A DNA stretch of 64,000 nt from Tropicimonas marinistellae (GTDB taxonomy: Bacteria; Pseudomonadota; Alphaproteobacteria; Rhodobacterales; Rhodobacteraceae). The DNA is taken from assembly GCF_001509585.1 (NCBI RefSeq), contig NZ_LNCI01000001.1, forward strand, positions 1 to 64,000, in the 5' to 3' direction. Under the pieces are notes generated by a model. It saw only the letters and a list, made by a program, of their open reading frames with translations, had not been told where the DNA came from and searched no databases. Below, one piece after another: positions 1-64,000 of this stretch; within the stretch, counting starts at the first letter, position 1, and each line of letters starts with the position of its first letter. The position numbers were made by a program, and so were the translations under genes.

Positions 1-112
1 TTCGATGCTCCGTATCAACCATATCGGATCTCCGCTGTATCATTTCGTCTGTGGCGTTGCTGTCGTATGCGCTCGGACCCCATCGCCAATGCTGTAGCGC
101 CGATGGGCAAAG

Positions 113-1084
113 CTAGCCGTGATGCACACGTGAACCCACGCGCTCGCGCGGCAGGATGCGCTGCAGGTAGGTACGGTTCGTGGCGCTGATGCTTAGGCCG
201 TCGCCGCCGTAGTGCTCGCACAGGAACGGGCTGTTGAAACCGTGCTCCAGCACTTTCTTGATTGCGTTGCGATAGTTGATGACGCCGAACTCAAGCGGTG
301 CGGGCGCGGTGACGATCGAACCGGTAGTCCCGTCTTCGGTGCGGGTGTAGTTCTTCACGTGCCAGTAGCGCGCATAGGGGGCGATTTTCTCCACCATGCT
401 CCACCAATGCTCGACGGGTCGATGAAGCCGTACCAGATTTCCGAGGTCGGCGCAGATTCCGACATTCGGACGATCGACTTCCTCGACCATGCGCACGGCA
501 CCATCGGCCGTGCCGATGTATGTGTCCTCGTACATCTCAAGTGCGACTTCCAACCCGGCATCTGCGGCGTGGTCCCCGAGTTCACGGATGCGCGCGACCG
601 CGAGGTTCCAGACTTCCGGGTCATCCGGGTTCTTTTCGCCAGCCACCGTCCAGAACCAGAGCGCTTTCTGCTGTGCCGGAGTCAATGGACCGAAAAGTCC
701 GAAGCACACCGACTGCGCACCGATCCGTGCTGCGGTGTCGATCACCCTGTGCGCATAGGCGAGGTTGTCGGCGCCTTTCTCCGGGTCGACGAGGTTCTTG
801 CGCGACGTCGAGATGCCCGGAATCGTCAAGCCCTTATCCTCGACGACGCCCAGGAATTCGTCCAGGCGGTCCGGACTGAGATCTGCGACCCGCAGCCAGG
901 AATCGGTCGGGTCGACCTCGGTGAAACCCGCGTCGGCCACCTCTTCCAGCGTTGTGGCCCATTCCTCGGCTTGCTGGTCCTGAACCGAACTTCCGTCCGG
1001 AAGGATGCCGGGGAAATTGATCATCGCCGCCGCGATCGGCCAATTGGCGCGGGTATAGAGCGACCTTTCGGAGTGGCTGGACAT
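113..1084 (-). CDS. TIM-barrel sugar phosphate isomerase/epimerase family protein
   Basis: A protein of about 323 residues with the AP-endonuclease-2/xylose-isomerase-like TIM-barrel look. Acidic and histidine residues sit at strand ends, for example the E-M-Y-E-D stretch, I-C-A-D-L-G-N and W-H-V-K-N-Y, which in this family hold a divalent metal and the substrate. The ATG at 1084 is preferred because GGAG lies 6 nt upstream. An in-frame ATG at 1096 is possible but has no good ribosome site, and the reading frame upstream of it is low-complexity. It lies downstream of dctPQM on the same strand after a 348-bp gap, so it may act on the TRAP substrate. The exact substrate cannot be read from sequence. 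The family call is firm and the reaction unknown. Confidence 0.8.
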   Translation of the reverse strand: MSSHSERSLYTRANWPIAAAMINFPGILPDGSSVQDQQAEEWATTLEEVADAGFTEVDPTDSWLRVADLSPDRLDEFLGVVEDKGLTIPGISTSRKNLVDPEKGADNLAYAHRVIDTAARIGAQSVCFGLFGPLTPAQQKALWFWTVAGEKNPDDPEVWNLAVARIRELGDHAADAGLEVALEMYEDTYIGTADGAVRMVEEVDRPNVGICADLGNLVRLHRPVEHWWSMVEKIAPYARYWHVKNYTRTEDGTTGSIVTAPAPLEFGVINYRNAIKKVLEHGFNSPFLCEHYGGDGLSISATNRTYLQRILPRERVGSRVHHG

Positions 1085-1432
1085 ATCATGCTCCATCTTG
1101 GACGGTCCCGGGCTGCAATCCGGTCCGTGGCATGTCGAAGAACCGCAGATGGGCCGGGGTTTGCGATGGCCGCGCAACTTGCCAGTCATTTTGGTTCCGG
1201 CCAGCCTGTGCGCGAGCCAAAGTCGATGCGCTCTGGAACGTTACCGGCAGGGAGGCATGAGCCCAGTGATGGCCGCCTGCGACGGGGACGCGTTCCGCCG
1301 GATGTGTAGGCATCCCTTGCTGGCGATGCCAGCCCCCCTTACCCACCGCGTGTCCAACCCCACCCGAACGGGTGGCTGCAGCGTCCCGTCGCCCCCTTGC
1401 TGCGCATGTAGCTCCATTGCCCATGTCGGCGT
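1085..1432. other. Intergenic gap between dctM and the epimerase gene
   Basis: No convincing gene in these 348 bases. It contains a compact GC-rich hairpin at 1360-1375 (CCACCCG, AA, CGGGTGG) lying 58 nt beyond the dctM stop on the transcribed strand. No T-run follows, so it may be only a weak attenuator or an RNA-stabilising structure. Confidence 0.4.
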
Positions 1433-2713
1433 TCAGTCCAACAGTGCCGGCAGTGTCAGGGACACTTGCGGAACATAGGTCACCAGCAGGAGGATGAAGG
1501 CGAGCACGCCGATAAAGGGGAGGTTGGTTCGCGAGGTTTCCCAGATCCCCGACTTGGCGATCGAACAGGAGGTGATCAGCACGGAGGCAACGGGGGGGGT
1601 CTGCTGACCGATCGCAAGATTAAGCGTGAGCATGATGCCAAAGTGGACCGGGTCAATGCCCACGGCATTCACGAGCGGCATCACGACCGGAACGACCAGA
1701 ATGATGGCTGCCGCGCCGTGTAGAAACATACCGAGCACCAGGAGAAGGAGATTCAGAAGAGCAAGCACAATCAACGGGTTGGTCGTGTATTCCGTGATCT
1801 CGGCGGCCAGCGTTTGCGGCACCTGCGCCTGCGTCAGGAAAAGGCCGAGCGCTGCCGACGTTGCGACAAGCAGCATAACGACGCCGGTCTGGCTGATCCC
1901 TTCGAGCATGGCGCGGCGAAGGTGTGCGAGGTCGAGATTGCCATAGATGAACACGCCAATGAAGAAAGCCGCAAAGACGGCGAGACCGGCGGCCTCGGTG
2001 GCCGTTACGATACCTGTCAGGATGCCGCCGAGGATTATTACCGGCAGGGTCAGGGCCCAAAACGCCTCGCGGAATGTTTTCGCGACATGGCAGAGGTCGA
2101 AACCCTCGGCACGCGGAAGATCGTAGCGAACGGCGAGAATGTAGGTCACGACCATCAGCAGGCCACCGCCCAGGAAACCTGGGATGATACCGGCGACGAA
2201 GAGCGTGAGCACGGATGTCTCGGATATCGCGCCGTAGAGGATCATGGCGATCGAAGGCGGAATGATGATTGCCAACGAAGCTGAGGACGAGGTAATCGCC
2301 GCGGCGAGGGTGCGGGAATAACCCCGGCGCTTCATCTCCGGAATTAGAACCGTGCCGGTCGCCGCGACGTCGGCCACGGCAGAGCCCGAGATTTCTGCGA
2401 AGACCATCGAAACGCCGATGTTGACCATGCCGAGCCCGCCGCGGACGAAGCCTATCAGGGCGGTAATGAAGTTGATGAGCTTGACCGAGATACCGGACGT
2501 GTTCATCAAGTTGCCGGCCAGAATGAAGAGCGGGATCGCAATCAGCGGAAACGATGTTGCGCCGGTGTAAAGCGCGATAGCCATATCGTAGAATTGCGCT
2601 GTGCCCGTGGTCAGTGCAAAGCCGCCGAGCGCCACGATACCGATGGCGACTGCGATCGGGACATTGATCATGATCAGGCTGATCAACACTATTGTCGTGA
2701 GAAGCAGTGTCAT
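1433..2713 (-). CDS. dctM: TRAP transporter large permease (DctM family)
   Basis: 426 residues, very hydrophobic throughout with about a dozen membrane segments, the usual size for a DctM subunit. It carries family-typical stretches such as P-L-F-I-L-A-G-N-L-M and I-S-G-S-A-V-A-D-V-A-A-T-G. The large permease carries solute across the inner membrane, driven by a sodium gradient, after delivery by the periplasmic binding protein. Its start overlaps the dctQ stop by 4 bases (ATGA), which supports translational coupling. Substrate unknown; the neighbouring epimerase and PdxA-like enzyme point to a sugar acid or polyol derivative. Confidence 0.95.
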   Translation of the reverse strand: MTLLLTTIVLISLIMINVPIAVAIGIVALGGFALTTGTAQFYDMAIALYTGATSFPLIAIPLFILAGNLMNTSGISVKLINFITALIGFVRGGLGMVNIGVSMVFAEISGSAVADVAATGTVLIPEMKRRGYSRTLAAAITSSSASLAIIIPPSIAMILYGAISETSVLTLFVAGIIPGFLGGGLLMVVTYILAVRYDLPRAEGFDLCHVAKTFREAFWALTLPVIILGGILTGIVTATEAAGLAVFAAFFIGVFIYGNLDLAHLRRAMLEGISQTGVVMLLVATSAALGLFLTQAQVPQTLAAEITEYTTNPLIVLALLNLLLLVLGMFLHGAAAIILVVPVVMPLVNAVGIDPVHFGIMLTLNLAIGQQTPPVASVLITSCSIAKSGIWETSRTNLPFIGVLAFILLLVTYVPQVSLTLPALLD

Positions 2714-3273
2714 GACCTGTCGTCCTTGAAAGAGTAGGATTTCGCCTCAGCCTCGGCCTCTGCGATCGCTTGGTCGATCTCGGCATGTTCGGGATCGACG
2801 CCTTGGGCGGCATCGCGGATCGCTTTCGGCATGGTCAGCAAAGTGCTGATGATCATCAGAACCGCCGTGATCGGGATAATTGACTGGATGATGTCGAGCG
2901 ACATCCACGGCAGGCTGAGCAGTGCGTCGTAGGCGGCGACCTCAAGCACCTGATAGCCGTACCAGCCAGTGATTGCGAAGTACGCAATGACAAGAAGTTC
3001 GCCGAACAGGGCGATGACAATCGCCAGATTGCCTGGAAGCGCGGTAACGAGACCCGCGAATCCCATGTGTTGACGCATGAGCATCGCATAGGTGGCGCCG
3101 AAATAGGTGAGCCACGCGAGCAGCACACTGGCGATCTCGTCGTACCAGGACGGAGAGGCCCCAAGGTAGCGCATTGCCGTGGAGTAGAGAACGGAGAGTG
3201 CCAGAACCACCAGCAGAGCAAGCGATATGGTTTCCACCATGCGCCGAAGCGTGTTTTCGATGAATGCGGTCAT
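2710..3273 (-). CDS. dctQ: TRAP transporter small permease (DctQ family)
   Basis: 187 residues with four predicted membrane segments (about residues 12-30, 45-65, 85-105, 125-150) and a charged, glutamate/alanine-rich tail, as expected of DctQ. It forms the membrane complex with DctM. The gene lies between dctP and dctM in the standard TRAP order, with a 58-bp gap to dctP that contains a very strong hairpin. That hairpin probably lets dctP be expressed above the permeases. Confidence 0.93.
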   Translation of the reverse strand: MTAFIENTLRRMVETISLALLVVLALSVLYSTAMRYLGASPSWYDEIASVLLAWLTYFGATYAMLMRQHMGFAGLVTALPGNLAIVIALFGELLVIAYFAITGWYGYQVLEVAAYDALLSLPWMSLDIIQSIIPITAVLMIISTLLTMPKAIRDAAQGVDPEHAEIDQAIAEAEAEAKSYSFKDDRS

Positions 3274-3287
3274 TTTTCCTGTCCGGA

Positions 3288-3322
3288 AACCAGCCGGCCG
3301 GGGTCTGCCCGGCCGGCTGGTT
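3288..3322 (-). terminator. Strong intercistronic hairpin between dctP and dctQ
   Basis: A perfect 15-bp inverted repeat (arms 3288-3302 and 3308-3322, 5-nt loop) in the dctP-dctQ gap. It is GC-rich and has no following T-run, so it is more likely a partial terminator or mRNA 3'-end stabiliser that raises binding-protein levels than a full stop. Confidence 0.7.
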
Positions 3323-3331
3323 GGCGTTCTG

Positions 3332-4315
3332 TTACTTCGCGAGTGCTTGCGCTTGGCTCAGCAATTCGTCGGCACCAGGCACCTCGGCCGAGAAAGCCTC
3401 GTAGATGGGAGCGGAGGCTGCAACGAACGCCGCTTTGTCCGCCTCGTTCACTTCGACGCTGGCTTCACGCATCTTGTCCACCAGTTCGCCGTCGGCCTTC
3501 TCGCCCTCTGCGAGCGCCCAATCCTGCACGCTGGCTGCGACTTCCTCGACGGCGGACTTCACATCGTCCGGCAGTTCATCCCAGGTTTTGAGTCCGGTAT
3601 TGAGATACGTCGGCGAATACACGTGCCCCGTGAGGCTGAGGTACTTCTGCACTTCCTGGAAGTTTGCGCCGACGATATTCGTCAGCGGGTTTTCCTGTCC
3701 GTCCATTGTGCCCGTCTGCAGCGCAACGAAGACTTCGGAGAACGACATCGGCGTCGGGTTCGCGCCCCATTCCTTGAACATCGCAACGCGCCACTCGGAG
3801 GACGGGGTACGGATCTTCAGGCCGTCGAGATCTTCCGGTGTATTGATCGGGCGAACGTTATTTGTGATCTGGCGGAAGCCGTTTTCCCAAGTCGAGATCA
3901 GCTTCAGTCCCTGTTCCGCGGCCTTCGGTGCCAGAACGGGCTGGACAATCTCCGTGTCGATGGCCTTCAGGTGATCTCTGCTCTGTACGAGGAATGGCAT
4001 CTCGAAGATCGCGAACTCGGGCGCGACATTGGTCATGATCGACGAAATCAGGGTGAAATGCACCGTCCCGAGGCGGAGCTTCTGCATCAGTTCCTTTTCG
4101 TCGCCAAGCTGGCCGTCGGCGTAAAATTCGATCGTGTGGGCGTCGCCGAGTTTCGCCTGCAGGTCGTCTGAGAACTTCTTGGCGCTCTTGCCTTGAAGGC
4201 TGTTTGCCGCCGCGCCGACCGCAACGATAAAGGTGTCGGCGGCCGCAGGCATTGCGCCCAGTGACACCGCACATACGAGAACCCCCGTAGACAGGCTTCT
4301 TGTGAACTGGTTCAT
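3332..4315 (-). CDS. dctP: TRAP transporter periplasmic substrate-binding protein (DctP family)
   Basis: 327 residues. The first 25 or so form a Sec signal peptide (basic MNQFTRS, hydrophobic core, cleavage near A-A-A-D). The mature part carries DctP-family features including I-R-T-P-S (the conserved arginine that contacts the substrate carboxylate), the F-S-E-V-F-V-A-L-Q-T-G-T-M-D-G-Q-E-N-P motif and the L-S-L-T-G-H stretch. The start at 4315 is chosen because GGAGG lies just upstream and the signal peptide follows; an upstream in-frame extension is not plausible. First gene of dctPQM, 152 bp after the GntR gene. The ligand is probably a carboxylate-bearing compound. Confidence 0.94.
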   Translation of the reverse strand: MNQFTRSLSTGVLVCAVSLGAMPAAADTFIVAVGAAANSLQGKSAKKFSDDLQAKLGDAHTIEFYADGQLGDEKELMQKLRLGTVHFTLISSIMTNVAPEFAIFEMPFLVQSRDHLKAIDTEIVQPVLAPKAAEQGLKLISTWENGFRQITNNVRPINTPEDLDGLKIRTPSSEWRVAMFKEWGANPTPMSFSEVFVALQTGTMDGQENPLTNIVGANFQEVQKYLSLTGHVYSPTYLNTGLKTWDELPDDVKSAVEEVAASVQDWALAEGEKADGELVDKMREASVEVNEADKAAFVAASAPIYEAFSAEVPGADELLSQAQALAK

Positions 4316-4467
4316 GAGATTTCCTCCCTCTTGAATGAATGCAGACGCTCCCGCCTGCGCGATTAACTGGAAAAACGCGCCCGCCGCAGTTCGCTCGGTC
4401 ATTGGCTCGAGTTTTCCGAGTTCCTCCTACACTCCGCGTCGGGCCAGCCGATTTGGGCGACCCGCGG

Positions 4468-5187
4468 TCAGTGCGTTTCCTTTGCTCCGTCCTCCGTCTC
4501 GGCAAACAGGTCGGCCACGCGCTCCCAAGCCGCGGTGAGGTGTTGGCCAATTACCGAACTGAGCCGGTCAGGATCGCGCGCCTCCAGCGCTTCGATCATT
4601 TCTTCGTGCTCGGCCATCGCTCGCGCCCAGTTCTCGGGTCCTGCATGGCCTGCGTAGCGGAACCGCTTCATGCGCGCCTGCAAAGTCGCGTGGACCTGGG
4701 ACAGGGCTGCATTGTCGGCCAGCGCCACCAGACGTGTGTGTATGTCCTGGTTGAGGCCGTAGTAGTGCCGCCTGTCGCCCGCCTCGTAGGCCTTTTCCAT
4801 CGCGTCGTGCAGTGCTCGGATCTCCCCGATATCCGCATCGGATGCCAGGTCACAGGCGTTGACGGTGGCGAATTGCTCCAGGGTTCGGATCAGGACGATC
4901 GTGTCGCGCACTTCCTTTGCCGTGAATTCCCTGACGACGGCACCTCGGCTGGGCACCAGTTCCACCAGTCCTTCGCTGGCGAGCGATCGGAGCGCCTCGC
5001 GAAGCGGTGTTCGTGAAACACCAAATTGCTCGCAGATCTGGACTTCGTTGATCCGCATACCCGGATCCAGATCGCCCTCGACGATCATGGTGCGCAATCG
5101 TGTCAGGATCTCTCCGTGCAAAGACTGGCGCGAAATCCTGTCCCGTGCGGACTCTCCATTTTTCGATGACGACGCAGTTACGTCCAC
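4468..5187 (-). CDS. GntR-family transcriptional regulator, FCD (FadR-type) subgroup
   Basis: 239 residues. An N-terminal winged helix-turn-helix (about 22-90, with V-S-R-T-P-L-R-E-A-L-R-S-L-A) is followed by an all-helical FCD domain (about 100-225) whose histidines (as in D-I-H-T-R-L and A-E-H-E) typically bind a metal and the effector. The start is a GTG at 5187 preceded by AAGGGAGG at good spacing. It sits upstream of dctPQM on the same strand and divergent from the PdxA-like gene, so it probably controls both. A partial palindrome in the intergenic region (5254-5269) is a candidate operator. Confidence 0.92.
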   Translation of the reverse strand: MDVTASSSKNGESARDRISRQSLHGEILTRLRTMIVEGDLDPGMRINEVQICEQFGVSRTPLREALRSLASEGLVELVPSRGAVVREFTAKEVRDTIVLIRTLEQFATVNACDLASDADIGEIRALHDAMEKAYEAGDRRHYYGLNQDIHTRLVALADNAALSQVHATLQARMKRFRYAGHAGPENWARAMAEHEEMIEALEARDPDRLSSVIGQHLTAAWERVADLFAETEDGAKETH

Positions 5188-5518
5188 CGTTGCCTCCCTT
5201 GTTGCCGGAATTTGTAGTCCCCAGCTCAGATTCGAGTCAATACTGTGTTTTGAATTTTGTATACAGAATATTGATCCAGTCGTTCGGATGAGCTAAGCAA
5301 TGGTCGGAATCAGGCGACCGGGGAGGCGCGTGGTGGAGGAATCCGAGGCAATTCGACAAGCGAGGCTGCCCGCGACCTGCTACAAGGCGGCGCGGCATTG
5401 TGCGTTGATGCCGAACGAACGGCGTCGCACCTTATCCGGTGTCAATCATGCATTTCTTAAACGATGAAGCATCGTCCATTGCATCGCGAACAGAAGCGGA
5501 AGAACGGAAGTTAGCACC
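5188..5518. other. Divergent regulatory region between gntR and the pdxA-like gene
   Basis: 331 bases with no gene seen. It holds the putative GntR operator at 5254-5269 in an AT-rich patch within otherwise GC-rich sequence, and must contain promoters for both directions. Confidence 0.5.
5254..5269. promoter_or_regulatory. Candidate FadR-type GntR operator
   Basis: ATTTTGTATACAGAAT is a palindrome with 7 of 8 base pairs matched around GTATAC. FCD-type GntR operators often contain a TTGTATACAA-like core. It lies about 70 bp upstream of the GntR start in an AT-rich island. Confidence 0.5.
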
Positions 5519-6604
5519 ATGAAGAACACCAAAGTGGCAATGGCGATCGGGGATGCAGGCGGGATCGGCCCGGAACTGGCCGCAAAGGTAATCGTTGATG
5601 ACAAGTCCAATCTCGGCGATCTCATGATAATGGGCGACAGCCGGGTGCTGGCACGAGGTGCGGCCGATGCCGGTGTGGAGATCGATCTGCCAGTGCTCGC
5701 GCCGGGTGAGGTCGATGGGGGATTGCCCGAGGGTAGCTTTCTGATCGACCTTCAGAATTGTGACCCCGACGTTGTTCCGCAGGGTGAGTCGAGTCCTGCC
5801 GGTGGTCTGGCATCGGTACAGAATTTTCGCGCCGCCCTCCTGGCAGCAAGTGCGGGTTACGCGGAGGCCGTTTTTTTCACGCCCTTCAACAAGCACGCGA
5901 TGCGGCTTGCGCAACCCGACTATATCGACGAGATCGGCTTCGTTGATGCAACAATCCACCCAGCTGAAAGCGGGCGTGAATTCAATGTGCTCGACGAGGT
6001 GTGGAATGCGCGGGTGACCTCGCATATCCCACTGAGCGAAGTTGCCGGAAAGATCACGGAAGAGCGGGTTTTCGACAGCCTGCTTCTCACCGACAAGGTA
6101 ATGCGTGGCGCCGGAATCGAGCGTCCGCGAATTGGTGTCGCGGCGCTAAACCCGCATGCCGGCGACGGACGCAACTTCGGTACCGAGGACGACGACATCA
6201 TACTGCCCGCAGTCGAGCGCGCGCGCGCTCGTCAGATGGCGGTCTCCGGTCCCGTGCCTTCGGACACTGTCTTCGTTCGTGCCGTGAGAGGTGAGTTCGA
6301 CGCGGTCATGACGATGTATCACGACCAAGGCCAGATCGCGATGAAACTCATCGGCTTCGACCGCGGTGTAACGCTGATCGCCAACTACCCGTTCCCAATC
6401 GTGACACCGGCTCATGGTACAGCCTATGATATTGCGGGCCAGGGGGTCGCCGATCTTGGCGCCACGCGAAATGCTGTAAATCTCGGTCGCAAGTTGGCCA
6501 AGCTGGACGGCCATCGCAGCAGCCCCGCCCCAACGGAGCCTCTGTCCGCCTGTATCAAACGTGCGCTCGACCCGAAGGTCGTCTGGGAGAAAGCTGACGC
6601 TTGA
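5519..6604 (+). CDS. pdxA: PdxA-family 4-hydroxythreonine-4-phosphate dehydrogenase-like protein
   Basis: 361 residues with the PdxA family hallmarks: G-D-A-G-G-I-G-P-E near the N terminus, F-T-P-F-N-K-H-A, N-P-H-A-G-D-G-R, Y-H-D-Q-G-Q-I-A-M-K (metal-binding histidine and aspartate) and the C-terminal T-P-A-H-G-T-A-Y-D-I-A-G-Q-G. The family oxidises and decarboxylates phosphorylated beta-hydroxy acids with NAD. Besides vitamin B6 synthesis it includes catabolic PdxA2 enzymes acting on 4-phospho-threonate or -erythronate. No pdxJ or DUF1537 kinase is nearby. Divergence from a GntR regulator and TRAP genes favours the catabolic role, but the kinase would have to be encoded elsewhere. Confidence 0.85.
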   Translation: MKNTKVAMAIGDAGGIGPELAAKVIVDDKSNLGDLMIMGDSRVLARGAADAGVEIDLPVLAPGEVDGGLPEGSFLIDLQNCDPDVVPQGESSPAGGLASVQNFRAALLAASAGYAEAVFFTPFNKHAMRLAQPDYIDEIGFVDATIHPAESGREFNVLDEVWNARVTSHIPLSEVAGKITEERVFDSLLLTDKVMRGAGIERPRIGVAALNPHAGDGRNFGTEDDDIILPAVERARARQMAVSGPVPSDTVFVRAVRGEFDAVMTMYHDQGQIAMKLIGFDRGVTLIANYPFPIVTPAHGTAYDIAGQGVADLGATRNAVNLGRKLAKLDGHRSSPAPTEPLSACIKRALDPKVVWEKADA

Positions 6605-7635
6605 ATTCCACGGGCTGAGCCAAGTGGACGTAGCCCGTTCATCTGCGACATGTGTGGCATGTGAAGTCGCATGGGGCCATGTGAGGCGGGGAGGTTCGAC
6701 AGCGTGTCGATAAATGCGCCTACTCAATATGCCAGGGGTGAATGAGCAGGTGGGAGACCCTCCAACCGGCGTTTCCTCGTGGTCTTTCAAGGGCAGGAAG
6801 AAACAGCTCAGTCTTGGAACGTCGCTATCCGGCAGCACCACCCGGTCATGGTCGATGACGGCTCAATAGTCGCGCATCCGCAGTGGCGGCCGGTCGAAAC
6901 CTAGCCGCTCAAAGTGATCTTCGGTACCGCGGTCGTCAATTTTGCCTTTCGTGTTGCGTCCAGCAGTCTCCAGATCGCCCCGGGTGGCACCTGTTTGGCC
7001 AGATCGACGCATTCCACATGGACGAAAGCGTGGCGCGGGCAAAGTGCGCGATGCTCCTCCGCGACCGAACGCGCTCCTCATTCGGACAACGGTCAGATCA
7101 TCCCCACGGGGGACCGTGTATTCGGCGTAAAACACGTCGGAGCCGCCCTCAACGCTTGCTTCACGGAGGATGACGGGATCAGCCGGGCCTCGCGGCCGAG
7201 GTGCGCGGTCTCCGGTGCCGGGAGTGGGAACTCAAGACAGCTCCCATGCCGATCAGGTGAGGCCAGAGCTTTGCGAGAGCAGCAAGCACCGCGCCAGGTT
7301 TCTGGTGCCGGGCGACCGTCGCCTTTGCTGGCAGGCGTGGCTGAAGAAAGAAGGTCTGCCGAACGATTGCGATACGATCGAAGTCTGCCGGAGCAGGATG
7401 CGCTACACCCAGGGTCGGGGACGCGGCGAAAGCACGGTTGTCTCGATCGCGTGAAATCTAGAACACCTGCGGAATGACCGCACTGCGAACTCGGTGCGCC
7501 GAACACGTGATCATGCCCGGAAAAGCTCCAGATATGAGGTTGCGCCGTCACGACTGCCCGTATCGCTCACTGCGCTTGTCCAACGCGAGGTGACGCCTCC
7601 ATGGGATTGTCGGTGCGTTGCGCCTCACTCGGCGT
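6605..7635. other. About 1 kb without a convincing intact gene
   Basis: Open frames of 60-190 codons occur here on both strands but none has a ribosome site, a recognisable domain or consistent codon use. On the minus strand, protein-like fragments appear in different frames (about 7110-7190, 6910-7060 and 6850-6930), including V-F-Y-A-E-Y-T-V-P and H-V-E-C-V-D-L-A-K. This would fit a frameshifted, decayed gene, but I cannot name the family. No IS ends or direct repeats were seen. Confidence 0.35.
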
Positions 7636-8472
7636 TCAGGTCGGGCATTTGCTTATCTCCCGAAGCACTTCCCGTGCTGCGTCGGTTATTGGCTGATGGG
7701 TGTCTTTCAGGATCTGCACCCGGTCGAACCTGTCCGGATCCCGGTTGACCGCCGACCGCAGGGCCTCTCCGAACACCATCCTGAGTTCGGTGCCGATGTT
7801 GAACTTGCAAATAGCCGAGTTTCGGGCCAGGGCCTCGCGCTGTGCCTTTGGCACACCCGAGCCGCCGTGGATGACAAGGGGCACGTGCGTGACGGCCTCG
7901 ATTGCCCGGATCCGTGCCTCGTCCAATTCGCCGTCCCGGTTCTGTTTCAGATGGACATTCCCAACCGAGATTGCCATCGCGTCTACCGCCGTTTCGCGCG
8001 CAAACCGGGCCGCTTCCTCGGGGTCGGTTCCGGCGGATTGAGCGCCTCCCGAGTATCCGACGAAACCGATCTCGCCCTCGCAGGAGATCCCTGCGCCGTG
8101 GGCAAGTTCGACAACCGCGGCGGTCTCCTCGATGTTCTGCAGGAGCGGTTTGCGGGAGCCGTCGAACATCAGTGAGGTGAAGCCGCTGTCGAGGGCGATC
8201 TGGCATTCCTCCAATGTGTAGCCATGGTCGAGATGCGCTACGACTGGCACGGAGGCGTTCTCGGCAAGATGTCGAAACATCTTGCCCAGGATCGGCAGTG
8301 GCGTGTGCTCGCGGCAACTCGGTCCCGCCTGCAGGATCACAGGCACATTCTCGGCCTCTGCCGCGGCCACGTAGGCGCGCATGTCTTCCCAGCCGAGCGT
8401 GACCAGACCCCCCACGGCGTATCCATTTTTCAGCGCGGGCTGCAAGACCTCGGCGAGCGTGGCCAGCGTCAT
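7636..8472 (-). CDS. iolJ: Class II aldolase, probable 6-phospho-5-dehydro-2-deoxygluconate aldolase
   Basis: 278 residues of the GatY/KbaY/FbaA class II aldolase family. It shows the H-L-D-H-G zinc/catalytic motif (about residue 85), S-L-M-F-D-G-S, A-I-S-V-G-N-V-H and the phosphate-binding P-L-V-I-H-G-G-S-G-V-P. The last step of the inositol pathway splits the IolC product into dihydroxyacetone phosphate and malonate semialdehyde, and IolJ is the class II enzyme for it. Placement directly after iolC and iolB supports this over a fructose- or tagatose-bisphosphate role. The start at 8472 overlaps the iolB stop by 4 bases (ATGA). An upstream in-frame ATG at 8619 lies inside iolB and is not used. 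Confidence 0.85.
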   Translation of the reverse strand: MTLATLAEVLQPALKNGYAVGGLVTLGWEDMRAYVAAAEAENVPVILQAGPSCREHTPLPILGKMFRHLAENASVPVVAHLDHGYTLEECQIALDSGFTSLMFDGSRKPLLQNIEETAAVVELAHGAGISCEGEIGFVGYSGGAQSAGTDPEEAARFARETAVDAMAISVGNVHLKQNRDGELDEARIRAIEAVTHVPLVIHGGSGVPKAQREALARNSAICKFNIGTELRMVFGEALRSAVNRDPDRFDRVQILKDTHQPITDAAREVLREISKCPT

Positions 8473-9311
8473 TTGAACTTCGCCACCATGTCCTTGATGC
8501 CAGGAATGGTCTCGACCTGGTAGGCGTGGGTGGGCTGGAAATACTGGACCAATGAACGCTGGCTGAGGCCGCCGAGAATGGTGAAATAGTACATCTCGTA
8601 GCCTGGCAAGGCGCAGCACGGGTGGTATCCGTTGTCGATCAGCACCGTGGAGCCATCGACGATGTGATAGGCGTCGCCCGGCTCGTTGTCGACGCGCTGA
8701 AGCATTTGCATACCCGAGCCGTGGTTGGGCCGAAAACGGAAATTGTAGGTCTCGTCGTGGCGGGTCTCGTCCGGTAGGCGATCTGTGTCGTGTTTGTGCG
8801 ACGGGAAGCCTGACCAGCCCCCCTGACCAACCGTGTAAAGTTCGGACACCAAAAGCCTTCCAACCTTGCCGTGCTGTTGCTGGCCGAGGATATGCTTGAT
8901 CTTGCGATGCGTCTTCGTGTCGTCGGAGCCATATTGTACGACGTCGATGCCATCAGTGCGTACCGCGAAGGGCTCTAGAACGCCATCGTACTTCGCTCCG
9001 GCGACGAACACCTCTGCCTTGTCAGACCGGCAGGCCATGCGCGCCTTTGACCCAGAGGGCACATACACGCCTTCCGGTTCACCGTCCCAGACGTCGACTC
9101 CACGCTGGCCAATCGCGGAAAACACCACGCCATCCACGTCGATATCTACAGAACCGGTCGCCGGAACGATGCAGGTCTCGTAGCCCGGTACCTGGTATTC
9201 GAATGCCTCTCCCGACCGCAGCTTGACGATGTTGAAATAATTGAGCGGCACACGCGGATCGCCGGCATCGACGATCGGGGCGTTGGCGTTGTCGTAAGGG
9301 GGGATGTGCAT
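8469..9311 (-). CDS. iolB: 5-deoxy-glucuronate isomerase (IolB), copy 1
   Basis: 280 residues of the KduI/IolB cupin family. It isomerises 5-deoxy-D-glucuronate to 5-dehydro-2-deoxy-D-gluconate. Metal-binding cupin residues appear in F-P-S-H-K-H-D-T and the following R-H-D-E-T-Y-N-F, with the late N-G-Y-H-P-C-C-A-L-P-G-Y motif typical of IolB. It is second of the leftward trio iolC-iolB-iolJ, 23 bp after iolC. A second, clearly divergent IolB lies at 34797-35606, so the two are not a recent duplication. Confidence 0.93.
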   Translation of the reverse strand: MHIPPYDNANAPIVDAGDPRVPLNYFNIVKLRSGEAFEYQVPGYETCIVPATGSVDIDVDGVVFSAIGQRGVDVWDGEPEGVYVPSGSKARMACRSDKAEVFVAGAKYDGVLEPFAVRTDGIDVVQYGSDDTKTHRKIKHILGQQQHGKVGRLLVSELYTVGQGGWSGFPSHKHDTDRLPDETRHDETYNFRFRPNHGSGMQMLQRVDNEPGDAYHIVDGSTVLIDNGYHPCCALPGYEMYYFTILGGLSQRSLVQYFQPTHAYQVETIPGIKDMVAKFK

Positions 9312-9334
9312 GGTGTTTCCTTCGTGCGAACCCG

Positions 9335-10318
9335 TCAGGCCGATGTCGGCCCCGGATGTGTGGCAAGGAAGTCCTCAAGTTGCTCCGAGGTGGGCATGGC
9401 GGGGGCACAGCCGGGTTGGGAGACGACGATCGAAGCGCAGGCGGAGCCCCTCAGTACCGCGTCCCGCAGGTCCCGCCCTTCGGCGATCCCGGCAAGCAGG
9501 CCGGCAATGAAGCTATCTCCTGCGCCATTGGGCTTGACGGCCGTGACCGGGTAAATCCCGGTGCGGATCTCCTTCCCGTCGCAAAGCGTGACAGCGCCTT
9601 CCTGTCCCATCTTGTAAATCACGATGCGGCCGGGCTTCGCGGCCAGTTCGCGCGCTTTTTCGAGGCCCTTGTCGATCCCACCAGCCATGAAGCCGAACTC
9701 CTCGTCATTTCCAACGATGAGATCGCTCTGCGCACCGGCGCGGGACAGAACCTCGGCCGCGACGTCCGGAGCGGGCCAGGAATAGGGCCGATAGTCGATG
9801 TCAAAAATAACCGGTACGCGGGCCGCGCGCGCGTTGTCAAAGGCCCGGAAGGTCGAACTGCGGGAGGGTTCGGCCGCAAACACCGTGCCGGCGGTGATGA
9901 GCGCGCCATAGGCACCATAGTCCACCCGGTCGACATCCTCTTCAGTCACCTGAAAATCCACGGCGTTGTTTCGATAGATACAGAGTTGGAAGTCCTCCAT
10001 GGTGCTCTCGTAGACCGCCAGCGAAATGCGATGCTCACCGTCCAGCACCCTCAGATACCTTGTATCGACACCGTAGTGCCGGAGGCGGTTGGTGCAGAAA
10101 CGCCCCACGCAATCGTTGGAGATCGACGTCACCAAGGCAGAATGGGCGCCGAGTTTGCACAGCCCTGCGCAGATGTTGGCCGAGGAGCCGCCGAGATCCG
10201 ACCGGAAGTTCTGTGCGAATTCGGCCTTGGTACCGGGCGGGTCGGCGAACATGTCCATTCCGGCACGGCCAAAGACCACGAAGCGGTTCTTGCGAATGCC
10301 GTCGATCAGCGCGCTCAT
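9335..10318 (-). CDS. iolC: PfkB-family 5-dehydro-2-deoxygluconokinase (IolC-type, single domain)
   Basis: 327 residues. The ribokinase fold shows an N-terminal F-G-R-A-G-M-D-M start, the glycine pair in L-G-G-S-S-A-N and the C-terminal anion-hole motif N-G-A-G-D-S-F-I-A-G with catalytic aspartate. IolC phosphorylates 5-dehydro-2-deoxygluconate with ATP. This copy lacks the DUF2090 aldolase-like domain of the IolC at 28856-30766; the separate IolJ next door supplies that step. The ATG at 10318 is chosen because GGAGG lies upstream. It is transcribed away from a shared promoter carrying a LacI-type palindrome. Confidence 0.88.
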   Translation of the reverse strand: MSALIDGIRKNRFVVFGRAGMDMFADPPGTKAEFAQNFRSDLGGSSANICAGLCKLGAHSALVTSISNDCVGRFCTNRLRHYGVDTRYLRVLDGEHRISLAVYESTMEDFQLCIYRNNAVDFQVTEEDVDRVDYGAYGALITAGTVFAAEPSRSSTFRAFDNARAARVPVIFDIDYRPYSWPAPDVAAEVLSRAGAQSDLIVGNDEEFGFMAGGIDKGLEKARELAAKPGRIVIYKMGQEGAVTLCDGKEIRTGIYPVTAVKPNGAGDSFIAGLLAGIAEGRDLRDAVLRGSACASIVVSQPGCAPAMPTSEQLEDFLATHPGPTSA

Positions 10319-10400
10319 CCCGGTCGGTTCCTCCGTGCCAACCCGGTGACGTTCCCCGGGTGATTGCCGCTTGCGTGATGCCGATTCCGAGGATACCAAT

Positions 10401-10418
10401 TTTGCAACCGGTTGCAAA
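10401..10418. promoter_or_regulatory. LacI-family operator, perfect 18-bp palindrome
   Basis: TTTGCAACCGGTTGCAAA is perfectly self-complementary with the central CG typical of LacI-family sites. It lies in the 122-bp gap between iolC and the rightward oxidoreductase gene, so one site could control both directions of cassette A. Nearly the same word (two changes, 14688-14705) lies upstream of the LacI gene at 13606-14604, which identifies the likely regulator. Confidence 0.85.
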
Positions 10419-10440
10419 TCGAATCTGGGGAGGGTTCACC

Positions 10441-11550
10441 ATGCGGGAAATCGGTATCGGCGTGGTCGGTGGCGGTTACATGGGCAAGGCGCACTCCGTG
10501 GCCATGTCCGCCGTCGGTGCGGTTTTCGACACCACCCTTAGGCCCCGGTTGGAGATGATCAGCGCGCGCTCTGAGGAGGCGGCCGAGGCGTATCGGCGTG
10601 CCTTCGGGTTCCGGCGCGGAACGGGCGACTGGCGACGCCTCGTCGATGACCCGGCGGTGGAAGCGATCGTGATCGCCACACCGCAAGCCCTGCATCGTGA
10701 CATTGCCGAAGCGGCCTTTGCCCTCGGCAAGCCAGTGCTCTGCGAAAAACCCATGGGAGCGTCGCTGGAAGATGCAGAAGCCATGGCGGCGGCCGCCGAT
10801 GGCAGCGCCGTCGCCAATATGGTTGGCTACAATTACATCCGGACGCCTGCCAGCCAATACGCACGAAAGCTCATCGCGGATAGCGCGATCGGCACGGTGA
10901 CGTGGTTTCGTGGCGAGCACACCGAGGATTTTTATGCCGATCCCGAAGCGCCGGCCTCCTGGAGGACATCCGGCGTGGCCAATGGCACGATAGGGGATCT
11001 TGCCCCGCACATGATCAATGCCGCCCTTGCGCTCGTTGGTCCGGTAAAGTCCTTGATTGCGGAAGTCGAGACAGTCCACGCCGAGCGGCCTGGCGGCGCT
11101 GTCACCAATGACGATCAGGCTCAGTTGATGTGTCGCTTCGCCAATGGGGCCATGGGGCAGATGCATTTCAGCCGGGTCGCGACAGGGCGCAAGATGGGCT
11201 ACGCCTACGAGGTGCATGGAACGCGCGGCGCTATTCGCTTCGATCAGGAGGACCAGAACGCTCTCTGGCTCTACAGCGCCGAAGGACCGGACGCGGCGCG
11301 GGGATTCCGAAAGATCCTGGCAGGACCCGAGCATCCGGACTTCCTGCCATTCTGCCAGGGCCCGGGGCATGGCACGGGCTATCAGGACCAGATCATCATT
11401 GAGGCCAAGGATTTCCTCGCGGCCATCGAAACCGGGCAGCCGGTCTGGCCGACATTTCGCGATGGGCTTGAGGTGCAGCGGATCGTGTCTGCGGCTTTGG
11501 AGTCCAGTCGTACAAAGACATGGCAGGACGTTCTGCCGGTTTCTCCCTGA
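10441..11550 (+). CDS. Gfo/Idh/MocA-family NAD(P)-dependent oxidoreductase
   Basis: 369 residues. The N-terminal Rossmann fold begins V-V-G-G-G-Y-M-G-K-A-H and contains the family C-E-K-P motif (about residue 101), whose lysine is catalytic. The C-terminal alpha/beta domain has the G-D-L-A-P-H-M-I-N histidine-containing helix. Such enzymes oxidise one ring hydroxyl of inositols or sugars. It is the first gene of a three-gene rightward operon with 12-bp spacing, sharing the palindromic operator with iolC. Probably an inositol-stereoisomer dehydrogenase; which isomer is not readable. Confidence 0.88.
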   Translation: MREIGIGVVGGGYMGKAHSVAMSAVGAVFDTTLRPRLEMISARSEEAAEAYRRAFGFRRGTGDWRRLVDDPAVEAIVIATPQALHRDIAEAAFALGKPVLCEKPMGASLEDAEAMAAAADGSAVANMVGYNYIRTPASQYARKLIADSAIGTVTWFRGEHTEDFYADPEAPASWRTSGVANGTIGDLAPHMINAALALVGPVKSLIAEVETVHAERPGGAVTNDDQAQLMCRFANGAMGQMHFSRVATGRKMGYAYEVHGTRGAIRFDQEDQNALWLYSAEGPDAARGFRKILAGPEHPDFLPFCQGPGHGTGYQDQIIIEAKDFLAAIETGQPVWPTFRDGLEVQRIVSAALESSRTKTWQDVLPVSP

Positions 11551-11562
11551 AAGGTTCGGAAC

Positions 11563-12456
11563 ATGACCATTCGCATAGGCAATGCGCCCTGTTCCTGGGG
11601 CGTCGAATTCGCCGATGACCGGCGCAACCCGTCCTGGCAAACGGTGCTAAAGGAATGCGCCGAGGCAGGCTACAAGGGCATTGAGCTGGGCCCGGTGGGG
11701 TTCATGCCCGAAGATCCGGTTGTTCTGGGGGATGCGCTGGCCGAGCATGACCTCACCCTGATCGGCGGCGTCGTGTTCCGCGCTTTTCACAATCCGGACA
11801 AGTGGGACGATGTCCTCGACGGGACACACCGAACCTGCAGGGCGCTGAGAGCCCATGGCGCGATGCATCTTGTGCTGATCGACTCGATTGCCGAGCGCCG
11901 CGCCCCGACCGCAGGTCGTGTCGATGAAGCGGAGCAGATGGGCCCAACCGAATGGGCCGCCTTCCGCGACCGGCTGGCGGAGGCCGCGCGGATCGGTACG
12001 GAGGAATATGGCCTCACGGTTGGCATCCATGCCCATGCGGCGGGCTTCATGGACTTCGAGCCGGAACTGGAGCGCCTGCTCGACGAGGTGGATGAGAGCA
12101 TCCTCAAGATTTGCTTCGACACCGGGCATCATTCCTATGCGGGGTTTGATCCGGTGGCGTTCATGAAGCGCCACATCGGCCGCATTTCCTACATGCATTT
12201 CAAGGATATCGACCCGGAGGTGAAGGCGGCGGCGATTGCCAGCCGGCAAGGCTTCTACGACGCCTGCGGGCAGGGGATATTCTGCAAGCTCGGCCTCGGC
12301 GACGTCGACTTCCCGGCCGTGCGGCAAGTCCTTCTAAACGCGGGTTTCGAGGGGTGGTGCACGGTGGAGCAGGATTGCGATCCAACGCTTGCGGGCAGTC
12401 CCTTGGCGGATTCCCGCTCCAACCGTGAATATCTCGAGTCCATCGGCTTCAAGTGA
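11563..12456 (+). CDS. IolE/IolH-like TIM-barrel isomerase or dehydratase
   Basis: 297 residues, xylose-isomerase-like TIM barrel. It opens with I-G-N-A-P-C-S-W-G-V-E-F, an opening common in IolE- and IolH-like proteins. Likely metal ligands include the glutamates and histidines of G-I-H-A-H-A-A, C-F-D-T-G-H-H, Y-M-H-F-K-D-I-D and the terminal T-V-E-Q-D glutamate. Between two Gfo/Idh/MocA genes it would act on a keto-inositol, either dehydrating (IolE) or epimerising it. It differs from the rhizobial-type IolE at 32592-33497. The family is firm and the reaction inferred. Confidence 0.8.
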   Translation: MTIRIGNAPCSWGVEFADDRRNPSWQTVLKECAEAGYKGIELGPVGFMPEDPVVLGDALAEHDLTLIGGVVFRAFHNPDKWDDVLDGTHRTCRALRAHGAMHLVLIDSIAERRAPTAGRVDEAEQMGPTEWAAFRDRLAEAARIGTEEYGLTVGIHAHAAGFMDFEPELERLLDEVDESILKICFDTGHHSYAGFDPVAFMKRHIGRISYMHFKDIDPEVKAAAIASRQGFYDACGQGIFCKLGLGDVDFPAVRQVLLNAGFEGWCTVEQDCDPTLAGSPLADSRSNREYLESIGFK

Positions 12457-12468
12457 GGAACCAGGCCA

Positions 12469-13602
12469 ATGACCAAGTTGAAATGGGGAATGATTGGCGG
12501 CGGAGAGGGCAGTCAGATTGGTCCCGCGCACCGATTGGGCGCACTGGCGGACGGCTTGTTTGAGTTTTCGGCTGGCGCGCTGGATCATCGCCCCGATGAG
12601 GGCCGGGAATATGCGCAGCGGCTTGGCGTTGCCACCGACCGCGCCTATGGCGACTGGAAAGAAATGCTGGAAGGCGAACGCAACCGGCCTGACCGCATAG
12701 ACCTTGTGACCGTTGCCACGCCGAACTCGACCCATTTCGAAATCACTCGAGCCTTCCTCGAGGCCGGCTTCAATGTCCTGTGCGAGAAGCCGATGACCAT
12801 GACCGTCGAAGAGGGCGAGCAGATCGTTCGAACTGCAGAGGCCTCCGGGAAACTCTGCGCGGTCAACTACTGCTATTCCGCATATCCGATGGTGCGACAG
12901 GCCCGCGCAATGGTACGCGCGGGAGAGATCGGCAAGGTGCGACTGGTGGTAACCAATTTCAGCCACGGACACCACGGCGACGCCGCCGATGCGGAAAATC
13001 CGAGGGTACGCTGGCGCTATGACCCCGCGATGGCCGGTGTTTCGGGGCAATTCGCGGATTGCGGCATCCACGCACTGCACATGGCGAGTTTCATCTGCAA
13101 CGACGAGGTCGAAACGCTTTCCGCCGATTTCGCATCGACCATCGCCGGGCGCGCGCTGGAAGACGACGCGATGGTCAACTTCCGGATGGCCCGCGGAACG
13201 GTTGGCCGGCTCTGGACCTCGTCAGTGGCGATCGGGCGACAGCATGGTTTCGATATTCAGGTCTTCGGCGAAACTGGCGGGCTGCGCTGGGCTTCCGAAC
13301 ACCCCAACCAGTTGATCTACACCCCCGTGGGCGGACGAACGCAGATCATCGAGAAAGGCGAGAGCGGGCTGCACGACGACGCGCAACGTCTGTCTCGGGT
13401 GGCAATCGCCCATCCCGAAGGCTTTCCACTGGCAGTAGCCAACATCTATTGCGACCTCGCCGATGCGATCCGCGGCCAGTCGCGGGACGGGCTGCCGGGC
13501 GCGGCCGATGGTGTGCGTTCCATGGCCGCCGTGCACGCAGCCGTGGAGTCGGCCAGTAATCGTGGCGCCTGGGTGGACGCGCGGCCTCCTATGTTCCGGT
13601 AG
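12469..13602 (+). CDS. Gfo/Idh/MocA-family oxidoreductase
   Basis: 377 residues. The N terminus M-I-G-G-G-E-G-S-Q-I-G-P-A-H is a variant dinucleotide-binding loop shared by a longer subgroup of the family. C-E-K-P-M-T-M-T is the catalytic lysine motif and the F-A-D-C-G-I-H-A-L-H region supplies the active-site histidine. Third gene of the rightward operon, 12 bp after the IolE-like gene, ending 3 bp before the convergent LacI gene. Having two different dehydrogenases in one short operon suggests oxidation and re-reduction at different ring positions, that is, inositol epimerisation. Confidence 0.88.
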   Translation: MTKLKWGMIGGGEGSQIGPAHRLGALADGLFEFSAGALDHRPDEGREYAQRLGVATDRAYGDWKEMLEGERNRPDRIDLVTVATPNSTHFEITRAFLEAGFNVLCEKPMTMTVEEGEQIVRTAEASGKLCAVNYCYSAYPMVRQARAMVRAGEIGKVRLVVTNFSHGHHGDAADAENPRVRWRYDPAMAGVSGQFADCGIHALHMASFICNDEVETLSADFASTIAGRALEDDAMVNFRMARGTVGRLWTSSVAIGRQHGFDIQVFGETGGLRWASEHPNQLIYTPVGGRTQIIEKGESGLHDDAQRLSRVAIAHPEGFPLAVANIYCDLADAIRGQSRDGLPGAADGVRSMAAVHAAVESASNRGAWVDARPPMFR

Positions 13603-13605
13603 CAG

Positions 13606-14604
13606 TCAAGGGCGCGGGCGAAGTGTGGCGCGTTCGACCAGCGTACACGGGAAAATGCGGGCCTCTGGGCCACGGTCTGGCTCGTCCAGCATCGCGACCA
13701 CCTGTTCGATGGAGGCGCGGATGATCTGCTGAATGGGCTGGCGGATCGTCGTCAGGTCGATGTTCTGCCAGCCCGCCATCTCCATGTCGTTCAGCCCCAG
13801 GATGCCGATATCCTCGGGCACGCACAGTCCAGTATCACGCACTGCGCTCAACGCCCCGATGGACAGCACATCGTCGCCACAGAAATAGGCCTCGGCTGGA
13901 GTATTGCTCAGAAGGCGCAGCATCTCGGATCGTCCCGCCTCGAACGAATAGGCCGCGGCATAGCTGTAGCTGGTCCGGATCGACGGATGGCGCGCCATTT
14001 CCTCCCGAAATCCCTCCATTCGGTCCTGCGTGGACGTCGCGCTTTCCGGTCCACCGAGAAAGGCCACGCGTGAATAGCCGCGTTCCGCCAGAGTTCGCGC
14101 GGCTGTGCGACCGCATTCGACATTGTCGATCCCGACCACATGCACCTGGGGCGAACTGGCATGCCGACCGAAACTGTGCACGACCGGGATCCCGGCATCG
14201 CGGAACGCCACGGCGAAACTGGGCGGTAGCGTGGAGGAGGCCACGATTACCCCGTCCACCGAGTATTGCCGCAACATACGCACCGAGTTGTCCGGCTCCA
14301 CTTCTTCGGAGAGGTTCACCAGCAACGGGCGCAGTCCGCGTTCCTGCAGGCCCCGGGTAAACTGGTCGAAGATTTCGAGAAAGACGGGGTTACGGAAGTT
14401 GTTGGACACCAGCCCGATGAGCTTTGTCCGGCCGGTCGTTAGGCTGCTTGCCAGCGCGTTGGGGCTATAGCCCAGTTTGGCGGCGGCCGTTTCGACTTTC
14501 TTTCGCGTTTTGGCGGAAACGGACGCTCCGGCGGTGAACGTGCGCGAGACCGCGGAGCGCGATACCCCCGCAAGTTCGGCGACATCTTTCAAGGTAATCG
14601 GCAT
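13606..14604 (-). CDS. LacI-family repressor of inositol cassette A
   Basis: 332 residues. The N-terminal helix-turn-helix (I-T-L-K-D-V-A-E-L-A-G-V-S-R-S-A-V-S-R-T) is followed by a hinge and a periplasmic-binding-protein-like effector domain beginning I-G-L-V-S-N-N. The start at 14604 is chosen because the HTH begins there and an AGGGA precedes it; the upstream in-frame extension contains the operator and is not protein-like. An almost perfect copy of the palindrome found in the cassette A promoter lies 84 bp upstream, implying autoregulation. Confidence 0.92.
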   Translation of the reverse strand: MPITLKDVAELAGVSRSAVSRTFTAGASVSAKTRKKVETAAAKLGYSPNALASSLTTGRTKLIGLVSNNFRNPVFLEIFDQFTRGLQERGLRPLLVNLSEEVEPDNSVRMLRQYSVDGVIVASSTLPPSFAVAFRDAGIPVVHSFGRHASSPQVHVVGIDNVECGRTAARTLAERGYSRVAFLGGPESATSTQDRMEGFREEMARHPSIRTSYSYAAAYSFEAGRSEMLRLLSNTPAEAYFCGDDVLSIGALSAVRDTGLCVPEDIGILGLNDMEMAGWQNIDLTTIRQPIQQIIRASIEQVVAMLDEPDRGPEARIFPCTLVERATLRPRP

Positions 14605-14687
14605 TCCCTGGCTCTCCGAACGCCAGTGCTCGACGGACATCGTACGGCAGCCATAGCGTCGCTCCAGTATGAGAACCGCCTGTGACA

Positions 14688-14705
14688 TTTGCAATCGGTT
14701 GCAAG
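14688..14705. promoter_or_regulatory. LacI-family operator upstream of its own regulator gene
   Basis: TTTGCAATCGGTTGCAAG matches the perfect palindrome at 10401-10418 in 16 of 18 positions. It is placed 84 bp upstream of the LacI start, consistent with autoregulation. Confidence 0.8.
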
Positions 14706-14754
14706 TATTTTGGGGCATGCCGGTAGTCTCCGCTACACGCGTCGCAAGATGGCT

Positions 14755-15783
14755 TCACAGGTTCTCGGATGTATAGATTTCAAAGCCCAGTGCGACGCGC
14801 TGTGCGCCGGTATCAGAGCCACCCTTCTTGACCCGGATCATTGTCTTTATCGTCTCCCGAGCGAAACGCTCCAGGGGATGCGAAATAACTAGCTTCAACG
14901 TTCCGTCGATCAGGGCTTCGCGGGTTTCGTTGAAGAGTTCGTATCCCACGGTCACGAAGTCGGTGCGTTTTTTGGCCTCTCTAAGGGCTGCGAGGGCCCC
15001 GGTGATGCCGCCCCCCGAAATGAAAAGTCCGCACAAGTCAGGGTGATCGCGAAACAAGCCCTCGACCATTTCCCGGGCGACCGCGGCGGATTCGTACGTT
15101 GCGAGCGGTTCAAGAGCGGTAAAGCCGGTGTTGTGCTCGCGGAAATAGGAGCGGAACCCGCTCTCGTTCATTTCCTGGTTTCGGTATCGATGGTTGCCGA
15201 CAAGAATGCCGATCTTTCCCGGCGTCCGAACCATGTTGTCGAAGGCCCAGGCCGCGGTCCGACCTACCATCCAGCTGTCGAGGCCCACGAAGCTGACGTT
15301 GACCCGCGCCGAAAGCGGGGCAATGAGAGCGACAACGGGTACGCCATTGCCAGCCACCGTGTCGATGGCATCGGCGACCTTCGGGTGCTGGGCAGCGACG
15401 AGCGCAACGCTGTCGCATGTCTTTCCGAGTTCAATGAGGCGCGCCGCAACGGTGTCCGGCGAAAGATCGTCAAGATACTCAAGTGTCAGGTCGACTGGGC
15501 TCTCCGAGACGTCGCGTGCTTCCTGTCGCAATGCGTTCCCGAGGTTTCGATAGAATGGGCGTCCGCTCTGCTGAAGCAGAACGCCAAGCCTGTGCGTCTC
15601 ACGTCCCTTGCGCACCGAGCTCTCGATTGTTCCAAGGCCATAGAAACCAATCTCTTCCGCGGTGGCCAAAACATGCTCGCGCGTGTGTTTTCGAACCGAA
15701 TCGGGTTGATTCAGAACGCGGTTGACCGTTGAGACTGAGACGTCGGCCGCTCTTGCCAGATCGGCGATGGTCATTCGTTTCAT
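14755..15783 (-). CDS. LacI-family regulator, paralogue 1, divergent from mocDEF
   Basis: 342 residues. HTH I-A-D-L-A-R-A-A-D-V-S-V-S-T-V-N-R-V-L-N, then a sugar-binding-type effector domain. It is strikingly similar to the regulator at 20654-21682, also 342 aa with the ATG used here: both share G-F-Y-G-L-G-T-I-E, G-R-T-A-A-W-A-F-D and N-Q-E-M-N-E-S-G-F-R-S-Y-F. The ATG at 15783 has GGTGAG upstream. It is transcribed away from mocD, and an inverted repeat in the shared promoter (15816-15847) is the probable operator. Confidence 0.92.
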   Translation of the reverse strand: MKRMTIADLARAADVSVSTVNRVLNQPDSVRKHTREHVLATAEEIGFYGLGTIESSVRKGRETHRLGVLLQQSGRPFYRNLGNALRQEARDVSESPVDLTLEYLDDLSPDTVAARLIELGKTCDSVALVAAQHPKVADAIDTVAGNGVPVVALIAPLSARVNVSFVGLDSWMVGRTAAWAFDNMVRTPGKIGILVGNHRYRNQEMNESGFRSYFREHNTGFTALEPLATYESAAVAREMVEGLFRDHPDLCGLFISGGGITGALAALREAKKRTDFVTVGYELFNETREALIDGTLKLVISHPLERFARETIKTMIRVKKGGSDTGAQRVALGFEIYTSENL

Positions 15784-15815
15784 CGGCTCACCCATGTCTT
15801 GCTGGTGCATTGTAG

Positions 15816-15847
15816 ATCATTTTGGCATAGATTAATGTCAAAATGAT
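15816..15847. promoter_or_regulatory. Inverted-repeat operator between the LacI regulator and mocD
   Basis: Arms ATCATTTTGGCAT (15816-15828) and ATGTCAAAATGAT (15835-15847) match as an inverted repeat at 12 of 13 positions with a 6-nt spacer. It is AT-rich within a GC-rich genome and lies 33 bp upstream of the LacI ATG and 105 bp upstream of mocD. Confidence 0.7.
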
Positions 15848-15952
15848 ACAAAAAAGTTCTGTACTGCGAGCTGATGTTGATCAGTTTCCGCTCAGGGTGC
15901 GACAAGCTGTGCCAGTTACCGGTACCTGACCGGCACCTGGGAGGAGCGAACA

Positions 15953-16981
15953 ATGGACGATCTTGAATACGGGACGCGCGACAAGCGCGGCAACTGGACG
16001 CCGTTGAAGCCGGCCGAACCGGCACCGATCTGGCATCGTCCGTTTAACCTCGCCAAGGTGCTCGCATGGATCCCGGAATTCCTCTGGCCCTGGAACGCGT
16101 TCCATCTCGCGACAGCGCTTCTCTGGGTGCTTGTCCTGATCCCAAGCTGGGAGAGCCTCGCCACGCTTTCGCTGGCGAATTATGCCTACCTCTACGCCCT
16201 GAACGCGGTCGCTATGTTCGTATTTCTCGGCGGCTTCGAGCTGGTCTACTATGTCAAACGCAAGCAAGAGAACCGGTTCAAGTACAACGGAAAATTTCCG
16301 GCCGATCACCCCTCTGACGTGTTCTGGTTCAAGAGCCAGAACCTCGACAACTTCCTTCGATCTTTCCTGATCACCATCCCGCTCTGGACGGTGGTCGAGA
16401 TCGTGATGCTCTGGGCCTATGCCAATACCTGGGCCACCTGGCTACCGTGGACCACCCATTGGCTCTGGCTCAGCTTCGTTATCCTGATGGCGCCTGCCGT
16501 GCATGAAGTTTATTTCTTCTTCCTGCATCGGGCCATCCACTGGCCGCCGCTCTACAAGCATATCCATTCGGTGCACCACAACTCGATCAACCCGAGCCCG
16601 TGGTCCTCGCTCAGCATGCATCCCGGGGAAGGCTTTCCCTATATGGCCGAGGCATGGCTGCACCTGCTCATCCCCTCGAACCCGGTCTGCGCCTATTTCA
16701 CACTGCATTCGGTTGGCTTTGGTGCGGTCAACGGACATTTGGGTTTCGAGAAGTTCGAACTGACCGAGAACACCACGCTCGATAGCCACGCCTATGTGCA
16801 CTACCTCCACCACAAGTACTTCGAGGTGAACTATGGCGGCGACGGTCTTGTGCCGCTCGATAAACTGTTCGGCACGTGGCACGATGGTTCCAAGGAGGCG
16901 GACGCGCGGATGAAGGAGCGCTTCCGCAAGAAGAAGGAACGCCTGAAAGCCAAGCAGGCAGCCTCGACGCCAGCGGAATAG
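15953..16981 (+). CDS. mocD: MocD-like membrane di-iron oxygenase (fatty acid hydroxylase superfamily)
   Basis: 342 residues with several membrane spans (about 40-65, 85-105, 135-160, 170-190) and the histidine clusters of the fatty acid hydroxylase/sterol desaturase family: H-R-A-I-H (about 191-195), H-S-V-H-H (about 205-209) and H-Y-L-H-H (about 283-287). These bind two irons. In Rhizobium, MocD is the oxygenase of the rhizopine O-demethylation system and takes electrons from MocE and MocF. Here it is followed by exactly those partners. It would hydroxylate an O-methyl group, releasing formaldehyde. The substrate is probably a methylated cyclitol. Confidence 0.85.
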   Translation: MDDLEYGTRDKRGNWTPLKPAEPAPIWHRPFNLAKVLAWIPEFLWPWNAFHLATALLWVLVLIPSWESLATLSLANYAYLYALNAVAMFVFLGGFELVYYVKRKQENRFKYNGKFPADHPSDVFWFKSQNLDNFLRSFLITIPLWTVVEIVMLWAYANTWATWLPWTTHWLWLSFVILMAPAVHEVYFFFLHRAIHWPPLYKHIHSVHHNSINPSPWSSLSMHPGEGFPYMAEAWLHLLIPSNPVCAYFTLHSVGFGAVNGHLGFEKFELTENTTLDSHAYVHYLHHKYFEVNYGGDGLVPLDKLFGTWHDGSKEADARMKERFRKKKERLKAKQAASTPAE

Positions 16982-17169
16982 GGCGAGCGACAGAGCGTCG
17001 GGCACGTCCGGAACGAGACAGCGAGGCACACCAGCGCACGTTCATCCACACGCATGGAAACCTGGAGCGTCCAGTGCGTTCTCGCTCCGGACGGCCCCAC
17101 AAGAACCCGCACAATGAACTTCGAACGCTCGCGAGCGCGGGCATCCGCCTGAACGAGGAGGAAAGACAA

Positions 17170-17481
17170 ATGGCAGAATGGATCGACGCCTGCGCCACCG
17201 ATGACATCGAGGAAGAGGATGTGATCCGTTTCGACCACGGGTCGCGAACCTTTATCATCGTGCGCGACCACGAGGAAAACTACTACTGCACCGACGGGCT
17301 CTGCACCCACGAAGACGTGCACCTGGCGGATGGGCTGGTCGTTGAGGCGACAATCGAATGCCCAAAGCACTCGTCGATCTTCGATGTCACCAATGGCGAC
17401 GTCGAAACGCCGCCGGCCTGTGAGAGCCTGCAGCGCTATCCGACCAGAATCGAGGGCGGCCGTGTTTTTGTGGAGATCTGA
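17170..17481 (+). CDS. mocE: MocE-like Rieske [2Fe-2S] ferredoxin
   Basis: 103 residues. The Rieske ligands are visible as C-T-H (Cys45, His47) and C-P-K-H (Cys64, His67), in the compact all-beta Rieske fold of soluble oxygenase ferredoxins. The start follows a strong GAGGAGG. It passes single electrons from the reductase to the membrane oxygenase. The 188-bp gap after mocD is open in one frame (16876 onward) but that upstream stretch is arginine- and proline-rich and not protein-like, so the gene is kept short. Confidence 0.92.
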   Translation: MAEWIDACATDDIEEEDVIRFDHGSRTFIIVRDHEENYYCTDGLCTHEDVHLADGLVVEATIECPKHSSIFDVTNGDVETPPACESLQRYPTRIEGGRVFVEI

Positions 17482-17562
17482 CATGCGCCGTTCATGTGTC
17501 CCAAGTCAGAACCGCGCACGTGCCTACCGAGCGCTGCTCCACAAGCGTTCCGGGTGCACGCC

Positions 17563-18756
17563 ATGACAGAGATCGTGATCATCGGTGCAGGCGAGTGTGG
17601 TGTGCGAGCGGCATTCAGCCTGCGAGAATACGGGCATGACGGGGCAATCACCCTGATCGGCGCCGAGTCCGCGCTGCCATACGAACGGCCGCCGCTCTCG
17701 AAAGCCATGGACGGCACGGAAAAGCCGATCCGCCCGGCGGATGCCTATGACACAGCTGGAATAGACCTGGTGTTGGGCACGGATGTTGCGCGGATCGACC
17801 CCGAGGCGCGCCGTGTGTTTCTGGGCAATGGCGTAGACCTGCCCTATCACATGCTTCTTCTGGCGACAGGCGCTCGAGCAAGGCTCTTTCCATCCCTGCG
17901 AGGCTGTCTGACCTTGCGCACGGACAGCGATGCCGAGGCCATCATGGCGCGCCTGGCGCCCAACACGCGGATCGGCATTGTCGGTGGCGGGTTCATCGGG
18001 TTGGAGCTCGCTGCGACCGCCCGCGCGACGGGCGCGAAAGTGACCGTGGTCGAAGCTGCGCCGCGCCTCCTTGCCCGCGGAGTTCCCACGGAGATTGCCT
18101 CCATCGTCGAGGCCAGGCACCGCACGGCGGGCGTTGAAATCCGCACGGGAACCGGCGTTTCCAGCGCGACGAACAGGACGATCACGCTTGCCGATGGCGA
18201 AACCCTCACCTTCGATGCCGTGATCGCTGGTGTCGGGTCCGTTCCGAACACGGAACTCGCAGCGGACGCGGGACTGGCGGTCGAAAACGGGATCCGCGTC
18301 GATGAATGGTTCAGAACGTCTGACCAACGGATCTTTGCCGCAGGAGACTGCTGCAGCTTCGTCTGGCGCGGCACACGCGTTCGCCTCGAGAGTTGGAAAG
18401 CAGCGCAGGATCAGGGCGCGTTTGTGGCCGCTGCCATGCTCGGACGCACAAACGACGGTGGATACAGGCACGTACCATGGTTCTGGTCTGACCAATACGA
18501 TCAGTCCCTTCAGGTTGCGGGGTTATTCGATGCCGACAGCCCGGTGCAACAGCGGGATGCTGGCCAGGACAAACGCATCGTATTTCAATGCGATGCGGAG
18601 AACGTGCTCGTTGCCGCGGCTGGTATCGGACCGGGTAACTCCGTCTCAAAGGACATCCGCATCCTTGAAAAACTGATTGAGCGGGGCGCCCGCGTTGATC
18701 CCAGCGTGCTGGCCGACCCATCCCTGAACCTCAAACGGCTCCTCCGGGCAGCCTGA
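17563..18756 (+). CDS. mocF: MocF-like FAD/NAD(P)H ferredoxin reductase
   Basis: 397 residues of the pyridine nucleotide-disulfide oxidoreductase fold used by oxygenase ferredoxin reductases. It has the N-terminal FAD loop I-G-A-G-E-C-G (residues 7-13), the conserved P-Y-E-R-P-P-L-S-K (about 45), the NAD(P) loop G-I-V-G-G-G-F-I-G (about 137) and the second FAD motif F-A-A-G-D-C-C (about 258). Electrons go from NAD(P)H to the MocE-type Rieske protein. The ATG at 17563 starts directly at the beta strand before the FAD loop; no strong ribosome site is seen. Confidence 0.92.
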   Translation: MTEIVIIGAGECGVRAAFSLREYGHDGAITLIGAESALPYERPPLSKAMDGTEKPIRPADAYDTAGIDLVLGTDVARIDPEARRVFLGNGVDLPYHMLLLATGARARLFPSLRGCLTLRTDSDAEAIMARLAPNTRIGIVGGGFIGLELAATARATGAKVTVVEAAPRLLARGVPTEIASIVEARHRTAGVEIRTGTGVSSATNRTITLADGETLTFDAVIAGVGSVPNTELAADAGLAVENGIRVDEWFRTSDQRIFAAGDCCSFVWRGTRVRLESWKAAQDQGAFVAAAMLGRTNDGGYRHVPWFWSDQYDQSLQVAGLFDADSPVQQRDAGQDKRIVFQCDAENVLVAAAGIGPGNSVSKDIRILEKLIERGARVDPSVLADPSLNLKRLLRAA

Positions 18757-18773
18757 CCGGAAAGGAAGAACTG

Positions 18774-19592
18774 ATGTATCACAACCGTCCTCATGTCGAA
18801 GACATCCGCGCGATGAAGAAGCGCGGGGAGAAAATCTCCATGCTCTTCGTTACCACTCCGGAGGAGGCCGCCGCGGCCTCTGCTGCCGGTATCCACATGC
18901 TGTCGATCGAGGGCCGGTACTTCGATGCGGAGATGCGGGAGGCAGCCGGTGACTGCTTCGTGCAGGTAGGCCTGCCCTATGGCGGTTGGGGGAGGTTCGA
19001 GGGACGCCCGATTGCCACCGCCGAGGATTACCTGCGCGCCGCCTTCCACTATGCCGGGATCGGCGGCGATGCGTATTACTGCGCCGCCTCCTATGACATC
19101 CAGAAAGTGCTCTGTGACAATCATATCCCGGTGGTGGGCCATATCGGGCTTATTCCGAGTTATATTACCTGGACCGGCTGGCGCGCCGTCGGCAAAACCG
19201 CAGACGAAGCCGCGGCGCTGTGGCGGCATACCCAGAAGCTGGAAGAGATCGGCGTATTCGGGGCGGAGCTGGAGGTCGTGCCGGATCGGGTGGCGAAATT
19301 CCTGACCGAGAATTCCTCCCTCGTGATGCTGGGCATGGGCGCAGGTAAATACGCTGACGCGCAATACTTGTTCACCGAGGATGTCTGCGGGTATGGCAAG
19401 AACCACAAACCGCGCCATGGCAAGGTCTACCGCAACCTTGCGCCGGAGCTGGAGCGGCTGCAGAACGAGCGTATCGCTGCGTTCCGGGAGTTTAAGGCTG
19501 ATGTGGACTCCGGCGGCTATCCGGAAGCCGAACACACTGTCCCGATCCGCGACGCGGAGTTTGAAGCTTTTCTGAAGAATGTGAAAGGCTAA
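18774..19592 (+). CDS. PanB-like (ketopantoate hydroxymethyltransferase family) protein lacking canonical PanB motifs
   Basis: 272 residues. The middle and C-terminal parts follow PanB closely: V-G-H-I-G-L-I-P-S, W-R-A-V-G-K-T, K-L-E-E-I-G-V-F-G-A-E-L-E-V-V-P and L-G-M-G-A-G. The N terminus P-H-V-E-D-I-R-A-M-K-K-R-G-E-K-I also matches. However, the family's V-G-D-S-L-G-M loop is replaced by S-I-E-G-R-Y-F and the D-M-P-F motif by V-G-L-P-Y-G, so both metal-binding aspartates are missing. PanB moves a C1 unit from methylene-tetrahydrofolate. Between a demethylase reductase and a cyclitol dehydrogenase, this protein may handle the released C1 unit or perform another aldol-type step. Family firm, reaction unknown. 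Confidence 0.75.
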   Translation: MYHNRPHVEDIRAMKKRGEKISMLFVTTPEEAAAASAAGIHMLSIEGRYFDAEMREAAGDCFVQVGLPYGGWGRFEGRPIATAEDYLRAAFHYAGIGGDAYYCAASYDIQKVLCDNHIPVVGHIGLIPSYITWTGWRAVGKTADEAAALWRHTQKLEEIGVFGAELEVVPDRVAKFLTENSSLVMLGMGAGKYADAQYLFTEDVCGYGKNHKPRHGKVYRNLAPELERLQNERIAAFREFKADVDSGGYPEAEHTVPIRDAEFEAFLKNVKG

Positions 19593-19595
19593 GCG

Positions 19596-20624
19596 ATGCT
19601 GAGGATCGGCGTTGTCGGGTATGGCACGGGTGGTCAGCATTTCCACACGCCCTTCATCGCTGCGGCGAATGGTTGTGCCCTCGCTGGGATCGTGGCGCGG
19701 GCAGAGCAGACCGTTGCCACGGCGCGGGCGGACTGGCCGGATGTGCCGATCTTTCCCAGCCTCACAGCGATGATCGAGGCGGGCGTCTGCGATGCCGTAA
19801 CGGTCACGACGCCACCGCAAACCCGCAAGGCTCTCGTGCTGGAAGCAATCGCGGCTGGGCGCCATGTCATCGCGGACAAGCCATTCGCGCCGGATTTCGA
19901 GGGCGGTATGGAGTTGGACAGGGCGGCAAAGGCGAAGGGCGTGACCCTCGGGGTCTACCAGAACCGGCGTTTCGACGCCGATCTGCAGACCCTCCGAAAG
20001 GTCATCTCCGATGGGCGCATCGGCAAGGTCTGGCGCATTCACTCCCGCATGGACCAGGACAGCCCGCAAACGCTCGAAGCCGGTCCGACTGGCGGTTTGC
20101 TGCGTGACCTCGGCTCTCATGTGGTGGACCAAATGATCTATCTGCTTGGGCCGGTTTGCGCCGTAACGGCGACGATGGACATGGTGGAACTGCCGGAGGG
20201 GCCGACGGATGCCTGTTTCACACTGACCCTTCGGCACGAAGGCGGCGCTCACAGCCACCTATCGGCCTCCAAGCTCAATCATATCGACGCGCGGGAGTTG
20301 CGCGCGTATGGCGATGAGGGGTGCTATCTGTCCCAGACCACGGATGTGCAGGCACAGGACATATTTGCCGGGAAGCGCCCGGCGGATGATCTCACCAGTT
20401 GGGGATACGAACCGGATACGAACTGGGGGACACTCTTCACCTCCGCCGGCACCGAGACCGTCCCCTCCGAACAGGGCCGCTACCACGATTACTACGAGGC
20501 CTTTGCGCGCGCCGTCCGCGATGGCACACCTCCGCCCGTCACGGCGGAAACCGGTGCGCGAACGCTGGCCGTTCTCGATGCCGCGCGCCAAAGTGCGGAG
20601 GCGGGGCACACGGTCCGGCTCTGA
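19596..20624 (+). CDS. Gfo/Idh/MocA-family oxidoreductase of the mocDEF operon
   Basis: 342 residues. The N-terminal Rossmann motif G-V-V-G-Y-G-T-G-G-Q-H-F-H and a D-K-P variant of the family E-K-P catalytic motif (about residue 95) are present, with L-R-D-L-G-S-H-V-V-D-Q giving the active-site histidine. It starts 3 bp after the PanB-like gene stop, so the two are probably coupled. It ends 29 bp before the convergent LacI gene. It would oxidise the demethylated ring or reduce a keto intermediate. MocA of the rhizopine system belongs to this family, but direct orthology is not established here. Confidence 0.88.
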   Translation: MLRIGVVGYGTGGQHFHTPFIAAANGCALAGIVARAEQTVATARADWPDVPIFPSLTAMIEAGVCDAVTVTTPPQTRKALVLEAIAAGRHVIADKPFAPDFEGGMELDRAAKAKGVTLGVYQNRRFDADLQTLRKVISDGRIGKVWRIHSRMDQDSPQTLEAGPTGGLLRDLGSHVVDQMIYLLGPVCAVTATMDMVELPEGPTDACFTLTLRHEGGAHSHLSASKLNHIDARELRAYGDEGCYLSQTTDVQAQDIFAGKRPADDLTSWGYEPDTNWGTLFTSAGTETVPSEQGRYHDYYEAFARAVRDGTPPPVTAETGARTLAVLDAARQSAEAGHTVRL

Positions 20625-20653
20625 GACCGGGCCACCCGCGGTGTCGCTATGCG

Positions 20654-21682
20654 TCAGACGCTTTCCGGCGTGTGGATGTCGAAATCGAACGTGACCCGGC
20701 GGGCGCCACCATCGCGACCCGCTTCCTTCGACTTCATCAGCGTCGCGACGGTCTCGCGCGCAAAGGTCTTGAGCGGATGCGAGATGACCAGGGACAAGGT
20801 GCCATCGATCAGCGCAGAACGGGTGTCGTCGAACAGTTCATAGCCGACGGTGACGAAATCGGCCCTCTTGGGCATAGCACGCAGGGCGGCAAGAGCGCCC
20901 GTGATGCCGCCGCCCGAGATATACAGGCCACACAGGTCCGGGTGGTCCGTCAGCAGCTTCTCGACATGCTCGCGGGCGACCGCCGCGGATTCATAGGTGG
21001 CAAGTGGTTCGAGCAGCGTGAAATCCGCGTTGTGCTCACGGAAGTAAGACCTGAACCCGCTTTCGTTCATCTCCTGGTTTCGGAGCCTGTGACTGCCCAC
21101 CAGAATGCCGATCTTCCCGGGGTCGCGGACCATCTTGTCAAACGCCCATGCGGCGGTCCGCCCGACTTTCCAGTTGTCGAGGCCGACAAAACTGATGTTG
21201 CCATGCGCGGAGAGCGGGCCAATGAGCGACACAACTGAAACGCCGCGATCCAGAACCGTGTCGATGGCGTCCGCCACGAGCGGATGCTGAGGTGCGACGA
21301 TGGCAATGGCCTCGTTACGCTCCCCCAATGACACGATATGGGCGGCAACCTTCTCCGGGGACAGGTCTTCGAGGAACTCCAAAGTCAGGTCGATGCTGGC
21401 TCCGGGATAAGCCTCTGCCGCTTCGGCGATGGCCTCGCCGAGAATGCGGTAGAATACGCGCGCGCTACGTTGCAACAGAACGCCAAGGCGATGCGTGGCC
21501 TGTGTCGACCTAACGGCGTGTTCGATTGTTCCAAGGCCGTAGAACCCGATTTCCTCCGCCGCTCGCAAAACACGTTCCCGCGTTGGTTCCCGAACCGAGT
21601 CCGCCTGGTTCAAGACTCGGTTGACCGTGGACACAGAGACCCCTGCGGCCTCGGCGAGATCGGGGATGGTCGGGCGTTTCAT
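20654..21682 (-). CDS. LacI-family regulator, paralogue 2, divergent from the sugar ABC transporter
   Basis: 342 residues, the same length as its paralogue at 14755-15783 and alignable end to end. Shared blocks include V-S-V-S-T-V-N-R-V-L-N-Q in the HTH, G-K-I-G-I-L-V-G and L-C-G-L-Y/F-I-S-G-G-G-I-T-G-A-L-A-A-L-R. The ATG at 21682 is chosen because the HTH starts immediately after it; the ribosome site is weak. It is read away from the ABC transporter operon, which it probably represses. The two copies flank the mocDEF block, each divergent from its own operon. Confidence 0.92.
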   Translation of the reverse strand: MKRPTIPDLAEAAGVSVSTVNRVLNQADSVREPTRERVLRAAEEIGFYGLGTIEHAVRSTQATHRLGVLLQRSARVFYRILGEAIAEAAEAYPGASIDLTLEFLEDLSPEKVAAHIVSLGERNEAIAIVAPQHPLVADAIDTVLDRGVSVVSLIGPLSAHGNISFVGLDNWKVGRTAAWAFDKMVRDPGKIGILVGSHRLRNQEMNESGFRSYFREHNADFTLLEPLATYESAAVAREHVEKLLTDHPDLCGLYISGGGITGALAALRAMPKRADFVTVGYELFDDTRSALIDGTLSLVISHPLKTFARETVATLMKSKEAGRDGGARRVTFDFDIHTPESV

Positions 21683-22068
21683 GTCATTTCGTTTCAGGAA
21701 TGTTGGCGGCTGGCATATTTTGATATGATCTTTCGACACGATGATGATTGCTGTTGATGCGAACCGTGTCAATAGTGCATGACAAATGAGCCGATAGCGC
21801 TCACTCAAGAATCGGGCGTCGGCAAACTGGGAGGAGATCCGATGGACAGCGTGGAACGGGTCATGAACCCGCGCGACAGATGGATGCGAGGGGCGCGCTG
21901 CGATGGCGATGCCTCGCGAATGCGATCGGCTCGCCCCATGCTTCGCGGTTCGGCGCTGCGCCGATGCGCGGCGTCTCTTTGCACTTTGATGCGCGAAACC
22001 GGCCGCTCGGCCGCAGTTGCAAATGTCGGGCCGCGGTGCCGCGGTCTTATCCAAGGGAGGACACCGAC
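21683..22068. other. Divergent promoter region of LacI paralogue 2 and the ABC transporter
   Basis: 386 bases with no gene supported. Near the regulator are two weak inverted repeats: CATAT/ATATG (21714-21727) and TGTCA/TGACA (21767-21784). Neither is a clear copy of the operator at 15816-15847. The half closer to the transporter is GC-rich and featureless apart from the GGGAGG ribosome site before 22069. Confidence 0.4.
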
Positions 22069-23028
22069 ATGACTATCACCAAAACGCTCGCCGCAACCGC
22101 CGTTGCGACGGTCATGGCATCCGGCGCGATGGCGCAGGACATCGCCGTGATCGGCGGGTCGGCCCAGGACGGCTTCTGGAATCTGATCAAGAAGGGCGTT
22201 GATGATGCGACGCTGGTTGTCGAGGCCAATGGCGGTACCGTCAACTACCTGCTGACGCAGAACTACGACAATTTCGGTCCCGACCTCGTAACTTTGATCG
22301 AACAGGCTGTGGCACAGGGCGTAGATGGTATCGCCATCCCGAACTGGCTGCCGGAGTCCGAAACACCGGCGCTGATCGCAGCGGCAGAGGCGGGCGTCGT
22401 CATCACCTCCTACAACGCTGGCCAGAGCGAAATGGACAAGTACGGAGCTCTGAACTACTTCGGCTCGGACGAGTACCTCGCCGGTGTCGCAGGCGGAAAA
22501 TACCTTGCCGAGCAAGGCGCCAAGAAAATTCTGTGCCACATCCAGCTCCCTGGCGCGATCAACCTCGAAACCCGCTGCGAGGGCGTGAACGACGGTGCGA
22601 CGGAAGCGGGTGCCGAAGTCTACATCGTTCGTGTCCCGGCGAACCTCGACGGCGATATGGTCGGCACCTCGGAAGCCATCAAGGCCGAACTGATCGCCGA
22701 CGATTCCATTGATGCGGTGATCAACCTGGCCGCCTGGGCCGCCGACGCCTCGGCTTCGGCCATCGAGCAACTCGGCAAGAGCGATAGCGTTATGCTGGGC
22801 ACCTTCGACATGTCCGCCTCGGTGCTGGAGCGCATTTCCAATGGCTCTCAGACCATGGCAATCGACCAGCAGCCCTACCTGCAGGGGTTCCTTGCCACCT
22901 CGACGCTCTTCGCCAATCTCAAGTTTGGCACTGAACTCGCGACCCAGCCGGTTCTCACCGGCCCCGCAATCGTCGATGCGTCCAATGTCGAATCTGCAAT
23001 CGAAGGCGTGAAGCTCGGCGCACGCTGA
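22069..23028 (+). CDS. Sugar/cyclitol ABC transporter periplasmic binding protein (RbsB-like)
   Basis: 319 residues. A Sec signal peptide (MTITKTLAATAVATVMASGAMA, cleaved before Q-D) is followed by a type I periplasmic-binding fold of the ribose/inositol class, with I-G-G-S-A-Q-D-G-F-W, Q-A-V-A-Q-G-V-D-G-I-A-I-P and D-S-I-D-A-V-I-N. GGGAGG precedes the start. It delivers the substrate to the permease and ATPase that follow. Position between mocDEF and the iol genes suggests an inositol or rhizopine-like ligand; MocB of the rhizopine system is also a binding protein of this type. The ligand is inferred only. Confidence 0.92.
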   Translation: MTITKTLAATAVATVMASGAMAQDIAVIGGSAQDGFWNLIKKGVDDATLVVEANGGTVNYLLTQNYDNFGPDLVTLIEQAVAQGVDGIAIPNWLPESETPALIAAAEAGVVITSYNAGQSEMDKYGALNYFGSDEYLAGVAGGKYLAEQGAKKILCHIQLPGAINLETRCEGVNDGATEAGAEVYIVRVPANLDGDMVGTSEAIKAELIADDSIDAVINLAAWAADASASAIEQLGKSDSVMLGTFDMSASVLERISNGSQTMAIDQQPYLQGFLATSTLFANLKFGTELATQPVLTGPAIVDASNVESAIEGVKLGAR

Positions 23029-23045
23029 GCGACCGGCACAAGACG

Positions 23046-23069
23046 GGGTCCGGCCGTTTGGCCGGGCCC
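23046..23069 (+). terminator. Intercistronic hairpin after the ABC binding-protein gene
   Basis: GGGTCCGGCC, loop GTTT, GGCCGGGCCC forms a 10-bp stem with one G-U pair in the 95-bp gap before the permease. Such a hairpin typically protects the upstream message so that binding protein exceeds permease; no T-run follows. Confidence 0.65.
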
Positions 23070-23123
23070 GACCCAAGCGGCTACACTTGACACCTTGTCG
23101 CAGATCCTCGGGAGACAGTTCAG

Positions 23124-24161
23124 ATGACCGACACGACAACAGACAGCAACGTCGCACCCGCCTCTGGTGGCATTTCCCTGGCGGAATTCTTTCGCAGCCC
23201 CGCCGCCGGGGCGTTCATGGGCTTCGTCGTGGTTTTCGTCGTCTTCGCGATTTTCGGTTTCAGCAGAAATTTTCTTTCTATTCCGGGTATTACGACCTGG
23301 GTAAACTTCGCATCCCTAGTTGGGATCATTGCCATCCCTGTGGGCTTTCTGATGATTGCGGGCGAACTCGACATCTCGACCGGTGCGGTGCTGCCAGCTG
23401 GCGCTATGACAGTTGCAATCCTGTGCGGCCACTATGAGCTTCCCGTCCTGGTTGGAATTCTCGGGGCGCTTTGCGTCGGCGCACTCGTCGGCTTCATCAA
23501 CGGTTTCATCGTTACGCGAACCGAAGTGCCGTCCTTTATCGTAACGCTCGCCACGCTCTTCGCGGTGGCGGGTCTGACGCTGTACCTGTCGATCCTCTTC
23601 ATCAACAATACGAACTCGTTCTACCACGCCCCCGACTGGGCCAAGGCACTCTTTGGCGGCAAGGTTTTCGGGTTCAACTCGTCGGTTTTCTGGTGGATTG
23701 CTCTGGTCACGGCATTCTATTTCTTCCTTCACAAGTCTCCCAAGGGAGCCTGGGTTTTTGCGCTTGGCGGAGATCAGGAAAGCGCCCGCAACGCCGGTAT
23801 CCCGGTGCGCGGATTGAAGATCGGCCTCTTCATGCTCTGCTCGATCTGTGCGGCTTTCGCCGGAGCACTCCAGGTGATCACGTTCAACTCGGCGACCAGC
23901 CAGGCAAATTTCGGACTGATCTTCAACACGATCATCTCAGTGGTCGTCGGCGGCGTGCTTTTGACCGGCGGTTTCGGGACGGTGATGGGTATCGTCTTCG
24001 GGGTTCTCACGCTCGCAATCGTCACGCAGGCGATTGGATTTACGGAGATCGACCGGAACCTATCTTTCCTCATTATCGGCGTGATGCTTCTGATCGCCGT
24101 TCTCATGAACGACACCTTCCGCAACTTGGCGACCAGCTGGTCGACATCGAAGAAGAAGTAA
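23124..24161 (+). CDS. Sugar ABC transporter permease (RbsC/FrcC-like)
   Basis: 345 residues with about nine membrane segments and the CUT2-family motif [16 protein letters not shown] (about 213-228), the coupling region touching the ATPase, followed by [12 protein letters not shown]. It forms the homodimeric inner-membrane channel of a ribose/fructose/inositol-type importer. Start 95 bp after the binding protein with GGGAG upstream. A charged 25-residue cytoplasmic N-terminus precedes the first span. Confidence 0.93.
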
Positions 24162-24172
24162 GGAGAGCACTC

Positions 24173-24997
24173 ATGTCGGATAAACAACCTGTTCTCGAAC
24201 TTCGCAATGTCGATAAGTCGTTTGGGCCCATCGACGTCCTGCATGAGATCAGCCTAAAGGTGGGCGAAGGCGAAGTACTCTGCTTGCTGGGCGACAACGG
24301 CGCGGGCAAGTCGACCCTGATCAAAACCCTCGCGGGCGTTCACCAACCCACCCGGGGCGAGATCATCATGGACGGCGCACCGACCACGTTTTCCAGCCCT
24401 CGCGAGGCGCAGGAGCGTGGAATCGCGACAGTTCACCAGTTCGGCGGCACCTATCCCCTGATGTCGATCGGGCACAACTTCTTCATGGGCGTCGAGCCAA
24501 CAAAGGGATTCTGGCCATTCAAGGTCTATGACCGCGAGAAAGCCAACCGCATCGCGGTGGAAGAGGTCCAGAAGATGGGCATCACCCGGATCACCGATGG
24601 CGACAGGCTGGTCGGTGGCCTTTCGGGCGGTGAACGCCAGTCGCTCGCAATTGCCCGTGCGGTGTATTTCGGTGCCCGGGTTCTCATCCTCGACGAACCC
24701 ACAGCCGCCCTTGGTGTAAAGCAGGCCGCGCATGTGTTGCGGATCGTGAACGAAGCCAAGCGACGCGGGCTAGCGGTGATCTTCATCACTCACCAGGTAA
24801 TGCACGCCATGGCCGTTGGCGACCATTTCGCGGTTCTGATCCGTGGCGCTATCGCGGCCGATTTCCGCAAGGGCGACAAGACCCGCGAAGAGATTGCCGA
24901 CCTGATGGCAGGCGGCGAATCCATGGCGGACCTCGAAGCCAATATCGAAGGTTACATGGAATCTCACGAAGGTCACGTTCCACCGCCCGTCCATTGA
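24173..24997 (+). CDS. Sugar ABC transporter ATP-binding protein, single domain (FrcA-like)
   Basis: 274 residues with one nucleotide-binding domain: Walker [10 protein letters not shown] (about 42-50), signature L-S-G-G-E-R-Q (about 149), Walker B L-I-L-D-E-P-T (about 170) and the switch histidine in F-I-T-H-Q. Most ribose-type ATPases are double-length (about 500 aa); this half-length form is typical of FrcBCA-type systems of alphaproteobacteria. It starts 11 bp after the permease with AGGAGAG before the ATG. Confidence 0.93.
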
Positions 24998-25092
24998 TGG
25001 GCTGGCGGGTGTGACCCCGCCGGCTGGTGCAAGACTTGATTTGAACAAATGCGGTCGCCCATCGGGTTGACCGAAGGAGCGGGAGTGTCGGG

Positions 25093-26115
25093 ATGATACG
25101 ACTTGCCATCATCGGTGCTGGCCTCATGGGGGAGGATCACGCCAAAATCGTCGCCGAAGATCTCCCGGGAGCAACGCTGCAAGTCGTTTGCGACATGAGC
25201 GGGGAGCGTGCGGCGATGGTGGCCGAGCGCTACGGTGCCGAGAGCGTTGCAACCGACGCGGAGGCCACCATTCGGCGCGACGACGTGGATGCCGTGGTCA
25301 TTGCCTCGCCGGATTTCACGCACGCGCCACTCACCATGGCCTGTATCGCGGCCGGCAAACGCGTTCTTTGCGAAAAGCCTCTCTCACAATCGCCAGCGGA
25401 ATGCGAAGCGGTGATGAAAGCGGAACAGGCGGCCGGCGCGCGCTTCGTGATGCTGGGCTTCATGCGCCGCTACGACCAATCTTATGTGGAGATGCGACGG
25501 GCATTGGTTGAGGGGAAAATCGGACGCCCTCTGATGATGCACAATTTCCACCGCAACGTGGAAACGCCGGCAACCGACTTCACCGGCGCCATGGCAATCA
25601 CCAACTCCGCGCCGCATGAGTTCGACGTCGTGCGCCATGTGCTTGGCACCGAGTTCATTTCCGTGACCGCGCACCAGCCGCGCCGGTCGGATGACCGTGT
25701 CGCCCCGGTGGTGATGGTACTTGAGACTGGTGACGGGCAGCTTGTTACCATCGAAATCAACAACAACGCAGACTATGGCTACGATGTACGCGCGGAACTC
25801 GTTGGCGAAGCAGGGTCCATCGCCATGAACAACGTCGCCTATACCCGCACGGACATGAAGCTTGCCGCCTCTACGAGCTATGACGCGGATTGGCGCGGGC
25901 GCTACCACGAAGCCTACGTCCGCCAGAACCGGGATTTCCTGCGTTTCGCCGAAACAGGCCACTTTCCGGAAATCGCTTCGGACAGTTGGGATGGCTACTG
26001 TGCAACGGTCGTTGCCGAGGCGGGTGCAGCGGCGTTGTCGGCGGGTCGGAAGCAGCCGGTTACGATGATGGACAAGCCCGAATTCTACCAAGGTCACAAG
26101 GGAGTGGCGGCATGA
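25093..26115 (+). CDS. Gfo/Idh/MocA-family oxidoreductase (IolG-like)
   Basis: 340 residues. I-I-G-A-G-L-M-G-E-D-H is the NAD loop, C-E-K-P-L-S the catalytic motif (about residue 97) and N-S-A-P-H-E-F-D-V-V-R-H the active-site helix with histidine and aspartate. G-F-M-R-R-Y-D is typical of inositol dehydrogenase relatives. It lies 95 bp after the ATPase gene and overlaps the next gene by 4 bases. It probably oxidises a cyclitol hydroxyl group with NAD; scyllo- or chiro-inositol derivatives are possible, since a more canonical IolG is at 27868-28863. Confidence 0.88.
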   Translation: MIRLAIIGAGLMGEDHAKIVAEDLPGATLQVVCDMSGERAAMVAERYGAESVATDAEATIRRDDVDAVVIASPDFTHAPLTMACIAAGKRVLCEKPLSQSPAECEAVMKAEQAAGARFVMLGFMRRYDQSYVEMRRALVEGKIGRPLMMHNFHRNVETPATDFTGAMAITNSAPHEFDVVRHVLGTEFISVTAHQPRRSDDRVAPVVMVLETGDGQLVTIEINNNADYGYDVRAELVGEAGSIAMNNVAYTRTDMKLAASTSYDADWRGRYHEAYVRQNRDFLRFAETGHFPEIASDSWDGYCATVVAEAGAAALSAGRKQPVTMMDKPEFYQGHKGVAA

Positions 26116-27071
26116 AACTGGGTTTTGTTTCCGACAGCCTCGGTGGCACAAGTTTCGAGTCAATGCTCGACCATGCGGTGCGAATGGGTGTTAGTGGGGT
26201 GGAAGTGAATACCTGTGGCTGGTCGACCGCGCCGCATTTCGACCTCGCGTCGATGCTGAGCGATGCCGGAGCCCGAAAGGCGTTCCAGACAGCTTTCTCA
26301 ACCCGCGGGCTCGAGGTTGTCTCGCTCAATGCCAATGGCAACCCGCTGCATCCCACCGACCAGACACAGGGAGTCGGGCTGAAGGACACTATCCGCGTTG
26401 CCGGAGAGTTGGGTATCTCAACCGTCTGCACTATGTCCGGTCTTCCCGCCGGCAACCGTACCGACACGATGCCGAACTGGGTTGTCTCCTCCTGGCCACC
26501 AGAGACACAGGAGATCCTGCGCTACCAGTGGGACGAGAAACTGATCCCGTTCTGGATGGAGATCGCAGATCTCGCTCGCGAGAATGGGGTCGAGCGCATC
26601 GCGCTCGAACTGCACGGAAATCAATGTGTTTACAACGTTCCCTCCCTGCGGAAACTTCGCGACGCGGTCGGGCCCGTTATCGGGGCAAACCTCGACCCGT
26701 CGCACCTTTTCTGGATGGGTGCCGATCCGCTGGTGGCTGCGGAAGATCTGGGCGATACGATCTATCACGTTCATGCCAAGGATACGCTGTTGAATGCGCC
26801 TGTACAGGCGACCACGAGCCTGCTCGAGAACGGCTCGCTTATGGATATCCCGGCGCGCAGTTGGTCCTACATCACGCTCGGCTTCGGCCACGGGGAGGAA
26901 TGGTGGCGGCAGTTCTGCTACCGGCTCAAGATGGCGGGTTACGACGGTTGGCTGTCGATTGAACACGAGGACGTACTGCTCAACTCTCTGGAAGGCCTCG
27001 AGAAATCCGTGGCCCTACTGAAAGGTGTGATGCCCATTGCGCCTTCCGACTTCAAACCACAGGACATCTGA
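26112..27071 (+). CDS. TIM-barrel sugar phosphate isomerase/epimerase (MocC/IolE-like)
   Basis: 319 residues. The barrel begins K-L-G-F-V-S-D-S-L-G. Candidate metal ligands are the glutamate of I-A-L-E-L-H-G, the aspartate/histidine of N-L-D-P-S-H-L-F and Y-H-V-H-A-K-D, and the C-terminal L-S-I-E-H-E-D. The ATG overlaps the previous gene's stop (ATGA). The rhizopine protein MocC belongs to the same superfamily, but direct orthology cannot be asserted without alignment. It likely interconverts or dehydrates an inosose made by the dehydrogenase just upstream. Confidence 0.82.
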   Translation: MKLGFVSDSLGGTSFESMLDHAVRMGVSGVEVNTCGWSTAPHFDLASMLSDAGARKAFQTAFSTRGLEVVSLNANGNPLHPTDQTQGVGLKDTIRVAGELGISTVCTMSGLPAGNRTDTMPNWVVSSWPPETQEILRYQWDEKLIPFWMEIADLARENGVERIALELHGNQCVYNVPSLRKLRDAVGPVIGANLDPSHLFWMGADPLVAAEDLGDTIYHVHAKDTLLNAPVQATTSLLENGSLMDIPARSWSYITLGFGHGEEWWRQFCYRLKMAGYDGWLSIEHEDVLLNSLEGLEKSVALLKGVMPIAPSDFKPQDI

Positions 27072-27072
27072 C

Positions 27073-27846
27073 ATGGGCTTTCAACTTGCAGCCTGCGCCG
27101 AAATGCTCTGGCAGGACAAACCGATTGCATGGCGCGCGTCGCGCCTGCACGAGATGGGCTTTGGCGTCGGTCTCTGGAACTGGCCGGCGTGGGACCTCGA
27201 TGCACTGGAAAAGACAGGCGCGACCTTCACCATCATGAACGGCTATCTGGAAGGGCGGTTGGCCGATGCCGAAGGCGCGGACCTGCTGCTTGAGTCGGCC
27301 CGCGAAACCGCGCAGATCGGCAAGCGCCTTGGCGTGCACCGGCTGAATCTGCACGGTACCGGACTGGGCGATCGGGGCCTGCCCATCCAGCAACTGGCGC
27401 ACGTGGCGCCCGGCATGTGGTTGCGGGCCCGCGACACGCTCCACCGGATCTGTGACATGGCCGAGGACGAGGGCGTGAGTTTCACGCTAGAGAACCTGAA
27501 CCTGCGCGAGCATCCCGGTTGCCCGTTCAACTCGACGGCGGATGTGCTGTCGCTGGTGGCGGCTGTGGACCGACCGCAGTTGCGCATCAACCTGGACCTC
27601 TACCATACCCAGATCGGCGAGGGCGACGTGATCCGACACGCCGAGGCCTGCCTGCCCTGGATCGGCGAGGTGCAGGTCGCCGACAACCCGGGCCGCTGTG
27701 AACCGGGTACCGGTGAAATGAATTGGCCGGTGATTGCGCGCGCCCTGGATGATATGGGGTACACGGGTCCGGTTGGGATGGAAGCATTTGCCAGAGGCGA
27801 GCCGGAAGACGCATTGGAGGCCTTCCGCAACGCCTTCACGTTGTAA
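27073..27846 (+). CDS. Hydroxypyruvate-isomerase-like TIM-barrel protein
   Basis: 257 residues of the Hyi branch of the xylose-isomerase-like superfamily, starting one base after the preceding stop. Features include L-N-L-H-G-T-G, the catalytic-type glutamate F-T-L-E-N-L-N, L-D-L-Y-H-T-Q-I (aspartate and histidine), V-Q-V-A-D-N-P-G-R and the late G-M-E-A-F. Real hydroxypyruvate isomerases share the H-T-Q/G-E pattern. In this operon it may instead act on a keto-cyclitol or a downstream C3 product. Substrate uncertain. Confidence 0.78.
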   Translation: MGFQLAACAEMLWQDKPIAWRASRLHEMGFGVGLWNWPAWDLDALEKTGATFTIMNGYLEGRLADAEGADLLLESARETAQIGKRLGVHRLNLHGTGLGDRGLPIQQLAHVAPGMWLRARDTLHRICDMAEDEGVSFTLENLNLREHPGCPFNSTADVLSLVAAVDRPQLRINLDLYHTQIGEGDVIRHAEACLPWIGEVQVADNPGRCEPGTGEMNWPVIARALDDMGYTGPVGMEAFARGEPEDALEAFRNAFTL

Positions 27847-27867
27847 CTGAACAGAAAGCACGATGAC

Positions 27868-28863
27868 ATGTTGAAAGTGGGACTCCTTGGCGCTGGTCGT
27901 ATCGCCGGCGTTCACGCCATCGCAATCTCCTCCAATACCGGAAGTACGCTTGCCGCCGTGTCGGACTACTTTCCCGAGAACGCCGAGAAACTGGCGGCGC
28001 AATACGGTAGCGCGGCGCGTAGCACCGAAGACATCATTGCCGATGACAGCATCGACGCGGTACTGATAGCCACCTCGACCGACACCCATTCGGACCTGAT
28101 CGAGGCGGCGACGCAGGCAGGGAAGGCCGTGCTTTGTGAGAAGCCAGTGGACCTGAGCCTCGACCGCGCACGCGCCTGCCAGAAAGTCGCGGACAAGACT
28201 GGCAAACCGGTGATGATCGGTTTCAACCGCCGCTTCGACCCCAATTTCGGGGCATTGAAGGTGGCGTTGAAGGCCGGCGAGATCGGCAAACCCGAATTGC
28301 TTGCCATCACCTCCTTCGACCCGGCCCCGCCGCCTGTGGAGTACATCAAGGTGTCCGGCGGGCTCTTCAGGGATATGATGATCCACGACTTCGACATGTC
28401 CAGTTTCATCATGGGTGAGGCACCGGTTTCCGTTATGGCGGCGGGCTCTTCGATCGTCGATCCCGAGATCGGTGCTGCGGGCGATGTCGACACTGCGGTG
28501 GTGACGATGACCTATGCCGATGGGCGGATAGCCGTAATCAAAAATTCCCGACGGGCCGTTTACGGCTATGATCAGCGGGTGGAACTGCTGGGCTCCGAAG
28601 GACTCTTGCAGGCACAGAACATGCTGGAGAACACCGTGGTCAAGTCGACGGCCGACGGTGTGACGGGGGCAAAGCCCACCTACTTCTTCCTCGAACGCTA
28701 CATGCCGGCCTACTCGGCAGAGTGGAATGCCTTTGTCGAAGCGGTGAACTCCGGCGCACCGATGCCAGTAACGCTCGCCGATGGCATCACCGCGCTCGCA
28801 ATGGCCGAAGCCGCAACCCGGTCCGCGCAGACGGGATCGCCGGTGAGGTTGGAAGATGTCTGA
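27868..28863 (+). CDS. iolG: myo-Inositol 2-dehydrogenase (IolG)
   Basis: 331 residues, canonical size. G-L-L-G-A-G-R-I-A-G-V-H is the NAD-binding loop, C-E-K-P-V-D-L-S the catalytic lysine motif (about residue 95), G-F-N-R-R-F-D-P-N-F the signature of bacterial IolG, and R-D-M-M-I-H-D-F-D-M the active-site aspartate/histidine helix. It oxidises myo-inositol to scyllo-inosose, the first step of the pathway. It overlaps the start of iolC by 8 bases, consistent with translational coupling. Confidence 0.93.
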   Translation: MLKVGLLGAGRIAGVHAIAISSNTGSTLAAVSDYFPENAEKLAAQYGSAARSTEDIIADDSIDAVLIATSTDTHSDLIEAATQAGKAVLCEKPVDLSLDRARACQKVADKTGKPVMIGFNRRFDPNFGALKVALKAGEIGKPELLAITSFDPAPPPVEYIKVSGGLFRDMMIHDFDMSSFIMGEAPVSVMAAGSSIVDPEIGAAGDVDTAVVTMTYADGRIAVIKNSRRAVYGYDQRVELLGSEGLLQAQNMLENTVVKSTADGVTGAKPTYFFLERYMPAYSAEWNAFVEAVNSGAPMPVTLADGITALAMAEAATRSAQTGSPVRLEDV

Positions 28864-30766
28864 GCATCTGGACCTGATCACGATTGGCCGGTCGTCGGTT
28901 GATCTCTACGGGGCCCAGGTCGGCGGGCGACTGGAGGACATGGGATCCTTCGACAAGTATATCGGTGGATCCCCCACCAATATCGCCTGCGGAACCGCGC
29001 GGCTTGGGCTGAAATCGGCCGTGATCACGGGCGTTGGTGACGAGCATATGGGGCGTTTCATCCGGGAACAGCTCGCGCGCGAAGGGGTGAATATTGAGGG
29101 TGTGAAGACCGACCCCGACCGTCTGACGGCGCTGGTGCTGCTGGGCATTCGCGACCAGGAGCAGTTTCCGCTGATCTTCTATCGCGAGAATTGCGCCGAC
29201 ATGGGTCTGACGGTGACGGACATCGACCCGAATTTCATCCGTCGTGCGCGCGCGGTTGTGGCCACCGGAACGCACCTGTCGCACCCCCAGGTGGAGGCCG
29301 CCACGATCAAGGCGCTGGAGATCGCGCGAGAGGCGGGGCTGCAGACCGCGCTCGACATCGACTACCGCCCCAATCTCTGGGGCGTGGCCGGGCACGGCGA
29401 GGGAGAAAGCCGCTTCGTCGAGAGCGAGGCCGTCACGGCAAAGCTTCAATCGACGCTGCATCTCTTCGATCTGATCGTGGGCACCGAAGAAGAGTTTCAC
29501 ATCGCGGGTGGGTCTACCGACACACTGGAGGCGCTGAAGGCGGTGCGCGCTGTCTCCGGGGCAACGCTTGTCTGCAAGCGCGGTGCGCTTGGTGCGGTGG
29601 CCTTCGAAGGGGAAGTCCCCGGCTCGCTTGATGACGGTCAAACGGGCCCCGGCTTCCCGATCGAGGTCTTCAACGTGCTCGGCGCGGGAGACGGGTTCAT
29701 GTCCGGTTTGCTCAAGGGCTGGCTCGATGGCGAAGATTGGCCCACGGCGCTCAAATACGCCAACGCCTGCGGCGCCTTTGCCGTGAGCCGGCATGGCTGC
29801 ACGCCGGCCTATCCGAGCTGGGAAGAACTTCAATTCTTCTTCAAACGAGGAATCAAGCGGCCCGATCTGCGGCATGACACGGAGTTGGAGCAGGTGCATT
29901 GGGCAACCAATCGGGCGGGCGACTGGCCTGAGATGCGCGTTTTTGCCTTCGACCATCGCAGCCAGATGGAAGAGATGGACGGGGCTACGCCGGAGGCCAT
30001 AGGACGCTTCAAGAAACTATGCCTCGAGGCGGCCTTGGCTGTGCAGAACGGGGAGGGCGGCTTCGGTATCCTGTGCGACGGGCGCCTTGGCCGCGACGCA
30101 CTCTACAAGGCCACCGGGACCGGGCTCTGGATCGGGCGACCGGTGGAATGGCCGGGTTCTCGCCCCCTGACTTTGGAGCCCCAGATCGGGCCGGATTACG
30201 GGCGGTTGAACGAGTGGCCACGCGACCAGGTCGTGAAATGCCTTTGCTTCTGTCACCCGGACGACGGCGCGGATATGTGGGCAACCCAGGAACAGACGGT
30301 CCTGCGCCTCTTCGCGGCCGCGCGGCGCAATGGGCTGGAGTTCCTGCTTGAGGTGATCCCCTCCAAATGTGGACCCGTGGATGACGAGACCACGCCGAGA
30401 GTGATACAGCGTTTCTACGATCTGGGTGTCTGTCCCGATTGGTGGAAGCTGGAGCCGTTCACGACCGAAGCATCCTGGGAAGGCGCGGTTGCTGCCATCG
30501 AGCGCAACGACCCGCGCACCCGCGGCATCGTGGTGCTGGGGCTCGATGCGCCACAGGAAGAGCTTGCCGCGAGCTTCGCGCTGGCCGCCCGGCAACCGCT
30601 GGTCAAGGGCTTCGCCGTAGGCCGGACGATCTTCGGCAATGCAGCCCGCAACTGGATGGCGGGCGCCATTTCCGATGGCGAGGCCGTGGCCGAGATGACA
30701 GGGAATTACCAACGGCTTTGCGGCATCTGGGATGCGGCAAGGAAAGCTGCGAGGAGCGAAGCATGA
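28856..30766 (+). CDS. iolC: IolC kinase fused to DUF2090 domain
   Basis: 636 residues in two parts. Residues 1-325 are a PfkB-type 5-dehydro-2-deoxygluconokinase (G-G-S-P-T-N-I-A, and G-A-G-D-G-F-M-S-G with catalytic aspartate). Residues about 335-636 are a DUF2090 domain (R-V-F-A-F-D-H-R-S-Q, G-I-L-C-D-G-R-L-G, W-K-L-E-P, V-L-G-L-D-A-P) related to class I aldolases, thought to cleave the phosphorylated product. This fusion is the usual arrangement in alphaproteobacterial inositol operons. It makes a separate IolJ unnecessary here, unlike cassette A. Its stop overlaps the iolD start (ATGA). Confidence 0.95.
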   Translation: MSEHLDLITIGRSSVDLYGAQVGGRLEDMGSFDKYIGGSPTNIACGTARLGLKSAVITGVGDEHMGRFIREQLAREGVNIEGVKTDPDRLTALVLLGIRDQEQFPLIFYRENCADMGLTVTDIDPNFIRRARAVVATGTHLSHPQVEAATIKALEIAREAGLQTALDIDYRPNLWGVAGHGEGESRFVESEAVTAKLQSTLHLFDLIVGTEEEFHIAGGSTDTLEALKAVRAVSGATLVCKRGALGAVAFEGEVPGSLDDGQTGPGFPIEVFNVLGAGDGFMSGLLKGWLDGEDWPTALKYANACGAFAVSRHGCTPAYPSWEELQFFFKRGIKRPDLRHDTELEQVHWATNRAGDWPEMRVFAFDHRSQMEEMDGATPEAIGRFKKLCLEAALAVQNGEGGFGILCDGRLGRDALYKATGTGLWIGRPVEWPGSRPLTLEPQIGPDYGRLNEWPRDQVVKCLCFCHPDDGADMWATQEQTVLRLFAAARRNGLEFLLEVIPSKCGPVDDETTPRVIQRFYDLGVCPDWWKLEPFTTEASWEGAVAAIERNDPRTRGIVVLGLDAPQEELAASFALAARQPLVKGFAVGRTIFGNAARNWMAGAISDGEAVAEMTGNYQRLCGIWDAARKAARSEA

Positions 30767-32592
30767 GCGAGACGATCCGACTGACGGCGGCGCAGGCGCT
30801 GGTCCGCTATCTCGGTGCGCAGATGACCGAAGACGGCGTGCCATTCATCGCCGGGTGCTGGGCGATCTTCGGCCATGGCAACGTGGCCGGGCTTGGCGAG
30901 GCGCTCTATCACGCGCAGGACACACTGCCGACCTATCGAGGTCATAACGAACAGACGATGGCTCATGCGGCCATAGCCTATTCGAAGCAGCTGCGCCGCA
31001 CGCGCGCAATGGCGGTCACCTCGTCTATCGGACCCGGGGCCACCAATATGGTCACCGCAGCAGCGCTGGCGCATGTGAACCGACTGCCGGTGCTGCTGCT
31101 GCCCGGCGACGTCTTCGCGAACCGCGGGCCTGACCCGGTCCTGCAACAGATCGAGGATTTCGGCGATGGTACCGTTTCGGCCAACGACTGCTTCAAACCG
31201 GTCAGCCGCTATTTCGATCGCATCACGAGGCCCGAGCAGCTCCTGACCGCCTTGCCGCGGGCCTTCCGTACCATGACCGACCCGGCCGATTGTGGACCGG
31301 TTACGCTGGCCTTCTGCCAGGACGTGCAGGCCGAGGCATTTGACTATCCCGAGAGCTTCTTCGAGCCCAAGACGTGGCGCATTCGCCGTCCGCAGCCCGA
31401 TCCGGTCGAGATCGAGGCTGCCGCAGCACTGATCCGCAGCGCGAAACGCCCGGTGATCGTCGCCGGCGGTGGCGTGCATTACTCCGGCGCCTACGAGGCG
31501 CTGGAGTTCTTCGCCAAGACGCATCGGATTCCGGTCGCCGAGACTCAGGCCGGCAAGTCGGCTCTGCCCTGGGACCATCCGCTGAATCTCGGCCCCATCG
31601 GCGTCACCGGCGGCGAGCCCGCGAATGGCGTCTGCGCCGAGGCCGACGTGATCCTCGGTGTCGGCACGCGGTTCCAGGACTTCACCACCGGGTCCTGGGG
31701 ACTATTTGCCAATCTCGAACGCAAGCTCATCAGCCTGAACGTCGCGGCCTATGATGCAGCAAAACATGGCGCAGAGCCGATCTGCGCCGATGCCTGTGCT
31801 GGGCTTGAGGCACTCTGGAAGACGCTTGGCGACTACAAGGCCGACGTACCGGCCGAGGCGCTCAAGCCCGACTGGTTTGCCAAGGTCGACCCACTGACCG
31901 ACGCTCCAGAAGGCAATGAACTCCCGACGGATATGCAGGTGATTGGAGCAGTGCAGCGTGCGGCTGGCGAGAACACCGTTGCCATGTGTGCCGCTGGCAC
32001 CATGCCAGGCGAGTTGCACAAGCTCTGGAAGGCCGGGCGGCCGGGCTCCTACCACATGGAATACGGCTTCTCCTGCATGGGCTACGAGATTGCCGGCGCC
32101 ATGGGCATCAAGATGGCGGAGCCGGACCGTGACGTGATCTGCTTCACCGGAGACGGCACCTATATGATGGCCAATTCGGAGATGGCGACAGCCGCCATGA
32201 TGGGCATCTCCTTCACCGTCGTTGTCACGGACAATCGCGGCTTCGGTTGCATCAACCGGCTGCAAATGGGCTGCGGCGGCGCGGAATTCAACAACCTGCT
32301 CGATCACACGATTCACGAGGCGCCTTCGGCCATCGACTTCGCCAAACATGCCGAAGCGATGGGCGCAACAAGCGTCAAGGTCGGTTCGATTGCCGAACTG
32401 GAGGAGGCGCTGGCGAAGCGGGCCGGCATCAAGGGGCCCTATGTGATCGTCATCGACACCGACCCATATCCGTCTACGCCCCATGGCGGAACGTGGTGGG
32501 AGGTTGGCGTGCCCGAGGTCTCCGAACGGGCAGAAGTCAACGCCGCCCGTGCTGGCTACGTCGAAAACAAGAAGACGCAAAGGGCGGACTGA
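30763..32592 (+). CDS. iolD: 3D-(3,5/4)-trihydroxycyclohexane-1,2-dione hydrolase (IolD)
   Basis: 609 residues, a thiamine-diphosphate enzyme of the acetolactate-synthase fold. The activating glutamate lies in Y-R-G-H-N-E-Q-T-M (about residue 63). The ThDP/magnesium motif is G-D-G-T-Y-M-M-A-N through D-N-R-G-F (about 465-495). It opens the six-membered ring to give 5-deoxy-glucuronate, the committed step of inositol breakdown. This is the only iolD in the window, so both inositol cassettes must rely on it unless another copy exists elsewhere. Confidence 0.96.
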   Translation: MSETIRLTAAQALVRYLGAQMTEDGVPFIAGCWAIFGHGNVAGLGEALYHAQDTLPTYRGHNEQTMAHAAIAYSKQLRRTRAMAVTSSIGPGATNMVTAAALAHVNRLPVLLLPGDVFANRGPDPVLQQIEDFGDGTVSANDCFKPVSRYFDRITRPEQLLTALPRAFRTMTDPADCGPVTLAFCQDVQAEAFDYPESFFEPKTWRIRRPQPDPVEIEAAAALIRSAKRPVIVAGGGVHYSGAYEALEFFAKTHRIPVAETQAGKSALPWDHPLNLGPIGVTGGEPANGVCAEADVILGVGTRFQDFTTGSWGLFANLERKLISLNVAAYDAAKHGAEPICADACAGLEALWKTLGDYKADVPAEALKPDWFAKVDPLTDAPEGNELPTDMQVIGAVQRAAGENTVAMCAAGTMPGELHKLWKAGRPGSYHMEYGFSCMGYEIAGAMGIKMAEPDRDVICFTGDGTYMMANSEMATAAMMGISFTVVVTDNRGFGCINRLQMGCGGAEFNNLLDHTIHEAPSAIDFAKHAEAMGATSVKVGSIAELEEALAKRAGIKGPYVIVIDTDPYPSTPHGGTWWEVGVPEVSERAEVNAARAGYVENKKTQRAD

Positions 32593-33497
32593 TGGCCGTG
32601 AAGATCGGGATTTCGCTCATTGCCTGGCAGAATGACGATCTGCCGGACCTGACGGCGGATTTCACCACTGAGGGCGCAATGGAGGATGCCGGGCGCATCG
32701 GCTACCAGGGCGTAGAGCGCGGCCGCCGGATGCCGGCGGATACCGAGGGTCTCCGCGCCTATCTCGACCGTTATGGCGTTGCGCTCTGCGGTGGTTGGTG
32801 TTCGGGCAACCTGATGCAGGCAAGCCTCGCTGAGGAGAGGGACGCGATCCGCCAGCAGGTCGAGCAGTTCGCCGCCCTCGACGCTCCCTGCATCGTCTAT
32901 GCCGAGTGCTCCAACACGGTGCAGGGTCAAATCGGCACGCCGGTTAGCCAGCGCCCGAAACTTGGTCGTGACGAGGTGCTTGCCTATGCCGCAAAGCTCT
33001 CGGAGCTGGCCAAGTGGTCGGCGGATCAGGGCGTGGTGCTGAGCTACCACCACCACATGGGCAGTATGATTGAGGATGCCGAGGATATCGACTGGCTGAT
33101 GGAAGGCAGCGACCCAGCGCTGACGCTGCTCTACGACACCGGACACCTGCACTTCGCAGGAGCCGACCCACTCGGGGTGCTCGACAGATGGGGGCATCGC
33201 ATTCACCACGTCCATTTCAAGGACGTGCGCCAGCCGGTGATCGACCGCATCCGCGCCGAAGACCGGAGCTTCCTCGATGCGGTGGCGGGTGGCGCCTTCA
33301 CCGTGCCCGGCGACCCCGACGGCTGTATCGACTTCCGGGCCGTCACTGACCGGCTCAAGGCGATGGACTACAGCGGCTGGATCGTGGTCGAGGCGGAGCA
33401 GGACCCGGCCAAGGCGCCGCCCTTCGACTACTCTAAGATGGGTTACGAGCACATCGTTTCGATCTGCGGCAGGTCGGGGCTGCCCATCGAGAGCTGA
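32592..33497 (+). CDS. iolE: myo-Inosose-2 dehydratase (IolE)
   Basis: 301 residues. The N terminus I-G-I-S-L-I-A-W-Q-N-D-D-L-P-D-L and G-Y-Q-G-V-E-R-G-R-R-M-P are typical of IolE. The TIM-barrel metal site is visible as S-Y-H-H-H-M-G, L-L-Y-D-T-G-H-L-H-F and H-H-V-H-F-K-D-V-R, with the closing V-V-E-A-E-Q-D-P. It dehydrates scyllo-inosose to the dione used by IolD. The start shares one base with the iolD stop (TGATG). Confidence 0.94.
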   Translation: MAVKIGISLIAWQNDDLPDLTADFTTEGAMEDAGRIGYQGVERGRRMPADTEGLRAYLDRYGVALCGGWCSGNLMQASLAEERDAIRQQVEQFAALDAPCIVYAECSNTVQGQIGTPVSQRPKLGRDEVLAYAAKLSELAKWSADQGVVLSYHHHMGSMIEDAEDIDWLMEGSDPALTLLYDTGHLHFAGADPLGVLDRWGHRIHHVHFKDVRQPVIDRIRAEDRSFLDAVAGGAFTVPGDPDGCIDFRAVTDRLKAMDYSGWIVVEAEQDPAKAPPFDYSKMGYEHIVSICGRSGLPIES

Positions 33498-33504
33498 TTT
33501 CACC

Positions 33505-33520
33505 GGCCCCGTCCGGGGCC
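33505..33520 (+). terminator. Short hairpin between iolE and the PhyH-type gene
   Basis: GGCCCC, loop GTCC, GGGGCC: a 6-bp all-GC stem in the 53-bp gap. Together with the hairpin at 34756-34780 it brackets the dioxygenase gene. Confidence 0.45.
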
Positions 33521-33550
33521 ACACCGCAAGCCATGCCAACGGAGGTTAAC

Positions 33551-34732
33551 ATGGTGGATCGTCCTCTTGGATTTATCGGGTATTTCGGTCGCGAGTCCTG
33601 CGATCTGGATGAATTCAAGGTGCTGACATCCCAGAACTTGCCTGCCGATGCGGTGCCACATGCCGTGTCTGTGGAAAAGAATGTGCCGGTCTACGATATG
33701 GCAGCTTTGGCGCCTGCGCTGGAGAACGTGGAGAAGCGCCGGGCACTACAGTCTGAATGGGCCCGGGTGTTGCGCAACTCCGCCGGTGTCATTGCATTGA
33801 AGCAGGCGTATACCGACACCGGGCCAATCGACCGTGCTTCGGACGTCTTCCGACAGATCATCGTCGAAGAGCGTGCCTCGAACGCGGGCAAGGGGGATCA
33901 TTTCGCCGCTTCGGGCGCGAATGACCGCATCTGGAACTCGCTTCAGAAGCATTGTCTGCGCGACCCGGAGGGCTTCGCACTCTATTTCGGCAACACCGCG
34001 ATTGCAGCGGCGGCCGAGGCCTGGCTGGGGCCGAACTACCAGATGACGGCGCAGGTCAACCAGGTGCGACCGGGCGGCAAGGCGCAGCAGGCACATCGCG
34101 ACTACCATCTCGGCTTCCAGAGCGCCGAGAGCGCGGCCCGCTACCCTGTGCACGCACATGAGGTTACGGCCACGCTGACCCTGCAAGGGGCCGTGGCCCA
34201 TTGCGACATGCCGGTGGAGAGCGGGCCAACCAAACTCCTGCCTTTCTCGCAACTCTACGGGCCCGGCTACCTGGCCTTCCACGACGCGGATCACAGTGCC
34301 TGGTTCGAAGAGGCATGTGTTCAGCTTCCCCTGTCCAAGGGCGACGCGGTCTTCTTCAACCCGGCGTTGTTTCATGCGGCGGGCGAGAACCGCAGCGCCA
34401 ATATCGAGCGCATGGTCAACCTGCTACAGGTGTCCTCGGCCTTCGGCCGCGCAATGGAAAGCGTGGATCGCGCAGCCATGTCGGCGGCGCTGTTGCCGGC
34501 GCTGGTGTCTCTTAAACAAGCCGGGCGTTTGTCGGAGAGCATGTTGCGCGCGGCCATCGCCGCGTCCGCGGAAGGCTATCCTTTCCCGACCAATCTCGAC
34601 ACCGACCCGCCCGTCGGCGGCAACGCGCCCGCAAGCCAGGCCGACCTACTGGCGCAGGCCGTGGCGGAGGGCCTTTCGGTCGATGCCTTCTCGGTCGAAC
34701 TGGCCGCCCTGAAAACGCGACAAGCCGCCTGA
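33551..34732 (+). CDS. PhyH-type Fe(II)/2-oxoglutarate dioxygenase in the iol operon
   Basis: 393 residues of the phytanoyl-CoA dioxygenase family. The iron ligands are probably the H-x-D of Q-A-H-R-D-Y-H (about 182-184) and the distal histidine of F-N-P-A-L-F-H-A-A-G-E-N-R (about 273-281); the arginine that follows would bind 2-oxoglutarate. The start at 33551 has a perfect GGAGG; an upstream ATG at 33533 does not. The C-terminal 100 residues extend beyond the core fold. Such an oxygenase is not part of the textbook inositol pathway. It may hydroxylate or O-demethylate a modified cyclitol. Confidence 0.82.
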   Translation: MVDRPLGFIGYFGRESCDLDEFKVLTSQNLPADAVPHAVSVEKNVPVYDMAALAPALENVEKRRALQSEWARVLRNSAGVIALKQAYTDTGPIDRASDVFRQIIVEERASNAGKGDHFAASGANDRIWNSLQKHCLRDPEGFALYFGNTAIAAAAEAWLGPNYQMTAQVNQVRPGGKAQQAHRDYHLGFQSAESAARYPVHAHEVTATLTLQGAVAHCDMPVESGPTKLLPFSQLYGPGYLAFHDADHSAWFEEACVQLPLSKGDAVFFNPALFHAAGENRSANIERMVNLLQVSSAFGRAMESVDRAAMSAALLPALVSLKQAGRLSESMLRAAIAASAEGYPFPTNLDTDPPVGGNAPASQADLLAQAVAEGLSVDAFSVELAALKTRQAA

Positions 34733-34755
34733 TACGGCGGATCGGATCATCAACA

Positions 34756-34780
34756 CCGGCCGCCCTTCCGGGGCGGCCGG
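34756..34780 (+). terminator. Intercistronic hairpin between the PhyH-type gene and iolB
   Basis: CCGGCCGCCC, loop TTCCG, GGGCGGCCGG: a perfect 10-bp stem in the 64-bp gap, ending 16 nt before the iolB start. No T-run follows. Confidence 0.6.
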
Positions 34781-34796
34781 AATGAGAGGACAAGAA

Positions 34797-35606
34797 ATGC
34801 CGGATCTCCTGAAAAGACCCTTCGGTACCCGAGGCAAGGTGCATCAGATCACCCCGCACAACGCCGGTTGGCGCTACGTCGGGTTCTCGCTCTATCACCT
34901 TCGGGCCGGGGACACCGCCGCTGAAGCCACAGGAGACGCCGAGGTCATTCTGGTCATGGTCGAAGGCAAGGCACGGATTACTGGCGCGGGGCAAGACTGG
35001 GGTGTTTTGGGAGATCGGAAGAGCGTCTTCGAGAAGACGCCGCCGCATTGCCTGTACCTGCCCAACGGCACCGAGTGGGACGCGGTGGCCGAGACCGATT
35101 GCGTCCTGGCGGTCTGTTCCGCCCCGGGCAAGGGCGGACACGAGCCGCGCCGGATCGGACCGGACGGCATCACCCTGACCGAACGCGGCAAGGACACCAA
35201 CACCAGGTACATAAACAACATCGCGATGGAGAACGAAGACTACGCAGACAGCCTGCTGGTGACGGAAGTCTTCACGCCCGCCGGTCACTGGTCGTCCTAT
35301 CCGAGCCACCGTCACGACGAGGACGATTTCCCCCGCATCACCTATCTGGAGGAAACCTACTACCATCGCCTGAACCCTGCCGACGGCTTCGGCATCCAGC
35401 GGGTGTATACTGATGATTTGCAACTGAACGAAACCATGGCCGTGCACGACGGTGACGTTGTGCTCGTCCCTCGCGGCCACCATCCCTGCGGCGCGCCCTA
35501 TGGCTTCGAGATGTACTACCTCAACGTCATGGCCGGCCCGCTGCGCAAATGGCGCTTCGTCCCCGCGATGCCAGTCGAATGGATCATGGAACGCGACGCC
35601 GGGTGA
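34797..35606 (+). CDS. iolB: 5-deoxy-glucuronate isomerase (IolB), copy 2
   Basis: 269 residues. Cupin metal ligands appear in Y-P-S-H-R-H-D-E-D and the following E-E-T-Y-Y-H, with the late R-G-H-H-P-C-G-A-P-Y-G-F-E-M-Y-Y-L-N-V-M-A-G-P stretch diagnostic for IolB. It ends the cassette B operon. Sequence similarity to the copy at 8469-9311 is limited to family motifs, so the two IolBs have separate histories. The ATG at 34797 is preceded by GAGG; the in-frame ATG at 34782 is less well placed. Confidence 0.94.
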   Translation: MPDLLKRPFGTRGKVHQITPHNAGWRYVGFSLYHLRAGDTAAEATGDAEVILVMVEGKARITGAGQDWGVLGDRKSVFEKTPPHCLYLPNGTEWDAVAETDCVLAVCSAPGKGGHEPRRIGPDGITLTERGKDTNTRYINNIAMENEDYADSLLVTEVFTPAGHWSSYPSHRHDEDDFPRITYLEETYYHRLNPADGFGIQRVYTDDLQLNETMAVHDGDVVLVPRGHHPCGAPYGFEMYYLNVMAGPLRKWRFVPAMPVEWIMERDAG

Positions 35607-36214
35607 TTTCGCGGGCCTACAACGGCGCAAATCACGATAGAGACGGGCGTCAGGCAACGTGTCCGTATGGTCTTCCGGACCGCGCGCCGTGTGAACCCGG
35701 CACAGGCATCGGTGTGCGCTTCACCCTTGCCCTTAGAGGGTTATCCGCCAGCGTGGCTGATGCAATTTATCAGGATCGAGGATCGTCGAAGGCACCTGAT
35801 GTAAGGGCAAATGCAGTCGAAGTAGAACTGAGGTGAATCAAGCGCCCGAAAAGAATTGCCTATACCACCGCAAGAGCATGGGACGCGCGTACCTTCGCCG
35901 TCGTCAACGCTGAGACTATAGCAATGGTGTAGCGTCTTAAGGTCTGAGCAAAACACGTTTACTTGCCGATCCCGCAACGATCGGTAGCTGCGACATCGCG
36001 CTGGTTTCGCGAGCGGGTGGCCGACGCCAGTTGCGCAACATTCGACTTCTGAGGTGGGACGTTCGCGTCGCGTCAGCACAATCGAATTGTCTGGATCCTC
36101 TCGCCAGAATGAATGCCAGATGCGGAATGATCGGGTAACATGGGCGTGCCAGAGACTCCCATCATTGAACCTTTGCGGTTCGACAGACGTGTTTCACCAG
36201 AGTTGAGGAACTAA
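35607..36214. other. Gene-poor spacer between the iol operon and the RTX genes
   Basis: 608 bases, lower in GC than the genes around it. A minus-strand open frame (35741-36079, 112 codons, cysteine-rich) has no clear ribosome site or recognised domain and is not annotated. GAGG at 36205 precedes the RTX gene start. Confidence 0.45.
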
Positions 36215-37240
36215 ATGGCCGGACGTATCTTCATCGAAGCCAGCGACGTGACATCCGGTGGCCTGCCGTCTCCGGTGAAACATCTCTACCTCGTCTACGA
36301 GGCTGAGAGCGGCATCGAATACACCATTCGGGCGGGGCCAGACGGGGCATTCAAGATCTTCGGATCCTTTGAAATTCTTGACAACGTCAGGCTTTCGAAC
36401 TCGCCCGACGCCAGAGAGCTGACGGACCGACCAGACCGGAACTCGACAGATTTGTCTTTTGCAGGCATGACCGATGACCAAGCCTGGGCATTGATGCTGA
36501 AATACGCGCGCTCCTTTGAAGCGACCGAACCCGACTACAATGCTTTTACGAGCAATTCTAACACCTTCATCGGCGCGTTGCTGGCGGGGACCGGGGAGGA
36601 TCCGTACGACTTGCTGCCAAGCGGCGTTCCAGCAACCCAAGCAATCGGGTTCGGCAATTTCGGGGACATTCTGGACGAGCTCGCACCGCCAAGCGATTGG
36701 CGCACGCTGGGTACCGCTGCAGCCGAGACATTCTTCGGCGAGGCACATGGTGAGGAGATCTCAGCATCTGGCGGCGCCGACGTGGTTTACGGGCGTGGCG
36801 GAAGTGACCTGATTCTTGGTGAGGGCGGTGCCGATCTGCTTCACGGTCAAAACGGATCGGATGTCCTCCGGGGTGGGGCCGGCCGCGACAGTATCTGGGG
36901 CGGAGCAGACTCGGACAAATTGGTAGGCGGTCAGAACGCCGATATGCTCTTTGGAGGCAGGGGCAGTGATGTATTGATCGGAGGTCGGGGAGCCGACGAA
37001 CTGACCGGGGGGCGGGGGGCAGATACATTCGTGCTAAGTCAAAGTCCGGGTGTCGACACGATCACGGATTTTGAGGGTGCATCGGACAAATTTGTCCTCG
37101 CCGACGGGCTCCAAGAGGAGGACATCGCGCTTTCAGACACGGGTGATTTTGTCCTGATCGAATTGTCGGCGACAGGTGACGTGTTGGCCAAGGTCCATCA
37201 CGACGCAAGCGCGGAGATCGAGTTTTGGGACATCGGATAG
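36215..37240 (+). CDS. RTX-type calcium-binding repeat protein
   Basis: 341 residues, acidic, no Sec signal. Residues 171-273 hold a run of hemolysin-type nonapeptides (for example G-G-A-D-V-V-Y-G-R-G-G-S-D-L-I and G-G-R-G-S-D-V-L-I), which coil around calcium. The C-terminal 60 residues (D-T-I-T-D-F-E-G, then acidic beta strands) look like the end domain used as a type I secretion signal. The N-terminal 165 residues match nothing I recognise. Probably exported by a type I system encoded elsewhere. Its neighbour at 38349 has the same repeat type. Confidence 0.85.
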   Translation: MAGRIFIEASDVTSGGLPSPVKHLYLVYEAESGIEYTIRAGPDGAFKIFGSFEILDNVRLSNSPDARELTDRPDRNSTDLSFAGMTDDQAWALMLKYARSFEATEPDYNAFTSNSNTFIGALLAGTGEDPYDLLPSGVPATQAIGFGNFGDILDELAPPSDWRTLGTAAAETFFGEAHGEEISASGGADVVYGRGGSDLILGEGGADLLHGQNGSDVLRGGAGRDSIWGGADSDKLVGGQNADMLFGGRGSDVLIGGRGADELTGGRGADTFVLSQSPGVDTITDFEGASDKFVLADGLQEEDIALSDTGDFVLIELSATGDVLAKVHHDASAEIEFWDIG

Positions 37241-37330
37241 ACGCCCTACGCCCGTGGAGGCAAAACCCTTGCCTGACGACATTATTGCGCGGGCATTGCT
37301 AACCGACTCTCTGCACCGAATGCGATGGCC

Positions 37331-38122
37331 CTATGGTTCGTTCCAGTATTGTCGACGCTGCTGCCAGATCTTCTCCCCGATCAGGCAATCGGCCGGGTTT
37401 CGCGTGCTCATTTGCGCGGGCACAAGCGTTTCCGGTTGCGAGACGCCGACCATTTCAAGGATCAGCTTCCGCCGCACCGCCTCGGCAAAATCCGCCCAGT
37501 CCAGCACCGGAATCACAAACGAACCTGGGCCTCCGGTGACGCAAACCTCATAGTAGATATCCAGCCCTTCAAGGTGCCAGTCGCTGCCCATGCCCTCACG
37601 TGTCAGGAGCGGCAAGCCATTGATAACTATACCCTTCGACAAAACTTCGTCGCGGGCTTCTGTCACGGGCCGCCCTTGGTTGTTCGGCCCGTCCCCAGAA
37701 ATGTCGATGACACGACGCAAGCCGCTGAAATCGTTCGTCTCGATCAGTTCCGCGCCGAACACCAGGGCCTCTGAAATGGAGGTGCGCCGAAGGGACGGGT
37801 TGAACCGCGCAGTCAGCGTCTCGGCAAAGGCTGCAAGATCCTCTCGCGATTCCAAGAGTCGCCAGTCGACGATCACCTCCTGCGCCCCGGCCCACTCGAC
37901 ATAGGTCAGTGCCACCCGCTGCAGCATGCCCGTCTGAACGGCGGCATAGACCGCGTCCGACTGTAGCGCGGCCGCGTAGCCTCGACGCTGGATCTCCAAC
38001 TCGTTCTCCGACATCGATCGCGAAACATCGACCATCAGAACGAGTTCGAGGTCCACCTCCATCCCGTCGGCGGCTGTTGCGGCGAGTAATACGGCGGTCA
38101 GAAAGGCGGCAATCCTGTGCAT
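37331..38122 (-). CDS. DUF1194 protein, von Willebrand A-like fold, secreted
   Basis: 263 residues. The signal peptide M-H-R-I-A-A-F-L-T-A-V-L-L-A-A-T-A-A-D-G leads into E-L-V-L-M-V-D-V-S-R-S-M-S, a metal-ion-dependent adhesion (MIDAS) motif D-x-S-x-S, and later I-D-I-S-G-D-G-P-N-N, as in DUF1194 proteins common in alphaproteobacteria. Two late cysteines may pair. The ATG at 38122 is preferred because the signal peptide starts there; the ATG at 38158 adds a non-hydrophobic stretch. It lies convergent to the RTX gene and divergent from the GH5 gene. Function unknown. Confidence 0.85.
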   Translation of the reverse strand: MHRIAAFLTAVLLAATAADGMEVDLELVLMVDVSRSMSENELEIQRRGYAAALQSDAVYAAVQTGMLQRVALTYVEWAGAQEVIVDWRLLESREDLAAFAETLTARFNPSLRRTSISEALVFGAELIETNDFSGLRRVIDISGDGPNNQGRPVTEARDEVLSKGIVINGLPLLTREGMGSDWHLEGLDIYYEVCVTGGPGSFVIPVLDWADFAEAVRRKLILEMVGVSQPETLVPAQMSTRNPADCLIGEKIWQQRRQYWNEP

Positions 38123-38348
38123 GGCGACAGAATGCGAAAATGGGGACTCCGGGTCCAATCACATTGCCGCCTGCAATGCCCGACCGCCACGGCATCAAGG
38201 GCGTGGATGGCATTCTCGTCCGGGATTGGGCAGCGCCATTCTTCGCGGTGATCTGTGTCATGGAGCAATCCTGGTGTCGTTGATAAAATCCGCGGTGCTT
38301 CGGAACGCGCCGCGGACTGCTTCGAATCCTTTGGGGGGAGGGAGAGCC

Positions 38349-41300
38349 ATGGCACGCAAGACAATCAGAGGTACCAGTGGCGACGACATAATTCGTGGGG
38401 GAGCGACCGACGAAAGGATCATTGCCAGCCTTGGAGAAGATTCCGTTGATGCCGGCGGCGGTAGTGATCATGTTCGGGGCGGAAGTGGAAACGACACGCT
38501 TTCAGGTGGCGATGGTGACGACTGGGTGTCCGGCGGTCTCGGAATGGACCTGCTGTCCGGGCAACGCGGGAACGACATACTTGCCGGTGGCGAAGGCGAC
38601 GACGTTCTGATCGGCGGTATTGGCCGGGACATACTGAAGGGGCAAGCCGGCGACGATGTTCTCGTCGGGAGCACAGCGGAGGCTATACGCGACGCATCCG
38701 GGAATTGGATTGTCTCTGGCCTGGTTCCAGACGGCGCTCGCGACGAGTTTCACATCACTGCATTTGCGGGCACCGGAAATGACACGATCCTCGGATTCGA
38801 GGTCGGCAACGACATACTCCGCTTCAAACAGAACGGCGTCGCAGATGCGGTGCAAACCGGAAATGACGTCTTGATCACGACCACGCTGGGCGGGACGGTT
38901 AGTGTCGTTGGCGTCTCCATTTCAGATTTGGCAGACAGTGTTCGAGGAACCGATTTCTTCGCGTCGCCGGGATGGACGCTGCTTGGAACTGATGCTTCGG
39001 ATCAGATTACCGGAAGCGACGGCAATGACCACATCGAAGGTCTCGCGGGTGACGATACAATCGACGGTGGCGCCGGGTCAGACGTCATTCTCGGCGGTCC
39101 GGGTGCCGATAATCTACGTGGCGCAATCGGGTTCGACCTTGTCTTTGGCCAGGCAGGCGATGATACGCTCAGGTTCAATTCCGCCTTTGCGACGTATTCG
39201 GCGACGCGAGTTTTGGCCGCTGACCCGACAGCATTCGCCAAGAGGCTCGCAGCAGAGGATGCCACATCCCCATGCGATTCAGAGAGTTTCGATTTTGATG
39301 CATGTGTTGGAAGAGTTCGTCCGCTTCCGATCGCGGTCGTCGACCCCGCCGGGACGCACGAAAACGACCTTGCCATCGGTGGGGCCGGTGACGACCTCTT
39401 TGTTTGGCACTTCAGCGAAGACTACGATGCTAAGCAGTTTGACGTCATCGTCGGTGACGACCGGCTAACGACCGACGGTGCGCAGGCCTACGACACCACG
39501 TTGGGCAATGACATACTTCGTGTTGTATTCGAGAGTGATGTTTTGGGAAACGCTCCACCCCAATTCCATGCTCTCGCATCCGAAATCCGGGCAGAGTACG
39601 ACGGCGAGAGCACGGCATTTCTCGACACAATCAACGTCGCGATCTCGGAAATCGACAGGATCGAGATCGTTCTGGCCGAAACGGGGTCCGGCGACACCAT
39701 TGATGGCATTATCCTAGACGCTGACGACTTCCTCCAACCGCAGCGATTTGGCCACCCGCTGTTCCCCGCAGAACTGATCTCGGATTCGGTGCCGGTGACT
39801 CCCACAGAGCGCTTCTCAGTGGATTCCGACGTGCTGCGTATCAGTGAAACCGGTGATCTGTTCCTGTCCTTCGGCGTACGGCGAACAGGGACGGACTATG
39901 GCGAACTGGGAATCTACCGGGTTGTGGACGCCGTCAAACAGGGTGCCAGGCTCATTCCTGAGGTAAATGCCGGTACCGTGAAGGTTTCGGACTACTTCGC
40001 TGAAATCTCCATTGGCGACCAGTTCGGCCTGTTCCTTGACCTGACGGACAACGGTACCAACAGCCCGGATATCGATATCGACATGGCCTCCGGGTTCGCT
40101 ATTGGCGGATTTGGCGGCGTCGACAACGATCGGTATGTCATCGGGTTCGAAGACTTTGCCGGGACACCGAGCGTTCCAACAGACCACGACTTCAACGATT
40201 ATGTCGTCGTGCTCGATCGGCGGGAGGACGTTGCAAAGGGGCCGTTCCCTTCGGATCTGCTGAGTGACAGCGTGACGGTGCCAACAGCGGAACGTACACC
40301 TGTCCCGACCGATCTGCTTTCGGGTTTCCCCGGCGACATACAGCTCTCCTTTGTGATGGCCAAGACGGGGACGGACTACAGCGAGCTTGGTGTCTACCGA
40401 ATTGATGCCGACGGGTTTGCCGTGCCGGAATCCGAGATCCTGCTCGGCGACCTGCGCAATGGTTCCCCTCAGAGCATCATGGCGCTCTATCCCGATCTCG
40501 CGGAAGACGAGGGCGTTGGACTCTTCCTCGACCTCACTCAAGACAATGATGCGGACCGCGATAGCGACGCCATCGGGTCGGGCATGGCAATCTGGCAAGA
40601 CAACAGCGCGACCGGTGGGCCGGACCTGGTAGGTTTCGAGGATTTCCGCGGTACGGCTGAGGTGCCCACGGACTTCGATTTCAACGATTTTGTCGTGGCA
40701 ATTGACTATGCGCCAGTCACCGCACTCATCGATCGCGCCCGCTTGCCGTGCGTCGAGTTTGCCTTCCGGCTTTACGACCAGACCTTCCGCTTGGGCGATT
40801 GGGTCACGGTTGACGCCGCGCTCGCCGATGGATCAGCGTTGCCTTCATGGATGACCTTCGATGGCGCGATGTTCCGCGGCACAGCACCGGCGGGCTTCGA
40901 TGACCGGTTGGAGATCCGTGTTACCGCAACTGCAGGTACCCAATCGGTGTCCGACACTTTCGAGTTCCATATCGCACCCGACGCGCCGATCCTGAGTTTC
41001 GATGTCCAGCGCGGCATCAGCGTGGGAAATGCACTCGAGGCGTACAGACCCAAGGGCGACGGCTTCCCCGAGCCCTATGGCCCGTATAGCTGGGGCTGGA
41101 GGCTAGAGGAAAAGGATATGGGCGTGATCGCCGACAAGGGGTTCGACACGGTGCGCATCCCGGTCGGGTGGTCGTTCCACGTCGATCCGAACGATCCCAC
41201 CTACAGGGTCGATCCGGACTTCTTCCCACATGTCGACGAAGCAATTGGCTGGGCACTGGATGCCGGGCTAAACGTGATCCTCAACGCCCATGGGTTCCAC

Positions 41301-42026
41301 GAGATGAACGCGGAACCCGAGGCGACCTATCCGATGCTCGCCGCCATGTGGGATCAGATCGCGACCCGCTATGCGGATTACCCCGACAACCTGTACTTCC
41401 AGCTCTACAATGAACCGGAGTACTCTCCGTCGGATCCGAACGACAACTTCAGCCCCGACCTGATCAACCAGGTCCTTGCCGACCTTGTCGAAGTGGTACG
41501 CGAAACCAACCCGACCCGGGCTCTGATCGTCAATGGAAACGTCCACAGCGGCACCAATGGCCTGTACGAATTGGTATTGCCAAACGACGACTATCTTGTG
41601 GCTAATTTCCACTACTACCTACCGGATGAATTCACGAGCCAGGGGCTCAGGGGGCTGCCTCCCGGCGTCGAATGGGGCAGCGAACATGACTTGAGGGAGC
41701 TGCGGAACAACTTTGACTACGTGGCGGCGTGGCACGCGCAGGCCGGTGACCTTCCGCTCCTCATGGGTGAGTTCGGCACGACGGCGAGGACCGAAGAGAC
41801 CGAGCGCATCGAGTGGCTCGGTGCTGTCCGCGAAGCAGCAGAGGAGATCGATGCTGCCTGGGTGGTATGGGCTTACCTGGCGCAGTTCGACCTGACCAAA
41901 TGGGATTCGGAAAACATGGTTTCGACGGGCGAATGGTATCCGGCCGTCGATGCGCTGTTCGACCCACTGGTCTCATTGTCCGCTGCGCCGGAGTGGTATG
42001 CAGATTCCGAGACCTTCTTGCTGTAG
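38349..42026 (+). CDS. RTX multidomain protein with C-terminal GH5 glycoside hydrolase
   Basis: 1225 residues. N-terminal RTX nonapeptide arrays (about 35-105 and 218-275); two DUF4114-like repeats (about 494-624 and 650-787) each with a G-F-E-D-F motif and a D-F-N-D motif; a cadherin-like domain (about 797-876); and a GH5 barrel (about 887-1225). GH5 catalytic residues are the acid/base Glu1022 in Y-N-E-P and the nucleophile Glu1141 in M-G-E-F-G. GH5 enzymes cleave beta-1,4-glucans or mannans. There is no Sec signal and the RTX arrays are N-terminal, while type I signals are usually C-terminal, so the export route is unclear. GGAGGGAGAG precedes the ATG; the upstream open frame from 38121 is not protein-like. 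Confidence 0.88.
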   Translation: MARKTIRGTSGDDIIRGGATDERIIASLGEDSVDAGGGSDHVRGGSGNDTLSGGDGDDWVSGGLGMDLLSGQRGNDILAGGEGDDVLIGGIGRDILKGQAGDDVLVGSTAEAIRDASGNWIVSGLVPDGARDEFHITAFAGTGNDTILGFEVGNDILRFKQNGVADAVQTGNDVLITTTLGGTVSVVGVSISDLADSVRGTDFFASPGWTLLGTDASDQITGSDGNDHIEGLAGDDTIDGGAGSDVILGGPGADNLRGAIGFDLVFGQAGDDTLRFNSAFATYSATRVLAADPTAFAKRLAAEDATSPCDSESFDFDACVGRVRPLPIAVVDPAGTHENDLAIGGAGDDLFVWHFSEDYDAKQFDVIVGDDRLTTDGAQAYDTTLGNDILRVVFESDVLGNAPPQFHALASEIRAEYDGESTAFLDTINVAISEIDRIEIVLAETGSGDTIDGIILDADDFLQPQRFGHPLFPAELISDSVPVTPTERFSVDSDVLRISETGDLFLSFGVRRTGTDYGELGIYRVVDAVKQGARLIPEVNAGTVKVSDYFAEISIGDQFGLFLDLTDNGTNSPDIDIDMASGFAIGGFGGVDNDRYVIGFEDFAGTPSVPTDHDFNDYVVVLDRREDVAKGPFPSDLLSDSVTVPTAERTPVPTDLLSGFPGDIQLSFVMAKTGTDYSELGVYRIDADGFAVPESEILLGDLRNGSPQSIMALYPDLAEDEGVGLFLDLTQDNDADRDSDAIGSGMAIWQDNSATGGPDLVGFEDFRGTAEVPTDFDFNDFVVAIDYAPVTALIDRARLPCVEFAFRLYDQTFRLGDWVTVDAALADGSALPSWMTFDGAMFRGTAPAGFDDRLEIRVTATAGTQSVSDTFEFHIAPDAPILSFDVQRGISVGNALEAYRPKGDGFPEPYGPYSWGWRLEEKDMGVIADKGFDTVRIPVGWSFHVDPNDPTYRVDPDFFPHVDEAIGWALDAGLNVILNAHGFHEMNAEPEATYPMLAAMWDQIATRYADYPDNLYFQLYNEPEYSPSDPNDNFSPDLINQVLADLVEVVRETNPTRALIVNGNVHSGTNGLYELVLPNDDYLVANFHYYLPDEFTSQGLRGLPPGVEWGSEHDLRELRNNFDYVAAWHAQAGDLPLLMGEFGTTARTEETERIEWLGAVREAAEEIDAAWVVWAYLAQFDLTKWDSENMVSTGEWYPAVDALFDPLVSLSAAPEWYADSETFLL

Positions 42027-42146
42027 CAACGAGGTGGGGGTGAAAACCTGCTCCGCGTTATTCGCACAGGTTCCGCGCCGAGGTCGTTCGGTCCGGCAGC
42101 GGAAGACACGAATTATCGCAATATGACCGAACGGTACACTCGCAGT

Positions 42147-43409
42147 CTACTCGATCAGGATCGCGCGGAAGTCGTTGACGTTGGTCAGGGTAGGGCCGGT
42201 GACCACCTGGTCGCCGAGCGACTCGAAGAATCCGTGGCCATCGTTCTTCGAAAGGCTTTCGCGGGGAGAAATGCCTGCGCCATCAGCCTTGGCGAGTGTC
42301 TCCGGGTGGATTATTGCGCCAGCGACCTCGGTCGCTCCGTCCACGCCATCGGTATCTCCGGCCAGCGCGTGGATCCCGCGCGCTCCGTCCAGCGCGATTG
42401 CCAGCGACAGAAGAAATTCTACGTTTCGGCCACCACGACCGTTGCCACGCACTGTTACAGTGGTTTCGCCCCCCGACAGCAGGATGCACGGACGGGAAAA
42501 CGGCTGGTCGTGTTGCGCAATGTACTTGGCGATTCCGGCCATGACTGTTGCCACGTCCCGCGCTTCGCCTTCGATTGCGTCACCCAGGACATGCACGCTG
42601 TGGCCGGTCCCGCGCGCAACTCTGGACGCGGCCGCCAGAGACATTTGAGGTGTCGCGACGAGATGCGTCTCGACACGCGCAAGGCGCGAGTCGTTCGGCT
42701 TGATGCTCTCTTCCTCGTCCGACGCGAGCACACGTAGCACGGGATCTGGCAAGTCGAGGCAATAGCGATTCACGATGCCCAGGGCGTCGCGTCGGCTTGT
42801 CGGATCGCCGACCGTCGGGCCGGAAGCGATATTCGCCGGATCGTCGCCCGGTACATCGGAGATCAGCAAGTTGATCACCCGTGCTGGATGGCAGGCTGCG
42901 GCCAGCCGTCCACCCTTGACCGCAGACAGATGGCGGCGCAGGCAGTTCATTTCGTCAATCGTCGCGCCGCACTTCAGCAAAGCGCGATTGACGGCCTGTT
43001 TTTCGGCAAGCGTGATCCCGTCGAGCGGAAGGGGCAGCAGCGCCGACCCACCGCCAGAGATCAGGCACAGCACGGTGTCGTTTTCCGTCAGATCATTTGC
43101 CAGGCCCAGCATCCGGGCAGCGGCGTCGAGACCTGCCGAATCCGGCACGGGATGTGCTGCCTCGACGACTTCGATCCCCTCGCAGGGCACGGCATGCCCG
43201 TACCGGGTGACGACCAACCCCTCGAGAGGCCGGCCGTAGTGGCGTTCGGTAGCCCGCGCCATCGCGGCGGAGGCCTTGCCTGCGCCGATAACCACGAGGC
43301 GCCCCCGCTCCGGCATGGGCGGGAGAAACGGTGGAACGCAGAGGTCCGGCTGGGCCGCCGCGACCGCCGCGTCGAACATGCCGCGCAGGAGCGCCTCGGG
43401 CGTCGCCAT
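42147..43409 (-). CDS. gckA: Glycerate 2-kinase (MOFRL/TtuD family)
   Basis: 420 residues. The N-terminal half contains V-I-G-A-G-K-A-S-A-A-M-A and L-I-S-G-G-G-S-A-L-L; the C-terminal MOFRL domain contains L-S-G-G-E-T-T-V-T-V-R-G-N-G-R-G-G-R-N and the A-G-D-T-D-G-V-D-G motif. It phosphorylates glycerate to 2-phosphoglycerate, the last step of glucarate/galactarate breakdown. Some relatives were named hydroxypyruvate reductase (TtuD), but the fold is a kinase. The ATG at 43409 is used; upstream codons belong to the preceding gene's region. It starts 4 bp after the reductase gene's stop. Confidence 0.9.
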   Translation of the reverse strand: MATPEALLRGMFDAAVAAAQPDLCVPPFLPPMPERGRLVVIGAGKASAAMARATERHYGRPLEGLVVTRYGHAVPCEGIEVVEAAHPVPDSAGLDAAARMLGLANDLTENDTVLCLISGGGSALLPLPLDGITLAEKQAVNRALLKCGATIDEMNCLRRHLSAVKGGRLAAACHPARVINLLISDVPGDDPANIASGPTVGDPTSRRDALGIVNRYCLDLPDPVLRVLASDEEESIKPNDSRLARVETHLVATPQMSLAAASRVARGTGHSVHVLGDAIEGEARDVATVMAGIAKYIAQHDQPFSRPCILLSGGETTVTVRGNGRGGRNVEFLLSLAIALDGARGIHALAGDTDGVDGATEVAGAIIHPETLAKADGAGISPRESLSKNDGHGFFESLGDQVVTGPTLTNVNDFRAILIE

Positions 43410-43413
43410 CGGT

Positions 43414-44295
43414 CTAGGCGACGTCGTGATTGCCGAGCATTTCCAGTGCTTTGACCATGGCCGAATGGTCCCATGCCGAGCCACCATGGGCGGCGCAGGC
43501 GTTGAAAAGCTCCTGCGCGGTCGCGGTATTGGGCAGGCTAAGCCCCATCTGGCGTGCGTTCGACAAGGCGAGGTTCAGGTCTTTCTGGTGCAGCTCGATT
43601 CTGAAACCAGGATCGAACGTGCGCTTCACCATGCGGTCGCCGTGGATTTCGAGGATTTTGGACGAAGCAAAGCCGCCCATCAGCGCCTCGCGCACCTTGG
43701 CCGGATCGGCACCGGCCTTGGAAGCGAAAAGCAGCGCCTCGCCGACGGCCTCGATATTGAGCGCGACGATAATTTGGTTGGCGACCTTGCAGGTCTGCCC
43801 GTCGCCGTTGCCGCCGACCAAAGTGACGTTCCCGCCCATCAGGTCGAGCAGCGGCTTCAGTTTCGCGAAGGTCTCCTCTGAGCCGCCGCACATGATGGAT
43901 AGTGTTGCGTTCCTTGCACCGACCTCGCCACCCGAAACCGGCCCGTCGAGGTATTCGCACCCTAATTCGTTGATCCGAGACGCGAATTCCTTCGTGGCGA
44001 TTGGCGAGATCGAGCTGTGATCGACCACGATCTTGCCGGCGCTGAGGCCCTCGGCCACGCCGTTCTCGCCAAAGAGCACGGTTTCTACGTGCGGCGTGTC
44101 CGGTACCATGATGAAGACGATCTCGGCAGCCTCCGCCACTTCTCTGGCGGTGGCGCAGGCGGTCCCGCCGGCGTCCAGAAGCTCGGCCGGCACCTCGTTG
44201 AGCGTGTTCAGGAAGAGTTCATGCCCTGCAGCAATCAGGTGACCGGCCATGGGGGTGCCCATGATACCAAGGCCGATGAATCCAAGTTTGCTCAT
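43414..44295 (-). CDS. garR: Tartronate semialdehyde (2-hydroxy-3-oxopropionate) reductase
   Basis: 293 residues of the beta-hydroxyacid dehydrogenase family: Rossmann loop G-F-I-G-L-G-I-M-G-T-P-M-A, substrate-binding D-G-P-V-S-G-G (about 120), catalytic lysine region G-Q-T-C-K-V-A-N-Q (about 170) and K-D-L-N-L-A. It reduces tartronate semialdehyde to glycerate with NAD(P)H. Order gudD, aldolase, reductase, kinase matches pathway order. Confidence 0.93.
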   Translation of the reverse strand: MSKLGFIGLGIMGTPMAGHLIAAGHELFLNTLNEVPAELLDAGGTACATAREVAEAAEIVFIMVPDTPHVETVLFGENGVAEGLSAGKIVVDHSSISPIATKEFASRINELGCEYLDGPVSGGEVGARNATLSIMCGGSEETFAKLKPLLDLMGGNVTLVGGNGDGQTCKVANQIIVALNIEAVGEALLFASKAGADPAKVREALMGGFASSKILEIHGDRMVKRTFDPGFRIELHQKDLNLALSNARQMGLSLPNTATAQELFNACAAHGGSAWDHSAMVKALEMLGNHDVA

Positions 44296-44313
44296 GTCTG
44301 TGCTCCTGTCGAG

Positions 44314-45102
44314 TCAGTAACTGCCGCTGCCGTTCTTCGGCATTCCGGCGCGCATTTTTCCGAGTACCTGCTGGGAACCCGCAGCCATCAACCGGGCGTC
44401 AGAGGAAATGGTGACGAACTGGAACCCCATCTCGATCCGCTTCAGGGCGTACTCCGGCGTCCCGTTGTGGCAGCCGGCGACCTTGCCCGCTTCCTTCGCC
44501 TTGCGCACGATGAGCTCGATTGCCTCGGCAACGGGTGGGTCCACATCGTCAAAGGTCGGTGTGCAGCCAAGGGCAAGGGACAGGTCGGACGGACCGATGT
44601 AGACCGCGTCGAGCTCCGGAACGCTGAGGATTTCCTCAAGGTTGTCGAGGCCCTGCCTCGTCTCGATCATCGCGAAGGTCACGATGGTCTCGTCCGCGTG
44701 CTGGGGATAGTCCGGACCACCGTAGAGCAGGCCCCGGATTGGTCCGAAGCTGCGGGTGCCATTGGGCGGGTAGTGGGTGTAGCTCACGAGGTTTTCGGCA
44801 TCTTCGGCGCTGTTGATCATTGGGCAGATTACTGCGTAGGCGCCGGCGTCCAACGTCTTCATCAGATGGGCCGGGTCTAGCCAGGGTACGCGCGCCATTG
44901 GAACAGTATCGGTCGTTGAAATCGCCTGGAACATCGACACTGCGGCCTGATAATCCACGACACCATGCTGGATGTCGACGGTGAGTGTGTCCCATCCCTG
45001 GTGGGCCATCGTCTCGGCAGAGAAGCCGCTGGGCACGGCCAGCCAACCGTTAACGGCGGCGTCGCCGCGGGCCCAGATCTCGCGAAGTCTGTTGGGGCGC
45101 AT
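44314..45102 (-). CDS. garL: HpcH/HpaI aldolase, probable 5-keto-4-deoxy-glucarate aldolase (GarL-like)
   Basis: 262 residues of the class II HpcH/HpaI pyruvate aldolases. Features are W-D-T-L-T-V-D-I-Q-H-G-V-V-D (metal-binding and catalytic histidine), the R-V-P-W loop, F-A-M-I-E-T (metal ligand glutamate) and Y-I-G-P-S-D-L-S (metal ligand aspartate). The sequence resembles both HpaI and GarL; placement between glucarate dehydratase and tartronate semialdehyde reductase favours cleavage of 5-keto-4-deoxy-D-glucarate to pyruvate and tartronate semialdehyde. Confidence 0.85.
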   Translation of the reverse strand: MRPNRLREIWARGDAAVNGWLAVPSGFSAETMAHQGWDTLTVDIQHGVVDYQAAVSMFQAISTTDTVPMARVPWLDPAHLMKTLDAGAYAVICPMINSAEDAENLVSYTHYPPNGTRSFGPIRGLLYGGPDYPQHADETIVTFAMIETRQGLDNLEEILSVPELDAVYIGPSDLSLALGCTPTFDDVDPPVAEAIELIVRKAKEAGKVAGCHNGTPEYALKRIEMGFQFVTISSDARLMAAGSQQVLGKMRAGMPKNGSGSY

Positions 45103-45114
45103 GGTGTCTCCTCC

Positions 45115-46464
45115 TTATCGGACCAGGCAGGGGCGCTTGTTGTCGAATGTCCAGTTTGGGATCAGGAATTGCATCGCGGCAGCATCGTCGCGCGCGCCCA
45201 GCCCCTTCTTCTTGTAGAGTTGGTGAGCCGCCTCGATCCGGTTCATATCGGGCTCGATACCGAGGCCCGGACGCTCCGAGACCTTCACCATCGAGTTAAC
45301 GATTCTCGGCGGCTCCTTTGTGAGCTGCTGGCCGTCCTGCCAGATCCAGTGGGTGTCGAGCGAGGCGATCTCGCCCGGGGCCGCGGCGCCGGCATGGGTG
45401 AACATCGCCAGCGAGATGTCGAAGTGGTTGTTGGAATGCGAGCCCCAAGTCAGCCCCCAATCCCGGCACATCTGTGCGACGCGGACGGTGCCGGCCATGG
45501 TCCAGAAATGCGGGTCCGCCAGCGGGATGTCGACCGATTGCAACAGGATCGAGTGGCCCATCTGGCGCCAATCGGTTGCCACCATGTTGGTCGCGGTCCT
45601 GAGGCCTGTGGCGCGGCGGAATTCGGCCATGATCTCGCGGCCCGAATAGCCTTCTTCCGCGCCGCAGGGATCCTCGGCATAGGCAAGGATGTCGTCCCGC
45701 CCTTTGCAGAGCGCGATCGCCTCCTCGAGCGACCAGGCGCCGTTCGGGTCGATGTTGACAGCGGCCTCGGGGAAGCGATGCTTCAGGGCTTCGATGGCCA
45801 GCATCTCGTCCTCGCCTGCCAGCACGCCGCCCTTGAGCTTAAACTCGGTGAAACCGTAGCGCGCCTCGGCGGCTTCGGCGAGACGCACCACCGCCTCGGG
45901 CGTCAGCGCTTGTTCATTGCGCAGCCGGTCCCAGTCGTCGGCAGCAGAGCTCTCATCGCGATAATCCAGCGTCGTCTTCGTCCGGTCGCCGACATAGAAT
46001 AGATAACCGAGCATTCGGACCGCATTGCGTTGCTGTCCTTCGCCGAGCAGGGCCGCGACCGGCAGGTCGAGGAACTGGCCCAGAAGGTCCAGCATGGCGG
46101 CCTCGACGGCGGTAACGGCATGGATCGTGGTGCGGAGGTCAAAGGTTTGAAGTCCGCGCCCACTGGCATCCCGGTCGGCAAACTCCCGTCGCATTGCGTT
46201 GAGCGCCGCATTGTAATCGCCGATACCTCGCCCGACGATGAGGGGAATGGCATCCTCGAGCGTCTGGCGGATCTTCTCGCCGCCGGGAACTTCTCCGAGG
46301 CCCGTATGGCCGGCGGAATCGGACAGGATGACGATGTTGCGAGTGAAGTATGGGCCATGTGCGCCGCTAAGATTGAGCAGCATGCTGTCGCGTCCGGCAA
46401 CCGGGACCACGCGCATTGACGTAACTTGCGGAAGGTCTCCCTTTGCGGTCTTGATCTCGGCCAT
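45115..46464 (-). CDS. gudD: Glucarate dehydratase (GudD, enolase superfamily)
   Basis: 449 residues, the family's size. Features include the N-terminal cap with G-E-V-P-G-G-E, the catalytic K-L-K-G-G (Lys-x-Lys), metal ligands in [14 protein letters not shown] and the N-M-V-A-T-D stretch, and the catalytic histidine in [10 protein letters not shown]. It removes water from D-glucarate to give 5-keto-4-deoxyglucarate. First gene of a leftward operon with the aldolase (12-bp gap), reductase and kinase. A candidate GntR half-site lies 78 bp upstream. Confidence 0.96.
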
Positions 46465-46541
46465 TTCGTTGTCCTCATCCGCTTGGGCGCATGCGGTAGT
46501 TGGTATTGGTCATCTGCCGATGCATAATTTGTTCCTAAGTC

Positions 46542-46550
46542 ATCATACAA
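46542..46550 (-). promoter_or_regulatory. Candidate GntR site upstream of gudD
   Basis: ATCATACAA here is the exact reverse complement of TTGTATGAT at 47608-47616, the divergent promoter of the GntR regulator and the tct operon. TTGTATGAT-like words are typical half-sites of FadR-type regulators. Confidence 0.55.
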
Positions 46551-46673
46551 ATTTTTGCAACAATAGATTCGCCAGTTCATCATGGCGTCAGCGCACGTTG
46601 GGGCGGCGGCGGTCAGCGTGAGCGTGGGCCGACGTGGGTGAGCTCGGATTGTGGCGAGGCGTTATGACGGGTG

Positions 46674-47417
46674 TCAGGTCTTGCGTCGGAGCAGGGCCCT
46701 GTACCGCGCCTGGCTGCTGCGCAAATGGTCACGCATTGCTGCGCGCGCACCCTCTTCGTCGCCTTCGAGTATGGCGTCCACGATGGCCTCGTGCTGACTG
46801 CAAAGGATGCCCACGTAGTCTGCTAGCTCCGCTTCGGTCGGGTCAGTTTCCAACGTGCGGCGCGGAATTGAGTCGGGGCCGATGAGAGACAGGAACTCGG
46901 GAAAGCGCGCGTTGTTTGCGGCCTCGGCAATTGCCAGATGGAGCGCGAAGTCGGCAGCAATGGTGTTTTCGCCGGCCTCGGCTGCAGCACAGAAATCGTG
47001 AAAGGCGTCAATGATCTTCCCTTCTTGCGCGGGAGAGCGCCTTACCGCCGCCAAGGCCGCGGATTCGCATTCCACGGCTGTTCGAATCTCAAGGATCTCC
47101 AGCATTGATGACACGCGGCTGGGGTCCACGTCCTGGAATGGGAGAAGGCTGGTCCGCTCGGGGGCGAGGACATAGACCCCGGATCCCTGCCGGGAGTCGA
47201 CGAGGCCGTCGGCCCGCAGAGACGCGATTGCCTCCCGAACCACTGTGCGACTCACGGAGAACTCGCTGGTCAGGCGCGCCTCGCTTGGCAGCTTGTCGCC
47301 TGGTTCGTATTTTCCTGCATTGATCTGGTCGAGGAGATTTGCGCGAACTTTCGCCGCAAGGGTCCGGCGCCCATTGGTCGCAGTCGGTTCGTCCAGATCC
47401 TCGCGGGGTTCCGCCAT
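46674..47417 (-). CDS. GntR-family (FadR-type) regulator of glucarate/galactarate genes
   Basis: 247 residues. Winged HTH (about 18-85, with P-S-E-A-R-L-T-S-E-F-S-V-S-R-T-V-V-R-E-A) and an FCD effector domain with histidines in D-F-A-L-H-L-A-I-A and C-S-Q-H-E-A. It lies 209 bp upstream of gudD and divergent from the tctCBA-garD operon, so it can control both. The ATG at 47417 is chosen because the protein-like region begins there, with AAGG upstream. Confidence 0.92.
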   Translation of the reverse strand: MAEPREDLDEPTATNGRRTLAAKVRANLLDQINAGKYEPGDKLPSEARLTSEFSVSRTVVREAIASLRADGLVDSRQGSGVYVLAPERTSLLPFQDVDPSRVSSMLEILEIRTAVECESAALAAVRRSPAQEGKIIDAFHDFCAAAEAGENTIAADFALHLAIAEAANNARFPEFLSLIGPDSIPRRTLETDPTEAELADYVGILCSQHEAIVDAILEGDEEGARAAMRDHLRSSQARYRALLRRKT

Positions 47418-47806
47418 GAGTGTGTTTGCCTTTCGGGGTATTTCTGTGCGGCTGGCCAATTTCTTACCTGTTCTACGACTTTGCGTCGAGGTCCCGTCCG
47501 AACGGCGCTGTGATTTCGCTTCGCTGCGATTGGCGCCTGCCTTCTCTTTGTCTCCATCGTGCCTGGTGCATGAGTTCTCCCTCTGGCATTGAGGGTGCCA
47601 CTCAAAGTTGTATGATAAATATTGACCACGACGACGGCAAGAGATATGAGTTATCGCACAAGTTGTTTCGCGCAGGGCGGGGAGCGTGGCGGGTAAGTCG
47701 CGCGAACGGACGCGCTGCGCGGCAATCTGGAGGCCGGACCCAGCCGGTGCAGTCTGATGGAGGGACACACGCCGCGACGGTGGTGTCGTAGTAAAGGGAG
47801 ATCGGA
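47418..47806. other. Divergent promoter region of gntR and the tct-garD operon
   Basis: 389 bases. No gene supported. It holds TTGTATGAT at 47608-47616, midway between the two start codons (about 190 bp from each), in an AT-rich patch. Confidence 0.5.
47608..47616 (+). promoter_or_regulatory. Candidate GntR site in the gntR-tctC divergent promoter
   Basis: TTGTATGAT, identical as reverse complement to the word upstream of gudD (46542-46550), embedded in AGTTGTATGATAAAT. Confidence 0.55.
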
Positions 47807-48847
47807 ATGCTAAACAAACTCACTAAAACACTCTGCGTGGCCACGGCATGTGCCGTTGCAGCCATGCCGGTGCTTGCTGCCGACGGTCCGCTACGCGGCA
47901 ACCTGCGTGTGGTGATCGGCTCGAAGTCGACCGGCGGCGATACCTACCAGAACTCGAGCATCGTTGCCGAGGCGCTTGCCGAGAATATCGGTATAAACGT
48001 CAAGGTCGATGCCGTGGGCGCCAGCGAGGCCTTCAAGGTACTGAGCCGCGTCTCCAACGGTTCCGTCGTGATGATCTTCCACGACCAGTCCTATCTGGGC
48101 TGGCTGTACGGCGTGAAGGGATACGACAATATCTTCGAGGAATACACCGTCGGTCCGACCGTCGCGATCAACCCCGGCAATGCCTATGCGGTGCCGAAGA
48201 GCTCCCCCTACCAGAATATTGAGGACATCATCCAGGCCGCTGGCAAGGGTGAGAAAATCCGCGTGGCGATCCAGCCGGGCGGCGTGTCCGAGATCGGGTT
48301 CTCGGCGCTGAAGAATGCGGTCAAGCTTCGCTTCCCGGGCGCTGAGGAAAACATCGTCGCCGTGAACACCGGCGGACAATCCGACAAGAACCAGCTGCTG
48401 TTCGACGGCCAGGCCGACGTGATCAACGCCTCCGTTCAGGCCAATGAGCAATATACCCGCCTGCCGGAAGACGATCAGAAAGCAATGCGCTTCGTCTGGC
48501 TCACCGCGCGCAAGGAGACCATTGAACAGGCCAACCCCGAAGGCATGGGTGAGACCTCGCGCGAGGATCTGCTGGAATTCGTCACGCCGAACGCCTCCGT
48601 GACGCAGGACGGGACCAAGGACTTCACTTTCGACAAGGAGTTTTTCTTCCTTTACAACAAGGACATGGACCCGGCCATCGTCGAGCAGATCGATGCCAGC
48701 CTGAAGGAAATCTTCGATGCCGGCGCGATCCAGGAGACGCAGAAGAACTCCTTCTTCATTCCGAACTTCATGCCCTCGGCCGAAGCGCAGTCCTACTTGA
48801 TGGACAAGCGCGATCAGTATGAAGTGATCATCGAATCGATCCGTTGA
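47807..48847 (+). CDS. tctC: TTT transporter periplasmic binding protein (TctC family)
   Basis: 346 residues. The signal peptide (L-N-K-L-T-K-T, hydrophobic core, cleavage after V-L-A-A) leads into the TctC/Bug fold with R-V-V-I-G-S-K-S-T-G-G-D, the A-V-N-T-G-G-Q-S-D-K-N-Q loop and G-Q-A-D-V-I-N. It binds a dicarboxylate in the periplasm for the TctA/TctB permease. First gene of the operon ending in galactarate dehydratase, so the ligand is probably galactarate and/or glucarate. GGGAG precedes the start. Confidence 0.9.
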   Translation: MLNKLTKTLCVATACAVAAMPVLAADGPLRGNLRVVIGSKSTGGDTYQNSSIVAEALAENIGINVKVDAVGASEAFKVLSRVSNGSVVMIFHDQSYLGWLYGVKGYDNIFEEYTVGPTVAINPGNAYAVPKSSPYQNIEDIIQAAGKGEKIRVAIQPGGVSEIGFSALKNAVKLRFPGAEENIVAVNTGGQSDKNQLLFDGQADVINASVQANEQYTRLPEDDQKAMRFVWLTARKETIEQANPEGMGETSREDLLEFVTPNASVTQDGTKDFTFDKEFFFLYNKDMDPAIVEQIDASLKEIFDAGAIQETQKNSFFIPNFMPSAEAQSYLMDKRDQYEVIIESIR

Positions 48848-48862
48848 CGACATGATCCTTAC

Positions 48863-48887
48863 GGCCCCGCCACATGCGGGCGGGGCC
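48863..48887 (+). terminator. Intercistronic hairpin between tctC and tctB
   Basis: GGCCCCGCC, 7-nt loop, GGCGGGGCC: a perfect 9-bp stem 15 nt after the tctC stop. It is the third binding-protein gene in this window to be followed by such a structure (also after dctP and the ABC binding protein). Confidence 0.7.
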
Positions 48888-48943
48888 ACTCCACTTCGGC
48901 GGGCCGCCGAAAACTCAAGCAGGACCATCGGGAGGAGTCCGGC

Positions 48944-49384
48944 ATGAATCAGGAATCCGACCCGTTCAGCATTGCGATAGACTTCCCCCAGTCGCATCTG
49001 TTTTTTCCGAACATCGTCCACTGGGTCCTTTTGATCCTGGCCCTTTCGATCGCGCTCGTGCATGGGCGCGAGATCATCCACCATGTCCAGGGATGGGCCG
49101 AGAGCTATCGCGAACACGGGCTCGACTATGATCGCCTCCGCCTGTTTGGAACGCTCGGACTCGTCATCGCCTATTTTCTGCTGATGAACTGGGTCGGACA
49201 GCTCTTCCCGAATACCGGTATGGGTTTCCTGCTGGTCTCGATGCCCTTCATGGCGCTCCTGTCACTGCTCTACGTGCACGACATCAACCGCAAGAAGGTC
49301 CTGATCATCCTCGCCAACGCGATCATCGCCCCCTTCATGGCCTGGTACGTGCTGGCGCAACTCTTCTTCATCACCCTCCCCTGA
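48944..49384 (+). CDS. tctB: TTT transporter small permease (TctB family)
   Basis: 146 residues with about four hydrophobic segments (25-43, 65-83, 92-110, 120-142). Low sequence conservation is normal for TctB; identity rests on size, topology and position between tctC and tctA. GGAGGAG lies upstream. Confidence 0.85.
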   Translation: MNQESDPFSIAIDFPQSHLFFPNIVHWVLLILALSIALVHGREIIHHVQGWAESYREHGLDYDRLRLFGTLGLVIAYFLLMNWVGQLFPNTGMGFLLVSMPFMALLSLLYVHDINRKKVLIILANAIIAPFMAWYVLAQLFFITLP

Positions 49385-49407
49385 ACGCGGACTGACGGGA
49401 CCGATCC

Positions 49408-50913
49408 ATGGAAATTCTCTCTCTCCTCTCCCCGATGTTCTTCTTGCTGGTGATGTTTGGCGTTCTCGTCGGGATCATCTTCGGTGCCATTCCCGGTATG
49501 ACCGCAACCATGGCAGTGGCCGTCTGCCTGCCGATGACGTACGGGCTCGACCTTACCAACGGGTTGGCGCTGCTACTGGGGCTTTATGTTGGTGGAATCT
49601 CCGGCGGCCTCGTGCCGGCCATCCTGCTGAATATACCTGGCACGCCATCGTCGATAACAACGACCTTTGACGGCTACCCGATGACTCAAAAAGGGCTGGG
49701 CGAACAGGCGCTAAAGACGGGCATCACCGCCTCGCTCTTCGGCGGGCTGTTCTCTGCGCTGGTCCTGTTCCTCTTCGCGCCTACGCTGGCGGATTTCGCC
49801 ATCAAGTTTTCCTATATCGAGAAATTCCTGATTATCCTCTTCGCGCTGACGGTTATTGCCTCCCTGTCGAAACGACTTCTGGTCGGGCTGTTCAGCGGCG
49901 CGCTCGGAATCTGGTTCAGCCTGATCGGCACCTATGACATCTCGGTGGGCGGCAATGGCGAATACCGGCTGATGCCGGAATTCCTCGTCGACTATCTCGA
50001 AAGCGGCTTCTCGCTCCTGCCGGTGCTGATCGGCATGTTCGGTCTCGGCACAATCCTGCAGGAGGCCGAGAAGGGCGTCCGCGAGGAGGCCGTCGACAGC
50101 GTGAAATTCCAGAAGGGCGCGGCCTTCTCCTTTTCTGTCTTCAAGGGCCAGTTCGTGAACCTGACGCGCTCGGGGGCGATAGGCACCTTCGTTGGCATGT
50201 TGCCGGGGGTCGGAGGCTCCGCTGCGTCGGTGCTCTCCTACACCCAGCAGAAGAACTTCTCGAAGGAGCCGGAGAAACTCGGCAAAGGTGCGCCGGAGGG
50301 CGTCATCGCCTCGGAGTCCGCCAACAATGGCCTGACCGGGGGGGCGTTGATCCCGCTCCTGTCGCTCGGCATCCCCGGTGACAGCACCACGGCTGTTCTG
50401 ATCGGCGCCTTCACCCTTCAGGGCATCCAGCTAGGTCCCCTCTTCATTGGCGAGAATCTGGACACGTGGAACGTGATGATGGTCGCCGTCATCTTCGCCA
50501 ATATCGTGATGTTCACCATCATGTTCTTCGCCATCCGCCATATCGCCAAGGTGGTAACGGTGCCGAAATACCTGCTCTATCCGGGCATCCTGATGATGTG
50601 CGTGGTCGGCGCCTACGCGATCAACTATGGCGTGATGTTCGATGTCTGGACGCTCCTCATCTTCGGTGTGTTCGCCTGGCTCGGGCAGAAGGTCGGATTG
50701 GAGGTCGCGCCCTTCATCATCGGCTTCATTCTCGGCGGGCAGGCCGAGGTCTACTTCGTGAAGAGCCTCGAAAGCTTCGGCACGCTCACGATCTTCTTCA
50801 CCAAAAGCCCGATTGCGATCTTCCTCTGGGGTCTGATCGTAATCTCCGTGGCCTATTCGGTTCATCATACGGTCCGGGCCATGCGGCGGAAGAACGGCGG
50901 ATCCGGCGTATGA
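49408..50913 (+). CDS. tctA: TTT transporter large permease (TctA family)
   Basis: 501 residues with about a dozen membrane segments and the family glycine/proline motifs G-A-I-P-G-M-T-A near the N terminus, [19 protein letters not shown], and [12 protein letters not shown]. It performs the transport step with TctB. Its stop overlaps the garD start (ATGA), which ties transport to galactarate dehydration. Confidence 0.95.
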
Positions 50914-52439
50914 ATGACGATCCCATTCCGGCGCTGAAGATCCACGGTGCCGACAACGTATCGGTCGTGTTGACAGAAGGCGGGCTCAAGGCCGGCGCGG
51001 TTTTGGACGACGGCACGGAGTTGCGCGAGGCGGTTCCCTTCGGTCACAAGGTTGCGCTGAAGGACATTCCCCGTGGCGGCGCGATCACCCGTTATGGCGT
51101 GACCATCGGGGTCGCCTCGGAAGACCTGCCGCACGGCGCCTGGGTCAATGAACACCGCATCAGCCTGCCGGATGCGCCCACGTTGGAGGACCTTCCGCCG
51201 CCGGCGCCACAACCGGACGCGCCCGCGCCGCTGGAGGGCTACACTTTCGAAGGTTATCGGAATGCCGATGGCAGTGTCGGCACGCGGAACATCCTCGCCA
51301 TTTCGACCAGTGTGCAATGCGTTGCCGGCGTGGTCGATCACGTGGTGGATCGGGTGACGAAAGACCTGCTGCCGCGCTACCCGAATGTCGATGGCGTTGT
51401 GGCGCTCAACCATGCCTATGGCTGTGGCGTGGCGATTAACGCGCCCGACGCCGTGATACCCATCCGCACCGTGCAGAACTTGGCGAAGAATCCGAACTTC
51501 GGCGGCGAGGTAATGGTGATTGGGCTAGGTTGCGAGAAGCTTAGGCCCGAATGGCTCCTGCCCGAAGGCGATCCCTCGGCCTCGATGCTCACCTTGCAGG
51601 ATCCGTCTCTCATCGGCTTCTCGGCAATGATCGAGGCGATACTTGAGCAGGCCGAGGCGCATCTTGAACGGTTGAACCGCAGGACGCGCGTGACCTGCCC
51701 AGCCTCCGAGCTTGTGGTTGGCGTGCAATGCGGCGGCAGCGACGCCTTTTCCGGCGTCACCGCCAACCCGGTGATCGGTTGCGCGGCCGATCTGATCGTG
51801 CGGGCAGGCGGTTCGGTCATGTTCTCGGAAGTGACCGAGGTTCGTGACGCCGTGCATCTGCTGGCCCCCCGCTGTTCGGACGAAGAAGTTTTGTCTGCGC
51901 TGGCGCGCGAAATGGCCTGGTACGACGCATACCTCGCCCGAGGCGGGGCAGACCGCAGCGCGAATACGACACCCGGCAACAAGGCCGGCGGGCTTTCCGG
52001 AATCGTCGAAAAATCGCTTGGTTCAGTCGCGAAATCGGGAAGCAGTCCACTCGTGGATGTCATCGGTCCGGGGGAGCGCATTCGCCGAAAGGGCCTGACA
52101 TTTGCTGCCACACCAGCAGGGGATTTCGTGTGTGGAACGCTGCAACTCGCTGCCGGAATGAACCTGCATGTCTTTTCCACCGGACGTGGCACGCCCTACA
52201 ACCTTCCCGCGGCGCCGACCGTCAAGGTCGTCACCAATTCCGCGCGTGCCGAGCGCTGGTTCGATCTGGTGGACCTCGATACCGGAACTGCCGCCACCGG
52301 TGAGGCAACGATCGAGGCGCTTGGTATGGAGCTTTTCAAGCTCATCTTGGATACGGCCAGCGGCAAGCGGACTACCGCAGCAGACAGGCTCGGAATCGTC
52401 AACGATCTCGTGCTTTTCAATCCCGCGCCCGTCACCTGA
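50910..52439 (+). CDS. garD: Galactarate/altronate dehydratase family protein (GarD-like)
   Basis: 509 residues. An N-terminal SAF domain (about 1-85) precedes the UxaA/GarD catalytic region with [25 protein letters not shown] and [15 protein letters not shown], containing the conserved cysteine, histidine and aspartate. The substrate could be galactarate or altronate; co-transcription with a dicarboxylate transporter and a nearby gudD, aldolase and reductase favours galactarate. The product joins the glucarate pathway. It ends 13 bp before a convergent sulfotransferase gene. Confidence 0.9.
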
Positions 52440-52452
52440 GCCGAGGAGGGTA

Positions 52453-53493
52453 TCAAGGTGTTTGATTGGCGAACCGGAACAAGAGATCGGTGCCGATTGC
52501 GGCAATTGCATCGCGGTCAACGTCCGAGAAACCCGCGCCGTCTGGGCTTTCTACCGGCTTGGCAGGAAAGAGTTCGGCACGGTTTGGGAAGTACTTTCTT
52601 CTGACCAAATCGTTGTGCTCGGCATTGGCGCTCCGAATCCAGCTGATCTGTTGCGGCCAAAGGCGCAGCTTGGGCTTGCCCACGGACCATTCCGACAATG
52701 TTCGTTCCACCTGGTACTGGAGCCCGTTGTCGTCACCAGCGTCGCGAACGCGCGCTCTTTGATTAAAGCGGCGCAGGAAGAACGCGGCTTGCGGCGAAAG
52801 CGATTCATTTTCGCGTTCGGGCCTCGACAGTCCGTCGGGGTCGAACCCGACCGCCGAAGCGAAATCGTCGATGAGATCGCCGTTGACCATGGCGTCGCGT
52901 TCCATCAGCCGCAATGAGAAGCGATCGTGGCCGACGATCCCTGTCCAGAGGTCCGCCTTGACGCCGAAGTTGTGCTTGCCGTTCTTCTTGATGAACTTCT
53001 CTAGGTGGGCCTCACTGCCGGACCGTAATTCCTGTGAATACCGGCTGAGTAGCCAATCCTCCTGGCGGCGAATGTACTGAACGTATCGAACATCGTCGAA
53101 GATCTCCCGCATCCAGTCGTCGAGCGCCGCGACATGCTCGGGCTTGTGGGTCCAGGCGCCGATGTGCTCGGAAGAGATCACATAGGTGTCTTCGGTTCGG
53201 GCTTCGAGGGCGCGGAGGAAATCCTCCTCGTACTGGCGCGCGAAGTCAGCTTGGGCCGCGACGTCGATCAGCCCATAGGCGCGGGCCGTGAGATCGTAGG
53301 GCACAACTTTGCCGACCCTCGCGAACTGGCAGATACCGAATTCCAACTGGCTGTCCTGAGGTTCCACAACCGGGTTCGGAATGCGCTCGTAGGCGACGCC
53401 ACGCTCGGATAGCGCCGATGCGTTCTGGCGAAGAAACCTCTGGATCGATGTCGTTCCGGTTTTCGGGAGGCCCAGATGAATGACGACACGCAT
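52453..53493 (-). CDS. Sulfotransferase-like protein 1
   Basis: 346 residues. The N terminus V-I-H-L-G-L-P-K-T-G-T-T-S-I-Q matches the PAPS 5'-phosphosulfate loop, and Y-V-Q-Y-I-R-R-Q-E-D-W-L-L-S-R-Y-S-Q resembles the 3'-phosphate-binding arginine/serine motif (about 142-158). No signal peptide. It shares G-D-L-I-D/E-D-F and R/Q-K-Y-F-P with the next gene, so they are tandem paralogues. It would transfer sulfate to a carbohydrate or small molecule. AGGGA precedes the ATG at 53493. Confidence 0.85.
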   Translation of the reverse strand: MRVVIHLGLPKTGTTSIQRFLRQNASALSERGVAYERIPNPVVEPQDSQLEFGICQFARVGKVVPYDLTARAYGLIDVAAQADFARQYEEDFLRALEARTEDTYVISSEHIGAWTHKPEHVAALDDWMREIFDDVRYVQYIRRQEDWLLSRYSQELRSGSEAHLEKFIKKNGKHNFGVKADLWTGIVGHDRFSLRLMERDAMVNGDLIDDFASAVGFDPDGLSRPERENESLSPQAAFFLRRFNQRARVRDAGDDNGLQYQVERTLSEWSVGKPKLRLWPQQISWIRSANAEHNDLVRRKYFPNRAELFPAKPVESPDGAGFSDVDRDAIAAIGTDLLFRFANQTP

Positions 53494-53526
53494 CAGCGGT
53501 TCCCTGCCTGCACCCAATTCATGGGT

Positions 53527-54609
53527 CTATTCCTTCAGTTGCCCGACCATGGCACGCTTCATCTGCTTCCTTGTCAGCGGATCGATTTGGTTCAGCCGCA
53601 ACTCGATCAGGACGTCTGTCATGACATCCAGTGCCATGTCCAGTATTTTCCGCCGCGGCACGTTGGCGTCCTTGGGGGGGCGGTGCTCGAAGAGGACGTC
53701 GCGTTCGGGAAAGTACTTCTGACGGAAAGTCTCGTTGGTGTCGGCAACAGCGTTCTCCACGCGATTGCGTTGTTCCGGCGAAAGTGTCAGCTTTGGCCCG
53801 TCCGCGGACAATCGCATCACCGCTGCGAGCAGGTTGAACCGGAGCGGGTTTCGTCCGCCTTCACTGTGAACCTCCGGGATTTTCCGGTTGAGGGCCCGCA
53901 TGCATTCTGCTCCGGACGCCGTGAGTGCCTCGTTTACCCGTGGCGGTTGAGTCATGGGCGTTGGGTCGAACCCGCAGACAGCGCTGAAATCCTCGATCAA
54001 GTCACCGTTCTTGAGAAAAGTCTTGTCAAGAAGGCGCACCGTCAGCCTTTCCTTTCCGACGATGTCGGCCCATCGACTTGTCACGAGATCGATGTCCACG
54101 CGGCGCCCTCTGAGCTTTACGAAATTGTCGAGCGTTTGGGTGCTGCCGCGTTTGATGGACTCAGAGTACTGGCTCACGATGGAGTCTACGGGCGAGCGAA
54201 TATACAGGACGTAGCGCACGTCCGAGAAAACTTCCCGAAACATGCCGTCGACCGTCCGTATCAGGTCCGGGGTCTTGAGCCACGGCTCCATGTGCTCGCT
54301 GGAAAACAAGGCGACGTCTTCGGACCATCGGTTTGGGTAGTCTTCAAGCGCGACGATACCCTTGGTGGCGGAGTCGGATTGCTCCTCCAAGGTCCTTGCA
54401 TTGTAGTGCAGCCGCTGTTGCTGCCGGGGCAGCAGGGTTCCGGCTCGGGTCAGGGCCGCCAGAACATATTCGAACTGGCTCCCACGCCGTTTGACGTTTC
54501 GATGAAAGCGGAACCCCTGGTCGGCCAGCGCCAAGCGGTTCTGAAACAGGAACTCCTGGATCGAACTTGAACCGGCTTTCGGCATTCCAATATGGACAAT
54601 TGCCTTCAT
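53527..54609 (-). CDS. Sulfotransferase-like protein 2
   Basis: 360 residues. The phosphosulfate loop reads M-P-K-A-G-S-S-S-I-Q, a serine-rich variant of the K-x-G-T-T motif, and Y-V-L-Y-I-R-S-P-V-D-S-I-V-S-Q-Y-S-E is the second PAPS site. Clearly related to the neighbour at 52453-53493 (33-bp gap, same strand). GGAGAG precedes the ATG at 54609; an upstream in-frame extension to 54744 is arginine-rich and rejected. Confidence 0.85.
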   Translation of the reverse strand: MKAIVHIGMPKAGSSSIQEFLFQNRLALADQGFRFHRNVKRRGSQFEYVLAALTRAGTLLPRQQQRLHYNARTLEEQSDSATKGIVALEDYPNRWSEDVALFSSEHMEPWLKTPDLIRTVDGMFREVFSDVRYVLYIRSPVDSIVSQYSESIKRGSTQTLDNFVKLRGRRVDIDLVTSRWADIVGKERLTVRLLDKTFLKNGDLIEDFSAVCGFDPTPMTQPPRVNEALTASGAECMRALNRKIPEVHSEGGRNPLRFNLLAAVMRLSADGPKLTLSPEQRNRVENAVADTNETFRQKYFPERDVLFEHRPPKDANVPRRKILDMALDVMTDVLIELRLNQIDPLTRKQMKRAMVGQLKE

Positions 54610-54885
54610 CTCTCTCTCCGCAAGGTCGCGTGGACCGGTTCTGTGGATGCCCGCCGGTCTCCCATGCGAAAACACCCTTCCGATCCCACGGCAAGTGAAC
54701 GCGTATCTTCGGCGCTCCCCACGTGGATTGCCGGTCGCGCGCAATGTTGCTCAAGGTGTCGCCTGATGCAATCCGATTGGGCCGCGCTGCGTATCTTCGA
54801 CGACGGCGACAGCTTCGGGTGATTGCCGTTGCGCGTATCCACCAGGTCGCCCATGTCGCGATTGCAACAACTGCGACTGCTGGCG

Positions 54886-56754
54886 TTAGTCCACCCTGGT
54901 GAACCTCCATCGCTGGTTTTTCTTGCCAGTGAACGGCCTTGCGACGACCTTTCCGTCCCGTGCGGTCAGGAAGTTCCCCGAATAGCGGTTCTGAAGATAG
55001 CTCGCCCCGCCGACATCGTAGATCATCCACTCATGGCGCGCATCTACGCTGTGTTTTCCGGTGACGACATCTGTGGAGACGTCGGCACGGTGCGACTGAG
55101 CATTCTGCACCAGATAGGCCGACGGGTTTGCCTCCGAGGCAAGCAACGCAAAACCGGCGCGCTTGGTAAGCCCGATCGTCTCTGTGTCTTTTGCGAGCGA
55201 CGGGACGACTTTCCCCCCGGCTTTGGAGGCGAAGGAAAGGTATTTCCCGCCAGCGGCCGCCTGAACGAGGAACGTTCCCGGATCGTAAAACCGGTTGTCC
55301 CAGGCCGCCATCAGGCTTGTACCTTCCCACGTGGCCAGGAAGGTTTGGCTGAAAACCTCGTCGTCAAACTTGTTGACGGGCGTACCGTACTGGAAGTCGC
55401 GTATCAGGGCGACGTTCTCTGCATAGTCAGAATAGTCGGGAACCGGCCCAAACCCTTCGAACAGGGCGGCGTAGCCCCCGGGAACCGGCTCGAAATTCAG
55501 CTGCCAGATGGCTCCCCCCATTTGTTGGACCGACGAGCCGCGGATCATGACTGGATTCTGTCCGTATGGCTCCCAGCCCTTCCGGTCCGACGCGTGTTCC
55601 ACTTTCGCGCGCCAGAGGTGCGCGGTCTCCGGATAGTCGTATGCATCCCGGAGGCCTTTGCCATCGTCCATAAGACCGCCGCCGCCTGTCAGGCAAACGA
55701 TCAGGTACACCTGACCTTCGAATTCCTCGACTGAGAGGTTGTTTCCGACGATGTGATGGTCGTATCCGCTGCCCTCGGGTCCCAGGTCGATGACCTGGGT
55801 CGGTGGCCCCCAGTTAATTCCGTCGATCGACTCTCTGATCCTTACACCCCCGTCGTGCGTGGAGTGCGCCATGAACCAGGTCGCGCCGACCTTCACGACG
55901 GATGATCCCCCGAAGCCGTTTTTCTCGCCGTTCTGATCGAGCATGAGCGTTGGTTTGGAAAACGTTTTGCCGCCATCTTCGCTGACCGACCGATAGCGCC
56001 AGCCATTGTCGTAGTAGCGAATGACCATATCGGAGCCTGCCGGGATTGGCTGATCGATTGCGAGGATGGCATCCTCTCCGGTTCCCAAGTTCTCGACCTC
56101 GTAAGCCTCGGGGGGCAGGGTTTCCCCTCTCTTCCCGCCAATCGTGATCTTGAGGTCCTCGGGGTATTGGACCGGATAGCCCAGTTCGACAACAACCGGC
56201 ATGTCCTGTCCCGGCACAACGATATCGCGCTGTTTGGAGCGGCCGACGCGGAAGAACAGAAGGATATTTCCGTCGGCATAGGTCGCGTTGATCTGGGTGA
56301 TTTTTCCTCTGATACCCGGCTCGACGTCCTGAATGGCGATTGCAGGATGCTTGTGATGTGTCTTGGTCCATTTCGACCGGTCTGTCAGATCGATGGGTGA
56401 CGTGATCTTCGACAACTCGATCTGCCACATGCCGATGCCGGCCTGTTCTTGCTGGCCGCTCCGGAAGAACGCGTATGCAGTCGTGCCGTCGGAGAGAATT
56501 GTGCCACTCAGGTTGCCGCCGGTGATGAAGCCATCGTCGATCTCCGGATCACCCGTGACAACGTTCCCTTTTGGTATGACCGGGGAGAGAGAGTACGGGA
56601 GAAAGGAAATCTTGGCCGGTGGAGGAGGAGCATCCGAGCCATCGGCGAAGGCTGCATTCTGCGGGGCGGGCAATGCGCCGGACAGAACCAGTGTCAGCGC
56701 CAGGCCTATGAATGCTGCTGCGGTAATAGATTTTTTGCGAATTTTCAGAGTCAT
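54886..56754 (-). CDS. Secreted beta-propeller protein with C-terminal beta-trefoil-like domain
   Basis: 622 residues. Signal peptide at residues 1-38 (K-I-R-K-K-S, hydrophobic core, A-F-A-D). The middle (about 50-480) has repeated blade-like features including Y-R-S-V-S-E-D-G-G-K-T-F, an Asp-box-like S-x-D-x-G-x-T-F as in sialidases, with G-G-S-S-V-V-K and M-A-H-S-T-H-D-G-G. The last 130 residues end S-G-N-F-L-T-A-R-D-G-K-V and Q-R-W-R-F, typical of a ricin- or AbfB-like carbohydrate-binding trefoil. Probably acts on or binds an extracellular polysaccharide. Exact glycosidase family not assignable by eye. Confidence 0.75.
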   Translation of the reverse strand: MTLKIRKKSITAAAFIGLALTLVLSGALPAPQNAAFADGSDAPPPPAKISFLPYSLSPVIPKGNVVTGDPEIDDGFITGGNLSGTILSDGTTAYAFFRSGQQEQAGIGMWQIELSKITSPIDLTDRSKWTKTHHKHPAIAIQDVEPGIRGKITQINATYADGNILLFFRVGRSKQRDIVVPGQDMPVVVELGYPVQYPEDLKITIGGKRGETLPPEAYEVENLGTGEDAILAIDQPIPAGSDMVIRYYDNGWRYRSVSEDGGKTFSKPTLMLDQNGEKNGFGGSSVVKVGATWFMAHSTHDGGVRIRESIDGINWGPPTQVIDLGPEGSGYDHHIVGNNLSVEEFEGQVYLIVCLTGGGGLMDDGKGLRDAYDYPETAHLWRAKVEHASDRKGWEPYGQNPVMIRGSSVQQMGGAIWQLNFEPVPGGYAALFEGFGPVPDYSDYAENVALIRDFQYGTPVNKFDDEVFSQTFLATWEGTSLMAAWDNRFYDPGTFLVQAAAGGKYLSFASKAGGKVVPSLAKDTETIGLTKRAGFALLASEANPSAYLVQNAQSHRADVSTDVVTGKHSVDARHEWMIYDVGGASYLQNRYSGNFLTARDGKVVARPFTGKKNQRWRFTRVD

Positions 56755-57209
56755 GTGGATTTTCTTCTCAAGAATCTACGCTCCCCGTTGGCGCCGATGA
56801 ATACAGATGGGTCAAGCCAGCGCTCTGGTTCGCGCCATTAGGTGCTTCGCTGCCGTTGTGCCGGGTTTTGTACGTCCGAATCGTGCGGTTTGTCTCGCAC
56901 GTCCAGTGTGTTTCACGATTAATCTATTGCAACGAGTGTCAGAGTTTGTTCCCTTCGACGCCAGTTCAAGGTTTCGTTGGTCGTCGTGGTCTCGGATCCT
57001 TCGGACGACTTGATCGCAGGTCGTCAACGGGGACCATGGCTCCCCTCATGCAAGGACCCGAAAGGCTTGCGAACGCATCCCTGCGCGCACGCTGCACGTC
57101 TGCCCGGCGTAGGCTCGTTTACCCGCTAGGTGGGGCGCACGACCTTGCGAATCCTCCTGTCCGCTGCTACCCGCACAGGACGAAACAACAACAACATAAA
57201 GTCATTGAC
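56755..57209. other. Divergent spacer between the propeller protein and sulfotransferase 3
   Basis: 455 bases. No gene or clear operator seen. An upstream in-frame extension of the sulfotransferase (from 56856) is possible on paper but reads as non-protein, so the spacer is left unannotated. Confidence 0.4.
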
Positions 57210-58124
57210 ATGCAGTCTCTCGCCACTACCGACCGCAAGCCGCAGTTCATACTAGGCGTCGGTGCTCAGAAGGCTGGAACCACTTGGCTCTTCGACTACC
57301 TGCAACAGCATCCGCAGTGCGCCATGGGGCCGATGAAGGAGATCCACTTCTTCAACAATCTTCTTGCCCGCAAGGGGCAGCCTGGCTTGATGTGGTTTCA
57401 GTTTCGTCGGCTTAAGCGCGCCCTCGACAAGCGTGGAGAGAACCTTAAGTGGGGGCGCGACCCTGGAAATGGTGCGAAACTCGTGGCGTTGCTCGAAGGG
57501 CTTGCCATGCAGTACGAGCCGGATCGCTACGAGGCCTATTTCGAGCGACTGGTAGACAGCAACCCGCAGGCCCGCCTGATCGGTGATATCACTCCGGATT
57601 ATGCCAGTTTGGGCAAGAGGAGCATGGCCAAGGTGCGGGATCATCTCGAGAAGATGGGGTATCCGGTCAAGGTCGTGTTCCTGATGAGGGACCCGGCCGA
57701 ACGCTGTTACTCATCGTTCCGAATGGCCGCTCGCAATTTCGTCCGCGACGGGCGTACGAAAGTCCCTGCAAGCCAAAGCGAGTTCGTTCCGTTTTCTTGT
57801 ACGACCAGGGCAGCCTCTCGAACGCGCTATGAAAAGACGATCGCCGCGCTCGAGGCCAATTTCGACAAGTCGCAAATCTACTACGGGATCTACGAAGACC
57901 TGTTCAACAACGAGGAAATCGCCAGGATCAGCGAGTTTCTTGGTGTTGACTACGTCGAGCCCAAACTCGATGTCCGTAAGAACGCGGGTGGCGAAAAAAA
58001 GCGGCCGTCAGACGACGAGATCCGCCAGGTGCGGGAGCACTACAGGTCTACCTACAAGTTCTGCCGAAACAAGTTCGGTGCTGAGCGGATCGACCGACTT
58101 TGGGCGCCGAAGTTCTCAGACTGA
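57210..58124 (+). CDS. Sulfotransferase-like protein 3
   Basis: 304 residues. The loop G-V-G-A-Q-K-A-G-T-T-W-L (about 16-27) is a classic PAPS phosphosulfate site, and V-V-F-L-M-R-D-P-A-E-R-C-Y-S-S-F (about 154-169) is the R-x-P-x-x-R-x-x-S 3'-phosphate motif, as in the heparan-sulfate N/O-sulfotransferase class. It is closer to textbook members than the two sulfotransferases at 52.4-54.6 kb and not their recent copy. The start at 57210 has no good ribosome site, so the N-terminal position is tentative. Confidence 0.85.
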   Translation: MQSLATTDRKPQFILGVGAQKAGTTWLFDYLQQHPQCAMGPMKEIHFFNNLLARKGQPGLMWFQFRRLKRALDKRGENLKWGRDPGNGAKLVALLEGLAMQYEPDRYEAYFERLVDSNPQARLIGDITPDYASLGKRSMAKVRDHLEKMGYPVKVVFLMRDPAERCYSSFRMAARNFVRDGRTKVPASQSEFVPFSCTTRAASRTRYEKTIAALEANFDKSQIYYGIYEDLFNNEEIARISEFLGVDYVEPKLDVRKNAGGEKKRPSDDEIRQVREHYRSTYKFCRNKFGAERIDRLWAPKFSD

Positions 58125-58362
58125 GCGACTCGTTCCGAGACCATCCATGTCGCCAGAGCGAAACTAAATAACCTTCACCAGATGGGGCCATGTGGCGTGG
58201 AAACGCTGAACGGGTGCGCGTTTCGTGCAGCTCGGCATCGCTCGTAACGTTTGGAGGTCGGCGCGGTCTGGAACCATAATCGTTGGTTGCCTCTCTGATC
58301 GAACGGCGGGCGTGCAGGGAGAACTGAAGCGGCGGTAAGAGTGTCCATCATCCGTCGAGTCA

Positions 58363-58376
58363 TCGAAACGAATCGA
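58363..58376 (+). promoter_or_regulatory. Candidate LacI-family half-palindromic box 1 upstream of aldA
   Basis: TCGAAACGAATCGA resembles the box at 58502-58515 and shares GAAACG with the perfect GAAACGTTTC at 61422-61431. Confidence 0.35.
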
Positions 58377-58501
58377 GTATACGTCCGAAAGGCTCGAAGG
58401 CATTCTGACGTTCGGTACGCATTCACGCAGATCTGCATGTAATTACAAAAAATAATTACAGAATTCTCAAGCCGTTCCAGCTCCACGGTCTTCGATGGTT
58501 G

Positions 58502-58515
58502 TCGAAACGATTCGA
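58502..58515 (+). promoter_or_regulatory. Candidate LacI-family box 2 upstream of aldA
   Basis: TCGAAACGATTCGA (10 of 12 central positions symmetric) lies 71 bp before the aldA start and resembles the GAAACGTTTC palindrome near the FucI-like gene. Confidence 0.45.
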
Positions 58516-58585
58516 AAATTCTTGCCTCCTCCCTGACTGTTCGGCCATTCTGGGCGCGATTTTCAGGCCAATTTGGGAGGATGGC

Positions 58586-60022
58586 ATGACCAGTCAGCAC
58601 AGGAACTATATCAACGGCGCATTCGTAAGTTCGGCGGGAGCTGCGATGATTCCCGTGCGCAATCCCGCGACGGGCGCTGTGCTTTCGGAGGTGCCCGATA
58701 CGTCGGCCGATCAGGTCGATGCGGCCATTGGTGCGGCGAAGGCGGCGCAACGTGGCTGGGAAGCATTGCCGGCCATCGAGCGTGCAGGGTATCTGCGCCG
58801 AATAGCGGCGGAGATCCGAAGCAACGCGCCCGCGTTGGCGAGGGCCATCGTTGAGGAGCAGGGAAAGATCATGAGTCTGGCGGAGGTCGAGGTTGGCTTC
58901 ACGGCAGACTATCTCGACTACATGGCGGAGTGGGCGCGGCGCATCGAGGGTGAAATCGTAACGTCGGACCGGCCCAACGAGACCATATTTCTCTTCCGAC
59001 AGGCAATTGGTGTTGTGGGTGGGATCCTGCCGTGGAACTTTCCCTTCTTCCTGATCGCGCGAAAGCTGGCGCCCGCGCTGGTGACTGGAAATACCATTGT
59101 CATCAAGCCTTCGGAGGAAACGCCCAACAACGCCGCCATGTTTATGGATCTGTTGTCGGGCGTCGGATTGCCTGCTGGGGTGGTCAACATGGTCTACGGC
59201 TGCGGTGCATCGACGGGTCGCGCACTTTGCGAAAACCCAGATGTCGGCATGCTGAGCTTCACGGGCTCGGTTGAGACCGGGTCGCGGATCATGGAGGCGG
59301 CGGCGAGAAACATCACCAAGGTCAATCTGGAACTTGGCGGAAAGGCACCGGCAATTGTGTGCGCTGATGCCGACCTTGAGCTCGCCGCGAACGCAATTAC
59401 AGCCAGTCGAGTGATAAATTCGGGGCAGGTCTGCAATTGTGCCGAACGGGTTTATGTCGAACGGGCTGTCGCCGACGAATTCGTGGACCGGCTCACACGC
59501 AAGATGGCAGGCAGCACATTCGGAAATCCCCTCGAAGACAGGTCGGTGGACTATGGTCCGATGATCAACAAAGCTGGGTCGGACAAGGTTGCCGGGCTTG
59601 TCGATCGTGCGACTGCCGCGGGCGCCGAAGTCATGACCGGGGGTGAGGTCGCAGATTTAGGCGCTGGCAACTACTTCCAGCCTACGGTCCTGGCCGGTGT
59701 CGCTCACGACAGCGAAATCATGCAGAAGGAGGTGTTTGGCCCGGTGCTTCCGGTCAATGTCATTGAGGATCTGGACCAAGGCATCGCACGGGCGAACGAC
59801 AGCGACTATGGTCTGACATCGTCGATATATACGCGAGATATCGGCGCTGCCATGCGTGCCTGCCGGGACATCAAATTTGGCGAAACCTACATAAACCGCG
59901 AGAACTTCGAGGCAATGCAGGGGTATCATGCAGGCGTCCGAAAATCGGGGATCGGTGGGGCGGACGGCAAGCATGGTCTCTATGAATACACGCAAACCCA
60001 CATGGTGTATCTGCAGGCCTGA
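58586..60022 (+). CDS. aldA: Aldehyde dehydrogenase, AldA (lactaldehyde/glycolaldehyde) type
   Basis: 478 residues, matching AldA length. N-binding motif P-W-N-F-P-F-F-L, catalytic glutamate in L-E-L-G-G-K-A-P and the nucleophile in G-Q-V-C-N-C-A-E-R-V (Cys285, the same number as in E. coli AldA). The C-N-C-A-E-R-V-Y-V stretch is characteristic of AldA. It oxidises L-lactaldehyde to lactate or glycolaldehyde to glycolate with NAD. GGGAGG precedes the ATG at 58586. With a FucI-like isomerase and FGGY kinase 1.7 kb away it fits deoxysugar breakdown. Confidence 0.93.
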   Translation: MTSQHRNYINGAFVSSAGAAMIPVRNPATGAVLSEVPDTSADQVDAAIGAAKAAQRGWEALPAIERAGYLRRIAAEIRSNAPALARAIVEEQGKIMSLAEVEVGFTADYLDYMAEWARRIEGEIVTSDRPNETIFLFRQAIGVVGGILPWNFPFFLIARKLAPALVTGNTIVIKPSEETPNNAAMFMDLLSGVGLPAGVVNMVYGCGASTGRALCENPDVGMLSFTGSVETGSRIMEAAARNITKVNLELGGKAPAIVCADADLELAANAITASRVINSGQVCNCAERVYVERAVADEFVDRLTRKMAGSTFGNPLEDRSVDYGPMINKAGSDKVAGLVDRATAAGAEVMTGGEVADLGAGNYFQPTVLAGVAHDSEIMQKEVFGPVLPVNVIEDLDQGIARANDSDYGLTSSIYTRDIGAAMRACRDIKFGETYINRENFEAMQGYHAGVRKSGIGGADGKHGLYEYTQTHMVYLQA

Positions 60023-60261
60023 CAGTGAGGTTGCCGCATGGCGCGTAAGTCCTGATCGGAGTCGCCCGGTTCTGCGGGGCGATGATTGATGCAGGGCGCG
60101 CGCGTGGTAGGTGGCGATTGTGGCTCCAATTGCGGGGCCGCAACCCGACCACCCGGGTGGTAAGAGGTGTTTGGTGGGGCGGGCGCGAGAGGCGCCGGTT
60201 TGCCGATCTGCGGATTCCTGCAATCTGCTGACTGCCGATTGTCCGCCGACGGCCGATCTCT
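60023..60261. other. Convergent spacer between aldA and the LacI gene
   Basis: 239 bases, no gene. A zero-loop 14-bp palindrome ACCACCCGGGTGGT sits at 60148-60161; short C-C-G-A-T repeats surround 60200-60260. Confidence 0.35.
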
Positions 60262-61278
60262 TCAGTCCCGGTTGGCCGGCTCACCCGTCGTCTCGCCGCG
60301 AACGAAGTTTGGCTCGAATGCCACCGACCTCGGTTCGATCTCTGCGTTTGGGTCCTCAACGCGCTCCAGCATCCAGGTGCAGGCCTGAATTGCCATTTCG
60401 CGTGCGGGTTGTGCGGCGTGAGTGACCCTTGGGCTCAAAACGTCACCCCACGGCGCTTCGTCGATACAGCACACCGACAGATCGTTGGGGCAGTCAAACC
60501 CGAGTTCCTGAGCGGCCTGCAAGGTGCCGATCATCATCTCGTTGTTGGCGGCGATTATCGCTGTAACCGGGTTCGACCGGCATAGAAGCTTCATCGAGGC
60601 CCGATACCCGCTTCCCCGCGTATAGTCGCCGGAGAGAACGGCGCCTGGCTCGATCTCAAGGCCGTGTGCTTCCATCGCCCGTCGAAAACCAATCTCGCGT
60701 TCCATTGCGGACCATTGGCCGGGTTCGCCGGCAATGAAGGCGATCCGGCGATGGCCGAGGCCGTAGAGGTGTCGGGTGAGAATTCCGACCGCCAAGCGAT
60801 TGTCCAGTCCGACGAAGTCGTAGTAGGCGCTGGGCACCTGGTGGTCGAACAGAACGACCGGGATTCCGGCTTGATCGAGTTGCGGCAGAAGTTCTGCGGT
60901 TTGTTGGGTGGGTGATATCATGACGCCGGTGACGCGCTGTGCGATCAACTGCCGGATCACTGCGGCTTCGTCGCTCACGGAACTCGATTTGTCTGATAGG
61001 GTAAGAAGATAGCCCTTCTCGAATGCCCTGTGCTCGAACTCGGTAAGAAACATCTGGGAAAAGTACGTCCCGATATCGGAGACGATAAGGCTCACAAAGG
61101 GGCTCCGGCCCTTGCGCAAACTCTTCGCGATCGGGTTCGCCACATAGCCTGTCGCCTCGGCGGCATCCATTATTTTTCGAAACGTTTTACTACTCACCCG
61201 TTCCTTCTGGTTGAGGGCCAGGGAGACAGTCGAGACGGAGACGCCGGCAGCCTTTGCTACATCGCGTATCGTAGCCAT
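60262..61278 (-). CDS. LacI-family repressor of the aldA/fucose-isomerase-like genes
   Basis: 338 residues. HTH at 2-24 (T-I-R-D-V-A-K-A-A-G-V-S-V-S-T-V-S-L-A-L) and a type I periplasmic-binding-like effector domain starting P-F-V-S-L-I-V-S-D-I. It lies between aldA and the FucI-like operon and divergent from the latter. A perfect decamer palindrome GAAACGTTTC at 61422-61431 is the likely operator. Sugar effector unknown. Confidence 0.92.
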   Translation of the reverse strand: MATIRDVAKAAGVSVSTVSLALNQKERVSSKTFRKIMDAAEATGYVANPIAKSLRKGRSPFVSLIVSDIGTYFSQMFLTEFEHRAFEKGYLLTLSDKSSSVSDEAAVIRQLIAQRVTGVMISPTQQTAELLPQLDQAGIPVVLFDHQVPSAYYDFVGLDNRLAVGILTRHLYGLGHRRIAFIAGEPGQWSAMEREIGFRRAMEAHGLEIEPGAVLSGDYTRGSGYRASMKLLCRSNPVTAIIAANNEMMIGTLQAAQELGFDCPNDLSVCCIDEAPWGDVLSPRVTHAAQPAREMAIQACTWMLERVEDPNAEIEPRSVAFEPNFVRGETTGEPANRD

Positions 61279-61743
61279 GTCTTTCTTTCCGCCTGTTAAT
61301 TACTAGCTACTTTAGTACCTCGAAATGCGCTGAATGGCAATTCGGATCGCGTTTTGGCGGGTTGCGGTTGCGACGCGCTTGAGGGTTGACACGAATTGTG
61401 GCGTGATGTTCTCTGATTATAGAAACGTTTCGATGGCGGGCGACGCTGTCGATTCGTCGCGGTGCTGAAGCCTGCTCGAAGGAGTGGTCTGGGTCGTTTT
61501 GGCTATGCGGTCAGATGGCGCAAGCCTGGAGGAGGAATGATGCCGTGTTTGCGAGGCGTGGGCGGCGAGGGCATGCTTGCCCACGTCCCCGTTCGCTGGG
61601 CGCGAGATGAGGGCCACTGACGCGGGCGGCCGAACGGCTTTGCATGCGCGACTGAAGGAGCCGGTAGCGCGGCGATACGGAGAACTTGCGCCGCAATAAC
61701 CAACGCGCGGCGTACCCTGGAGAGGAGCCAAGAGGGAATCCCG
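61279..61743. other. Divergent regulatory region between the LacI gene and the FucI-like gene
   Basis: 465 bases with no gene supported. It contains the palindrome at 61422-61431, TAATTAC at 61297-61303, and GAGAGGAG before the start of the next gene. Confidence 0.5.
61422..61431. promoter_or_regulatory. LacI-family operator GAAACGTTTC
   Basis: A perfect 10-bp palindrome with central CG in the divergent promoter; related boxes (GAAACGATTC and GAAACGAATC) lie upstream of aldA. Confidence 0.6.
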
Positions 61744-63339
61744 ATGAAAGATATCGTTCTTGTAGCCAACGGAGACCTACGCGAAAGCGCGAATATCGTT
61801 TGCTGGCCTGCGCAGAAGGCCATGGAGGAGCGTCTGATGGACGTGATCGCGGCCAAGGGGCACACGATCACCCGGGGGCACCCGGTTAAACCACAAGGTC
61901 ATGGCTTCATTGGATCGCAGCGTGAGGGAATGGACGTCTTCGCCAGCATCGATCCGGAAGCTCCGCTGATCGTCGCAGAGGCGGTTTGGCAGTATTCCCA
62001 TCATGTTCTCGCCGGTCTCTATCATCACCGTGGTCCGATCCTGACGCTTGCCAACTGGTCTGGTCAGTGGCCGGGCTTGGTTGGCATGCTGAACCTGAAC
62101 GGGTCGCTTACCAAGGCGGGTATCGAGTATTCGACGATCTGGAGTGAGAATTTCGACGATCCTTTCTTCGAACGGGCAATCGACGAATGGCTAGAGACCG
62201 GGAAGATCACGCACGAGGTGGATCACGTCACGCCATGTCCGGAACTGAAGCTTCCGGCGCAAGACGCAGAGATCGTCAAGGGCATTGTAGACTCGCTGCT
62301 GCAAGAAAAGACGATCATGGGTGTCTTCGACGAAGGCTGCATGGGAATGCACAATGCCATCATCCCCGATGAATTGCTGTTGCCGATGGGCATCTTCAAG
62401 GAACGCTTGTCGCAGTCGGCGCTGTACTACGCCGCGACCCAGGTGCCGGATACGGAGGCCCGGGCGGTTTACGACTGGTATCTGGAAAAAGGCCTAAAGT
62501 TCCACCTTGGAGAGGTCCACGAGGAGGATCTGACCGAGGCTCAGGTGCTGGATCAGTGTAAAATGTACATCGCCGCAGTGCGCATCGCCGAGGAGTTCGG
62601 CTGCGAGGCCATTGGCATACAGTACCAGCAGGGGCTGAAGGATCTTATGCCGGCATCCGACCTTGTAGAGGGTACGCTCAATAACAGCGACCGCCCGGAT
62701 GTGACGGGACCGAACGGCGTGATCCGCAAGGGCGAGGCCATCCCCCACTTCAACGAGGTGGACGAATGCGCTGGCCTTGACGGTTTGCTGATCAACCGCC
62801 TGCACAAGGCGCTCGGCCAGCCGGTGGAGAACACGTTGCACGACTTGCGGTGGGGCGGGCCTGATCTCTCGGGAACGACTGACGAATACGTGTGGGTCTT
62901 CCTGATTTCCGGCGCTGTGCCGCCGGAACACAATACCGGCGGTTGGGCCGGCAGTGAGAGTTTCCGCCAGCCCCCGATGTATTTCCCAAACGGCGGCGGC
63001 ACACTGCATGGTGTTGCCAAGCCCGGCGAAATCATCTGGTCACGGATCTTCGTCGAGGGTGGTGCCCTGCATATGGACATCGGGCGTGGTCAGGCAATCT
63101 CGCTACCCGAGGAGGAGACGAGGCGTAGGCTTGAGGGGACCACGCCGCAATGGCCGATCATGCACGCCGTCCTCACAGGTGTCACACGGGACCAGATGAT
63201 GGCACGGCATAAGGCGAACCACATTCAGCTGGCCTATGCGACCTCTGCCATAGAAGCCGATCGCGCCATGATGGCGAGAGCGGCGCTCGCGAGGGAATTG
63301 GGCATCGATGTCAGTTTCTGCGGTGTGAAGCCGGTCTGA
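61744..63339 (+). CDS. L-fucose isomerase-like protein
   Basis: 531 residues, belonging to the FucI/AraA ketol-isomerase superfamily by length and by features such as [35 protein letters not shown] and L-I-N-R-L-H-K. These enzymes interconvert aldoses and ketoses at a metal site. Only moderate resemblance to E. coli FucI, so the substrate may be a related deoxysugar. First gene of an operon with the FGGY kinase that starts 66 bp downstream. Confidence 0.8.
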
Positions 63340-63404
63340 ATCTGAGCGCGGTGCGCCGGTCTGACCGGCGCATCTGCTGTTTCACCGACGAATGGGAGGG
63401 GTCC

Positions 63405-64000
63405 ATGGCCGTCGCCGTCTTCGATGTCGGAAAAACCAACGTGAAGCTGCTCGCCGTCGGTTCGGATGGTGAGATCCTCGAACAGAGTTCGATTGCCAAC
63501 AGCGTGATTCAGGATGGCCCGTTTTGGCGCCACGATCTTGCCGGCACAGAGAGTTGGCTGCTCGAATCCTTGGGTGACCTGGCGAAAAGCCATGAACTGG
63601 AGGCTTTTGTGACTGCGGCTCACGGATCGGCTGGCGTGTTGGTGCGTTCGGACGATCTGGAACGCTCTGAGCCGCTGTGTCCCATGCTTGATTACGAACA
63701 GGAGATACCTGACTGGCTCAGGAAGCGGTACGTGGCCGTTGGCGGCGGTTTCGAGGATCGCGGGAGCGCGATCCTTCACGGCGCACTGCACCAGGCGCGG
63801 CAGCTTCTTTGGCTGGAGCAGGAGTTGCCTGCCGCAATGGGCTCGGGCGCGCTGTACCTTTGTCTGCCACAGTATTGGGCCTGGCGGCTTTCAGGCGTTG
63901 TAGCCTCCGAGATTACATACCTAGCTGCGCAATCGGGCCTTTGGAACCTGACAGGCAACCGCGCGGCCAGGATTGTTGCGCGGCATGGCTGGACCGAGAT
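63405..64000 (+). CDS. FGGY-family carbohydrate kinase, N-terminal part (runs off the window)
   Basis: Open to the end of the window for about 198 codons. The opening A-V-F-D-V-G-K-T-N-V-K is the N-terminal phosphate-loop motif of FGGY kinases (D-x-G-x-T), and T-A-A-H-G-S-A-G and L-C-L-P-Q-Y-W-A-W-R-L-S-G fit the rhamnulokinase/fuculokinase branch. GGGAGGGG precedes the start. It would phosphorylate the ketose made by the FucI-like isomerase. C terminus not seen. Confidence 0.85.
   Translation, partial: MAVAVFDVGKTNVKLLAVGSDGEILEQSSIANSVIQDGPFWRHDLAGTESWLLESLGDLAKSHELEAFVTAAHGSAGVLVRSDDLERSEPLCPMLDYEQEIPDWLRKRYVAVGGGFEDRGSAILHGALHQARQLLWLEQELPAAMGSGALYLCLPQYWAWRLSGVVASEITYLAAQSGLWNLTGNRAARIVARHGWTE

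Follow-up and report, generated by a model that had tools for sequence, protein, structure and literature searches.

What a relative of PanB contributes to a catabolic operon that also encodes a MocDEF-type oxygenase is the question raised by the locus of Tropicimonas marinistellae described here. In the window, i.e., the whole stretch of 64,000 nucleotides that was analyzed, the existence of five genes at 15953-20624 was confirmed, and all five were on the + strand, in agreement with the single direction given in the earlier note. The intergenic gaps were 188 nt between mocD and mocE, 12 nt between mocE and mocF, 17 nt between mocF and the panB-like gene and 3 nt between the latter and the dehydrogenase gene. 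Given the short gaps from mocE onward, not only the last three genes, which had been described as tightly spaced, but the last four of the five are tightly packed. The features of this region are as follows.

14755..15810, - strand, LacI-family regulator, divergent from the operon (PF00356, PF13407)
15953..16981, + strand, membrane di-iron oxygenase in the MocD position, FA_hydroxylase/sterol desaturase family (PF04116, 65.9 bits)
17170..17481, + strand, MocE Rieske-type [2Fe-2S] ferredoxin (TIGR02377, 140.6 bits, cut-off 136.15)
17494..18756, + strand, MocF ferredoxin reductase (PF07992, Pyr_redox_2; PF14759, Reductase_C)
18774..19592, + strand, PanB-like protein of a metal-less subfamily, proposed to capture formaldehyde or a hydroxymethyl group with tetrahydrofolate (THF) (PF02548, Pantoate_transf)
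19596..20624, + strand, Gfo/Idh/MocA dehydrogenase (PF01408, PF02894; IolG profile 100.7 bits, below the cut-off of 355)
20654..21727, - strand, second LacI-family regulator
21880..24997, + strand, sugar-type ABC transporter (binding protein, permease, ATPase), part of a conserved cassette
25093..26115, + strand, IolG-like dehydrogenase of the cassette (NF052679, 262.5 bits, cut-off 540)
27868..35606, + strand, inositol-catabolic stretch (iolG, iolC/aldolase fusion and iolB; only some of the intervening genes are named)

The Oxygenase and Its Flanking Genes

MocE of the window scored above the cut-off of the MocE-family ferredoxin profile. The adjoining MocF-type reductase was 51% identical to MocF of Sinorhizobium meliloti (locus L033); its best profiles were those of HcaD-type reductases, with scores below cut-off, and translation may begin at an ATG further downstream, near 17563. 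MocD of the window matched PF04116 only, whereas MocD of the rhizopine locus is annotated as a member of the fatty acid desaturase family. The translation of mocD contained HRAIH, HSVHH and HH, which we take to be a His-box motif. MocD of the window is a functional stand-in for, rather than a proven orthologue of, rhizopine MocD. The label MocDEF given previously carries the reservation that MocD here belongs to PF04116. By analogy with the rhizopine system, the oxygenase probably O-demethylates a cyclitol-like substrate.

Relatives of the divergent LacI-family regulator, with identities of 36–55%, were found upstream of the oxygenase genes in loci L033 and L035–L039. The ABC transporter proteins matched the annotated transporter genes of locus L034 at 50, 52, and 79%, and their relatives were present in 61–65 of the 80 named loci. 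Best-hit relatives of the dehydrogenase at 19596..20624, which possibly acts on a demethylated cyclitol, were found in 16 of these loci and those of the IolG-like dehydrogenase at 25093..26115 in 28. Further downstream, iolG (27868-28863; 424.5 bits), the iolC/aldolase fusion (28856-30766; 710.2 bits) and iolB (34782-35606; 338.8 bits) all exceeded their NCBI cut-offs of 355, 600, and 205, respectively. This stretch is the likely destination of the demethylated ring. A PurU-like gene was located elsewhere in the T. marinistellae genome, in which neither Fae nor a class III alcohol dehydrogenase (ADH) scoring over cut-off was found. A link to loss of glutathione-dependent formaldehyde oxidation was examined in this one genome.

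A PanB Paralogue That Lost the Metal Ligands

The PanB-like protein matched PF02548 with 116.8 bits (cut-off, 28.7), the match starting only at profile position 78. Its scores fell below the panB cut-offs of TIGR00222 (83 vs. 207.55) and PRK00311 (106 vs. 272). Foldseek and VIA both returned PanB as the best match, and the TIM-barrel fold is one that is common to PEP mutase/isocitrate lyase enzymes. Structures of PanB itself include PDB 3vav and 1m3u.

In PanB, Asp45 and Asp84 are presumably the metal ligands, and the Mg ligands together with Lys112 are taken to position the 2-oxoacid; Lys112, Glu114, His136 and the catalytic Glu181 are the positions that we assume to form its active site. Comparison of 140 subfamily rows with 30 canonical or intermediate PanB rows showed that Lys112 was found in 0/140 and 30/30, respectively, while Asp84 and Glu114 were each absent from all subfamily rows and present in 23 of the 30 others. 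Asp occupied the Asp45 column in 15/140 vs. 30/30. The window protein had Gly47 and Gly66 at the positions of Asp45 and Asp84. In contrast to these losses, the equivalents of His136 (H123; 140/140 vs. 29/30) and Glu181 (E167; 140/140 vs. 30/30) were retained. Different from PanB as defined by PF02548 and TIGR00222, the subfamily also lacked an N-terminal loop, had two new invariants (E165 and H215, 140/140) and was encoded in catabolic operons. Of 204 rows, 34 near-copies were taken out before the tree was built, and a fully supported branch divided the PanB-like clade from the 30 canonical or intermediate PanBs.

Judged by these features, the product of the gene at 18774-19592 is a PanB paralogue whose metal ligands were lost. 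The suggestion of an atypical PanB relative was therefore borne out. That it might be an ordinary ketopantoate hydroxymethyltransferase, an outcome by which the earlier note would have been overturned, can be given almost no credence: the PF02548 match and the PanB fold are what such an enzyme would show, but a canonical PanB (345 bits) is encoded separately in the same genome, the panB equivalog cut-off was missed, the metal ligands were lost and the clade is separate.

Association With Oxygenase Genes

In a wide survey, subfamily members were collected regardless of their neighbors, and sequences within 4 kb were searched. A demethylase-type oxygenase or MocE was found near 73 of 85 subfamily ORFs and near 5 of the 37 stretches of the canonical or intermediate kind, among which the 60-bit piece of L230, a gene split in two ORFs, was counted. 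At a threshold of at least 100 bits (80 for MocE), the corresponding numbers were 73/85 and 1/37. The partial match G668:C20, which contains a stop, was left out, and the second tandem copy of G724 falls in L264 and was counted there. For 12 of the 85 ORFs, no recognized oxygenase or MocE was found within 4 kb; two of them lay at contig ends, and for the other ten, 1–3 neighbors each were scanned and no oxygenase was named. The partners included FA_desaturase, FA_hydroxylase, Rieske oxygenase and PhyH proteins. By analogy with the rhizopine type, we infer that they perform demethylation.

MocE was encoded in 70 of the 80 named loci, and 7 of the remaining 10 had less than 1.8 kb of upstream sequence. 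Among 149 genomes of the family, 26 possessed both MocE and the PanB-like protein, 6 only the PanB-like protein, 8 only MocE and 109 neither (Fisher p 1.4e-16, uncorrected for phylogeny). In these genomes, a PanB-like gene was within 4 kb of 32 of the 48 MocE genes. The pairing of MocE with the PanB-like protein is not due to chance, and the search for conserved mocDEF-panB-like pairs, whose absence would have spoken against the original suggestion, thus revealed a strong association. The other 16 MocE genes had no PanB-like neighbor within 4 kb, which indicates that MocDE can manage without a linked copy. On the tree, the oxygenase type changed at least 13 times, and swapping of this extent points to a C1 product that the oxygenases share.

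Rhizopine Loci and Folate Genes

In 14 of 14 plasmid records with a rhizopine MocR, representing about three lineages, a PanB-like gene was located approximately 3 kb downstream of MocR and was followed by purU; MocE lay between MocR and the PanB-like gene in all 8 of the records inspected. In the classical locus, MocR scored 756.5 bits (cut-off, 650), and an 11/11 match to the moc-box occurred twice before mocD. Similar to the operon of T. marinistellae, the rhizopine operons of S. meliloti and Rhizobium leguminosarum encode MocE and MocF of the same types, with the PanB-like gene after mocF. Different from them, the window has a PF04116 MocD, LacI in place of MocR and no purU adjoining the PanB-like gene.

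The folD gene was an open frame in one of five rhizopine loci searched, a shortened remnant in three and absent from one. In Neotabrizicola, the PanB-like gene was followed by folD and purU. Overall, purU was found in 15 and folD in 8 of the 80 named loci, whereas only 3 of 84 loci of the wide survey contained either. Linkage to purU or folD changed at least 9 times on the tree. Nitratireductor had mocDEF-purU with no intervening PanB-like gene, suggesting that THF may be loaded without the PanB-like protein. Linkage of purU to MocE was observed in 15/127 cases with and 1/27 without the PanB-like gene, which is no clear difference, and some places were counted twice because the sets of named and unnamed loci are not disjoint (L034 and L223 appear to be one plasmid). 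A substitute formaldehyde gene at MocDE loci lacking the PanB-like gene was also considered; it was found at only 2 of 27 such loci, and the idea was not relied on. One was a class III ADH in Rhizobium CIAT894 and the other the purU of Nitratireductor.

Proposed Function and Alternatives

Loss of the PanB-type active site in a protein that travels with presumed demethylases in many bacteria suggests that it is probably a dedicated formaldehyde-to-folate enzyme. In the proposed route, electrons would pass from NADH via MocF and MocE to MocD, which, based on its family and the rhizopine precedent, would hydroxylate the O-methyl group of a cyclitol-like substrate; on the same grounds, the resulting hemiacetal would collapse to the free ring and formaldehyde. 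The PanB-like protein would then move formaldehyde, or the hydroxymethyl group directly, to THF to form 5,10-methylene-THF, which would be the folate half of the PanB reaction without its 2-oxoacid half. FolD would convert methylene-THF to 10-formyl-THF, from which PurU would free formate. In some operons purU, and in fewer folD, is part of the cluster; in T. marinistellae, genomic copies elsewhere would serve. The demethylated ring would be passed by the dehydrogenase to the adjoining iol pathway. We infer folate binding, catalysis and reaction direction of the PanB-like protein.

Capture of formaldehyde or a hydroxymethyl group on THF is, on sequence grounds, the somewhat favored function. 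The formaldehyde/methylene-folate arm of the earlier note gained support from the linkage to purU and sometimes folD, the rhizopine operon and the swapping of unrelated oxygenases, the activity itself being predicted. Action on formaldehyde without folate, whether as a hemiacetal lyase or by condensation with a different acceptor (e.g., a 2-oxoacid), is unlikely. An aldol half-reaction lies within the PanB ancestry, and a C1 product is the sole thing that the differing oxygenase partners would share; however, Lys112 and Asp84, which we assume to position the 2-oxoacid, occurred in none of the 140 rows, and the folate-acting purU and folD are in the same clusters at part of the loci.

That the protein carries out an aldol, retro-aldol or isomerase reaction on the substrate after demethylation appears distinctly unlikely. 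Such a step would suit its TIM barrel, a fold also seen in PEP mutase/isocitrate lyase enzymes, and the cyclitol-type dehydrogenase adjoining the PanB-like gene in the window. Yet H123, E165, E167, and H215 were invariant in 140/140 rows although partner oxygenases and neighboring catabolic genes varied widely, and the pSymB cluster of S. meliloti consisted of LacI, MocDEF and the PanB-like gene with no ring-catabolic genes beside them. The aldol reaction on the demethylated ring, offered earlier as the other arm, gained no support on these grounds. A non-catalytic role, whether in assembly of the oxygenase or in sensing or scavenging of formaldehyde, would agree with the disappearance of the known catalytic metal site, but the new invariant polar residues E165 and H215 at barrel positions argue for catalysis and make it very improbable.

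Relation to Known Systems

Fae, Gfa and the PanB-like protein belong to unrelated families. In a broader proposal, for and against which we see the sequence evidence as evenly poised, the clade would be the missing THF counterpart of Fae and Gfa: derived from PanB, deprived of the 2-oxoacid site, dedicated to condensing formaldehyde or a hydroxymethyl group with THF, and serving oxidative demethylases that differ in fold and are unrelated to each other. Among these would be the classical rhizopine demethylase, whose operon would then comprise mocDEF, the panB-like gene, purU and sometimes folD. According to PMC8879981, the formaldehyde-activating Fae (H4MPT) and Gfa (glutathione) speed condensation with their carriers; the PanB-like protein would be similar to them in this role and different in the carrier. 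In the nicotine N-demethylation module MABO-folD-purU, as described in PMC6214936, the methyl group is passed via CH2-THF, FolD and PurU to formate. The route proposed here is similar, but MABO itself loads THF, whereas in the window oxygenation and the proposed loading of THF would fall to different proteins.

Bahar et al. (1998) is referred to here through PMC10107442 and PMC5132102. In the open-access literature searched, no paper joining PanB with MocE, demethylation or formaldehyde was found, although synteny figure S1 of PMC10107442 may show the two genes downstream, and no enzyme loading formaldehyde onto THF was found. Formaldehyde is toxic and is a product of many oxidative demethylases; a THF-loading clade, if real, would fill this gap. 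It would also account for the methyl group lost when rhizopine is degraded, correct the annotation "3-methyl-2-oxobutanoate hydroxymethyltransferase" in many of the records examined, and offer synthetic methylotrophy a step by which formaldehyde directly enters folate metabolism.

The spontaneous reaction of formaldehyde with THF is far too slow, and an organism relying on it would double in more than 3 weeks (He et al., 2020; PMC7073904). He et al. (2020) discussed that an enzyme for this condensation might have evolved or be evolved. In Escherichia coli, double deletion of panB and ltaE left growth via formaldehyde-THF condensation unchanged (PMC7073904), which indicates that the ancestral enzyme has no such side activity there and speaks against the capture reading. 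E. coli strains built in the same study (PMC7073904) are suited to testing formaldehyde-THF capture.

The operon and its genomic context

An earlier note had described five genes running in one direction at 15953-20624 of the window, and this arrangement was confirmed. Their products were assigned by profile as follows:

Gene 1, + strand, FA_hydroxylase-family oxygenase (PF04116)
Gene 2, + strand, MocE ferredoxin (TIGR02377, 140.6 bits against a cut-off of 136.15)
Gene 3, + strand, MocF-type ferredoxin reductase
Gene 4, 18774-19592, + strand, Pantoate_transf (PanB-like) protein (PF02548)
Gene 5, + strand, Gfo/Idh/MocA dehydrogenase

LacI-type regulators were encoded on the opposite strand on both sides of the operon. 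ABC transporter genes of the sugar type, a gene for an IolG-like dehydrogenase and genes of inositol catabolism followed on its 3' side, and three downstream genes (iolG, iolC/aldolase and iolB) exceeded their NCBI cut-offs. Given these downstream genes, a methylated inositol would be the natural guess for the substrate. The best class III alcohol dehydrogenase match in this genome fell short of the NCBI cut-off (208 vs 544 bits), and Fae had no match. Thus, two usual formaldehyde routes were not evident in it. A second pair of genes, for MocE and an FA_desaturase, was found elsewhere in this genome (G000:C34:83944-84246, locus L297), near a TIM-barrel gene and genes for a sugar-type binding protein and permease and with no PanB-like neighbour.

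Association of PanB-like genes with oxygenases

Three scans of genomes (class, phylum and family), made blind to neighbours and with E-value limits that favour query-like members, gave 85 ORFs of the PanB-like subfamily and 37 canonical or intermediate stretches for scoring. Four kinds of oxygenase were considered, and one of these lay within 4 kb of 66 of the 85 subfamily ORFs, and MocE within 4 kb of 50; one or the other was found at 73 of the 85, compared with 5 of the 37 canonical or intermediate stretches. These five comprised three weak Rieske matches (27–38 bits), a weak PhyH match (60 bits) and one fragment from a subfamily ORF that is split. With a stricter limit (at least 100 bits; 80 for MocE), the counts were 73/85 and 1/37, the one being the fragment. 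Twelve subfamily ORFs had no recognised partner within 4 kb, two of them at contig ends; the other ten had one to three scanned neighbours each, none named as an oxygenase. Two of the partnerless loci, L224 and L258, had an oxygenase-family match farther away than 4 kb.

In 149 genomes of the family, a PanB-like gene neighboured 32 of 48 MocE genes, leaving one third of them without such a partner nearby, and MocE neighboured 32 of 50 PanB-like genes; Fisher's test on this pairing ignores phylogeny. With up to 8 kb per side taken as the locus, MocE was also present at 70 of the 80 nearest named relatives, a set that is biased because it was picked by likeness to the window protein.

The partner oxygenase varied, but the PanB-like protein remained. 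Distant relatives, those of two small genomes (~1.4 Mb) among them, adjoined FA_desaturase proteins; others adjoined a Rieske ring-hydroxylating-type oxygenase or PhyH proteins. Among the rows with a single recognised type, 46 had a desaturase, 40 MocD/FA_hydroxylase, 4 PhyH and 1 Rieske, and at least 13 changes of type were needed on the tree. A possible shared feature of these oxygenases is that they free a C1 unit from a methyl group, each partner presumably acting in demethylation.

Tandem PanB-like pairs were found at L046:8232-9922, adjoined by two PhyH-type oxygenase matches, and at L264:6673-8499. Loci L265–L267, as well as L019, L022 and L027, carried another group of PanB paralogues that kept the GDS motif and lacked Asp84 and Glu114, with VSMPYG and KLQG in most members. 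Locus L305 held a MocDEF cluster that had no PanB-like gene; there, an S-(hydroxymethyl)glutathione dehydrogenase gene (10523-11650, 590 bits against a cut-off of 544) followed the TIM-barrel gene.

The rhizopine locus

The classical moc arrangement, i.e., mocA-like and mocB-like genes, divergent mocR, then mocD, mocE and mocF, was found in S. meliloti RCAM1115 (L330, CP050559.1) and Phyllobacterium zundukense Tri-48 (L327). mocD was open in L327, and split over two frames and unannotated in L330, a damaged locus. MocR of RCAM1115 exceeded the rhizopine-MocR cut-off (756.5 vs 650), and the moc-box direct repeat (PMC10107442) lay between mocR and mocD (matches of 11/11 and 11/11). The next two genes after mocF in RCAM1115 were a PanB-like gene (380 bits, subfamily profile) and purU (329.5 vs 285.95). 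The parts of two published accounts used here describe the rhizopine operon as mocDEF only, with neither gene mentioned (PMC10107442, PMC5132102).

A search of the plasmid collection with this MocR (E ≤1e-150) returned 14 records. All 14 had the PanB-like gene ~3 kb from mocR on the same strand (as a two-piece match in three) and purU directly 3' of it, as placed by match positions (eight Sinorhizobium records), inspection of loci (five) or tblastn (the broken locus L336). MocE lay between MocR and the PanB-like gene in all 8 inspected records of the 14, and mocDEF ran on into the PanB-like gene and purU in L327, L330, L331, L332, L334 and L335. Among five rhizopine loci searched for folD, only L327 had an open frame; the matches in L331, L332 and L336 were shortened, without a full open frame, and none was found in L330. 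In L327, L331 and L332, folD or its remnant came after purU. In the damaged L336 (CP050564.1), mocR was a partial match, and the PanB-like gene and purU each matched in two pieces.

S. meliloti BL225C had, besides its rhizopine locus, a second PanB-like gene on a different replicon. A pSymB cluster of strain ml28 contained genes for LacI, MocDEF and the PanB-like protein without purU; it probably corresponds to SM_b20817-20820, listed in PMC11387232.

Association with purU and folD

Outside the rhizopine loci, linkage to purU was a minority trait. The gene order in Neotabrizicola was mocE, TIM-barrel, mocF, PanB-like, folD, purU and iolG, with the identities of folD and purU confirmed and MocD not found in the stretch analysed. 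Among the 80 named loci, 15 had purU and 8 had folD, all 8 with purU as well; the linkage was rarer in the wide survey (3 of 84 loci). At least 9 changes were needed on the tree (140 rows, 10 positives), so the linkage repeatedly arose or was lost. purU was at 15 of the 127 MocE loci that had a PanB-like gene and at 1 of the 27 that lacked one, in a count where some places appear twice, and its linkage showed no clear dependence on that gene. In Nitratireductor, mocDEF and purU occurred with no PanB-like gene between them. The cassette with purU and folD was also present in Leptothrix and Sphaerotilus (L124, L139), which lie outside the Alphaproteobacteria, suggesting spread by horizontal transfer.

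Proposed function of the PanB-like protein

PanB catalysis has two halves, in which a C1 unit is taken off CH2-THF and is placed on a metal-bound 2-oxoacid. The PanB-like clade has lost the second (2-oxoacid) site and kept the His/Glu pair. Given these features, an oxygenase upstream and PurU/FolD downstream in some loci, the simplest reading is that the protein would run the folate half as capture, converting formaldehyde (or R-O-CH2OH) and THF to CH2-THF. We consider this mechanism somewhat better than an even bet, and some role in formaldehyde or C1 metabolism likely. Of the two roles raised in the earlier note, capture of formaldehyde or methylene-folate was strengthened, and an aldol-type reaction on the demethylated ring was not.

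A downstream precedent is MABO-folD-purU of nicotine catabolism (PMC6214936). According to He et al. (PMC7073904), an organism relying on the spontaneous reaction of formaldehyde with THF would double in more than 3 weeks, which suggested that an enzyme is needed. PanB was named there as a possible promiscuous catalyst, but E. coli deleted for panB and ltaE behaved no differently; a THF-using variant of Fae was raised as a possibility.
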